From Cystobacter ferrugineus (GTDB lineage: Bacteria; Myxococcota; Myxococcia; Myxococcales; Myxococcaceae), in the NCBI RefSeq assembly GCF_001887355.1, contig NZ_MPIN01000033.1:1-37197 (forward strand): 37,197 bases of DNA, written 5' to 3'. The position numbers were made by a program, and so were the translations under genes. Of the stretch, positions 1 to 37,197 are shown one piece after another (position 1 is the stretch's first letter; each line of letters starts with the position of its first letter). The notes under the pieces are model-generated. The model searched no databases and was not told the origin of the DNA. It was given only the letters and a program-made list of their open reading frames with translations.

Positions 1-129
1 GCCCATGGCGCCTTCTTCCAGGCAGGACAGAGCTGCATCTCGGTGCAGCGCGCCGTACAGCGACTCGTGCACGAGCACGCGCTGCACCGAGATGCAGCTC
101 TGTCCTGCCTGGAAGAAGGCGCCATGGGC
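1..129. repeat. Perfect 52-base inverted repeat (fold-back) at window edge
   Basis: Bases 1-52 are the exact reverse complement of 78-129, with a 25-base spacer at 53-77. The right arm is ordinary aldehyde dehydrogenase coding sequence around the active-site cysteine; the left arm is the same sequence inverted and replaces the expected continuation of the gene. A perfect hairpin inside a conserved catalytic exon and ending at the first base of the window is best explained as a snap-back chimera from library preparation or a contig-end misassembly. Confidence 0.95.
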
Positions 130-948
130 CACGCGGTCCGCGACGAAGTCCAGGCGCTCGCCCTGGTCGCCGTCCACCACGCACGCCGCGTTGCCGCCCA
201 GCTCCAACACCACCTTCTTGCGGCCGGCGCGCGCCTTGAGCTCCCAGCCCACCTTCTCCGAGCCGGTGAACGACAGCAGCTTCAGCCGATCATCCTCGAT
301 GAACGGCCCCACGTCCGCGAGGCGGGTGGGGAGGACGGAGAAGGCGCCCTCGGGGAGCGCCGTCTCGGCGAGCACCTCGGCCATGAGCATCGCGCTCACG
401 GGGGTGCGGTCCGACGGCTTGAGCACGAAGGGGCAGCCCGCGGCGATGGCGGGCGCCACCTTGTGCGCCACCAGGTTGAGCGGGAAGTTGAACGGGGTGA
501 TGAACGAGCACGGACCCACGGGCACGCGTTGGGTGAAGCCCCGGTAGCCGGCCGCGCGCGGTGAGACCTCCAGGTTCAGCACCTCGCCCTCAATCCGCAC
601 GGCCTCCTCGGCCGCCGCCTTGAACGTGTCGATCAGCCGGGTGACCTCGCCTCGCGCGTCGCGCAGGGGTTTGCCCGCCTCGATGCAGAGCGCGAGCGCG
701 AACTCCTCGGCCCGCTCGCGGAAGCGGCGCACACAGTGCTCGAGCACCTCCTGCCGCGCGTAGGGCGCCAGGCGCCGCATCGGGCCAGTCGCGCGCACCG
801 CCGCGGCGATGGCCTCCTCCACGGCACCCGCGTCCGCGAGCGCCACGCGGGTCACGATCTCGCCCGAGTACTTGTCGGTCACGGCCAACTCCGCGTTGGG
901 CTGCCTCGGGCGGTTGGCCAGGTAATACGGATAGCGTTCAGCCAGCAT
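1..948 (-). CDS. NAD(P)-dependent aldehyde dehydrogenase, 3' end missing
   Basis: Oxidises an aldehyde to the acid (or acyl-CoA) in the cytoplasm; the substrate cannot be told from sequence. The start is the ATG at 948, with AGGA a few bases upstream. The product begins MLAERYPYYLANRP and shows the NAD-binding stretch PFNFPLNLVAHKVAPA, the FTGSEKVGW segment, the catalytic-glutamate region LELGGNA and the active-site cysteine in GQSCISVQR. About 300 residues are present of the usual 470-490. The C-terminal third lies off the left edge, and bases 1-52 are not genuine downstream sequence because they mirror 78-129, so the readable gene stops near base 53. The gene lies 34 bases downstream of the thiamine-diphosphate enzyme on the same strand, so the two probably form one operon: one makes or uses a keto compound and the other oxidises an aldehyde. 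Family call is firm; substrate is unknown. Confidence 0.9.
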   Translation of the reverse strand, partial: MLAERYPYYLANRPRQPNAELAVTDKYSGEIVTRVALADAGAVEEAIAAAVRATGPMRRLAPYARQEVLEHCVRRFRERAEEFALALCIEAGKPLRDARGEVTRLIDTFKAAAEEAVRIEGEVLNLEVSPRAAGYRGFTQRVPVGPCSFITPFNFPLNLVAHKVAPAIAAGCPFVLKPSDRTPVSAMLMAEVLAETALPEGAFSVLPTRLADVGPFIEDDRLKLLSFTGSEKVGWELKARAGRKKVVLELGGNAACVVDGDQGERLDFVADRVAHGAFFQAGQSCISVQRVLVHESLYGALHRDAALSCLEEGAMG

Positions 949-981
949 GGCGTTCCTCACTTTCGGTCTCGTGTTCGGGGC

Positions 982-2622
982 TCAGCGTGCGGCGACGTCC
1001 TCGGCACCGGCTCCGAGCGCGCGCGAGTTGTCCGAGTAGTCGATGGGCAGATCGATGACGTGCACGCCGCCCGACTCCAGGCAGCGCGCGAGCGTGGAGC
1101 CGAACTCCGAGGCGCTCGCCGGGCGGTGTCCTCGTGCGCCGTACGCCTCGGCGTAGCGGACGAAGTCCGGGTTGCCCAGCTCCATTCCGAAGTCCGGCAG
1201 TCCCATCTCGCCCTGCTTCCAGCGGATCATCCCGTAGCCGTCGTCGCGTACCACGACCACCGTCAGGTCCAGCCGCAGGCGCACCGCCGTCTCCAGCTCC
1301 TGCGAGTTCATCATGAACCCACCGTCACCGCAGATCGCGACCACCTTGCGCCGGGGGTACACCAGCCTGGCCGCGATGGCGGACGGGAGCCCGGCCCCCA
1401 TGGTCGCGAGTGCGTTGTCGAGCAGCAGCGTGTTGGGCCGGCGGCAGCGGTAGTAGCGGGCGAACCAGAGCTTGTACATGCCGTTGTCCAGGCAGACGAT
1501 TCCATCGTCCGGCATGGCGCGCCGCACCTCGGCCACGAGCCGCGCGGGGTAGATGGGGAAGCGGTCATCGTCGATGCCGCGCGCGAGCTGCGCGTCGAGT
1601 CCCATGCGGGCCCGCTCGAAGGACGAGAAGTCCCAGTGCGCGCGCGGGCCGCCGACGCCCTCGGCGATGCGCCACACCGCGTTGGCGATGTCGCCGGTCA
1701 CCTGCACCTGTGGGAAGTACACGGGGTCCACCTCGGCCGACGAGAAGTTCAGGTGGACGACCGTGCGGCGGCTGTCGCGCATGACGAAGGGTGGCTTCTC
1801 GATGACGTCGTGGCCCACGTTGACGATGCAGTCCGAGGCCTCGATGGCCCGGTGGACGAAGTCCCCGTCGGAGAGCGCCGCCGTGCCCATCCAGAGCGGA
1901 TGTGTCTCGTCCACCACGCCCTTGCCCATCTGGGTGCTGAAGAAGGGCATGCCCACGCGGTCCACGAAGACGCGGAGCATCTCCGAGGTGAGCTTGCGGT
2001 TGGCGCCCGCGCCGATCATGAGCAGCGGGCGGCGGGCGGACGAGATGGTCTCGACGGCCTGGGCGATGGAGGCCTCGTCGGCCACGGGCCGGCGGTGGGT
2101 GAGGGGGGCGAGGGGCGCGGCGTCGGTGAGCTCACGGGCCACGTCCTCGGGCAACTCCAGGTGCGTGGCTCCGGGGCGCTCCTCTTCCGCGCGGCGGAAC
2201 GCCTCGCGCACCGCCGAGGAGACGTGCTCGGCGGAGATGAGCGTCCGGGTGGACTTGGTGAGCGGCCGCATCATCCCCACGACGTCGACTATTTGGAAAT
2301 GGCCCTGCTTGCTGGCCCGGATGGGTTTCTGCCCGGTGACCATGACCATGGGCATGCCGCCGAGCTGGGCATAGGCCGCGGCGGTGACGAGGTTGGTCGC
2401 GCCGGGCCCGAGCGTCGCGAGGCACACGCCCGCGCGCCCGGTGAGCCGGCCCCACGTGGCGGCCATGAAGCCCGCGGCCTGCTCGTGGCGCGTGACGACG
2501 AGGCGCAGGCCCGAGGCACGCATCGACTCGAGCAGGTCCAGGTTTTCCTCACCTGGGAGTCCGAAGACACAACGCACACCCTCCGCTTCGAGGGCTTTGA
2601 CGAACAGATCCGATGCCTTCAT
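982..2622 (-). CDS. Thiamine-diphosphate enzyme, acetolactate synthase large-subunit-like
   Basis: Member of the pyruvate oxidase/acetolactate synthase superfamily, 546 residues, cytoplasmic. The start was set at the ATG at 2622 (MKASDLFVKALEAEGV) because AAGGAG lies 7 bases upstream; the reading frame continues 23 codons further but without family similarity. Domains in order are an N-terminal Pyr domain with the cofactor-activating glutamate in RHEQAAGFM, a central domain from about residue 190, and a C-terminal PP domain with GDGGFMMNSQELETA, where the diphosphate-binding GDG is intact. The usual NN after the strand is replaced by RDDGYGMI. No regulatory small subunit lies nearby, so a catabolic or specialised role fits better than branched-chain amino-acid synthesis. 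It is followed after 34 bases by the aldehyde dehydrogenase and is divergent from a LysR regulator that probably controls both. The actual substrate could be pyruvate or another 2-keto acid. Confidence 0.88.
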   Translation of the reverse strand: MKASDLFVKALEAEGVRCVFGLPGEENLDLLESMRASGLRLVVTRHEQAAGFMAATWGRLTGRAGVCLATLGPGATNLVTAAAYAQLGGMPMVMVTGQKPIRASKQGHFQIVDVVGMMRPLTKSTRTLISAEHVSSAVREAFRRAEEERPGATHLELPEDVARELTDAAPLAPLTHRRPVADEASIAQAVETISSARRPLLMIGAGANRKLTSEMLRVFVDRVGMPFFSTQMGKGVVDETHPLWMGTAALSDGDFVHRAIEASDCIVNVGHDVIEKPPFVMRDSRRTVVHLNFSSAEVDPVYFPQVQVTGDIANAVWRIAEGVGGPRAHWDFSSFERARMGLDAQLARGIDDDRFPIYPARLVAEVRRAMPDDGIVCLDNGMYKLWFARYYRCRRPNTLLLDNALATMGAGLPSAIAARLVYPRRKVVAICGDGGFMMNSQELETAVRLRLDLTVVVVRDDGYGMIRWKQGEMGLPDFGMELGNPDFVRYAEAYGARGHRPASASEFGSTLARCLESGGVHVIDLPIDYSDNSRALGAGAEDVAAR

Positions 2623-2698
2623 GGGGTTTCTCCTTCGCGACGAGAGGAAATCTAAAGAGCGCCCACGATTCGTCCATTCGTTTGTTCCCATGGAGTCG

Positions 2699-2713
2699 AT
2701 AGGTATTGCCTAT
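2699..2713 (+). promoter_or_regulatory. LysR-type T-N11-A operator
   Basis: The 15-base dyad ATAGGTATTGCCTAT has arms ATAGG and CCTAT and contains the classic LysR box T-N11-A at 2700-2712. It lies in the 100-base gap between the divergent thiamine-diphosphate enzyme and the LysR gene, 10 bases before the regulator start. That position suits autorepression together with activation of the operon on the other strand. Confidence 0.7.
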
Positions 2714-2722
2714 GATGGTGGG

Positions 2723-3607
2723 ATGGAGCTGCGCCACCTCCGCTACTTCTCCGCCGTCGCCGACACCCTCCACTTCGGACGTGCCGCGCGGCACCTCCAC
2801 GTCTCCCAGCCCACGCTGTCGCAGCAGATCCGCCAGCTCGAGGAGGAGCTGGGCTCGCCGCTGTTCGAGCGAGCGCGCACGGGCGTGAGGCTGACGCAGG
2901 CGGGAGAGCTCTTCCGCACGTATGCCTCGCGCGCGCTGGAGGACGTGGACGCGGGCAGGGTGGCGGTGAGCGCGCTGAAGGGACTGGCCACGGGAGCGCT
3001 GCGCGTGGGTTATCCGCCGAGCATGCGTGGCGTCGTGGTCCCGGCGCTGGCCGCCGTGCTGCGCCGGCACCCGCGCCTGGCGCTGAGCGCCGAGGAGGCA
3101 CTCGTGCGGCGGGTGGAGCGGCGCCTGGCCGACGGCAAGCTGGACGTGGGGTTGGCGTACGCGCCCGCGCGCTCGCCGGATCTGGACGCGGAGCCCGTCT
3201 TCGACAGCAGGCTCGCGCTCGTCGTCGCGCGGGGGCATGCGCTGGCGGCAGCGGAGTCCGTGGGGGTGAAGCAGCTCGTGGACGAGCCCTTCGCATTGCT
3301 CTCGCGAGGCTCGCGCGTGCGCGGGCGCGTGGATGCCTACTTCGATGCCACGCGGCTCGCACCGCACATCGCGCTCGAGTCGAACGCGGTGGCCACGGTG
3401 CTCGCGATCGTGCGCGCGGGCCTCGCCGTCACCGTGCTGCCCGAGCCGCGACTCGCCGAGGCCGAGCGGCTCGTGGTGAAGCGCCTGTCTCCGGCGCCGC
3501 GCTCCGAACTCGCGGCGCTGCTGTGGCGCAAGGGCGCGCCGCGCACACCCGCGGCGGAACTGTTCGCCGCGGAGGTACGTGCACGGGCCCAGGAGTCCGG
3601 GGCCTGA
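2723..3607 (+). CDS. LysR-family transcriptional regulator
   Basis: DNA-binding regulator of 294 residues, normal length for the family. The start at 2723 gives the canonical opening MELRHLRYFSAVADTLHFGR. The winged helix-turn-helix is at residues 1-60 (AARHLHVSQPTLSQQIRQLE, then LFERARTGVRLTQAG), followed by the two-lobed periplasmic-binding-protein-like effector domain from about residue 90. It is divergent from the thiamine-diphosphate enzyme/aldehyde dehydrogenase pair across a 100-base region holding a good T-N11-A box, so that pair is its likely target. The inducer is probably a substrate or product of that pathway (inference). Confidence 0.92.
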   Translation: MELRHLRYFSAVADTLHFGRAARHLHVSQPTLSQQIRQLEEELGSPLFERARTGVRLTQAGELFRTYASRALEDVDAGRVAVSALKGLATGALRVGYPPSMRGVVVPALAAVLRRHPRLALSAEEALVRRVERRLADGKLDVGLAYAPARSPDLDAEPVFDSRLALVVARGHALAAAESVGVKQLVDEPFALLSRGSRVRGRVDAYFDATRLAPHIALESNAVATVLAIVRAGLAVTVLPEPRLAEAERLVVKRLSPAPRSELAALLWRKGAPRTPAAELFAAEVRARAQESGA

Positions 3608-3654
3608 GTGGATTTGGAAGGCCGCCCGACCGGCGAGCACGTACAGTCCCCCGC

Positions 3655-4467
3655 ATGGATTCGCATCTCGAGTTCCTGTTCGAGGGGTTGATCGGGAAGA
3701 ACACCTACTATCAGGCTCAGCTCGGTCCACCGGTTCGGGTCGAACACACGGCGAACTACGCGGTCATCGACTCCGGCCACGAGACCGACACCTTCAACCT
3801 GGTGATCAGCAAGAGGCTGGGTGAAGAAGGTCCGGCGCTGGCCGGGCGCGTCTGCGGGGCGTTCAACGCCAGGAAGCTGCCCGCGGCGTGGTGGACCTGC
3901 GATGAGCTCCGGGAAGCGCCGCTCCTGGAAGCACTCGAGCGCCACGGCTTCGTCGAGGACGAGGCCGACGTGGGGATGCTCGCGGATCTCCGTGAGCTTC
4001 CGGTGCTGAACCCACCCGCCGGATTGGAGATCAAACAGGTGGAGCGGCCGGAAGAGGTGGAAGCCTTCGGCCGCATCATCGCCTCGCTCTTCGAGCCGCC
4101 GGACGTCTACGTCATGCCCTTCTACGAGAAGGTGGCCCGGCTGGGGCGGCTCGCGGAGCGTCCGTTGAAGCTCTTCCTCGGGTTCGTCGACGGCCGCCCG
4201 GTGGGGACGAGCTCCATCTATCTGGAGGGGGACGGCGCCCACATCTTCGACATCAGCACCCTGGCCGAGCACCGCAATCGGGGTTACGGCTCGGCCATCA
4301 CCCACTTCTCCCTGTCCTTCGCGCGCTCTCTCGGCGCGAAGCGCGGCGCCCTCCAGGCCTCGGCGGACGGAGTGGGCATCTATCGGCGGATGGGGTTCCG
4401 GGAGGTGTGCACGTTCCGGATCTACTCCAACAAGCGGGTGCTCAGGGAGGGCAAGCCCCACCTGTAG
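3655..4467 (+). CDS. GNAT-family N-acetyltransferase
   Basis: Acetyl-CoA-dependent acetyltransferase of 270 residues, cytoplasmic, acceptor unknown. The frame is open upstream, but the ATG at 3655 (MDSHLEFLFEGLIGKNTYY) is the sensible start because earlier codons overlap the LysR gene. The GNAT core is in the C-terminal half: a strand with FLGFVDGRPVGTSSIYL, then the acetyl-CoA pyrophosphate loop in STLAEHRNRGYGSAITHF, which fits the R/Q-x-x-G-x-G/A signature as RNRGYGSA, and a final YRRMGFREVCTF. The N-terminal 120 residues resemble the poorly conserved half of two-lobed GNAT proteins. It sits 47 bases after the LysR gene and is followed by a hairpin, so it is probably a separate unit or the tail of that transcript. 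Confidence 0.85.
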   Translation: MDSHLEFLFEGLIGKNTYYQAQLGPPVRVEHTANYAVIDSGHETDTFNLVISKRLGEEGPALAGRVCGAFNARKLPAAWWTCDELREAPLLEALERHGFVEDEADVGMLADLRELPVLNPPAGLEIKQVERPEEVEAFGRIIASLFEPPDVYVMPFYEKVARLGRLAERPLKLFLGFVDGRPVGTSSIYLEGDGAHIFDISTLAEHRNRGYGSAITHFSLSFARSLGAKRGALQASADGVGIYRRMGFREVCTFRIYSNKRVLREGKPHL

Positions 4468-4476
4468 ACCGCGCAC

Positions 4477-4498
4477 CCCCGGCGCAATGCCGGGGTTT
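4477..4498 (+). terminator. Putative intrinsic terminator after GNAT gene
   Basis: Perfect 7-base stem CCCCGGC/GCCGGGG with loop GCAAT, followed by TTT, starting 9 bases after the GNAT stop codon. The T tract is short, so termination may be partial. Confidence 0.55.
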
Positions 4499-4520
4499 GC
4501 ATTGGGCCAAGCCCTCCAGT

Positions 4521-5432
4521 ATGCGTGTCGAACCCATGCCGCGCACGAATCTGAATGACATCACCGTGTTCATGGCTGTCGTGGACAGCGGAAGCTTCGT
4601 GGCCGGTGGGCAGGCGTTGGGCATGACACGATCGGCGGCGGGCAAGGCCGTGATGCGTCTGGAAGACAGGCTCGGCGTACGCCTTCTGAACCGTACCACC
4701 AGGACGCTGAGCCTCACCGACGAAGGCCGGGCGTTCTACGACCGGGGTCTGCAGATCTTCGCGGCGGTCGATGAGGCCGAGGCGAGTGTGGCCAGTCGAG
4801 CCGGGACGCCGCGCGGCGTCCTGCGGCTGACCGTGCCCGATGCGTTCGGACGGCTGGTGATTCTTCCTCTGCTGAGGAAGTATCTACAGGCCTGGCCCGA
4901 CGTCCAGGCCGAAGTGAGCTTCACCGATCGCGTGGTGGACATCATCGAGGAGGGGTTCGACCTGGCGGTACGGATTGGTGTCACGGATCCGGACTCGCGG
5001 CTGGTCTCCCGGGTAGTCGCCAGGTACAGAGCGCTGCTCTGCGCGTCTCCTTCCTACATCGCCGAGCGTGGCGCGCCTGGAGGGATCGATGAACTGGCAA
5101 ACCATGATTGCCTGCTGTTCAGCAGTGCCACCAGAAGGCAGCTCTGGCGCTTTCGTGGCGACGATGGTGCCTGGGTGAAGGCGGCCGGACGAAGCCGTCT
5201 GCGGTTGGATAGTGGAGAGGCCATCCGGGATGCCGCCGTTTCCGGGGCGGGCATCGCGCTTCTTCCCGACTTTCTGGTGGCGGAGGATCTGGCCGCCGGC
5301 CGCCTCATGCAGGTGCTCGAGAACCTCGAGGTCGGCGAGGTGAAGATCGTGACGCTTTATCCGACCAGGCGTTTGCTGGAACCGCGCGTCAGACAGTTCC
5401 TCGACCTCATGGTCAGTGAACTTGGATCTTGA
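4521..5432 (+). CDS. LysR-family transcriptional regulator (CrgA-like subgroup)
   Basis: Second LysR regulator, 303 residues from the ATG at 4521; an in-frame ATG at 4536 (MPRTNLNDITVFMAVVDSGS) is an equally plausible start, and neither has a clear ribosome-binding site. The helix-turn-helix region reads ALGMTRSAAGKAVMRLEDRLGV, followed by LLNRTTRTLSLTDEGRAFYD, typical of the large CrgA/DmlR-like group. The effector domain continues through FTDRVVDIIEEGFDLAVRIG to a C-terminal YPTRRLLEPRVRQFLDLM. No divergent partner gene is present: the upstream neighbour is a GNAT gene on the same strand and the downstream neighbour an acyltransferase 207 bases away, so its target cannot be assigned. Confidence 0.9.
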   Translation: MRVEPMPRTNLNDITVFMAVVDSGSFVAGGQALGMTRSAAGKAVMRLEDRLGVRLLNRTTRTLSLTDEGRAFYDRGLQIFAAVDEAEASVASRAGTPRGVLRLTVPDAFGRLVILPLLRKYLQAWPDVQAEVSFTDRVVDIIEEGFDLAVRIGVTDPDSRLVSRVVARYRALLCASPSYIAERGAPGGIDELANHDCLLFSSATRRQLWRFRGDDGAWVKAAGRSRLRLDSGEAIRDAAVSGAGIALLPDFLVAEDLAAGRLMQVLENLEVGEVKIVTLYPTRRLLEPRVRQFLDLMVSELGS

Positions 5433-5639
5433 CGCCTGACCTTGGACGGCGGATGGACACGCTGCAACGGCGGGAGTCCTCGGCTGAGGAGTCCGGTCCA
5501 GCCTGCCCATGACTGGCTGGCTGCTTCATGCCCAGGTTTACGCTGATGGGGACCGGGTACGGTGTACGATGGACGCCATGGGAGCCGCCATCCTCTTCTT
5601 GACCCGCCGGGGGCGTCCCCCGTTCCAGAGATTTCCGTA

Positions 5640-6758
5640 ATGAGCACCACGACCGCCGCACTGACCGAAGCTGACAACCGCCGCGCCTCGGGCCTGCTCG
5701 ACTTCGAGGCCTACCAACAGACTTCCTACTTCAACGTCCTGGATGGCCTGCGCGGGCTCTCCATCGGGCTGGTGCTGTTGCACCACGTCCCGAGCCTGCG
5801 GTTGCCTTTCCTGGAGTTGCTGCAGCTCAATGGCCGCTACGGGGTGGATCTGTTCTTCGTCATCAGTGGCTATCTCATCTGCACCCTGTTCCTCCGGGAG
5901 GAGCAACGCTGGGGGAAGATCGATCTCTTGCGGTTCTACGGCCGACGCTCGCTCCGGCTGATGCCGCTGTACTACGCCGTGCTCCTGTTCGAGTGCTTCC
6001 TGATCTTCGGTCTGAACCAATACAGTCCGCAGAACCAGGTGCTCTTCAAGGAGAAGCTGCCGGCCTACCTGTTCTACTACAGCAACTGGCTGAGCACCGC
6101 GACGCAGGGCCCTTTCTTCCAGTCCTGGTCCCTCGCCGTCGAGGAGCAGTTCTATCTGGCTTTCGGGCTGCTCTTCCTCTTCTGGCGGCGCGCGGTGTGG
6201 TGGGTCGTGGGAGCGCTCGTTCTCGTGAAGGTGATGTTGTTCAACTTCTCTCCTGACACGGTGGCCAGGCTGCCCTTGTCCAACGTCCTGTTCAGCTATC
6301 GGGAGCCCATCCTGCTGGGGGTGCTGGCCGCCCTGCTGATGAACCGCAAGTCCTCCTATGAGGCCTTGAGCTCATTGACTCGCCATCCACTCGCACTGGC
6401 CGGGGTCGCGTTGGCCACGGTCGGCTGGATGTGCGTCCACTCCTTCGGCTTCAAGTCCGGTTTCGACGCCCAGGCGCTCTACCTGCTGATGGTCCTCGTC
6501 GTCATCGGCTGCGTGAGCCGGCCGGACGTGTTCCCTCTCACCCACCCGTGGCTCCTCCATGTCGGGAAGATCAGCTACGCCGTCTACCTCCTCCACATGA
6601 CGGTGATCAATTTCGTCAAGAAGGGGCTGGGTGACCACCCGGTGGCGATCCTGGTCGTCTCCACCGCGGGGAGCATTCTCGTGGCGAGCCTGGTGTACCG
6701 ATACTTCGAGCAGCCCATCATCCGGTTCTACAAGAAGCGCCTCTCCCACCAGGGTTGA
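5640..6758 (+). CDS. Membrane acyltransferase, OafA/acyltransferase-3 family
   Basis: Multi-pass inner-membrane enzyme that moves acyl groups, commonly acetyl, onto cell-surface sugars or lipids; acceptor unknown. Length is 372 residues, typical of the single-domain family. The frame extends upstream to 5562, but ATG 5640 (MSTTTAALTEADNRRAS) leaves a normal cytoplasmic lead before the first conserved block LDGLRGLSIGLVLLHH, where the paired histidine motif is present. Then follow GVDLFFVISGYLICTLF, FYGRRSLRLMPLYYAV and the WSLAVEEQFYL block, and about ten hydrophobic segments through SYAVYLLHMTVINF near the C-terminus. It is convergent with the GNAT gene at 6811-7350 and stands alone. Confidence 0.9.
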   Translation: MSTTTAALTEADNRRASGLLDFEAYQQTSYFNVLDGLRGLSIGLVLLHHVPSLRLPFLELLQLNGRYGVDLFFVISGYLICTLFLREEQRWGKIDLLRFYGRRSLRLMPLYYAVLLFECFLIFGLNQYSPQNQVLFKEKLPAYLFYYSNWLSTATQGPFFQSWSLAVEEQFYLAFGLLFLFWRRAVWWVVGALVLVKVMLFNFSPDTVARLPLSNVLFSYREPILLGVLAALLMNRKSSYEALSSLTRHPLALAGVALATVGWMCVHSFGFKSGFDAQALYLLMVLVVIGCVSRPDVFPLTHPWLLHVGKISYAVYLLHMTVINFVKKGLGDHPVAILVVSTAGSILVASLVYRYFEQPIIRFYKKRLSHQG

Positions 6759-6810
6759 CCTTCGGAACGTCCGCCCCAAGGGCGCGGGCCATCCCGCGCT
6801 CACCCAGCGC

Positions 6811-7350
6811 TCATGCCGACGCCCCGGCCAGCGGCTTCTCCAGCACCTCGAAGCGCAGGTCGCCGCGCTTGGGCAGGCCAAAGCGTTCATCGCCGTAGGG
6901 GAAGGGCTTCTTGATCCCGGTGCGGCGATAGCCGCGGCGCTCGTAGAAGGCGATCAGTTCGTCGCGCACGTCGATCACCGTCATCCGCATCGTCGACAGT
7001 CCCCACTCGCGGGCGGCATGCGCCTCGGCGGCCTGCATCACCAGCTTGCCGATGCCGCCACCCTGTTGGCCCGGATCGACCGCGAACATGCCGAAGTAGC
7101 CCACGCCGCCTTCGTCGGCGACATGCGCGCAGGCCAGCAGCCGGCCGTCGCGCTCGGCGACGAGGATGGTCGAGCGCTCGCGCCGCAGGTCGGCCCGCAG
7201 GCCCGGTGCATCGATGCGCGCGCCATCGAGCAGATCGGCCTCGGTGGTCCAGCCGGCACGGCTGGCGTCACCACGGTAGGCCGCGGTGACCAGGGCAATC
7301 AGGGCGGGGATGTCGGCCCCGGTGGCCGCACGGAAGGTCAGGGGATGCAT
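6811..7350 (-). CDS. GNAT-family N-acetyltransferase
   Basis: Single-domain GNAT enzyme of 179 residues. The start at 7350 gives MHPLTFRAATGADIPALIALV, the usual first strand and helix. The acetyl-CoA-binding signature is clear in MFAVDPGQQGGGIGKLVMQAAE (Q-x-x-G-x-G), followed by FYERRGYRRTG, the conserved last block. The substrate is not predictable. The sequence between strands carries VGYFGMFAV, as in small amino-acid or antibiotic acetylating relatives, but no specific subfamily can be claimed. It is the only gene on this strand between the acyltransferase and the lipoprotein, 98 bases from the latter, so the two may share a transcript. Confidence 0.88.
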   Translation of the reverse strand: MHPLTFRAATGADIPALIALVTAAYRGDASRAGWTTEADLLDGARIDAPGLRADLRRERSTILVAERDGRLLACAHVADEGGVGYFGMFAVDPGQQGGGIGKLVMQAAEAHAAREWGLSTMRMTVIDVRDELIAFYERRGYRRTGIKKPFPYGDERFGLPKRGDLRFEVLEKPLAGASA

Positions 7351-7448
7351 GTTGCGATTCTAGCCCTGCCCGCGACGGCCGGGGCGGCTTCGCGCCGGCC
7401 GGGGCTCGGTCCGCGGAGGGCGCTCCAGGGTGAAGCGGGCGCCGCGGC

Positions 7449-8228
7449 CTACTGCCAGGCGCTCCCGTTCCAGGTTCTCGTGACGTCGTGGGTCGTCCCG
7501 TTCACCGTCTCGCGCCAGTGGAGGACGAGCTGGCCATTCGCATTCCAGCTCAGGCTCGGCTTCGAGGCCACCGAGTCCGCGGAAGCCACCTCGTTGAGTT
7601 CCCCACCCATGGCCACCCACGCCTGTCCATCCCAGCGCGAGGCCCGGATGACGACGTTGGGGAAGTGCACCGAGGTCTGCTTGAGCCACGCGATGATGGG
7701 CAATCCACTGGCGTCCAGCGCGAGCGCGAACGTGTCCACGGCGTTCTCGCGCGGCGTCCCGTAGTGCAGGTCCACGGGCCCCACACCGTCGCCGAGCATG
7801 CGGAAGGTGGTGTCGTTCACCGCCGGCCCCGAGCGCTTCACGCGGATCCGGAAGACATCCTCACTGTAGTTCGAATTCACCACGTTGCTGTTGCCCGTGT
7901 CGTCAATCCACGCCACGACGCACCCGTCGAAGCCCTGATCCGAGTAGTAGGCCTGCAGCACCCACGGGGTCAGGTACTCGGAGTAGAGCCGGCAATAGGG
8001 GAGGTTTCCCTGTGCGTTCTCGATGTCCCTCAGGGACAGGCCCACTCGCGGCGGGAGCGCCGTGGTGAGCGCGCTCGCGTCCTGCGCGACCTGTGCCTTC
8101 TCGCCCTCGCGCCCGGCTGCCGTGGAGGGGACTCCGCCAGCGCTGCAGCCCGCGAGCCATCCCCAGCACAGTGCCATCGCCACGAAACGCCGCGTACTCC
8201 CGCTCCCTACAATGCTCTTGCGCTCCAT
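7449..8228 (-). CDS. Putative secreted lipoprotein, function unknown
   Basis: Not recognised as a known family. The start was set at the ATG at 8228 because AAGGAG lies 8 bases upstream and the product then opens with a lipoprotein signal: basic MERKSIVGSGSTRRF, a hydrophobic core, then the lipobox LAGC with the lipidated cysteine at residue 28. The mature part, about 230 residues, is rich in W, G, N and T and contains repeated motifs of the form W-x-G-x-x-W (SRWDGQAWVAMGGEL and TRTWNGSAWQ at the very C-terminus), a pattern seen in beta-propeller or sialidase-like repeat proteins. It is probably anchored to the outer membrane or exposed at the surface. Confidence 0.7.
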   Translation of the reverse strand: MERKSIVGSGSTRRFVAMALCWGWLAGCSAGGVPSTAAGREGEKAQVAQDASALTTALPPRVGLSLRDIENAQGNLPYCRLYSEYLTPWVLQAYYSDQGFDGCVVAWIDDTGNSNVVNSNYSEDVFRIRVKRSGPAVNDTTFRMLGDGVGPVDLHYGTPRENAVDTFALALDASGLPIIAWLKQTSVHFPNVVIRASRWDGQAWVAMGGELNEVASADSVASKPSLSWNANGQLVLHWRETVNGTTHDVTRTWNGSAWQ

Positions 8229-8631
8229 TCGGCCGCTCCTTGGGCTCATCAGCCCGTGGGTGTGGTGCGGCGGAACGTGCGCACGCTCGGTCCGCGTGCA
8301 CTGTAGGTGTCCTGAACGATCCACGGTCCCTGTTGAACGAACAACCTTCCCTCCAGGGCACACCGGAGACGCGCACGAAGCCCGGCGAGCCTTGCACCTG
8401 ACGCCACGTCAGGTTGTACCGTGTGCGGGCATGGAGGAACGAAAGACGAGCGGCCGGTACTGGGTCTGCCGCCCGCGGATATTGATTCGCGGGTGACGAG
8501 CGGGAAACGCTGGATGCGCTCGCGTGCCTGCGTCGACTGGATCCCCCCGGGAACCTCGCCGGGTGGGACCCCGAGTTGATACGGTACCTCGATCGGGCGC
8601 TTGCCACTCTTCACGAAACGGGGGACGAACC
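8229..8631. other. 403-base divergent intergenic region
   Basis: Separates the lipoprotein (minus) from the alpha/beta hydrolase (plus). Several overlapping open frames exist on both strands, but none shows a domain, a good ribosome-binding site or consistent coding bias. It presumably holds both promoters; no clear operator was found. Confidence 0.5.
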
Positions 8632-9576
8632 ATGCTGAACGAACAGATCACGCGGGGCGTGGGGCCGTCGCGCATCGACATCGCCTACGAGCAGCGAGGC
8701 AACCCGGCACACCCGACCGTCTTGCTGGTGATGGGTCTTGCCGCCCAGCTCGTGCACTGGCCGCTCGGCTTTCTCGAGGCGCTCGTCAGACGAGAACTGC
8801 ATGTCGTGCGCTTCGACAACCGCGACTCGGGGCACTCCACGCACCTGCGAGAGGCGCCGCCCGCCGATTTGCCCGCCGCACTCAGGGGAGATTTGTCATC
8901 GGCTTCGTACACCTTGTCGGACATGGCCGCCGATGCGGTGGGCCTGCTCGACGTGTTGAACATCGACGCCGCGCATGTCGTGGGCGCATCCATGGGAGGC
9001 GCGATCGCCCAGACCCTGGCGATCGAACACCCGAAGCGGGTGCGTTCACTCACGTCGATGATGTCGACCACCGGCGACATGGCGGTCGGACAGGTCCATC
9101 CCGCGACGATGAAGTCGGTGTTCGGAGGTCCTCCGGCGCGCACGCGCGAGGAGGTCGTCGCACGCGCCGTGCGGAGCTACGAAATCATCGGCTCACCGGC
9201 CTTTCCGGCGGACCTGGCCCAGGTGGCCGAGGTAGCCGGGCTCGCATACGACCGCGACCATGATGAAGCCGCGATCGCGCGCCAGGCCGTCGCGACGGTC
9301 GCCTCGGGCGACCGCACGAAGCGGCTGAGAACACTCGACGTGCCGACACTCGTGCTGCATGGGTTCGCCGACACGATCTGCGACCCGAGTGGTGGGCGCG
9401 CCACGGCAGCCGCCATCCCCGGTGCCGAACTCGTGCTCATCGAGGGGATGGGCCACAACCTCCCGCCGGGCCTCTGGGAGCGGATCGCCGACCACATTGC
9501 CGCGATCGTTCGGCGGGGCGAGGCGCGGACGCGACCTGCTCCCGTCACCGCACCGGGAGGCACTCACTCCGACTGA
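8632..9576 (+). CDS. Alpha/beta-fold hydrolase
   Basis: Cytoplasmic hydrolase of 314 residues, probably an esterase or related enzyme; substrate unknown. The start at 8632 (MLNEQITRGVGPSRIDIAYE) fits the family N-terminus. The catalytic triad is visible: nucleophile serine in the elbow GASMGG, acid in LVLHGFADTICDP and histidine in EGMGHNLPPGLW. The oxyanion region is LLVMGLAAQLVHWP, followed by RFDNRDSGHST, a signature of the group that includes aclacinomycin methylesterase RdmC-like and similar hydrolases. A cap region lies between about residues 140 and 220. The last 25 residues are low-complexity (RTRPAPVTAPGG). It stands alone between divergent and convergent neighbours. Confidence 0.9.
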   Translation: MLNEQITRGVGPSRIDIAYEQRGNPAHPTVLLVMGLAAQLVHWPLGFLEALVRRELHVVRFDNRDSGHSTHLREAPPADLPAALRGDLSSASYTLSDMAADAVGLLDVLNIDAAHVVGASMGGAIAQTLAIEHPKRVRSLTSMMSTTGDMAVGQVHPATMKSVFGGPPARTREEVVARAVRSYEIIGSPAFPADLAQVAEVAGLAYDRDHDEAAIARQAVATVASGDRTKRLRTLDVPTLVLHGFADTICDPSGGRATAAAIPGAELVLIEGMGHNLPPGLWERIADHIAAIVRRGEARTRPAPVTAPGGTHSD

Positions 9577-9712
9577 CATGGATGACGTGGGCACCCTCCC
9601 ATGAGGTGCGCGGCAGGAGCCACTGGTGTTGGCGCTCTTCGGGCGCCTCGCACCCTGAGCAGGCCGCGTGGGCAGTTCCAGGTCAAGGTGAGATGGGGGC
9701 CTACGACTCGGC

Positions 9713-12106
9713 TCACTCTTCTCCTGGCTGCGTCTGGATGAGCCCGCCGCTCACCACCAGGCCATAGTCCGCATCCACCGCCGCCGTCTCCAGGTGGGCG
9801 TCCTGGACGATCTCGTCGCCCAGCACCTCCACCTTCCACGTGCCGACCGCCGGGTTCTGGATGAAGACGTTCTCCACGGTGTCCACGGTGTTGGAGTTGC
9901 CGCCAGCCGTGGAGAAGTTGCCCGCGGTGAGACCGTTGTTGCCCCAGTACACCACGCCCGAGGGCGAGGTGACCCGCAGCGATAGGTCGTTCACTCGCGC
10001 GTGGGCCGCGCCCACCGTGCCCATGGGATCCGTATAGACGAGCGTGACGTTCAGCTCCGTCTCATCCGTGGTGACCATGACGTCGTAGCTCTTCACTCCC
10101 AGGGGGGTGACGAGGTCCGATTCGTCGATGACACTCGTCCTGGGCGCGCGTTCGTGGAGACGCTTGAGATCGGACGTGCCCCAGCCCTGCTTGTAGCGAT
10201 CCAGGTCGCCGTTGGAGCCACCGGACAGCCAGTTGTAGCGCCAGGCGTTGTTGATCATCAGCGCCTTGGCCGTGGCCATCCGCGGGCGGCTGGTGAAGAC
10301 ATCCTCCTTGCGGCCATGGCCGGCCCAGACGCCCTCGTGCCACATCTGGAAGAGCAGACCGAAGTGGCCCGCCGTCTGCGGGGTGGCGGAGCTGGTGCCG
10401 CTGAACTCGGTGTAGGCCGTGGAGCCGGTGCCCCTGGCGCCCCGGACGGAGTCGTAGAAGAAGGACAGGTCCGGCTTGATGCGTCCGTCCGCCGCCGGGC
10501 CGATGCTGCCGCCCGAGCCCCAGTTGTCATCCGTGCGCGCCAGCGTGTTCCTGTGGCGCACGCCGCCCACCGAGACGATGTTCTTCGCCCACGCCTGGGG
10601 CCGCGAGCTCTTGCTGCCGGTATTGCTCTGCGACTGGGTGCTGAGGATGGGGTGCTTGAAGAGATAGTCGTCCACCTCGGCGGAGAGGGTGGTGTACGCG
10701 GTCGTCAGGGCGCTGCCCACGCTGGACGTCTGGAAGACGGCGCGATAGGGCCCGGCCGGATCCGTCAGCTCCTGGTTGATGGTGTAGCGCGACTTGCTAC
10801 CGCCGAACTGGGTGGACTCGCTGTGGCGGAAGAAGATGCCCTGGCCGCTCGGCAGCAGGCCGCGCGCGGCCGGGTCCACGCCCTTGGCGAAGTTATGACT
10901 GTAGCAGCTGGTGCCGTGGTAGCTGGTGCCCGTGGAGCTCGTGCTGTGGACGAGGGGGGCGGTGGACCACTCCTGGTGCGTGGTGAGCAGCTCGGTGTCG
11001 AAGATCTCGCCGCGCACCCCCTGGCCCGTCCAGCCCTCGAACGTCTCGAGGTGGTTGGCGCCGCCCGTCTCGCGAACGATGTCCATGTCCACTTCGCCGG
11101 GACCCCCCCACCGCTCGATGAACTGCACCTCGTTGGAGCGCGCCAGTCGCAGGACCTGTTCCTGGGTGAGCGTCGCCTCGATGCGCAGGCCACCCGGCTC
11201 CACCAGGTCCACCTTGCCGCCTAGCTGCCGCACCTGGCGCACCAGGGCGTTCTGCCGCGCCGGGCCCCGCTCGCCCAACATGAGCGAGTAGCGCTGCGTG
11301 TCCGGCATGCGCCGCGCCAGACCCATCACGGCGTCCTTCAGCTCGCGCTCCAGCCGGAATTCGGGGTGGTAGTCACCGATCCAGCGCACGTAGGGCAGTT
11401 GCTCCACGCGGACCCGCACGTCCCCGTCCATCTCCACCAGGAAGGTGTGATCGGTGAGGAAGCGCAGCACCTTGCCGCCCATCGCCTCGATGCTCTCGCG
11501 GAACTCGGGCAGCGGCGCCGCCAGGAACTGCACCAGGAGCAGCCGGTTGCCCGCGTCCGCCGCCAGCAGACTCGTCTCGCGGGGGTTGGGATCCCGCAGC
11601 GGATCGAACTCCGCATCCTGGAGGCGGATCTTGTAGGTGGTGGAGCGGACGCGGCCGAGCGGGAGGAGTCCCTCGCGGCTGTAGGCATAGTGGGACTGGA
11701 AGCGTCCATCAGGTTGCTCTTCCTCCCACGTGTAGAGCTGGATGGACGAGCCGGGCACGTCGTGGGTGTTCAGCGAGCGGACGGGCCGGTCGGTGCGGTG
11801 GAAGGTGAGTCCCGCCCCCGTGACCAGCGCATGGCGGCCCTGGGCCGTGGAGGTGACGCCGGCGCCAGCCGGACCGTCTTCGGATGAGGCCTCGCCCCCC
11901 GTGACGACGCGCGCGGGAGCCAGCGCGGCCGCCCGCGGCGCGAGCAGGTCCTTCAGGGAGCGGGGGTCGGATGTGGAGGGCCCCTGCACGGGCTCCGTCG
12001 GTTTCGCCGCCGCAACGGCCGGCGAGGGCGTCATGAGATTCCAGCTCAGGACAGACAGAACCAGTGCGCGCCAGGCGTCGGCTGGTCGCGAGGGTCGATA
12101 TCGCAT
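9713..12106 (-). CDS. Secreted subtilisin-like serine protease (S8, Kp43-type)
   Basis: Exported endopeptidase of 797 residues. The start was set at the ATG at 12106 because AAGGAA lies 9 bases upstream and the product then opens with a Sec signal (MRYRPSRPADAWRALVLSVL, cut near AVAAAKP about residue 33). A long propeptide-like region follows (about 110-345). The catalytic triad can be read as Asp370 in GEIFDTELLT, His397 in TSYHGTSCYS and Ser572 in SGTSSATP, with the oxyanion Asn near 495. The histidine block reads HGTSCYS rather than the usual HGTHVAG. The C-terminal 130 residues form a beta-rich jelly-roll domain (LNVTLVYTDP, VNDLSLRVTSPSG, NPAVGTWKVEVLG), as in Kp43-like or proprotein-convertase P domains. 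It is probably part of the predatory or nutritional exoenzyme set (inference). Confidence 0.9.
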   Translation of the reverse strand: MRYRPSRPADAWRALVLSVLSWNLMTPSPAVAAAKPTEPVQGPSTSDPRSLKDLLAPRAAALAPARVVTGGEASSEDGPAGAGVTSTAQGRHALVTGAGLTFHRTDRPVRSLNTHDVPGSSIQLYTWEEEQPDGRFQSHYAYSREGLLPLGRVRSTTYKIRLQDAEFDPLRDPNPRETSLLAADAGNRLLLVQFLAAPLPEFRESIEAMGGKVLRFLTDHTFLVEMDGDVRVRVEQLPYVRWIGDYHPEFRLERELKDAVMGLARRMPDTQRYSLMLGERGPARQNALVRQVRQLGGKVDLVEPGGLRIEATLTQEQVLRLARSNEVQFIERWGGPGEVDMDIVRETGGANHLETFEGWTGQGVRGEIFDTELLTTHQEWSTAPLVHSTSSTGTSYHGTSCYSHNFAKGVDPAARGLLPSGQGIFFRHSESTQFGGSKSRYTINQELTDPAGPYRAVFQTSSVGSALTTAYTTLSAEVDDYLFKHPILSTQSQSNTGSKSSRPQAWAKNIVSVGGVRHRNTLARTDDNWGSGGSIGPAADGRIKPDLSFFYDSVRGARGTGSTAYTEFSGTSSATPQTAGHFGLLFQMWHEGVWAGHGRKEDVFTSRPRMATAKALMINNAWRYNWLSGGSNGDLDRYKQGWGTSDLKRLHERAPRTSVIDESDLVTPLGVKSYDVMVTTDETELNVTLVYTDPMGTVGAAHARVNDLSLRVTSPSGVVYWGNNGLTAGNFSTAGGNSNTVDTVENVFIQNPAVGTWKVEVLGDEIVQDAHLETAAVDADYGLVVSGGLIQTQPGEE

Positions 12107-12406
12107 GCGATGTGTTTCCTTGAATGAGTGTCGTCTCGTGCGTCCGTCCTCGACGCACCCCGCACCCCTCGTGCCCGCCCAGAGACGCCCTCGCCGTCGT
12201 GACGGCGAATGCGCTCCATGCCCTCCTGGGCTGTCATGACGGTCGTGCGGCTGCGATTCCTGCACGACACGTCCGCAAGCACTGGAAGTCAGGTGATTAT
12301 TGATAGTACGACATTGTGCCGGAAGTCAAAGGGAGCCATACTCTGGGTCCGTATGTCGCTGGCGGCGATGCGCGGCGTCACTTCGCACCTGCACATGGGC
12401 TTGCCT
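12107..12406. other. 300-base upstream region of the protease gene
   Basis: Holds the protease ribosome-binding site and presumably its promoter. An AT-richer patch around 12291-12320 (GTGATTATTGATAGTACG) stands out against the high GC and is the likeliest promoter area. No gene or clear operator was seen. Confidence 0.4.
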
Positions 12407-13234
12407 TCAGCGCTCGTCGAGCCGCCTCCTTGCTTCGAGCGCCGCCTGTCGGCCAGCCTCGAGCTCAGGCGCCAGTATTTCCAGGACCTGGGCCGTAATG
12501 GCCTCTCCGGCGCTCTCGGGACTCCCAGCCTGGAACGGTGGCTGCGGGTCATACTCGATGGACAGTTGTTGCATCCGGGCGAACGTCTCTCCACGCAGCC
12601 GAGCCGACAGGTAGAGGCCGAAATCGAGGCCCGCGGTGACACCGCCTCCCGTGATGCGGTTGCGATCCTCGACGATTCGTCTGGCGACGGGCCTGGCCCC
12701 GAGCAGTGGAAGCAGGTTCCTCACCGCCCAGTACGAGGCGGCCTCGTACCCGCGTAGCAGGCCGGCGGCTCCCAGCACGAGCGAACCGGTGCAGACGCTG
12801 GTCACGTACCGGGCGCGATGACCCCTGTCCTCGAGAAAGCCGAGGATCTCCAGATCGTTCATGAGGGCCCAGGTGCCCGACAAGCCACCACCCACGAACA
12901 GGATGTCCAGGTTCCTTGGACACTCCTGGAGCGTGGCGGTGGGCAGGATGGAGACTCCGGTGTCACTGACCACGGCCTCCCGGGTCTTCCACACGAGGTG
13001 GACGTCGACATTCCCAAGCGAGGAGAAGAGCAGCTGCGGGCCGATCATGTCCTGTGCGGTCATTCCCGGGTAGATGAGCATGGCGATCCGCAGCCGCGTG
13101 CCAGAGGGCGGCGGGGGTGAGTCCCGGCCGCCGCGAGTGGCCTTGGGAGTGGCGGCCAGGCCCTCCAGCCCGCCCGTCAGGGTCGAGGCGGTCAGGAGGG
13201 TGCCGAGGGTCTTTCCGAAGTCGCGCCTGTTCAT
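12407..13234 (-). CDS. Tat-exported DJ-1/PfpI family protein (isonitrile hydratase-like)
   Basis: Class I glutamine-amidotransferase-like protein of 275 residues. The start at 13234 has GGGGAGG 7 bases upstream. The N-terminus MNRRDFGKTLGTLLTAST is a twin-arginine signal, unusual for a family that is mostly cytoplasmic. The DJ-1 fold runs from RIAMLIYPGMTAQDMIGPQ (about 49-67) to GGVTAGLDFGLYLSARL. The nucleophile-elbow cysteine is in VTSVCTGSLVLGAAGLL, and the acidic residue after the first strand is in TAQDMIGP, the arrangement of isonitrile hydratase and of the sensor half of GlxA regulators. It is divergent from a GlxA-type regulator whose N-terminal half is the same fold, so the two may be functionally linked. 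The substrate is unknown. Confidence 0.88.
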   Translation of the reverse strand: MNRRDFGKTLGTLLTASTLTGGLEGLAATPKATRGGRDSPPPPSGTRLRIAMLIYPGMTAQDMIGPQLLFSSLGNVDVHLVWKTREAVVSDTGVSILPTATLQECPRNLDILFVGGGLSGTWALMNDLEILGFLEDRGHRARYVTSVCTGSLVLGAAGLLRGYEAASYWAVRNLLPLLGARPVARRIVEDRNRITGGGVTAGLDFGLYLSARLRGETFARMQQLSIEYDPQPPFQAGSPESAGEAITAQVLEILAPELEAGRQAALEARRRLDER

Positions 13235-13398
13235 TCGAGTCCTCCCCGAGAATCCATGCGTATGTGTATGGGCTGCCGTCGTACGGCTCGATCAAGGTAC
13301 TGTCCGCGAGGATTTGCCGTCAGGACGAAGACCCCACGATTCCTGCCAGAGTCACGCGAGCACTCCTGGGGTGGCGTTCGAGGGCAGGGGAGGACGAG

Positions 13399-14272
13399 GT
13401 GAGCACACGTGCGGCGCCGCTGGTGCGGAGTGGGAGGAAGAATGGCTCGGTTCGTCAGGTACGACGCGTGGTCGTGCTCGCCGTGCCGCCCGTTCAGGAA
13501 CTCGACGTCGTGGGCCCCGTGGAGGTTTTCGCGGGCCTCAACCGGCTCCTCGGGAGGCGAGGCCCCGGCTACGAAATCGAGCTCGTGACGAGCACGGCGG
13601 AACGGCTCGTCACGGGAGAGTCGGGTCTCTCGCTCCTGGCCGGGCGGAGCTTCCACGAGGTCCGCGGACCGCTCGACACGCTGTTGGTGGCTGGAGGTAC
13701 CGGCGTGCTGAACGTGCGCGATCCCTCGCTCCTGCGCTGGTTGTGCGAGAGCGCTTCCCAGGTGCGGCGCCTGGGCTCCATCTGTACTGGCGCCTTCCTG
13801 CTGGCCGAAGCCGGGCTCCTCGATGGCCGACGCGCCACCACGCATTGGGGATGGGCTCGCGAGATGGCCAGGCGCTACCCCCGTGTGTCCGTCGATCCCA
13901 ACCCCATCTGGATTCAGGACGGCCGCATCTACACCTCGGCGGGAGTCACCACCGGGATGGATCTCGCCCTGGGAGCGGATGTCGGTCGAATCCCTGGCCG
14001 CGCGAGTGGCGATGAGCCCTCGCAACTTCGCCCGCGTGTTTCTCCAGGAGCTGGGGAAGACCCCGGCCCGCTACGTCCAGCAATTGCGCGTCGAAGCGGC
14101 CCGGCGCCAGCTCGAACGGACCGACAAGGGGGTAGAGGAGATCGCCAGTTCCTGCGGCTTTGGCAGCGCCGAGGTGATGCGGCGTGCCTTCTTGCGCGGA
14201 CTCGGCGTCACTCCAGCGCGCTACCGGGAGCACTTCCAGGGAGCGTCGAACGACTCGTCCAAGGCCGGATGA
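13399..14272 (+). pseudogene. GlxA-type AraC regulator with internal deletion
   Basis: The gene opens at GTG 13399 (GGGGAGG 5 bases upstream) with a DJ-1/PfpI sensor domain: RRVVVLAVPPVQELDVVGPV, the elbow cysteine in SICTGAFLLAEAGLLDG, then TSAGVTTGMDLAL. It then leaves the frame. The AraC DNA-binding half is in another frame from about 13976: MSVESLAARVAMSPRNFARV and a complete second helix-turn-helix ending TPARYREHF. In intact relatives about 60 residues join these parts; here they are missing, and the deletion (between about 13960 and 13985) is not a multiple of three. It could be a true pseudogene or an assembly deletion. An ATG at 13979 might allow separate translation of the DNA-binding half, but its ribosome-binding spacing is poor. 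Confidence 0.75.
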
Positions 14273-14422
14273 GCCCCTCCACCCGCGCGGGTTCCTGCTC
14301 GAGGGTGAGAGAGACGTCGGTGCGCTTCCCCTCGGTGAATGCCCGACACCTGTCCGGCAGCCCGTGATGGACGCGGCCAGGGGGGCCCTCCCCACGGGGC
14401 GTCATTTCTCGTGGCGCATTTG

Positions 14423-14435
14423 TATCAGACTGATA
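14423..14435 (+). promoter_or_regulatory. Palindromic operator upstream of PadR gene
   Basis: Perfect 13-base palindrome, arms TATCAG and CTGATA around a central A, followed by TATATATGG, an AT-rich patch in GC-rich DNA. It ends 23 bases before the PadR start codon. Position and symmetry suit autorepression by the PadR dimer. Confidence 0.65.
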
Positions 14436-14458
14436 TATATGGGGGACAGGAGGACACC

Positions 14459-15049
14459 GTGGCGCGAGAGAACACCTGTCAGTTCGCCATCCTGGGGATG
14501 CTGTGCCGGGAGCCCATGAGCGGTTACGGCCTGCGCCAGGCCATCGAGCGGACGGTGGGGCACTTCTGGCAGGAGAGCTACGGCAACCTCTACCCGACGC
14601 TGGAGCGGATGGAGGCGGAGGGGCTGGTCGCGCTCGACCGGGAGGAGCACTCGCCAGGGGGGCGGGTGCGCAAGGTGTACCGGGTGACGGCGGAAGGGCG
14701 GCGGGTGCTCGCGGAGTGGCTGCGGCGGCCGGTGGTGCCCCACGTGGAGCGCAACGAGCTGCAACTCAAGCTGTTCTTCGGCGCCCGGGTGGGACCGGAG
14801 GCTTCGCTGGAGCACGTGGAGCGCAGCCGGGCCGAGGCCGAGGGGCTGCTGGCCGCGCTGCGGCTCATCGACGAGGACGTTCGCCGCTCGCGCGAGGGCC
14901 ACCCGGAGCTGCCCTACTGGCACCTGTCCATCCGGGCGGGGTTGCTCGGACTGGAGGCGCACCTGCGCTGGTGTGACGAGGCCCAGGAGACGCTCCAGCG
15001 TCTGGTTCGCACGACGAATTCGAAGAAGGCAGAAGGAGGAGTGGGATGA
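14459..15049 (+). CDS. PadR-family transcriptional regulator
   Basis: Winged-helix repressor of 196 residues. The start is GTG 14459 because AGGAGG lies 5 bases upstream; the frame is open 40 codons further up, but that part covers the operator. The N-terminal winged helix (residues 1-90) reads FAILGMLCREPMSGYGLRQA, then SYGNLYPTLERMEAEGLVAL and VRKVYRVTAEGRRVLAEWL, a textbook PadR pattern. A C-terminal coiled-coil dimerisation domain (about 105-185) makes it a Vir-type PadR. Its stop codon overlaps the start of the next gene (ATGA at 15046), so the two are translationally coupled and the regulator probably controls that membrane enzyme and itself. Phenolic or toxic ligands are usual in the family; none is shown here. 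Confidence 0.93.
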   Translation: MARENTCQFAILGMLCREPMSGYGLRQAIERTVGHFWQESYGNLYPTLERMEAEGLVALDREEHSPGGRVRKVYRVTAEGRRVLAEWLRRPVVPHVERNELQLKLFFGARVGPEASLEHVERSRAEAEGLLAALRLIDEDVRRSREGHPELPYWHLSIRAGLLGLEAHLRWCDEAQETLQRLVRTTNSKKAEGGVG

Positions 15050-16605
15050 GCGGTGAAGAAGGCTCGCGGCGCTTGCCGGTGTTCCTGCCATGGCTCGCCC
15101 TGGTGGGCGGGGCCGGCATGTCGATGCTCTTGAATTCGCGTGGGTCACTGCTGCCCGGCTGGTTGATGGGCGCCTTGTTGCTCTTCTTCGTCCGCCAGCA
15201 GCGGCCGGGGGTGGGCTTCGTCGGTATCCTGTGCGTGAACACCCTCGCCACGGGGCTGACGAATCTGGAGGTGTTCCCGGGGTCCGTCGCGGGCAATTTC
15301 GGGATGGCCTTTGGCGGCGCGCTCTTCATGGCGCTGACGTTCCTGGCGGACCGGCTCATCGTGGGGCCGCGGGCCTCCTTCGCGGGGACGCTGTTCCTGC
15401 CGGCGGCGATGACGGGGTTGGAGCTCTTCAGCAGTCAGGGCAACCCGTTCGGCACCTGGGGCTCACTGGCCTACACCCAGGCCGGGGCGCCCGTGCTGGT
15501 GCAGCTCGTGTCGGTGACGGGACTGTGGGGTCTGACGTTCGTCGTGGTGTGGTTCGCCTCCGTGGCCAACTGGGCCTTCGAGCACCGGGACGAGGGGCGC
15601 CGCGTGTTGCCCGGGGTCGCGGTGTACGCGGGCGTGCTCGGGGCCATCCTCGCTTTCGGCGCGCTGCGGCTCGCCGGGGCGGGGAGCGTGGGCGAGTCCG
15701 TGCGGGTCGCGGGCATCACGGTGGCGGGGGAGGTGGCCGCGGGACGCGAGGCGGGGCTGTCCCGACTCATCCAGGGCGGGGCCTTTGGTGACGAGGACTG
15801 GCGTGCCTTCGTCGAGGCCTCGGGTGCGGTGAACGAGGAGTTGCTGCGTCTGTCGGCGCGCGAGGCCGAGCGAGGGGCGAAGCTCATCCTCTGGTCCGAG
15901 GGCAACGCGGTGGTGCTGGCCGGGCAACTGCCGGCCCTGCTCGCACGGGGAAGCGCCCTGGCGCGCGAGCGGAGCGTGTGGCTCGGCATGGCGGTGGCGA
16001 GCTTCGAGCCCTCGGCGGAGCGGATGTTGCGCAACGAGCTCATCCTGGTGGGGCCGGATGGGAACGTGGCCTGGCGCTACGTGAAGGCCCGGCCGGTACC
16101 GGGTTGGGAAGCGGACCACTCCATTCCGGGCAGCCCGGAGGTGCCAGTGCTGCGCGACCCGGGCGTGGGGAACCTGGGGGGCGCCATCTGCTTCGATGGG
16201 GACTTCCCGGCGGTTTTCGCCGGATCCACGGCGCGGGACCTCGAGCTGCTCCTGCTGCCAGCGAGCGACTGGCGGGGCATCAGCTCGCTGCACATGCGGC
16301 AGGCGGTGTTCCGCGCGGTGGAGCAGGGCTTCAGCATGTTGCGGCAGGCCAACCAGGGCGTCTCGGGGGCGGTGGATGGCTACGGGCGCGTGTACGGCGA
16401 GATGGATCACTTCACGGCGGAGGAGCGGGTGCTGCGCGCGGAGCTGCCGGTGGGGCGGGTGCCCACGCTCTACGCGCGCATCGGCGATTCCGTGGGAGCG
16501 CTCTCCGGCCTGGTCGCGCTGGGGTGGGTGGGCTGGGCCGTCGTGGGTGGCCTGGCCCGGCGGTGGCGTGCGCGTGAGAGGCTTCACGCGCAGCCAGGCG
16601 CCTGA
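15046..16605 (+). CDS. Apolipoprotein N-acyltransferase-like membrane nitrilase protein
   Basis: Inner-membrane protein of 519 residues with the layout of Lnt: six or so hydrophobic helices at about 10-210, then a periplasmic carbon-nitrogen hydrolase domain (220-490) and a final membrane helix (about 493-508). The catalytic triad is visible as Glu285 (LWSEGNA), Lys347 (RYVKARPVPGWE) and Cys382 (GGAICFDGDFP). Similarity to housekeeping Lnt is limited in the N-terminal half, and the gene is coupled to a PadR regulator, so it may be a specialised acyltransferase or amidase rather than the essential enzyme. Its last 18 codons are formed by copy 1 of a dispersed hairpin repeat, ending ARRWRARERLHAQPGA. 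The start overlaps the PadR stop by 4 bases. Confidence 0.85.
   Translation: MSGEEGSRRLPVFLPWLALVGGAGMSMLLNSRGSLLPGWLMGALLLFFVRQQRPGVGFVGILCVNTLATGLTNLEVFPGSVAGNFGMAFGGALFMALTFLADRLIVGPRASFAGTLFLPAAMTGLELFSSQGNPFGTWGSLAYTQAGAPVLVQLVSVTGLWGLTFVVVWFASVANWAFEHRDEGRRVLPGVAVYAGVLGAILAFGALRLAGAGSVGESVRVAGITVAGEVAAGREAGLSRLIQGGAFGDEDWRAFVEASGAVNEELLRLSAREAERGAKLILWSEGNAVVLAGQLPALLARGSALARERSVWLGMAVASFEPSAERMLRNELILVGPDGNVAWRYVKARPVPGWEADHSIPGSPEVPVLRDPGVGNLGGAICFDGDFPAVFAGSTARDLELLLLPASDWRGISSLHMRQAVFRAVEQGFSMLRQANQGVSGAVDGYGRVYGEMDHFTAEERVLRAELPVGRVPTLYARIGDSVGALSGLVALGWVGWAVVGGLARRWRARERLHAQPGA
16556..16595 (+). repeat. Dispersed hairpin repeat, copy 1
   Basis: 40 bases identical to 19187-19226. 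They contain a perfect hairpin with 9-base arms TGCGCGTGA and TCACGCGCA around the 6-base centre GAGGCT (16569-16592). This copy is inside the 3' end of the Lnt-like gene. Similarity continues to the left: GTGGGCTGGGCCGT at about 16527-16540 is also present before copy 3. Confidence 0.85.
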
Positions 16606-16663
16606 GACCGGCTACTGGATTTCTCGTAGCAGGGGCCTGACGGGCCGGTGGTTCACCCACCTC

Positions 16664-18109
16664 TCAACGGGTCCTCTCGGTGCCGTCCGACGACATGAAC
16701 GCGCGGATTTCCGAGACCACTTCGTCCGCGGTGTCCTCGAAGAAGAAGTGGTGCGCGTTGGGAAGCTCGACGGTCCTGTGGTCGGGAAGGGCCTGCTCCC
16801 AGCGTTCGAGGTCGCCGCGCGGAAAGCCCGGGTCCTCGAGCGCCCAGAAGATGAGCGTCGGCTTGCCCTCGAGGGACGGGAGGCCGGCTTCGAGCTCCGC
16901 GAAGTAGTCGTCCGCGGCGGTGATCTGCCCCGGATAGAAGGCGGCGATGCCTCGGCGGTCGAGCGGCTGGAACGGACGCACATAGACGTCGGCCACGTCG
17001 GGGGGCAGCTCGCGGACGATGCTGTCCTTCAGCGCGAACGAGGCAAGCCCGTTGAAGTTCATCTGCACGAACTCACCCACGGGCCCGCCAGCGATGACCG
17101 ACCAGATGCCGCGCGGCTCGCTCGTGCGCGTCCTCCACGCCCAGGTGCTCCCCAGGATCATCCGCCGCACGAGCTCGGGACGGCGTTGCGCGAGGCCGAT
17201 GCCGATGGGCCCACCCCAGTCCTGCATGACCAGCGTCACGTCACGAAGCCCGAGGTGCTCGACGAACTCCTCGAGGACGCGGCTCTCCTCACGAGGGGTG
17301 AAGCCGAACTCCGCCGGCGCCTGGGACAGGCCGAAGCCGGGGTAGTCGAGGGCGATGCAGCGGTACGAGCCGCGAAGCCCATGAATCAGGTCGCGCCATT
17401 GGAATGACCAGGAGGGGTTGCCGTGCAGGAAGAGCAGTGTCTCGCCCTGTCCTTCGTCCACGTAATGGATGCGCGCGCCGCTCGGCAGGTCGATGAAGCG
17501 GTGCTCGACGTCGAACATCGGGCGGGGGATGTCGAACGCGAGCCCCGGGGGACCGGACGGCGCGGCCCGTTCGCTCGCGAGCGCGGCGACGACGCCCGCG
17601 GCTTCGAGCGTACCGGCGAGAGCGAGCGCGACCACGCCCGCTCGCGAGCGCGTTGGGTGCTCGACGAAGCGCGGGACGAAGAAGGCCAGGACGACAGCCA
17701 CGGCGATGATGGCTGGGCCTCCGGCAGCGGCGAGACCGGGAGGGCCCATGGCGGCCATCCCGAGGAAGACGGCCAGCGCGAGCCCCAACAGGGCCGCCAG
17801 CAGGAGCGCGCGCGGCCGAGCGGAGCGCCTGGCGAGTGCGCGATGGACGAATGCCGCGCCCAGCGCGGCGAGTACGCACACGGGCGTCACGAGCGCATGG
17901 CGGAGCTCAGGGAAGACGGAGAGCCCGCGAGCATGGGGCACGGCTGCAATGGCAATCGTCGCGGCCAGCACGGCGGGCACGGACGCGGCCCACCCCGCCC
18001 AGAGCATGCGAAGGGCCATCGCACTCGTCCAGGAGTCTTGACCCTCCGCGCCCACCCGAGCGCGTTGGTGCTCGACCCGTGTTCCATTCGTTCCACCGAC
18101 GAGAATCAT
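16664..18109 (-). CDS. Membrane-anchored haloalkane-dehalogenase-like alpha/beta hydrolase
   Basis: 481 residues. The start at 18109 is supported by AGGAGG 7 bases upstream. The N-terminal 180 residues hold about five hydrophobic helices (about 38-57, 68-90, 100-125, 130-147, 157-177), an uncommon addition to this hydrolase group. The C-terminal catalytic domain from about residue 195 has FLHGNPSWSFQWR (oxyanion and halide-site Asn231), nucleophile Asp297 in VMQDWGGPIG rather than serine, acid Asp426 in ALEDPGFP and His454 in NAHHFFFED. Aspartate followed by tryptophan is the haloalkane dehalogenase signature, so dehalogenation or a related hydrolysis is plausible. It is divergent (55-base gap) from an AraC regulator that probably controls it. 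The natural substrate is unknown. Confidence 0.88.
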   Translation of the reverse strand: MILVGGTNGTRVEHQRARVGAEGQDSWTSAMALRMLWAGWAASVPAVLAATIAIAAVPHARGLSVFPELRHALVTPVCVLAALGAAFVHRALARRSARPRALLLAALLGLALAVFLGMAAMGPPGLAAAGGPAIIAVAVVLAFFVPRFVEHPTRSRAGVVALALAGTLEAAGVVAALASERAAPSGPPGLAFDIPRPMFDVEHRFIDLPSGARIHYVDEGQGETLLFLHGNPSWSFQWRDLIHGLRGSYRCIALDYPGFGLSQAPAEFGFTPREESRVLEEFVEHLGLRDVTLVMQDWGGPIGIGLAQRRPELVRRMILGSTWAWRTRTSEPRGIWSVIAGGPVGEFVQMNFNGLASFALKDSIVRELPPDVADVYVRPFQPLDRRGIAAFYPGQITAADDYFAELEAGLPSLEGKPTLIFWALEDPGFPRGDLERWEQALPDHRTVELPNAHHFFFEDTADEVVSEIRAFMSSDGTERTR

Positions 18110-18164
18110 GGTGTGACCTCCTGTTTCTTGCGAGGTACCCTAAGTCCACGTTGGAGGACTGTCA

Positions 18165-19160
18165 GTGCCTGGAACGCCAGAAGAAGGATCCAATCGTCCA
18201 GACCCGAGGGCCCTGGCGGGCGTGGACCCGTTCAGTGACGTCTTCACCGCGATGCGCGCCAGGAGCGCGCTGTATTGCCGGATGGAAGCGAGCGCACCGT
18301 GGGGCGTGAAGTTCGCCGGCTCGCCGCACGCGAAGTTCGGGCTGGTGACGCGCGGTAGCTGCTGGCTCGAGGTCGCCGGAGAGCCGGGCCCCATCCCCCT
18401 GCGCGGTGGAGATTGCTACGTCGTCGCGGCGAACATCGGCATCACGGTGCGCGACGCGCTCCGCACCCGCGCCGTCGAAGGGGAGGCGCTCATCCGGACG
18501 AAGACCGGAGACCTGCTCCACCTCGGTGGCGGCGGGGCGCCGACCACCGTCGTCACCGGCCTGTTCGAGTTCGACGAATGGAGCAGCAAGCCGGTCTTCG
18601 AGCTGCTGCCTCGCGTGTTGTGTGTGCGGGGCGACGAGGCGCAGACCAGTGCCCTGGGCGCGACGCTCAACCTCCTGGCCATCGAAACCGCGACGCCCAC
18701 CCTCGGAGCGCCGCTGGTCATCAACCGCCTGGCGGAAATCCTGTTCGTGCAGATGATTCGGACGCACTACGCGTCGGGCCGGGCCGGCGAGCTGGGATGG
18801 CTGGCGGCGCTCGGAAGCGCACCGCTCGGAGCCGCGCTGCGCGCGATGCACCATTCGCCCGCGCACCCCTGGTCCGTCGAGTCGCTCGCTGGCGTCGCGG
18901 GCATGTCCCGCTCGGCGTTCGCACAGCGCTTCAAGACACAGGTCGGCGAGACACCGCTCGAGTACCTGACGCGCTGGCGCATGTACAAAGCCGGCTGTCT
19001 CCTGCGCGAGGGAGAACTCGGGATCGCGGCCATCGCGGACGCCGTCGGGTACGAGTCCTCCGGCGCCTTCAACCGGGCCTTCCAGCGCATCTACGCGCAG
19101 ACCCCGGGCGAGTTCAGGCGCACCGCTCGCCGCCGCGGGGGCGTGCAGTCCCCGGCCTGA
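18165..19160 (+). CDS. AraC-family regulator with cupin-type sensor domain
   Basis: 331 residues from GTG 18165, chosen because GGAGG lies 7 bases upstream. The N-terminal half (about 25-200) is the cupin sensor found in the AraC_binding/cupin_6 group: FGLVTRGSCWLEVAGEPGPI, LRGGDCYVV. The C-terminal DNA-binding domain has both helix-turn-helices: VESLAGVAGMSRSAFAQRFK, then IAAIADAVGYESSGAFNRAF and the usual ending TPGEFRR. Relatives are often divergent from, and activate, a nearby hydrolase or oxidoreductase; here the partner is the dehalogenase-like gene across 55 bases. The repeat at 19187 begins 27 bases after the stop codon. Confidence 0.92.
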   Translation: MPGTPEEGSNRPDPRALAGVDPFSDVFTAMRARSALYCRMEASAPWGVKFAGSPHAKFGLVTRGSCWLEVAGEPGPIPLRGGDCYVVAANIGITVRDALRTRAVEGEALIRTKTGDLLHLGGGGAPTTVVTGLFEFDEWSSKPVFELLPRVLCVRGDEAQTSALGATLNLLAIETATPTLGAPLVINRLAEILFVQMIRTHYASGRAGELGWLAALGSAPLGAALRAMHHSPAHPWSVESLAGVAGMSRSAFAQRFKTQVGETPLEYLTRWRMYKAGCLLREGELGIAAIADAVGYESSGAFNRAFQRIYAQTPGEFRRTARRRGGVQSPA

Positions 19161-19186
19161 AGGGGTCGCACGGGCGGGGGGGCTTG

Positions 19187-19226
19187 CCCGGCGGTGGCGT
19201 GCGCGTGAGAGGCTTCACGCGCAGCC
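19187..19226 (+). repeat. Dispersed hairpin repeat, copy 2
   Basis: Identical over 40 bases to copy 1, including the hairpin at 19200-19223. Similarity extends a little on both sides; read in the matching frame it would encode the same peptide LARRWRARERLHAQPGA and then TGA, as at the end of the Lnt-like gene, with two synonymous changes. Here it lies in the intergenic region between the AraC and pectate-lyase genes. Confidence 0.85.
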
Positions 19227-19369
19227 CGGCGCTTGACGCAGGGCGCAACGATGGGCCGGCGTTGAAATCGAATGTCCTTCGCGCGATCGTCGCGAACAGA
19301 GCCGAAGCGCGTGCGTGAATGCCGCGGCTCCGACGCGCCGGCTCTCCCGTTGACCACAGGAGCGAGATG

Positions 19370-21178
19370 ATGAATCGCAGGACATTCATGCTGTTGGGGG
19401 TTGCCCCGCTGGCCTTGGCGGCGTGCCGCGGCGGCGACGACGACAAGCCGACACCCACGGAGCCGATACCCACCGACGACCGGGCGGGCCGCGCTCGCGA
19501 TGCCATGAAGCGCGCCGCCGTGTTCATGGACGAGCGGGTATCCTATCGAGGCGGCTACGTCTGGGCCTATCTCGCGGACCTGTCCAAGAGCTGGGGTGAG
19601 ATGGAAGCCAAGCGCACCATGTGCTGGATCCAGCCTCCCGGCACGCCGACCGCGGGTCATTCCTTCCTCGACGCCTATCACGCCACCGGGGACGAGGCGT
19701 TCTACCGGGCGGCCGAGCGCAGTTGCCTGGCGCTGATCGAGGCGCAACATCCGGCCGGAGGCTGGAACTACATCTACGACTTCGCGGGCGAGGAGTCGCT
19801 GAAGCACTGGTACGAAACCATCGGCATCAACGGCTGGCGGCTCGAGGAGTTCCAGCATTACTACGGCAATGCGACCTTCGACGATGCTGGCACCGCGGTG
19901 GCCTCGCAGTTCCTTCTGCGCATGTACCTCGAGAAGCGCGATCCGCGCTTCCTCGAGCCGCTGAACAAGGCGATCTCGTTCGTCCTCGACGCGCAGTACA
20001 AGGGCGGAGTCGCCGACGGCGGCTGGCCGCAGCGCTATCCGTCGTCGCCGAACGCGATCACGTCCATGCCACGGCCCAATCCGGAGCAATTGCCGGAGGG
20101 CGCGTCACAGGGCATGGCGGACGGTGATTACACGCGGCACGTCACGTTCAACGACGATGTCGCCGGCGAGAACATCAAGTTCCTGCTGATGTGCGTGATC
20201 GGACTCGGCGAGACGCGGCTCCTCGAGCCCGTCACGCGCGCGATGGAGGCGCTGCGCCGCTTGCAACAGCCGGCGCCGCAGGCCGGATGGGGGCTGCAAC
20301 ACCTGTCGGCCGACCAGGACGGCCGCCTCGCGGGGGCCCCGGCCGGCGCGCGCAGCTATGAGCCCAGGGCCCTGGCCACTCACACCACCCAGACGAACAT
20401 CCAGCAGCTCTTCCACTACTTCCGGCTCACCGGCGACCGCAAGTACCTCGAGCGGGTGCCCGAGGCCATTGCCTGGCTCGAGAGCACGCGGCTGACGGAA
20501 CAGATGATCGCCGAGAACCCGCTGCTCAAGGGCCGCACGCACCCGACCTTCGTCGAGCTGGGCACCAACCGGCCGCTCTTCGTGCACCGCTACGGCTCCA
20601 ACGTCTGGAATGGCGCCTACTACGTGGACTACGACCATCACGACACGCCGTCGCACTACTCGGCGGGCCGCAGCATCAACCTCGCCACTCTGCAGGCGAC
20701 CTACGATCAGCTCAGCTCGATGAGCGACGCGGCGATCGCGGAGATGGTGGCGAAGTCGCCCCTGAAGAGCACTCAGCCGCGGGCGCTGCCGAAGTACTTC
20801 TCGCTTCGCGAGGTCGACTTCGCCGACTTGTATGCCGACGCGGTGATGGCCACGCCCACGGTGACGGACGAGACGGTCGACGCGCTGATCCAGGACCTGG
20901 GCACCAAGGATCACTGGCTGACGCCCGTGGTGCGCAGCGATCCGGCGGTCGCGGCCTCCTTCGTCACCAACCCGTACCGCGGTAACGGACCGAGCACCCC
21001 CTATACAGGTGACGCGTACCGCAGCAAGCACGTCGGCGACATCTACGACACCTCTCCCTACGACTCCCAGGATCCGCCGGCCACTTATGAGAAGAAGCCG
21101 CGCTTGAACGGCATCTCCACCGCGGACTTCGTGAGCAACATGGGCAAGCTGATCGCCTACGTGGCGCCGCTGAAGTGA
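19370..21178 (+). CDS. Pectate lyase-like lipoprotein (PL10 family)
   Basis: Probable extracellular polysaccharide lyase of 602 residues acting on polygalacturonate-like substrates. ATG 19370 gives MNRRTFMLLGVAPLALAAC, which carries both a twin-arginine motif and a lipobox with Cys19; an adjacent ATG at 19367 is the alternative, and AGGAG lies 7 or 4 bases upstream. After an acidic linker the alpha/alpha-toroid domain shows repeated helix motifs (FLDAYHATGDEAFYRAAE, AEQ-type pairs) and the PL10 hallmark ADGGWPQRYP near residue 215. Further blocks are TRHVTFNDDV and HTTQTNIQQLFHYFRLTGD. The family usually has 320-380 residues in its catalytic part; here a long C-terminal extension follows. It is flanked by repeat copies 2 and 3 and has no pectin-related neighbours. 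Confidence 0.85.
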   Translation: MNRRTFMLLGVAPLALAACRGGDDDKPTPTEPIPTDDRAGRARDAMKRAAVFMDERVSYRGGYVWAYLADLSKSWGEMEAKRTMCWIQPPGTPTAGHSFLDAYHATGDEAFYRAAERSCLALIEAQHPAGGWNYIYDFAGEESLKHWYETIGINGWRLEEFQHYYGNATFDDAGTAVASQFLLRMYLEKRDPRFLEPLNKAISFVLDAQYKGGVADGGWPQRYPSSPNAITSMPRPNPEQLPEGASQGMADGDYTRHVTFNDDVAGENIKFLLMCVIGLGETRLLEPVTRAMEALRRLQQPAPQAGWGLQHLSADQDGRLAGAPAGARSYEPRALATHTTQTNIQQLFHYFRLTGDRKYLERVPEAIAWLESTRLTEQMIAENPLLKGRTHPTFVELGTNRPLFVHRYGSNVWNGAYYVDYDHHDTPSHYSAGRSINLATLQATYDQLSSMSDAAIAEMVAKSPLKSTQPRALPKYFSLREVDFADLYADAVMATPTVTDETVDALIQDLGTKDHWLTPVVRSDPAVAASFVTNPYRGNGPSTPYTGDAYRSKHVGDIYDTSPYDSQDPPATYEKKPRLNGISTADFVSNMGKLIAYVAPLK

Positions 21179-21212
21179 CGTGGGCTGGGCCGTAGGGGGA
21201 GGGGGGGGCCTG

Positions 21213-21239
21213 CCCGGCGGTGGCGCGCGCGTGAGAGGC
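21213..21239 (+). repeat. Dispersed hairpin repeat, partial copy 3
   Basis: Matches the first 27 bases of the 40-base repeat with one change (T to C) and stops just before the right arm of the hairpin, 17 bases from the kinase start codon. To the left it shares GTGGGCTGGGCCGT with copy 1. Confidence 0.75.
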
Positions 21240-21255
21240 GATACACTCGGCCCCC

Positions 21256-24200
21256 ATGGATAGCAGGACCCTCACCTTTCCTCGCCCAGCACCCACCGGG
21301 TTTCCCGAGCCGCTGGGGGCCTCGTTGCCCGCGGGCACCGTCATCGCCGGCCGCTTCACCCTCGAAGAGCTCGCGGGCCGCGGTGGAATGGGGAGCGTCT
21401 ATCGCGCCATCGACTCCCTCTCCCGCCAGCACGTGGCGCTCAAACTGCTGCATATGAAGGACGGAGATGCCCTCCGGCGCTTCACCCGCGAGGCCGAGCT
21501 TCTCTCCGCGCTGCGCCACCCCGGCATCGTCTCCTACCTCGCCCATGGCCAGTCCGAGCAGGGACAGCCCTTTCTCGCCATGCAGTGGCTGGAGGGGGAG
21601 GAGCTCGCCCAGCGCCTGGCTCGCCAGCCGCTGAGCTTGGAGGAGACGCTCTCCCTTTTGCGCCACTCCGCCCAGGCGCTCTCCATCGCCCACCAGCACG
21701 GCGTCATCCACCGCGACCTCAAGCCCTCCAATCTCTTCCTGCGCCAGGGCCGTCCTGGGGACGTGGTGCTGCTGGACTTCGGCCTGGCCCGTCACCTGAA
21801 TCCCTCCACCGCCATGACGGGCAGCCAGATGGTGTTGGGGACTCCCGGCTACATGGCTCCCGAGCAGATCTCCGGCCAATCCCAGCTCATCCCCGCCGTC
21901 GACATCTTCTCGCTGGGCTGTGTCCTCTACGAGTGCCTCACCGGCCAGCCTCCCTTCCGCGCCCCGCACCTGATGGCCACCCTGGCCAAGATTCTCTTCG
22001 CCGAGCCCGTGCCGCTGCTCCAGTTGCGTCCCGGGCTGCCAGTGGCCTTGCAGAAGTTGGTGGAGCGCATGCTCGCCAAGGAGCCCTCGCGCCGGCTGCC
22101 GGACGCCACCAGCCTGCTGGGCGCGCTGGAGGAACTGGGCCCAGCCCTGGTGGAGACGGGGCCCGGCACCGTCACGCTCCAGGAGGCTCCCCCGCCTCTG
22201 CTGGCCAGTGCCAGGCAGCAGCTCGTCACCGTGCTGCTGGCCGCTCCCCGCTCCAACGCGGAGCCCGTCCCCGGGGAACAGCACTCCCGCCTGGCGCTGC
22301 GCGACTCGCTGCGGACCCTGCTGGCCCCCCAGGGGGGCCGGGTGGAGTTGCTGACCAACGGTGCCCTGGTGCTCACCCTGGTGGCCTCCCTCGGCTCGGC
22401 CACCGACCCCGCCGCGCTCGCCGCCCGCTGCGCCCTGTCCCTGTTGGAGCGCTGGCCCGAAGCCGTCGTGGTGCTCACCACGGGCCGCGCCGCCCTCGAC
22501 CAGCACCTGCCCGTGGGCGAGGTCATGGACCGTGCCGGTCAGTTGCTGCGCCAGGTGGAGGGGCTCCCCACGGACTCCGCTCCGGTGCTGCTGGACGAGG
22601 TGACGGCGGGGCTGCTCGGGTCCGGCTTCCAGCTCATCCGTGCCGGGCCGGGCCTCTTCCTGCTGCAAGGCGAGCAGCTCGACGCCGACGAGTCCCGTCC
22701 CCTGCTGGGCAAGCCCACTCCCTGCGTGGGCCGCGAGCAGGAACTGACCCTGCTCGACATGGTCTTCACCACCTGCGTGGAGGAGTCCACCGCGCAGGCC
22801 GTGCTGGTGACGGCTCCAGCGGGGACTGGCAAGTCCCGGCTGCGCCACGAGTTCTTCCGCCGCCTGGAGCACCACGCACCGCACCCGTTGGTGCTGCTCG
22901 GCCGGGGAGACCTCATGAGCGCGGGCTCGGCGGATGGACTGCTCGCCCAGTCCCTACGCCGGTTGTGTGGCATTTCAGGCGGTGAGCCGCTGGAGGTGCG
23001 CCGGGCCCGGTTCTCCCAGCGCCTCTCCCAGCACCTGCCCGCGGCACGAGCCCAGGGGGTGGTGGAGTTCCTCGGGGAGCTGTGCGCCATGGGCCTTCCC
23101 GGACGAGCACAGCCCGCGCCTGCGTGCCGCGCGCGCCGACCCGCAGATGATGAGCCTGCAGGTGGGCCGGGCGTGGGTGGCCTTCCTGAAGGCCGAGTGC
23201 GCCCACCACCCGGTGCTGCTGGTGCTGGAGGATCTGCACTGGGGCGACCTGCTCTCCGTGCGACTCATGGACGAGGCGCTGCGGGAGCTGGCCGAGCAGC
23301 CCTTCATGGTGCTGGCCCTGGCCCGGCCCGAGGTGGAGCAGCTGTTGGCCGGCCTGCCGACGCGGCGCCTTCAGGCGCTTCCCTTGCGCGGGCTGAGTCG
23401 CAAGGCCAGCGCCCGGCTGGTGCATGAGGTGCTGGGCGCGGACGTGTCCGGCGCCCTCGTCGACAGGCTCGTCGAGCACGCCGCGGGCAATGCGCTGTTC
23501 CTGGAGGAACTCATCCGCGGGGTGAAGGAGGGCAGGGGCGAGGGGGCACCGGAGACGGTGCTGGCCATGTTGCAGGCGCGCCTGGGGCGGCTGGAGCCAG
23601 GGCTCCGGCAGGTGCTGCTGGCCGCGAGCCTCTTCGGCCGCACCTTCTGGGCAGGGAGCGTCCGCCTGCTGCTGAGCGGGGACTCGCCAGCGGACGTGTT
23701 GAAGGAGTGGCTCCAGCGCCTGGTGGAGCAGGAGTGGCTGGCGCCGCAGCCGACCAGCCGGTTTCCCGGTGAGGAGGAGTACCGCTTCCGCCACGCGCTG
23801 GTGCGGGACGCGGCCTACGGGTTGGTGCCCGACGGCCACAAACCCGAGGGCCACCGGTTGGCGGGGCGGTGGCTGGAGCAGGCCGGAGAGAGTGATCCCC
23901 GGGTGCTGGCCGAGCACGCCTCGTTGGGCCAGCAGCACGAGCGCGCCGTTCATTTCCTCACCCGGGCCGCCGAGCAGCTCTTCGAGCGCCACGACATGCC
24001 CGGCACGGTCCGGTGCGTGGACGCCGCCCTGGCGCTGGGGCCCCAGGGCGCCGATCTGGTGCAACTGCGCGCGCTCCAGGCCGCCATTGCTTTCTGGACG
24101 GGTGATTACGCGAAGCTGTTCGACATGAGTCCCGCGGTGCTGGCCGAGCTGAGGGCCGGCAGTCCCCTGCGGTACTGGCTGATCAGCGGGCTGTACATGA

Positions 24201-24835
24201 GCCATTGCCTGAGGGGTGAGCAGGAGCGGGCCTCCGCGCTCGGGCAGGAGGTGCTGCGCACCCGTCCGGCGCCGGCGGCGCGCGCCATCTGCCTGGAGGC
24301 GCTCTGCTCCATCTCGAGCATGGGCACCTATTGTGGCGCCCGACAGGAGGCCTCCGCGTTCCTGGCGCGCCTCGCCGAGCTGCGCGCCGAGGTGGGACCC
24401 GAGGCGCTCCTGGAGGGGGCCTGGAGCAGCTTCGCCCAGGGCTTCTTCGCCATTCACTTCGAGGCCCGGCCGTGGAGTTCCCTCGCCTGGTTGGAAGAGG
24501 GCGCCCGAGGGCTTTTCGAGGTGGGTCAGGATCGCAACGCGCTCGGAGCACAGGTCCTGTGGGCCATGGGAATGGAGGCGCTGGGAGACAGGGCCCGCGC
24601 CGAAGCCCTGCTCCGCGAGGGCGTGACCCTGGCCCTGGGATTGAGGCTTCTCCCCGTGCTCCTCCACGCCCGGTTGCATCTGGCCCTGTTCCTGGCGGGC
24701 AGCGCCGAAGCGAGCCAGCGGCAGGAGGCGCTCGCCCTGGTGGATGGCGTGGACGCCGGGGAGGGCCCCAACTTCTTCCTTTTGGGGGCTTCGGGACCCG
24801 TCGTTCCGGACCTACAGCGCCTAGCACGGCACTAG
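21256..24835 (+). pseudogene. Ser/Thr kinase-AAA ATPase-TPR protein, frameshifted, 3' end apparently lost
   Basis: Large cytoplasmic signalling protein typical of myxobacteria, about 1190 residues if one extra base is removed. The kinase domain (30-295) is intact: GRGGMGSVY loop, Lys63 in VALKLLH, HRDLKPSN at 152-159, DFGLARH, and APEQ. A degenerate nucleotide-cyclase-like region follows (about 320-435), then an AAA ATPase with Walker A APAGTGKS (520-527) and Walker B VLLVLEDLHWGD, then TPR-like helices. The frame breaks near residue 613: an extra C at GGGCC (about 23094) switches translation from frame 1 (ending at 23427) to frame 2. Removing it gives ELCAMGFPDEHSPRLRAAR and restores the family pattern. 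The product ends abruptly after GEGPNFFLLG with a short unrelated tail, just before the serine recombinase, so the usual last TPR section seems to be lost. The break may be real or a sequencing error. Confidence 0.85.
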
Positions 24836-24861
24836 TAGGAGAGTGCCCAGGACCACGGGTC
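24793..24861. other. Probable left boundary (attL) of the recombinase element
   Basis: Between the shortened kinase gene and the recombinase. It contains nested inverted repeats: GACCCGT (24795-24801) with ACGGGTC (24855-24861), and GGCACT (24828-24833) with AGTGCC (24842-24847). The kinase stop codon lies inside the inner hairpin. Large serine recombinases usually lie beside their att site, so the crossover is likely here; the exact dinucleotide cannot be named without the other end. Confidence 0.45.
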
Positions 24862-24893
24862 TCCCATTCTCGCTCATGACCGGAGCAGCCCCG

Positions 24894-26429
24894 ATGCCCA
24901 AGGCTTATAGCTATTTGCGCTTCAGCACCCCCGAGCAGATGAAGGGGGACAGTTACAGGCGGCAGAACGCACTGACCCAGGAGTGGCTGGCGAAGAACAA
25001 GGACGTGGAGCTGGGGGAGCTGACCTTCCATGACCTGGGGGTGTCCGCGTTCCGGGGGAAGAACGCCGAGACCGGGAAGTTGGGGGAGTTCAAGGCCGCT
25101 GTGGAATGCGGCATGGTCGAGCGCGGCTCGTTCCTCCTGGTGGAATCCCTGGACCGGCTCAGCCGACAGGCGGCCCGGAAGGCCCAGCGGCTCCTGGAAG
25201 ACCTCTGCGAACTGGGCATTACCGTGGTCACGCTGAGCGATGGCCGGACCTACCACCAGGAGCTTCTGGAGAAGGACCCCTTCTCGCTCATCATGAGCCT
25301 CTTGATCTTCATCCGGGCCAACGAAGAGAGCGCCCGGAAGTCGGGCCTTCTTCAGGCCGCGTGGACCGGAAAGCGCGAGCAGGCCACTTCCAAGCCCATG
25401 ACGGCGAAATGCCCGGGATGGCTTCGGCTGAATCGGGACACGGGGAAGTGGGACGTCATCCCGGAACGGGCCGCCATCGTGCAGCGGGTCTATCGGGAGA
25501 CCCTGGAAGGCCGGGGGCAACGGGCCATCACAGCGGGATTGAACCGCGATGGAATCCCCTTGTTCGGCAAGGCGGGCCGCTGGCACCGTTCCTACACGTA
25601 CCGGCTCTTGAACAACCCCGCCGTGATGGGAACGTTCACCCCGCATACCTCGGACTGGAAGGACGGGAAGCGGCTCCGCAAGCCCATTCAACCCCTGCCT
25701 GGATACTTCCCCGCCATCGTGGACCCCGAGACCTTCCAGCGGGTCCAGGCCATGGGCCAAGGTAGGTCAAGCCCTGCTCGGGGCTCCAATGCGGGAAGGG
25801 ACGTGCAGAACATCTTCGGGGGATTGCTGGCGTGCCCTCGCTGTGGCGCTCGGATGAACATGATCAACAAGGGGGTGAACAGCAGGCGCTACGTGGTTTG
25901 CCGCCGTGCCAGGGCGGGCATGGGATGCACCTATGAGTCCGTGCCCTACGAGACCCTCAAACAGGCGCTCTTGCATGATGCGGAAGCCCTCCTTTGCGAC
26001 CCACGCGCGGGAGGCGCTGAGGGGGATTCCGTGCAGGCCCAACTGGACTTGGCGGCAAACACGCTGGAAGCCGTGGAGGACTACCTCGCGCACCTCTGGG
26101 AGACCCATAGAACCAACCGGCTCCAGAGCATCCTGGGGGAGATCAAAGAGACAGAGGCGGAACGCGAGGTTTTGAGGAAACGAATCCGGGAACTGGCAGC
26201 CAGACGGGACGTGGTGTTGGGGCCTTTCGTGGAGCGTCGCGCTCAAGAGGCCCTGGAAGCGCTCCGTGCGGAGCCCATGGACCGGAAGCGGGTCAACGCC
26301 CTGTTCCGGAGCCTCTTCACCCGCGTGACGGTCAACCATGACCGGGGAACCCTGGAGTTCGTCTGGAAGGGAGGCGGATGCTCCAGTGTCCTCTACGCCT
26401 TTCCCAAGGACTCCGCCGTAGCCGCCTGA
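24894..26429 (+). CDS. Large serine recombinase (integrase)
   Basis: Site-specific DNA recombinase of 511 residues that integrates or excises a mobile element between att sites. ATG 24894 (MPKAYSYLRFSTPEQMKGDS) was chosen as it begins right before the conserved strand; a GGAG lies 9 bases upstream, and two upstream in-frame ATGs are alternatives. The catalytic domain (1-150) has nucleophile Ser11 in LRFSTPEQ and the arginine motif SLDRLSRQ. The recombinase domain (about 165-290) is followed by a zinc ribbon (C314, C317, C336, C345 in ACPRCGAR and RRYVVC) and a coiled-coil segment (about 380-450) that controls integration direction in this family. It is the first gene after the truncated kinase gene and so marks the left end of the element. 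Confidence 0.95.
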   Translation: MPKAYSYLRFSTPEQMKGDSYRRQNALTQEWLAKNKDVELGELTFHDLGVSAFRGKNAETGKLGEFKAAVECGMVERGSFLLVESLDRLSRQAARKAQRLLEDLCELGITVVTLSDGRTYHQELLEKDPFSLIMSLLIFIRANEESARKSGLLQAAWTGKREQATSKPMTAKCPGWLRLNRDTGKWDVIPERAAIVQRVYRETLEGRGQRAITAGLNRDGIPLFGKAGRWHRSYTYRLLNNPAVMGTFTPHTSDWKDGKRLRKPIQPLPGYFPAIVDPETFQRVQAMGQGRSSPARGSNAGRDVQNIFGGLLACPRCGARMNMINKGVNSRRYVVCRRARAGMGCTYESVPYETLKQALLHDAEALLCDPRAGGAEGDSVQAQLDLAANTLEAVEDYLAHLWETHRTNRLQSILGEIKETEAEREVLRKRIRELAARRDVVLGPFVERRAQEALEALRAEPMDRKRVNALFRSLFTRVTVNHDRGTLEFVWKGGGCSSVLYAFPKDSAVAA

Positions 26430-26621
26430 CCATGGGCCGCCCGCCCCCAGCCACGCCAGCCGCTGGGAATGCCCTCCAGGGCCTCTGGCTGGCCGTAGGA
26501 GCCGCGTTGGAGCGTGGCGGGTCCGTCTGACCGCCCGCAGCCTCCAGGAGCCTCCCAGGGCCTCTGGCGGGCCGGACCGATGGAGCCCCGCGAGGGCCCC
26601 ATGGGTCACGCTCTGGAGCAC
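26430..26621. other. Intergenic region with GC-rich direct repeats
   Basis: Convergent gap between the recombinase and the small unknown gene. Two imperfect direct repeats of about 22 bases (26472-26493 and 26551-26573) share the core CAGGGCCTCTGGC, each able to form a CCAG/CTGG hairpin; GCCCT/AGGGC at 26471-26482 forms another. It probably serves as a bidirectional transcription stop. No gene was seen. Confidence 0.4.
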
Positions 26622-27038
26622 CTAATGGGCAATAGAGGGCTTCCACTCGGTCAGGAACAAGTCCCCATCATCCCGGGACTCATGAGCCGCGACCGCGTTA
26701 TGCGGAGCCCAGAGAAACGCCGGGTTGACCTCCCGCCTGATAACGCCCTGAAGCAGGCCCATCCGAGCCCCCAGGAAGGACAACGTGGCGGAGACGCAGT
26801 GGAAGACATCCCCCTGCCCTCCCACGTCCAGGTAGCCGTAAAGCCCAGTGTCCGTCAGAAGCTGGGCACCCCGGAGAGTGAGGTTGAGGGCGGACAGTTC
26901 CCGCCCGAGGCTGACCACCTTGGGGCCGACTTCCTCGGGTTCGTCGGGCTCGCTGGCCTCGGGGCTTCCGACCTCTTCCGGGGTCGTCACCTCGGGGATT
27001 GTGGGCACTTCAGGAGTCTTCTTCCTACTGCGGGGCAT
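26622..27038 (-). CDS. Hypothetical protein, 138 residues, operator-controlled
   Basis: Not recognised. It starts at ATG 27038 with AAGGA 8 bases upstream. The first 40 residues are a charged, proline- and glutamate-rich linker (MPRSRKKTPEVPTIPEVTTP); the remainder looks globular (VVSLGRELSALNLTLRGAQL, VFHCVSATLSFLGARMGLLQ). There is no signal peptide or membrane segment. It is divergent from the XRE gene, and four of the six operator copies lie within 111 bases upstream of its start, so it is almost certainly controlled by that regulator. Such position is common for excision, transfer or replication accessory genes in integrative elements (inference). Confidence 0.65.
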   Translation of the reverse strand: MPRSRKKTPEVPTIPEVTTPEEVGSPEASEPDEPEEVGPKVVSLGRELSALNLTLRGAQLLTDTGLYGYLDVGGQGDVFHCVSATLSFLGARMGLLQGVIRREVNPAFLWAPHNAVAAHESRDDGDLFLTEWKPSIAH

Positions 27039-27076
27039 TCGGTCCGTCCTTTCCTCTTCCGGGGCCTACCTCCCCA

Positions 27077-27149
27077 GTAACTCATAAACTACGTAGCTTA
27101 TGAACTACCTAGACCATGTAGCACATGGGCTACGTATCTCTTGAGCTAC
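27077..27149. promoter_or_regulatory. Operator copies O1-O4 (two abutting 16-base pairs)
   Basis: Four palindromic 16-mers near the consensus GTAGYTCATGARCTAC: O1 27077-27092 GTAACTCATAAACTAC, O2 27093-27108 GTAGCTTATGAACTAC, O3 27118-27133 GTAGCACATGGGCTAC, O4 27134-27149 GTATCTCTTGAGCTAC. O1/O2 touch with no gap, O3/O4 likewise, with 9 bases between the pairs. They lie just upstream of the minus-strand gene at 26622-27038, whose promoter must lie among them. Confidence 0.8.
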
Positions 27150-27231
27150 TTTCCCCAATTAGCCCGAGTGGGCTGACCCTACCCTTCGGATTAACTTGGT
27201 CCGGGGCCCTTGTGGAGACCTGACGAGTCAC

Positions 27232-27263
27232 GTAGTTCATGAACTGTGTAGCTCAAGAGCAAC
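27232..27263. promoter_or_regulatory. Operator copies O5-O6 (third abutting pair)
   Basis: O5 27232-27247 GTAGTTCATGAACTGT contains a perfect 12-base palindrome AGTTCATGAACT; O6 27248-27263 GTAGCTCAAGAGCAAC follows directly. The pair ends 18 bases before the GTG of the XRE gene and is 82 bases from O4. Its position suits autorepression of the XRE gene. Confidence 0.8.
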
Positions 27264-27281
27264 CCTGCGTAAGCCCGCCCC

Positions 27282-27584
27282 GTGCCCACGAAAGCAGGGA
27301 AGCCCCCCATCAAGCGCGGTCGTTCGGAGGTATGGACCCGAGGCCCAACGGCTCGTGCCATCAAACGGGAGTTACTGCTTGTCGGGAAGCGGCTCCGCGA
27401 GCTGAGGCTAGAGCGTGGACTCACTCAGGAACAAGCCGCCGAAGCCATTGGCGTCCACCCCAAGCACGTGATCAAGATGGAGCAAGGGGGCGCGAACTTC
27501 ACTATGGCGACGCTCGTAGCGGCAGCACTGGCCTACAAGGTCCCGCTTCGAGACCTGTTTCCCGAGGATGATAACGGCCAGTGA
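27282..27584 (+). CDS. XRE-family (Cro/CI-type) transcriptional regulator
   Basis: Small DNA-binding protein of 100 residues. The helix-turn-helix covers about 34-92: GKRLRELRLERGLTQEQAAE, AIGVHPKHVIKMEQG, then TLVAAALAYKVPLRDLFPED, a clean XRE pattern. The start is GTG 27282; no ribosome-binding site precedes it, and it may be leaderless. A good CGGAGG at 27325-27330 precedes an ATG (27332) that is out of frame. Three abutting pairs of a 16-base palindrome between this gene and the divergent gene at 27038 are the obvious binding sites. Paired operators read by a small XRE protein recall restriction-modification controller proteins and prophage switches. The nearest cargo downstream is the AbiGi-like/GIY-YIG pair. 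Confidence 0.85.
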   Translation: MPTKAGKPPIKRGRSEVWTRGPTARAIKRELLLVGKRLRELRLERGLTQEQAAEAIGVHPKHVIKMEQGGANFTMATLVAAALAYKVPLRDLFPEDDNGQ

Positions 27585-27808
27585 GAAGAGGATCACCGTA
27601 AGGAACTTAGGTGATTAGCTTGAGCAGCGGCGCGCCCTGCCAATAGACCCACACTAGTAGAAGGGAAACCCTAAGTTACACTAGGAGACAGAGCGAGGAC
27701 GCACGGTGCTACCTCTTCATAGCCGACAAAAATTAACTTCCATGCTCAACCATTCAACCGATGGGCGTAGAGGTCACTAACGGCTTTGCCATGAAGAAGG
27801 GAACGGAA
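27585..27808. other. Low-GC leader region of the AbiGi-like gene
   Basis: GC falls sharply here compared with the chromosome. No gene and no copy of the 16-base operator were seen; it presumably holds a promoter for the cargo pair, so that pair may not be under direct XRE control unless by read-through. Confidence 0.4.
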
Positions 27809-28720
27809 ATGATAAAACATCAAGACATGAGCCAGAGGATGTACGAGGTCAAGTGCAAGGACGGCCATTCGCAGGTATTGACTGCAACTGAACTGGAGCA
27901 GCTCATTCGCTCAAGTGAACATGAATGCCCAGACTGCAAGAACCCCCTGCTCACGTCGAACCTTGGACTCGAATGTTTTATCTGCTCTAGTATGTTTACC
28001 GTCTCCAGTCTCGAAGAAGCAGAGGACACAATAGATACAGGGTGCATGGACTGTGATGAACGCGGGTTTCATGAAGATTCAATTCATATCAACAATTCAT
28101 GGGGATACTTCGAGAACGTCTACCAGTGGAGGCGCAACAATAATCTTGATGAGGAGCATCTGAGACGAAAGGGCCGGACTGACTTCTGGGAAGCTGTTAT
28201 TCACTTCTGCAAACCTCACGAATTTGCCAGCATATACAAAGAGGGGAAGATCAAGGCGGGGAAAACTGGGTATTTCGGAGTACCCGCCGTCTGCTTGACC
28301 GAGATTCCGTTAGGGAACTGGAAGGATCTTCGGGTTCGTCATGGTGACTTCGGCTTCGTGTTTTTGAAGCGAGACCTGATCGCTGCGGGTGGAGGACCAG
28401 CAATTTACCTGTCAGACGAACTGATTCGCGCACAGAAGACCAATGGCGGATTCTGCGAAGAAATCAGGCCATTTCTGAACCTTTTGCGGATCTCATCAGT
28501 GACGCCCGGAAAACTTAGGCACGACTTCATGCACGAGCGTGAATGGCGATTGCCAAACGACCTTCTGCTTGAGAATACCCAGCCGTACGCCATTATAGTC
28601 GGCAACTACGACATGGGCACTGAAGGATGGGAAGACATATGGCGCGCTCGGCTTGAGGTTGAGGAACTACTGACCCAAGAGGACGAAGACACGAGCCAGG
28701 GCATCTCAAAAAGCAAATGA
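27809..28720 (+). CDS. Zinc-ribbon protein with AbiGi-like domain (possible anti-phage factor)
   Basis: 303 residues from ATG 27809 (MIKHQDMSQRMYEVKCKDGH), preceded by AAGGG; ATGs at 27794 and 27827 are alternatives. The N-terminal 85 residues hold three CxxC pairs (C40/C43, C57/C60, C79/C82), suggesting one or two zinc ribbons. The C-terminal part (about 128-270) follows the order seen in the AbiGi family of abortive phage-resistance proteins: a first block HFCKPHEFASIYKEG, then VCLTEIPLGNW, HGDFGFVFLKRDL, GPAIYLSDEL and finally HEREWRLP. In known AbiG systems AbiGi pairs with a toxin AbiGii; no AbiGii is visible, and the partner here would be the GIY-YIG nuclease. The low GC and non-myxobacterial codon use point to recent transfer. 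The family match is by eye, and a DUF2971-like assignment is the alternative. Confidence 0.6.
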   Translation: MIKHQDMSQRMYEVKCKDGHSQVLTATELEQLIRSSEHECPDCKNPLLTSNLGLECFICSSMFTVSSLEEAEDTIDTGCMDCDERGFHEDSIHINNSWGYFENVYQWRRNNNLDEEHLRRKGRTDFWEAVIHFCKPHEFASIYKEGKIKAGKTGYFGVPAVCLTEIPLGNWKDLRVRHGDFGFVFLKRDLIAAGGGPAIYLSDELIRAQKTNGGFCEEIRPFLNLLRISSVTPGKLRHDFMHEREWRLPNDLLLENTQPYAIIVGNYDMGTEGWEDIWRARLEVEELLTQEDEDTSQGISKSK

Positions 28721-28721
28721 T

Positions 28722-28740
28722 TGTTCGGCCATACCGAACA
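28722..28740 (+). terminator. Hairpin after AbiGi-like gene
   Basis: Perfect stem TGTTCGG/CCGAACA with loop CCATA, starting one base after the stop codon. There is no T tract, so it may protect the mRNA end or weaken read-through into the nuclease gene 110 bases downstream. Confidence 0.4.
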
Positions 28741-28849
28741 TCAATGTTCGCCGCCAAAACTTGGGACACAAAGACAGAAGAAGTGACACGTCACTGCTGC
28801 AACCTGAAGACATCAACAGAGCCTGACTCCTACTGGAAACTGAACCGCA

Positions 28850-29266
28850 ATGAGCAACGAGATTATTAAGGACACGGTGAAGGCGGCGGCGAGAAATCTT
28901 GTAGATCAACTTTCTCCACATTGGAAAAGCATCTCTAAGGCTACGCTTGAGGAAAGTCCTTCAAAAGGTACACCAAGACCGGAGTTCCATACTAAAGGCT
29001 CTTTTCTATATGTGGCCTACGAGAATAAAAAAGTACTCTACGTCGGTGAGAGTTCTATCTCAGTGAAAAGGCGCCTTCTGCATGACGGGACAGGCGCTCA
29101 TAATAAAAAAGGTTGGTATGAAAGAGTAACTCATGTGTGCTATGCACGATTCAGTCATGACGAACTTCCGGAGCCATACCGAAAGATGCTTGAACAAGCG
29201 CTGACTATAATACTGGAGCCAGAGTTCTATGGGCGTTCGGCAAAAGCAGAGGCCGCTGACGAATAA
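28850..29266 (+). CDS. GIY-YIG nuclease-domain protein
   Basis: Putative DNA endonuclease of 138 residues. The first 48 residues are an N-terminal helix and linker; the GIY-YIG core follows with FLYVAY (52-57, first strand), VLYVGESS (62-69, second strand), the catalytic arginine in SVKRRLL (R74 or R75) and the metal-binding glutamate in MLEQALTII (E115) or LEPEFYG (E123). The histidine-containing HDGTGAHNKKGWYERV between them resembles the Eco29kI/Hpy188I-type restriction GIY-YIG fold more than the UvrC or UPF0213 types (inference). There is no methyltransferase nearby. It follows the AbiGi-like gene by 130 bases in the same low-GC patch; with that gene it may form an anti-phage module. A role as a selfish homing nuclease is the alternative. 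Confidence 0.7.
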   Translation: MSNEIIKDTVKAAARNLVDQLSPHWKSISKATLEESPSKGTPRPEFHTKGSFLYVAYENKKVLYVGESSISVKRRLLHDGTGAHNKKGWYERVTHVCYARFSHDELPEPYRKMLEQALTIILEPEFYGRSAKAEAADE

Positions 29267-29267
29267 C

Positions 29268-29285
29268 CACATGCAATTGCATGTG
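29268..29285. terminator. 18-base perfect palindrome after GIY-YIG gene
   Basis: CACATGCAATTGCATGTG reads identically on both strands and begins one base after the stop codon. It can act as a hairpin (short loop) stop or as a dimer-binding site; there is no T run after it. Confidence 0.5.
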
Positions 29286-29786
29286 ACGTGGGCGAAATAC
29301 AAGTATTAAATTTTAATGGGGATTTTCGCGGGTGCATGCGTGACTTCCGGAACTGGGAGTTTCCCGCGTCCCCATCCAGTCCGCAAAGCACGTTTCGAGC
29401 CACCCCACCCATGCCTTTGTTGGGCCACATGCTCGGCGCCGCCAGGAACGTTGTGAGCGAGAAACGGGCGCAAGTTATCATTAGGAAAAGAGAAGCGAGC
29501 CCAGTGAAGCGCTTGGAGTCCTCCACTAGAGGAACCGGGAAGCAAAGACTTGCCGGGGGCTTCGCGGGCGTCGGTTTTTTTTGTATCCGGGATCCTGAAG
29601 TCCCTCACAGCTTCTTTGACTCTTTCTCACCAACCAGTCCCACCAGTTCCAATCCCCTTGTGGGTGGATTCTTGGTGGGGGCCGGTTTTTTCGTTCCTCA
29701 GGGGGAGCCTTGAAGAGCACCCCGGAGGCACCGGAGGGGATCAGGCACCTTCCGAAGAATACCCCTCTATTAGTGCTTTGGCCTCG
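29286..29786. other. 500-base region without a convincing gene
   Basis: Lies between the GIY-YIG gene and the insertion sequence. Open frames on both strands lack domains and coding bias. Two T runs follow GC-rich stretches (CGGTTTTTTTTG near 29575 and CCGGTTTTTTCG near 29685) but have no good stems. It may be debris from earlier insertions. Confidence 0.4.
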
Positions 29787-31094
29787 TAAGGCATTGGAAA
29801 AGTATAAGTTGACCAACTTCACTTGGCGCGACGCGGCTCCAAGCAATAATTCCAGTCGCCATGGAACTCATCCTTGCGCAGCGCCAATCGCTTCATTTCC
29901 GCCTTCGTGATCTCGATGCCCGTCGGATACTTCTTCTTGTCCAAGCGCGCCCTGACGCGCAGACCCTTTTTAGTTTGCGTTCTGCCGATGAGGTTGACGA
30001 CTGTCTCAAAACTGGTCAGTGGCTTGCCCCTCCAGTTCTGGGTGATGTGACAGAAGAGCCGATGTTCGATCTTGTTCCACTTGCTCGTTCCTGGCGGGAA
30101 GTGGCACACATGAATATTCAGTCCCGTGTCATCGGCCAGCTCTTGTAGTTCTTTCTTCCAGGCGCGTGTGCGATACCCGTTGCTACCGCCAGCATCTGCC
30201 GTGATGAGAAGTTCCGTCGCATTCGGATAGGCTGGCAAACCCATCGTTCTCCACCATTGGCGAATCGATGCGACGGCAAAAGCCGGTGTGTCATGATCGC
30301 GCCCGACACTCACCCACGCCTCGTTGCGGGTCATGTCGAAGACTCCGTAGGGGATCGCCTTGCCCACCGCATCGTCGGGAAAGTCGTGGACGTTGACCTC
30401 TTCCGGTTGCCCCTTCGGTTCCCACTCACGGCCTGCGTTCCTGAAGTTCCCGACGAGTTCCTTCTTCTTCGTATCGACGGAGATGACGGGTTGGTTTCGC
30501 GCCTGGAAGTCCTCCACCATCGCGCTGATGTGCTCGAATTGCGCGTTGCGATCCACATGGTCCGTGCCCTCATGGCTCTTGCGCAATGCGTGGAGGCTAT
30601 AGCCCAGCTCGTGCAGCTTCTTTCCGACACTCGTGTGACTGACGATGAACCCCTGGTTGCGCAACTCCACGGCCAGAATCCGCGTGCTTTTGCATGTCCA
30701 TCGCAGCGGCGACATCGGATCCCCTCTCGTGGTCGGCGCAACCAGACGCTCGAGTGCCTCGACCCATCCTCCCTGCACCAAGGCCAACGCCTTGCGGCCA
30801 CCGCCAGGCCGACGCTGACGTCCAATGACTACTTCGCCTTTCTTCAACTCCTCGCGGCCTGCTCGGATCGTCGCCCGCGCCAAACCAGTCGCGCTCGCAA
30901 CCACCGCGTCGCCACCGTAGCCTATCGTGCGTGACTCCGTCGCTGCCCACAATCGACGTGCCCTCTCATTCAGGACGCCTTCAAGAGCGAGATACTTGGC
31001 ACGGAGGGCCGCTTCCAGTTTCGAGTCGTGCCTCATGAAGTAGCCAGATCACAGATCGTGGAAGTTGGCAACGTTATTGTTTTCCAGTGCCTAA
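29787..31094 (-). mobile_element. ISAzo13-type insertion sequence, about 1.3 kb, complete
   Basis: One transposase gene bounded by 34-base imperfect inverted repeats: left end 29787-29820, beginning TAAGGCATTGGAAAA, and right end 31061-31094, whose reverse complement begins TTAGGCACTGGAAAA. They match at 26 of 34 positions. The transposase stop codon lies inside the left repeat. No target-site duplication could be seen on comparison of the flanks. Confidence 0.8.
29819..31036 (-). CDS. ISAzo13-family transposase
   Basis: DDE-type transposase of 405 residues, apparently intact. The start is ATG 31036 (MRHDSKLEAALRAKYLALEG). The N-terminal part has helix-turn-helix character (ASATGLARATIRAGREELKK), then GGGRKALALVQGGWVEALER and TRGDPMSPLRWTCKST. 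The catalytic core shows the first acidic block in PVISVDTKKKELVGNF, the second in LLITADAGGSNGYR and the third in PPGTSKWNKIEHRLFCH, the order of this family. The gene fills almost the whole element. Its GC is lower than the chromosome, as in a recently arrived element. Confidence 0.93.
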   Translation of the reverse strand: MRHDSKLEAALRAKYLALEGVLNERARRLWAATESRTIGYGGDAVVASATGLARATIRAGREELKKGEVVIGRQRRPGGGRKALALVQGGWVEALERLVAPTTRGDPMSPLRWTCKSTRILAVELRNQGFIVSHTSVGKKLHELGYSLHALRKSHEGTDHVDRNAQFEHISAMVEDFQARNQPVISVDTKKKELVGNFRNAGREWEPKGQPEEVNVHDFPDDAVGKAIPYGVFDMTRNEAWVSVGRDHDTPAFAVASIRQWWRTMGLPAYPNATELLITADAGGSNGYRTRAWKKELQELADDTGLNIHVCHFPPGTSKWNKIEHRLFCHITQNWRGKPLTSFETVVNLIGRTQTKKGLRVRARLDKKKYPTGIEITKAEMKRLALRKDEFHGDWNYCLEPRRAK

Positions 31095-31736
31095 GTGGCG
31101 CTACACGCGATTAGGTAACACAGGCTCCTGGGCGATGGAAGGCCCGTGTCACCCAGGAGAGCACGAAAACCCGTCTGTCATTTTACCAAGTCAGGCACAT
31201 GAACCAGTAAAACCCGGCAAACGGGTTCCTTACATGTATGGGCATTTCAAAGAACGGGCCCCCCTTACAGAGGCTCAGCGATACACCTTGCCGTTCCACA
31301 CGAACGCGCCATTACGAGCGGCACGCAGTAGGCCGCCACGTCCCCACCGGGCATCACGTAGGCGATCAGTAGCTCATTCTCCCAACCCGCCGTCCGCCCT
31401 TGCGTCCAGTTCGGGTTGAGCGTTCGCCCAGTTCCCACCGCGATGGCCCGGCAGTTCCCTGTGGTGCTTGGGTCGCCACTTCCCGATCTAATGGCAGTGG
31501 GGGATCCGCAAGATGCCCCGCTTGAGCGGCTGCGCTATCTGGGGACCCACGTGACCCCGAGTTGCTCGAGATCGCGCGCGAAGCGTCCCCAGAAGCCCTG
31601 GACCATGGACGGCGCGCTACGGCTCAGCATCCAATAGAACGGTGTTGCCGTGGTTCACATCTTGGACGGTGAGCCTCGCGCGGGGACAGGTCTTCCGCAT
31701 GCACTGTGCGAGCTGCCCCGGTGTCACCCCTTCGGG
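31095..31736 (-). pseudogene. Decayed phage-related sequence downstream of capsid gene
   Basis: No complete gene is visible in 640 bases. On the minus strand, reading on from the capsid gene, short open stretches occur in shifting frames: a small frame ending HGNTVLLDAEP, another with MVQGFWGRFARDLEQLGVTW, and one with GWENELLIAYVMPGGDVAAY near 31350. They may be remains of head-tail genes broken by frameshifts, the ISAzo13 insertion having landed at their far end. A perfect stem CTCCTGGG/CCCAGGAG (31125-31132 and 31152-31159) is next to the insertion sequence. The assignment is tentative. Confidence 0.35.
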
Positions 31737-32822
31737 TTAGTAGGTGATCGAGCTGAACGCCTTCGGCTGGCGCAGCTTGAAGTCGCCCTTCACGATTGCA
31801 CGGATGGTCGTCTCGTCGTGCTCGGCGCGGGTGTCGTGCTCGGAGAGGATCAGATTCTCGTCAATCCCGTAGATGAATTGCCGCCAGTCGGCACAGAACG
31901 TTACCCGCGTCACCGGGACGCGCGTCGTCATCACGAAGGGGAATCCCCTGATGGTGCCCTTGTCGAGCATCTCATTGCGGAAGATGAAGAGGCCCGAGTC
32001 CTTGAGCTGCATCAGCGCGGTCGCCCGGGTCGGGTGGAGAACCCACGCGGCGGAAGCCATCCGAACATGCGCGACCAGCGGCAGCTCGACCGCCTTGTCG
32101 ATGTCGGCGAGGTAGGCGTCGGCGGTCGTGCCCGTGCTCGCGAAGACCTGCGCGGGGTCGAGCTGCATGAAGAGCCCTTTCGGCGCGGCGCCCGTGCCGT
32201 CACCGTTGAAGCCAGCGTCGTCGAGGCCATCGGCCACGGTGGCGCGGAGGTCCTCACCGACGCCCGCGTCACCGACCCCCGGCGTGCGCAGCAGGTCGTT
32301 GCTGACGTCGGTGAGGACCATCCCCTTGTGAGCCTTGAGCACGAGCTTCCCGTACTTCGGCGCGCTCCTCGGGACGGTCTCCCCCTCACCCACCCACTTG
32401 AAGACCGAAGTCCCCGTCTGCGCGCCCATGTGCAACTCGCCCTTGAACGGCTGGGCTCGCACGCCGAGCTTGAGCAGGGCCGCCTCGGGCCGCAGGAACT
32501 CCACCAATTCGCCGCTCTGCTGGATGGGCACGAGCACGCCCGCCGAGTCGAACTTGCTGAGCTGAACCGCCTTCTGCACGTCGGCATTGCCGAAGCGCTT
32601 CGCGACGTCGAGCAGCTCGGCCGCGCCCGTGCGGCGACCCAAGGCGATGACGCTCTTCGTGAACGCGCCAAAGTTCGCGACGCTCGCGTAGACGCTGCCC
32701 TCGTGCGTCGCCCTGTTTGTACCCATGCGGCCGGGGGCGCTTCGGGAGGCGGCATCAACCAGCTCCCGCGCGACCTCCGGACCCAACGCCTTGACCATCT
32801 TTGTCATCTGCTCGCGATTCAT
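31737..32822 (-). CDS. HK97-fold phage major capsid protein
   Basis: Structural protein of 361 residues from ATG 32822; GAGGAG lies 10 bases upstream, and an earlier GTG at 32831 is possible but too close to it. The N-terminal 90 residues are helical and charged, as in the delta (scaffold-like) domain. The shell domain begins at GVLVPIQQSGELVEFLRPEA and continues through GELHMGAQTGTSVFKWVGEG (E-loop region), ASAAWVLHPTRATALMQLKD (P-domain helix) and FPFVMTTRVP, the standard HK97 gp5 order. No terminase, portal, protease or tail gene is near. The gene is intact and host-like in GC, so it may be the last survivor of a prophage, or capsid cargo of a satellite. Encapsulin is less likely, as those are shorter and lack the delta domain. 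Confidence 0.88.
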   Translation of the reverse strand: MNREQMTKMVKALGPEVARELVDAASRSAPGRMGTNRATHEGSVYASVANFGAFTKSVIALGRRTGAAELLDVAKRFGNADVQKAVQLSKFDSAGVLVPIQQSGELVEFLRPEAALLKLGVRAQPFKGELHMGAQTGTSVFKWVGEGETVPRSAPKYGKLVLKAHKGMVLTDVSNDLLRTPGVGDAGVGEDLRATVADGLDDAGFNGDGTGAAPKGLFMQLDPAQVFASTGTTADAYLADIDKAVELPLVAHVRMASAAWVLHPTRATALMQLKDSGLFIFRNEMLDKGTIRGFPFVMTTRVPVTRVTFCADWRQFIYGIDENLILSEHDTRAEHDETTIRAIVKGDFKLRQPKAFSSITY

Positions 32823-32962
32823 ATTTCCCACACTCCTCGGATGTGTTGCGTGAACGCCTCGTCGAAGAGCTTCGCGGCCTCGTCGGCATCGAAGTTCTTC
32901 GGCTTCTCTTTGTCCACCTTTGGGTAAATGCGTGCGGTTTCCAGCGATGGCCCAATCACCAT
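32819..32962 (-). CDS. Short ORF coupled to capsid gene, possibly a truncated phage gene end
   Basis: 47 codons from ATG 32962 to a TGA that overlaps the capsid start (ATGA). The product ends LFDEAFTQHIRGVWEI and includes ARIYPKVDKEKPKNFDADEA, a well-behaved charged helical sequence. The 4-base overlap and the capsid ribosome-binding site inside it suggest real translational coupling. A TAA precedes the ATG directly, so this is either a complete small protein or, more likely, the C-terminal end of a longer phage gene cut off near 32940-32960. No family was recognised. Confidence 0.45.
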   Translation of the reverse strand: MVIGPSLETARIYPKVDKEKPKNFDADEAAKLFDEAFTQHIRGVWEI

Positions 32963-33825
32963 TTACGGCTTTAGCGTTCGCTTCGGCGGAGCTGCCCGCA
33001 GTTGGCGTCGGAGTCTGCTAGGGCTCGCTTGGTTTCTGGCTAGGCAAGGAGTTCGGCAGCGGAGTCACCAGACGCGAGGGACGGCACGGCGGGGCCGTGG
33101 AGGGGCTCCAGGAGCGCGGCAGCCAACGCTCGGCCTTTGGTGGGCAACGGAACGCCAACAAGGGCACGGCAAGGAACTGGAGGGCTCCAGGAACGCAGAA
33201 AGCCTCCCCTTGGGGATGACGGACACTGGAGGGTCACAACGGCACAGGCAGGCCCGTGGAGCGCTTCGGGTGGGCTTCCCAGGCAGCCTCGTCACAGGGC
33301 TCCGGGCAAACGTTCAGTCGGTGCCGGTGAAGTTTCGGCAAGTCGGTTTCGCCTAGAAGCGGTCAAAAATACAGCCACCCGCCCCACAAAACGGAACGCA
33401 TGCTGGATGCGTTCAGGATCCAGCCTCCGCCGGGAACAGATCGCCTTCAGGCCCGCGAGGTTTTTTTGGAAATTTTCTCAGCGTGTACGACCGCCGAGCA
33501 AGGTCTAATTCTGCTAGTGAAAGAAATTTCACGCCGGGGGGGCACCCAAAAGATAGGACTTCACTGGAAATGAACTATTTCACAGAAACGAAGTACCCCG
33601 AGCGTTTCCCGGGCGGCCCCCTCACAGCACTGCTGCGTCACTCCCCTCTGAAGCTCGATAGGACCGGTCCGAGGGGAGATGCCCTGATTCTGACGCAGTA
33701 GTGCTAGCTGCTCAGCCACACCGCTCGATGGCAGCCCTCTCAACCCCTGGGGTCGCAAACTCCCCCCTTGCTTGTTGAAGAATCCCGGGCTTTGCTGAGG
33801 TGACGACCGACCAACCCCGCCGTAC
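32963..33825. other. 860-base region without genes, with hairpins and possible operators
   Basis: No convincing coding sequence on either strand. Short self-complementary repeats TGGAG/CTCCA occur twice (about 33099 and 33179). A perfect 8-base stem GAACGCAT/ATGCGTTC lies at 33394-33414 and a T run at about 33464-33470. At 33517-33532 there is a symmetric GTGAAA/TTTCAC with a 4-base centre, and at 33567-33581 GAAAT/ATTTC with a 5-base centre. The last two lie in AT-richer DNA about 250-310 bases before the ATPase gene and could be its promoter and operator zone. Confidence 0.4.
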
Positions 33826-35436
33826 ATGTCGGACACTACCGAGGGCTCCACAACGATGACGCAGCTCAGCTCTCCCGAGGTTCAAGAACTTGAGATCCGG
33901 GTCGAGGAGGCAACTCGCGCGACGGCGGCCGGGGAAAAACGCTTTGTGGAGCCCGCAGAGGGCACGTTACGCCGAGCTATAAGTAAGCGCCACCACATCG
34001 TTTTCGGCAGGCGGGGCTCGGGTAAATCGAGCCTCCTTCGCAAAGCCGCCGTCGATCTGGCTGTCGACCGTCGCCCCACTGCATACGTGGACATGGAGAC
34101 ATTCAAGGGGCACGCGTACCCCGATGTTCTACTCAGTGTTTTGATTGAGTCCTTCGAGCGGTTCAAGGAATGGCTTGAGACCGTCGCTGTGCATCCGTCA
34201 AATAAAACCAGTTGGTGGCGCAAACTCTTCGGCAGGGGTCCTACGCGAAAGCCCGTCGACCGAGCTGGGGCTAACGCCCTCGCGCAACGTCTCGATCTAC
34301 AAATCAAGGAACTCAAGGCGCTCCTACATGGTGCGGATGATGCTGCAACGGAGATGACGAGAACGCGATCGCAAGAGAGCGGGCAATCCGGCACCGTAGG
34401 ATTAGAACTCAAAGGGAAAGGACTTAAGCTATCAGGCAGCGAAGCGGATTCCGAGAAAACGATTGCGGAAGAGCAAACGAAAGTGGCGTTCAGGCAAAGC
34501 AAAACCGACTTTCTGCACCGCCACATACTTGAGTACCGTTTGCTTTTTCGTGAATTGGCTGCACTGGTCGATGGTGATTCTTATCTATTTCTTGACGATC
34601 TGTATTACATCCGTCGCGCCGATCAGGCGTCGGTGCTTGATTACTTTCATCGCATTGCCAAAGGCAACGGGCTGTGGTTGAAAGCTGGGACAATACGTCA
34701 TCGCACTCGCTGGTATACACACGGAGACCCATCTATCGGGCTCAAAATCGGCGACGACGCCGACGAGATCGATCTCGATTTGACACTTGAGAAGTTCTCG
34801 ATCACCCGTGGCTTTCTGATCGATATTCTGAAGAATTTCATCTCCGAGGCGCCCTCCCTCGCAGTTGACGCACTCCTAACTGATGGCGCGATCGACAGAT
34901 TGGTGCTCGCGAGCGGCGGCGTCGCACGAGACTTCCTCAACATTTTCCGGCGTTCAATCAGGGTTGCTCGTGAGCGGTCGGGGCGCGGGCAACAGGCCGA
35001 CCGAATCGGCGTTGAGGACATCAACAATGCGGCTGGCGAATACGAATCCGTTAAGCGCGAGGAATTGCGTAGTGACGCCCCGGAAGACCAGGAGGCTCTT
35101 GAGGAGGAATTTCGCAACGTGGGCGATTTCTGCAAGAAGCACGGACGATCCAACGTATTCTTGCTGAAACAAGACGATACCAGTTTGCGAGCGAAACGCG
35201 TTCAAGAACTTGTCGACCTGAGACTCATTCATAAGATTAGACAGCGGGTAACCGTCAGCCATCGCAAACGCGAGATCTTCGAGGGATACATGCTCGACGT
35301 TAGCCAATACACGGCGTCTCGAAAGATCCGCGACTTTGAAATCATGGAATTTTGGCGACCCGAAAATACCGACAAGCTGCGCAGAGAGTCGCTCATTTAT
35401 GGAGACGACGAACCACGCGCTGCCACTCCCGAGTAG
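33826..35436 (+). CDS. Orphan P-loop ATPase (AAA/STAND-like), function unknown
   Basis: 536 residues from ATG 33826; the ATG at 33856 (MTQLSSPEVQELEIRV) is an alternative, and neither has a clear ribosome-binding site. Walker A is FGRRGSGKSSLL (60-71) and Walker B is YLFLDD (253-258), followed by YHRIAKGNGLWLKAGTI-like sensor-1 strand residues near 285. Between them sits a polar insert (about 120-225) rich in Q, S, T and E with no evident domain. The C-terminal 180 residues look like a winged-helix lid (VQELVDLRLIHKIRQRVTVS). The layout resembles ORC/Cdc6-like and conflict-system ATPases that act as sensors, but no effector domain is fused. The GC is around 50-55%, below the chromosome, and it lies within the mobile region. 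The role is unknown; defence or element maintenance are possibilities only. Confidence 0.75.
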   Translation: MSDTTEGSTTMTQLSSPEVQELEIRVEEATRATAAGEKRFVEPAEGTLRRAISKRHHIVFGRRGSGKSSLLRKAAVDLAVDRRPTAYVDMETFKGHAYPDVLLSVLIESFERFKEWLETVAVHPSNKTSWWRKLFGRGPTRKPVDRAGANALAQRLDLQIKELKALLHGADDAATEMTRTRSQESGQSGTVGLELKGKGLKLSGSEADSEKTIAEEQTKVAFRQSKTDFLHRHILEYRLLFRELAALVDGDSYLFLDDLYYIRRADQASVLDYFHRIAKGNGLWLKAGTIRHRTRWYTHGDPSIGLKIGDDADEIDLDLTLEKFSITRGFLIDILKNFISEAPSLAVDALLTDGAIDRLVLASGGVARDFLNIFRRSIRVARERSGRGQQADRIGVEDINNAAGEYESVKREELRSDAPEDQEALEEEFRNVGDFCKKHGRSNVFLLKQDDTSLRAKRVQELVDLRLIHKIRQRVTVSHRKREIFEGYMLDVSQYTASRKIRDFEIMEFWRPENTDKLRRESLIYGDDEPRAATPE

Positions 35437-35443
35437 AGGAGCA

Positions 35444-35848
35444 TCAACTCTCTCGCTCGACGAGCATCAGGCGCAGGTCGTCTAGAGCACGCGCGAGCAT
35501 CCGGTCAAGGCGGCTCTTCGGGGCGCCCCAAAGCTCAGCCACGGAGCGCACCGACTGCGCGGTGTAGTTGATCCCGTACACGCGACAGAGCAGCTCGCGC
35601 GGCTGGGGAGCCAAGCGCAGGATCGCGCCGAGCAGCTTGGCCCGGTGCTCAGCGGCGAGCAGCAGCAGCTCGGGGTCGTCATGCTCCGCGTTGCGGTCGG
35701 AGCAGGCCCAAAGCGCGCCTTCCCGCTCGCTGTCTGCGGCGGCTCGGGCTGCTCGCTCATAGTCACCCGCGCGCGTCCTCGCTTTCGACCTGGATGGACG
35801 GACGCTCAGCGCCAATCGGCGTGGACGTGCGACCCTTGTGCGCCCCAT
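35444..35848 (-). CDS. Sigma-70 region-4-like DNA-binding protein
   Basis: 134 residues, convergent with the ATPase gene (7 bases apart). The C-terminal 65 residues match sigma region 4: KLLGAILRLAPQPRELLCRV, then SVRSVAELWGAPKSRLDRML with a helix-turn-helix, ending ALDDLRLMLVERES. Region 2 is not evident in the arginine- and alanine-rich N-terminus, so it is either a short phage-type transcription factor or the tail of a truncated ECF sigma factor. The start codon is uncertain, as ATG 35848 lacks a ribosome-binding site. It could drive promoters of the element. Confidence 0.6.
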   Translation of the reverse strand: MGRTRVARPRRLALSVRPSRSKARTRAGDYERAARAAADSEREGALWACSDRNAEHDDPELLLLAAEHRAKLLGAILRLAPQPRELLCRVYGINYTAQSVRSVAELWGAPKSRLDRMLARALDDLRLMLVERES

Positions 35849-36261
35849 CGCTCACGTGCACGTCGGCCCCGTGCATTCACGCGTATTGCTCACAGGCTGT
35901 TCGGACATGGTCCCGTCCGGTTGAACTGGTCGGTGAGTTGAGCGCGAGGGGGTCCAAACCACCAGTCGCAGTCCGAGCGCAACGCTGAGCTAAATTCACC
36001 GGGTGGTTAACGGCACTTCTCAACTCTGCCGGACAGTGAAAAATAACCGTCTGAAATATAAATGCGTGCGGTTACCTGGTTTGGCTCAGAGACAGCCGGT
36101 AGATGAGCCACACTTACCCGGCGCTCGTTTGCTCGGCCCCTAGCAAGCGACTGTAAGCGGCAAGCGGCAAGCGGCTATGAGCCCCGAGCCAAAACCCCTA
36201 AACGCGCGCACCTCACAGGTGTTGATGTATTCCTTCCTCCTTCTCCTACATCAACTTCTTC
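35849..36261. other. 410-base region without genes; tandem 7-mers and a pyrimidine-loop hairpin
   Basis: Holds three exact tandem copies of AAGCGGC (36155-36175) and, at 36221-36255, a perfect 9-base stem GTTGATGTA/TACATCAAC enclosing a 17-base all-pyrimidine loop that contains CCTCCTT, the sequence of the 16S rRNA anti-Shine-Dalgarno tail. A 15-mer TAAATGCGTGCGGTT at 36059-36073 recurs at 32925-32939. No gene was found; it is probably regulatory DNA for the genes to the right. Confidence 0.45.
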
Positions 36262-36485
36262 ATGGGGATTATTGAGAGAAGATGTGACGAGTTGACTTGC
36301 CAGTCTCCGGGGCTTTGGTGCCGTACGTGCCGCCCGAGCCAGCCCGCGCAACCGCACTCATTTAGGGAACTGTGAACCCCTCAAACCAGCCCGTCTCCGT
36401 CCCCCCGAACATCGCTGGCACCTACTGCGCGAGTGTGGCGTCGCGCTGTTTGACGAGGAAATCGGCGACCTACTCGCGATGGTGA
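36262..36485 (+). other. Two very short overlapping ORFs, uncertain
   Basis: ATG 36262 opens a 37-codon frame (MGIIERRCDELTCQ) whose TGA overlaps a GTG at 36372, which opens a second 37-codon frame (MNPSNQPVSVPPNIAG) with GC-rich third positions. That frame ends at 36485, overlapping an ATG at 36479 in the frame that runs into the excisionase-like gene. The stop-start overlaps look like translational coupling in a phage-type leader, but no domain supports them. Confidence 0.25.
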
Positions 36486-36676
36486 TACCCAAGAGTTCCG
36501 AGCGGTACGCACGAGGGCTCGTGGCATGGGACGGCATGGCTTCGGCGGTCGCAGGGTGCATTGCATTTGCGATTGAAGAACTTTCCGCAGTTCGCCGCGT
36601 GGTGCTCATCCGCGTTGTGCCCATTGGCCTGCCTGCACGCGTTCAATCTGATCGTTCCCAGAAAGGTTTTCCCACA

Positions 36677-36898
36677 GTGAGCACTCCCCCAGGGGTTGAT
36701 TCCAGTGCCCCTGAATTCCTAACCGTTGACGAAGCCGCCGCTCTGCTGCGCGTGAACCGGAAAACGCTCTATGAGTCGATCCGGCGCGGCGAGGTGCCGG
36801 GGGCGGTCCACCTTGGTCGGTCTGTCCGACTTCGCCGGAGCGTTCTGCTATCCTGGACGCCGGGTAACAGCAGTCCCGCGCTTGGAAAGAAGCCATGA
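36677..36898 (+). CDS. Excisionase-like helix-turn-helix protein
   Basis: Small DNA-binding protein of 73 residues if started at GTG 36677, with AAAGG upstream; the same frame is open back to ATG 36479, but the added 66 residues have no recognisable content. The core EFLTVDEAAALLRVNRKTLY, then ESIRRGEVPGAVHLGRSVRL, is the MerR-like excisionase pattern (winged helix-turn-helix with the R-x-G-x-V/I-P turn). Its TGA overlaps an ATG (ATGA at 36895) that opens the next, interrupted gene. In integrative elements this gene type usually lies directly before a tyrosine integrase. Confidence 0.8.
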   Translation: MSTPPGVDSSAPEFLTVDEAAALLRVNRKTLYESIRRGEVPGAVHLGRSVRLRRSVLLSWTPGNSSPALGKKP

Positions 36899-36930
36899 GC
36901 GTCAGACTCGACTTTCGCCATTTTTGGGCA
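36895..36930 (+). pseudogene. Start of an interrupted gene, perhaps a tyrosine integrase
   Basis: ATG 36895 overlaps the excisionase stop and reads MSVRLDFRHFWA before sequence belonging to the neighbouring insertion element takes over at about 36931. Only about 12 codons remain. Position suggests the integrase of a second element, but so little is left that this is an inference. Confidence 0.3.
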
Positions 36931-36961
36931 GCCGAGAGCCATAGGTCATGCGGCTCTCGGC
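36931..36961. repeat. 10-base hairpin at the end of the right-edge insertion element
   Basis: Perfect arms GCCGAGAGCC (36931-36940) and GGCTCTCGGC (36952-36961) around 11 bases. The transposase stop codon (36946-36948) lies in the loop. It may be the element's terminal structure or a transcription barrier; no T tract follows on the transposase strand. Confidence 0.5.
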
Positions 36962-37197
36962 TGAGGCCGAGAAGGGAGCTGGGGCAATCGGGCGAGAAGA
37001 AGACGCGGGTCCACCCAATCCACGGAGGCGAGCGTGCGCTGGGCCAGGCGCAGAATGTCAGCGAAGCTGACGGTGCATTTGGTGCGGTACCAGGGACGCA
37101 GGGGCAACCCCATCCGCGAAGTGTCCCAACCCAGCTCCATATACCAGAGCACCAGGAGGGTGTAGCAAACACCCACCCAGGGAGCCGTCCGCAGTAC
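36946..37197 (-). CDS. DDE transposase, C-terminal part only (runs off window)
   Basis: The last 83 residues of a transposase whose start lies beyond the right edge. The frame is open to base 37197 and reads VLRTAPWVGVCYTLLVLWYM, then RMGLPLRPWYRTKCTVSFAD and ILRLAQRTLASVDWVDP. The RPWY-x-x-K-x-x-x-SFAD-I/M-L arrangement after a hydrophobic VLRTAP helix is typical of the C-terminus of DDE transposases of the IS4/IS701-like group. It seems to have inserted into the gene starting at 36895. Whether the element is complete cannot be judged here. Confidence 0.65.
   Translation of the reverse strand, partial: VLRTAPWVGVCYTLLVLWYMELGWDTSRMGLPLRPWYRTKCTVSFADILRLAQRTLASVDWVDPRLLLARLPQLPSRPQPRAA

What the first reader, a model, noticed from the sequence alone, without database searches (positions are those of the whole stretch)
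16520..21245. Gene modules bounded by direct copies of a hairpin repeat that also ends a coding sequence
A 40-base sequence is identical at 16556 and 19187 and partial at 21213. Its core is two 9-base arms around a 6-base centre, a shape like recombinase core sites or extragenic palindromes. Copy 1 forms the last codons of the Lnt-like gene; copy 2 encodes the same C-terminal peptide plus stop but lies between genes. The copies delimit a hydrolase/AraC module (2.6 kb) and a pectate-lyase module (2.0 kb). Either modules were inserted one after another at the 3' end of a gene, each rebuilding that end, or a genome-wide repeat was captured as a gene end.
Basis: partly seen in the sequence, partly recalled or inferred. 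Interest (0 to 1): 0.65.

Follow-up and report, generated by a model that had tools for sequence, protein, structure and literature searches.

The report
Stacked gene insertions with duplicated gene-end scars
In a soil myxobacterium, foreign genes were added one after another behind one gene, leaving copies of that gene's tail as scars, and similar-looking scars sit behind unrelated genes elsewhere in this genome and its relatives.

Summary
The repeat is real, but it is neither a REP family nor a demonstrated recombinase site. The 28-nt core occurs three times in the 12-Mb genome, all here. A fourth, right-half copy lies on contig C13. The copies are the 3' end of the lnt-like gene. G032 and G033 have lnt-lyase without the hydrolase/AraC pair, and G033 keeps a second lnt end behind the lyase. 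In the window strain the pair sits between copies 1 and 2, and a kinase gene, itself interrupted by an element with a serine recombinase, splits the last copy. So three modules are stacked at one gene end; copy 1 is the working end.

The pattern may recur. In 1.6 Mb of this genome and two sisters, 12 short direct-repeat pairs and no inverted pairs were found. I read five as gene-end scars around 2-4 kb modules; one of the other loci has an empty site in a relative. The ends compared share no motif. No tyrosine recombinase lies on contigs C33 or C13. Best mechanism, inferred: single-crossover integration of trimmed, recircularised DNA carrying a gene end plus cargo, as reported in E. coli (PMC3240628).

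The parts
14339..15049 (+). PadR-type regulator, conserved partner of the lnt-like gene
   Evidence: Pfam PadR 2e-19; found beside lnt in 14 of the 15 relative loci mapped, the 15th (L040) being cut at its contig end
15046..16605 (+). host gene: apolipoprotein N-acyltransferase-like (LNT_N + CN_hydrolase), 519 aa, whose 3' end is the repeated sequence
   Evidence: matched in 16 of 58 family genomes searched at E <= 1e-40
16528..16619 (+). copy 1 (c1): working 3' end of the lnt-like gene plus a few bases of the ancestral flank
16606..16667 (.). remnant of the 3' end of the ancestral convergent neighbour (ORF461, open at C13:14007-15392), ending about the hydrolase stop codon
   Evidence: window 16570-16652 vs C13:13965-14048, 84.5% over 84 nt; ORF461
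16664..18109 (-). module 1: alpha/beta hydrolase (haloalkane-dehalogenase-like)
   Evidence: Pfam Abhydrolase_1, NCBIfam haloalkane dehalogenase below cutoff; no match at E <= 1e-60 in G032/G033/G034
18165..19160 (+). module 1: AraC-family regulator with cupin domain, divergent from the hydrolase
   Evidence: relatives over 80% identical only in G041 and G063 among 92 genomes
19172..19242 (+). copy 2 (c2): lnt end whose right flank matches the lnt-lyase spacer of G032/G033
19319..21178 (+). module 2: pectate lyase, matched only in G000, G032, G033 of 195 phylum genomes
   Evidence: Pfam Pec_lyase 7e-17
21180..21239 (+). copy 3 (c3): left half of the lnt end behind the lyase; right half continues at C13:13965-14048 (c4)
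   Evidence: unsplit in G033 (L099:8990-9088)
21256..24772 (+). module 3: Ser/Thr kinase with AAA domain (frame-shifted in this assembly); rest of the gene at C13:13523-13972
24773..37197 (.). left part of an element inserted into the kinase gene (continues to C33:45505 and, by inference, C13:1-13522), with a large serine recombinase at 24843-26429 and IS elements

Best explanation
The repeats are scars of successive gene acquisitions behind one gene. SHOWN: three modules (hydrolase/AraC; pectate lyase; kinase) lie in a row after the lnt-like gene, separated by copies of its last 13 to about 90 nt; sister genomes lack module 1 and module 3 at this site. INFERRED ORDER (by parsimony): lyase before hydrolase/AraC; kinase after the lyase. 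INFERRED MECHANISM: incoming DNA carried a 3' end of the host gene plus cargo. After trimming and end-joining into a circle it entered by one crossover at the host gene's 3' end. The result is intact gene, cargo, gene end as relic, old neighbour. No dedicated recombinase is needed. Gene 3' ends would be favoured because this outcome leaves the host gene intact. The strong hairpin in the lnt end may make the site break-prone but is not needed elsewhere. The kinase event, with 13 nt of overlap, calls for microhomology rather than ordinary homologous recombination.
For: Copies are confined to this locus. G032/G033 show lnt-lyase without hydrolase/AraC, and c2's right flank matches their lnt-lyase spacer. 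G033 has an unsplit lnt end behind the lyase where the window strain has it split by the kinase. At least one insert seems to have brought its own lnt end: if the lyase came first, the ORF461 flank of c1 was no longer behind lnt; if hydrolase/AraC came first, c3 could not have been copied from c2, which lacks about 17 nt that c3 has. c2 is nearer than c1 to the lnt ends of G032/G033 (4 and 6 against 7 and 7 differences in 61). The lyase is in 3 of 195 Myxococcota genomes. Other loci: 12 short direct pairs against 0 inverted in 1.6 Mb outside the window; I read five as host-gene ends with a relic behind a 2-4 kb module, lnt of G033 being one; one other has an empty site in G033. Six repeats compared share no common motif; none of 10 proteins scanned from four such modules (one of them the ambiguous C1:327412 case) matched a recombinase family. 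Precedent: in E. coli, 56 of 60 Lac- clones from one-armed linear DNA had duplicated the homologous gene end, explained by degradation, recircularisation and single crossing-over (PMC3240628, passages).
Against: No donor with lnt next to hydrolase/AraC or kinase was found. Identities of 45-98 nt are short for RecA, and 13 nt is too short (established knowledge, recalled). Repeat-bearing insertions are a minority: 2 of 23 clean G032/G033 indels have an overlap of 30 nt or more. Enrichment at gene ends is modest once either copy may count (P about 0.03 for 5 of 12; 0.07 if gene density is underestimated). Pairs were classified by eye, and 35 pairs outside the size limits were not read. One pair has the relic upstream of the real gene (C1:327412/333792) and one covers the 5' half of a tRNA-Sec gene. 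No jump in divergence along padR-lnt marks a donor-derived tract. The order of modules 1 and 2 is not certain: module 1 could have been lost in G032/G033 by recombination between c1 and c2. c1's flank could also have been copied from the relic behind the lyase.
Confidence: 0.5

Rival explanations
1. Site-specific accretion: the lnt end is an attB-like site (9-nt arms, 6-nt centre); the modules are remnants of integrative elements that lost their integrases (cis-mobilizable elements) and were stacked by integration into the end copy.
For: Same gene end used repeatedly, direct repeats, gene end rebuilt; the kinase insertion meets the relic at left arm plus centre; perfect palindrome in the three module-bearing genomes. 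Tandem decayed elements with retained att sites are described (PMC5704250, passages).
Against: No PF00589 match on C33 or C13; nearest in G033 is about 318 kb away and the one on G032:C66 about 78 kb. Palindrome imperfect in G002, G003, G005. Repeat lengths differ (13, about 60, about 90 nt). Other gene-end repeats share no motif. Other recombinase classes were not searched genome-wide.
Confidence: 0.2
2. Recipient-only duplication: breaks or staggered nicks near the hairpin, or template switching during repair, captured foreign DNA and duplicated the local sequence.
For: Variable repeat lengths including a 13-nt one; strongly folding lnt end; most other clean indels between G032 and G033 have blunt or gapped junctions. 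The pattern at G032:219679 also fits mutation of unconstrained relics.
Against: With either order of modules 1 and 2 one copy needs sequence that the adjoining resident end lacked: the ORF461 flank of c1, or the extra 17 nt of c3. A switch to another copy in the same genome could still supply it.
Confidence: 0.2
3. Genome-wide REP-like palindrome captured as a gene end.
For: Palindromic shape only.
Against: 3 hits of the 28-mer in 12.05 Mb, all here; exact 22-mer only in G000 (3 places) and G033 (1 place) of 92 genomes.
Confidence: 0.01
4. Integron-like cassette array: gene plus site units added at a fixed first site.
For: Repeat copies follow the stop codons of AraC (15 nt on), lyase (1 nt on) and kinase (overlap) in the same orientation.
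Against: Sites are copies of the lnt end without the integron attC boxes (box consensus recalled, looked for by eye); 8 tyrosine recombinases scanned score at most 152.5 bits against the 265-bit integron-integrase cutoff; the other matches were not scanned.
Confidence: 0.02

Closest known systems
Single-crossover integration after trimming and recircularisation of one-armed linear DNA (seen while testing homology-facilitated illegitimate recombination in E. coli, PMC3240628)
   Same: Host gene end duplicated around the insert, variable repeat length, no site-specific recombinase
   Different: There 109-950 bp repeats in 14 sequenced clones of a laboratory selection; here 13-98 nt, in wild genomes, apparently at several unrelated genes and serially at one gene end
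CIMEs and tandem accretion of ICE/IME remnants (PMC5704250)
   Same: Recombinase-free modules, direct repeats made of a gene end, stacked in tandem
   Different: No integrase found nearby, no shared att core among loci, unrelated targets, modules of one to three ordinary genes
SCC composite islands at the 3' end of orfX (listing and abstract beginnings; otherwise recalled)
   Same: Several inserts in a row at the 3' end of one gene with direct repeats
   Different: SCC needs Ccr serine recombinases at one fixed site; the serine recombinase here belongs to an element inside the kinase gene, not to the modules

Membership tests
REP/BIME-type palindromic repeat | many dispersed intergenic copies | tested here: not met
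   3 of 3 genome hits of the 28-mer lie in one locus
CIME / att-site accretion | retained attL/attR with a common core that a known integrase uses | tested here: inconclusive
   common core of 13 nt or more at this locus; no tyrosine recombinase on C33 or C13; no shared core among other repeats
CIME / att-site accretion | precise excision or integration by an integrase | not testable with these tools
   needs an assay
Integron | integron integrase (IntI) in the genome | tested here: inconclusive
   8 tyrosine recombinases scanned, 7 of them from G000, none over cutoff; the other matches not scanned
Integron | attC-type sites with conserved boxes | tested here: not met
   copies are lnt coding sequence; boxes recalled and looked for by eye only
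Trim-circularise-single-crossover insertion | duplicated host gene end flanking the insert, direct only | tested here: met
Trim-circularise-single-crossover insertion | relic copy keeps the resident right flank | tested here: met
   G032:221736 against the empty site in G033; copy behind the lyase in G033 and c4 carry the ORF461 flank
Trim-circularise-single-crossover insertion | copy 1 carries a donor-type right flank | tested here: inconclusive
   ORF461 remnant behind c1 depends on insertion order; at G032:219679 decay is not excluded
Trim-circularise-single-crossover insertion | donor molecule with gene end plus cargo | tested here: not met
   no donor found; G041/G063 share only the hydrolase/AraC pair with the window
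SCC-like island | ccr-type recombinase in the insert acting at the gene end | tested here: not met
   the serine recombinase lies in an element inside the kinase; its Ccr match is 4e-6, far below cutoff

The most novel reading that the evidence does not exclude
Archangium-group myxobacteria gain accessory genes genome-wide by a recombinase-free, additive route that places small modules behind host genes and leaves gene-end scars. These scars record where genes were acquired, and at lnt help to tell in what order; there may be a few dozen per genome (extrapolated from five in 1.6 Mb).
Probability: 0.4. Interest if true: 0.65.

Novelty: new variant of a known kind. Interest (0 to 1): 0.5.

Why it matters
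How bacteria insert foreign genes without integrases or transposases is poorly documented in nature (my judgement). A single-crossover outcome reported in one E. coli experiment appears here as a footprint, stacked three deep at one gene end and apparently repeated at others. The scars make the route testable: they predict empty sites, donor-type flanks and a bias to gene 3' ends. It may help explain how myxobacteria reach 12-Mb genomes.

Tried and rejected
REP family: rejected. Integron: no integron integrase over cutoff among 8 scanned. Recombinase core site at all scars: no shared motif, and among six repeats only the lnt end folds unusually. Reading copy 3 as a truncated end next to a native kinase: replaced after its right half was found on C13. 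A rule that all insertions carry such scars: rejected, only 2 of 23 clean G032/G033 indels overlap by 30 nt or more. A donor of the lyase: only a 48.6% relative on an Indioceanicola record and a 26% partial match. Paper searches: the listings, which show at most the best 4-12 papers each, named no description of gene-end scars in myxobacteria; apart from passages of PMC5704250 and PMC3240628 (and abstract and outline of the latter) I saw only listings and abstract beginnings.

Repeat scan: 47 direct pairs of any length 1-7 kb apart were found outside the window (14, 20, 7, 6 and 0 in the five stretches) and 0 inverted. Only the 12 of 40-150 nt and at least 78% identity were read; the other 35 were not. 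The 12 by my reading: 5 gene-end scars (C1:91579/95374; C1:345693/348967; G033 lnt; G032:219679/221736; C13:74831/76803); 1 gene end with the relic upstream (C1:327412/333792); 1 tRNA-Sec, 5' half; 2 coding paralogy or repeated domain (C1:150596, C1:187025); 1 unexplained coding-like repeat (G033 5709110); 2 palindromic, MITE-like by eye (G032:350065, 354442). Empty sites for the C1 and C13 cases were not found or not sought.
Full report
Setting. The window is positions 1-37197 of contig C33 (45,505 bases) of a 12.05-Mb draft genome, G000. Three further genomes, G032, G033 and G034, are of its genus.

Observation. The 28-mer, allowing 3 mismatches, has 3 matches in the window and none in 100 shuffles. 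In the whole genome it has the same 3 and no others. Copy 1 (c1) is the end of a Lnt-like gene preceded by a PadR regulator.

The locus in relatives. With up to 3 mismatches, 5 of 96 family genomes, G000 included, carry the 28-mer: G000 three times, G033 twice, and G032, G002 and G003 once each. The lnt gene was matched in 16 of 58 genomes searched, G000 included. I mapped 15 relative loci. In G032 and G033 the order is padR-lnt-lyase; hydrolase and AraC are absent there. In G033 a full second lnt end lies directly behind the lyase stop codon; in G032 I read a decayed one, too short for the search. That search, of each of the 16 loci for a second copy of its own lnt end, gave matches with E below 1e-10 only in G033 and the window. 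Weaker hits, such as 36 nt inverted in G042 (5e-6) and 70 nt at 69% in G025 (0.008), I take as chance. The lyase is matched in 3 of 195 Myxococcota genomes at E <= 1e-30. The hydrolase is in 16 of 92 family genomes at E <= 1e-60, none of them G032-G034. AraC relatives over 80% identical appear only in G041 and G063, where the pair also lies together; homology to the window spans 16684-19131 only.

The fourth copy and third module. The G033 sequence behind the lyase (epimerase side) occurs in G000 on contig C13. There C13:13965-14048 is the missing right half of copy 3, followed by ORF461, a frame convergent with lnt, and then the epimerase gene. The window side of the break begins with a Ser/Thr kinase gene. 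The C13 side ends with the C-terminal part of a kinase of the same kind. Against the kinase of G003 the two parts cover residues 122-1290 and 1295-1441. So one kinase gene sits inside the lnt end behind the lyase, with only GCGCGTGAGAGGC (13 nt) common to both junctions, and it was itself interrupted by an element with a large serine recombinase at its left end (24843-26429). That C33 and C13 are joined by this element is inferred; both contig ends lie in repeated sequence. A kinase 81% identical lies elsewhere in G032.

Order of events. The lyase is shared by three genomes and hydrolase/AraC is in one, so by parsimony the lyase came first. Loss of module 1 in G032/G033 by recombination between c1 and c2 is not excluded. 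Copy 2's right flank matches the lnt-lyase spacer of G032/G033, with a short gap. Copy 1's right flank is 3' sequence of ORF461 (84.5% over 84 nt with C13). If the lyase was already there, that flank came with the insert or from another copy. If hydrolase/AraC came first, copy 3 (from 21180) cannot have been copied from copy 2, which lacks about 17 nt of it. Either way at least one insert seems to have brought a lnt end of its own. In the 61-nt overlap, copy 2 is closer than copy 1 to the lnt ends of G032 and G033 (4 and 6 against 7 and 7 differences). These are small numbers.

Is there a recombinase? PF00589 gave 17, 8 and 11 matches in G000, G032 and G033. None of the 17 lies on C33 or C13. 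The nearest in G033 is about 318 kb away and the one on G032:C66 about 78 kb. Eight of the matches (seven from G000) were scanned against NCBIfam; none reached an integron-integrase cutoff. Other recombinase families were not searched genome-wide. The palindrome is perfect in the three module-bearing genomes but imperfect in lnt of G002, G003 and G005. In the lnt end the 9-nt stem is rare (0.3% of 300 random windows), and none of 600 random windows folds as stably by RNA parameters.

Does it occur elsewhere? I scanned 400 kb of G000:C1, 400 kb of G033, 400 kb of G032:C66, 217 kb of G000:C13 and 200 kb more of C1 for repeats 1-7 kb apart. The G032, G033 and C13 stretches are partly syntenic. 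Outside the window there were 47 direct pairs of any length and 0 inverted pairs; 12 direct pairs had 40-150 nt and at least 78% identity, and only these were read. The window adds 2. Five of the 12 are, by my reading of the translations, a host-gene 3' end with a relic behind a module: a bacterial PH-domain gene (45 nt, 100%, 3.8 kb with LysR, MFS and hydrolase genes), an ABM monooxygenase gene (98 nt, 98%, two genes, one with a weak peptidase C25 match), lnt in G033, a 232-aa gene in G032 (53 nt, 92%, a nuclease-toxin-like and immunity-like pair), and a gene on C13 (81 nt, 93%; cargo not scanned). Cargo and host families. The G032 case has an empty site in G033 with one copy (overlap 49 nt). 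There most differences from G033 lie on the insert-facing sides of both copies. This fits a donor-borne end but also relaxed constraint on relics. Six repeats (lnt, the four other scars, and the ambiguous C1:327412 pair) share no common motif: 14 of 15 comparisons share words of 9 nt or less, and lnt and ABM share 11 nt. Only lnt folds unusually.

How strong is the pattern? A 68-nt window lies within 30 nt of a predicted stop codon with probability about 0.08, or about 0.16 if either copy may count. Five of 12 then has P about 0.03, and 0.07 if that probability is 0.2 because my gene prediction is sparse. So the bias to gene ends is suggestive rather than proved. Among 23 clean insertions between G032 and G033 only 2 overlap by 30 nt or more at the empty site. 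Gene-end scars are thus one outcome among several.

Mechanism. An incoming fragment with a host gene's 3' end and cargo, trimmed at its ends, joined to a circle and integrated by one crossover, gives exactly: intact gene, cargo, gene end, old neighbour. In E. coli, one-armed linear DNA gave such a duplication in 56 of 60 Lac- clones, 109-950 bp in the 14 sequenced, and the authors propose degradation, recircularisation and single crossing-over (PMC3240628, passages). The short overlaps here, above all the 13 nt of the kinase, are the weak point: they call for microhomology joining or for erosion of longer repeats. The main rival, accretion of decayed integrative elements at an att site (PMC5704250, passages), fits this locus in shape but has no tyrosine recombinase on these contigs and does not fit the unrelated targets elsewhere.

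Verdict. A real, well-resolved case of serial gene acquisition at one gene end. The hairpin is probably incidental or at most a fragile spot. The wider gene-end-scar pattern is the more interesting result and needs a genome-wide test.

Noticed in passing
window 24773-37197, continuing to C33:45505 and by inference C13:1-13522: An element of at least 34 kb with a large serine recombinase (24843-26429), IS elements and a Prim-Pol gene interrupts the kinase gene; both ends carry an inverted CTTCGGGACCC (read by eye).
   Followed up: partly
window 21256-24772: The kinase reading frame shifts between two frames near 23100; pseudogene or assembly error not decided.
   Followed up: no
padR-lnt in L026-L040, L098-L111: padR and lnt are 73-93% identical in 15 relatives, but most pairs of genomes share no neighbouring DNA on either side within the roughly 5-13 kb compared: a plastic spot.
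   Followed up: partly
G033 5444059-5444170 (L216:4059-4170): A 56-nt direct repeat covers the 5' half of a tRNA-Sec gene and flanks 1.8 kb.
   Followed up: no
G032:C66:219732-221735 (L243): AHH nuclease toxin-like gene with Imm11-like immunity gene inserted behind a 232-aa gene, with an empty site in G033.
   Followed up: partly
G033 5766166-5780284: A 14.1-kb insertion relative to G032 and G000 with an overlap of 281-282 nt at the empty site.
   Followed up: no
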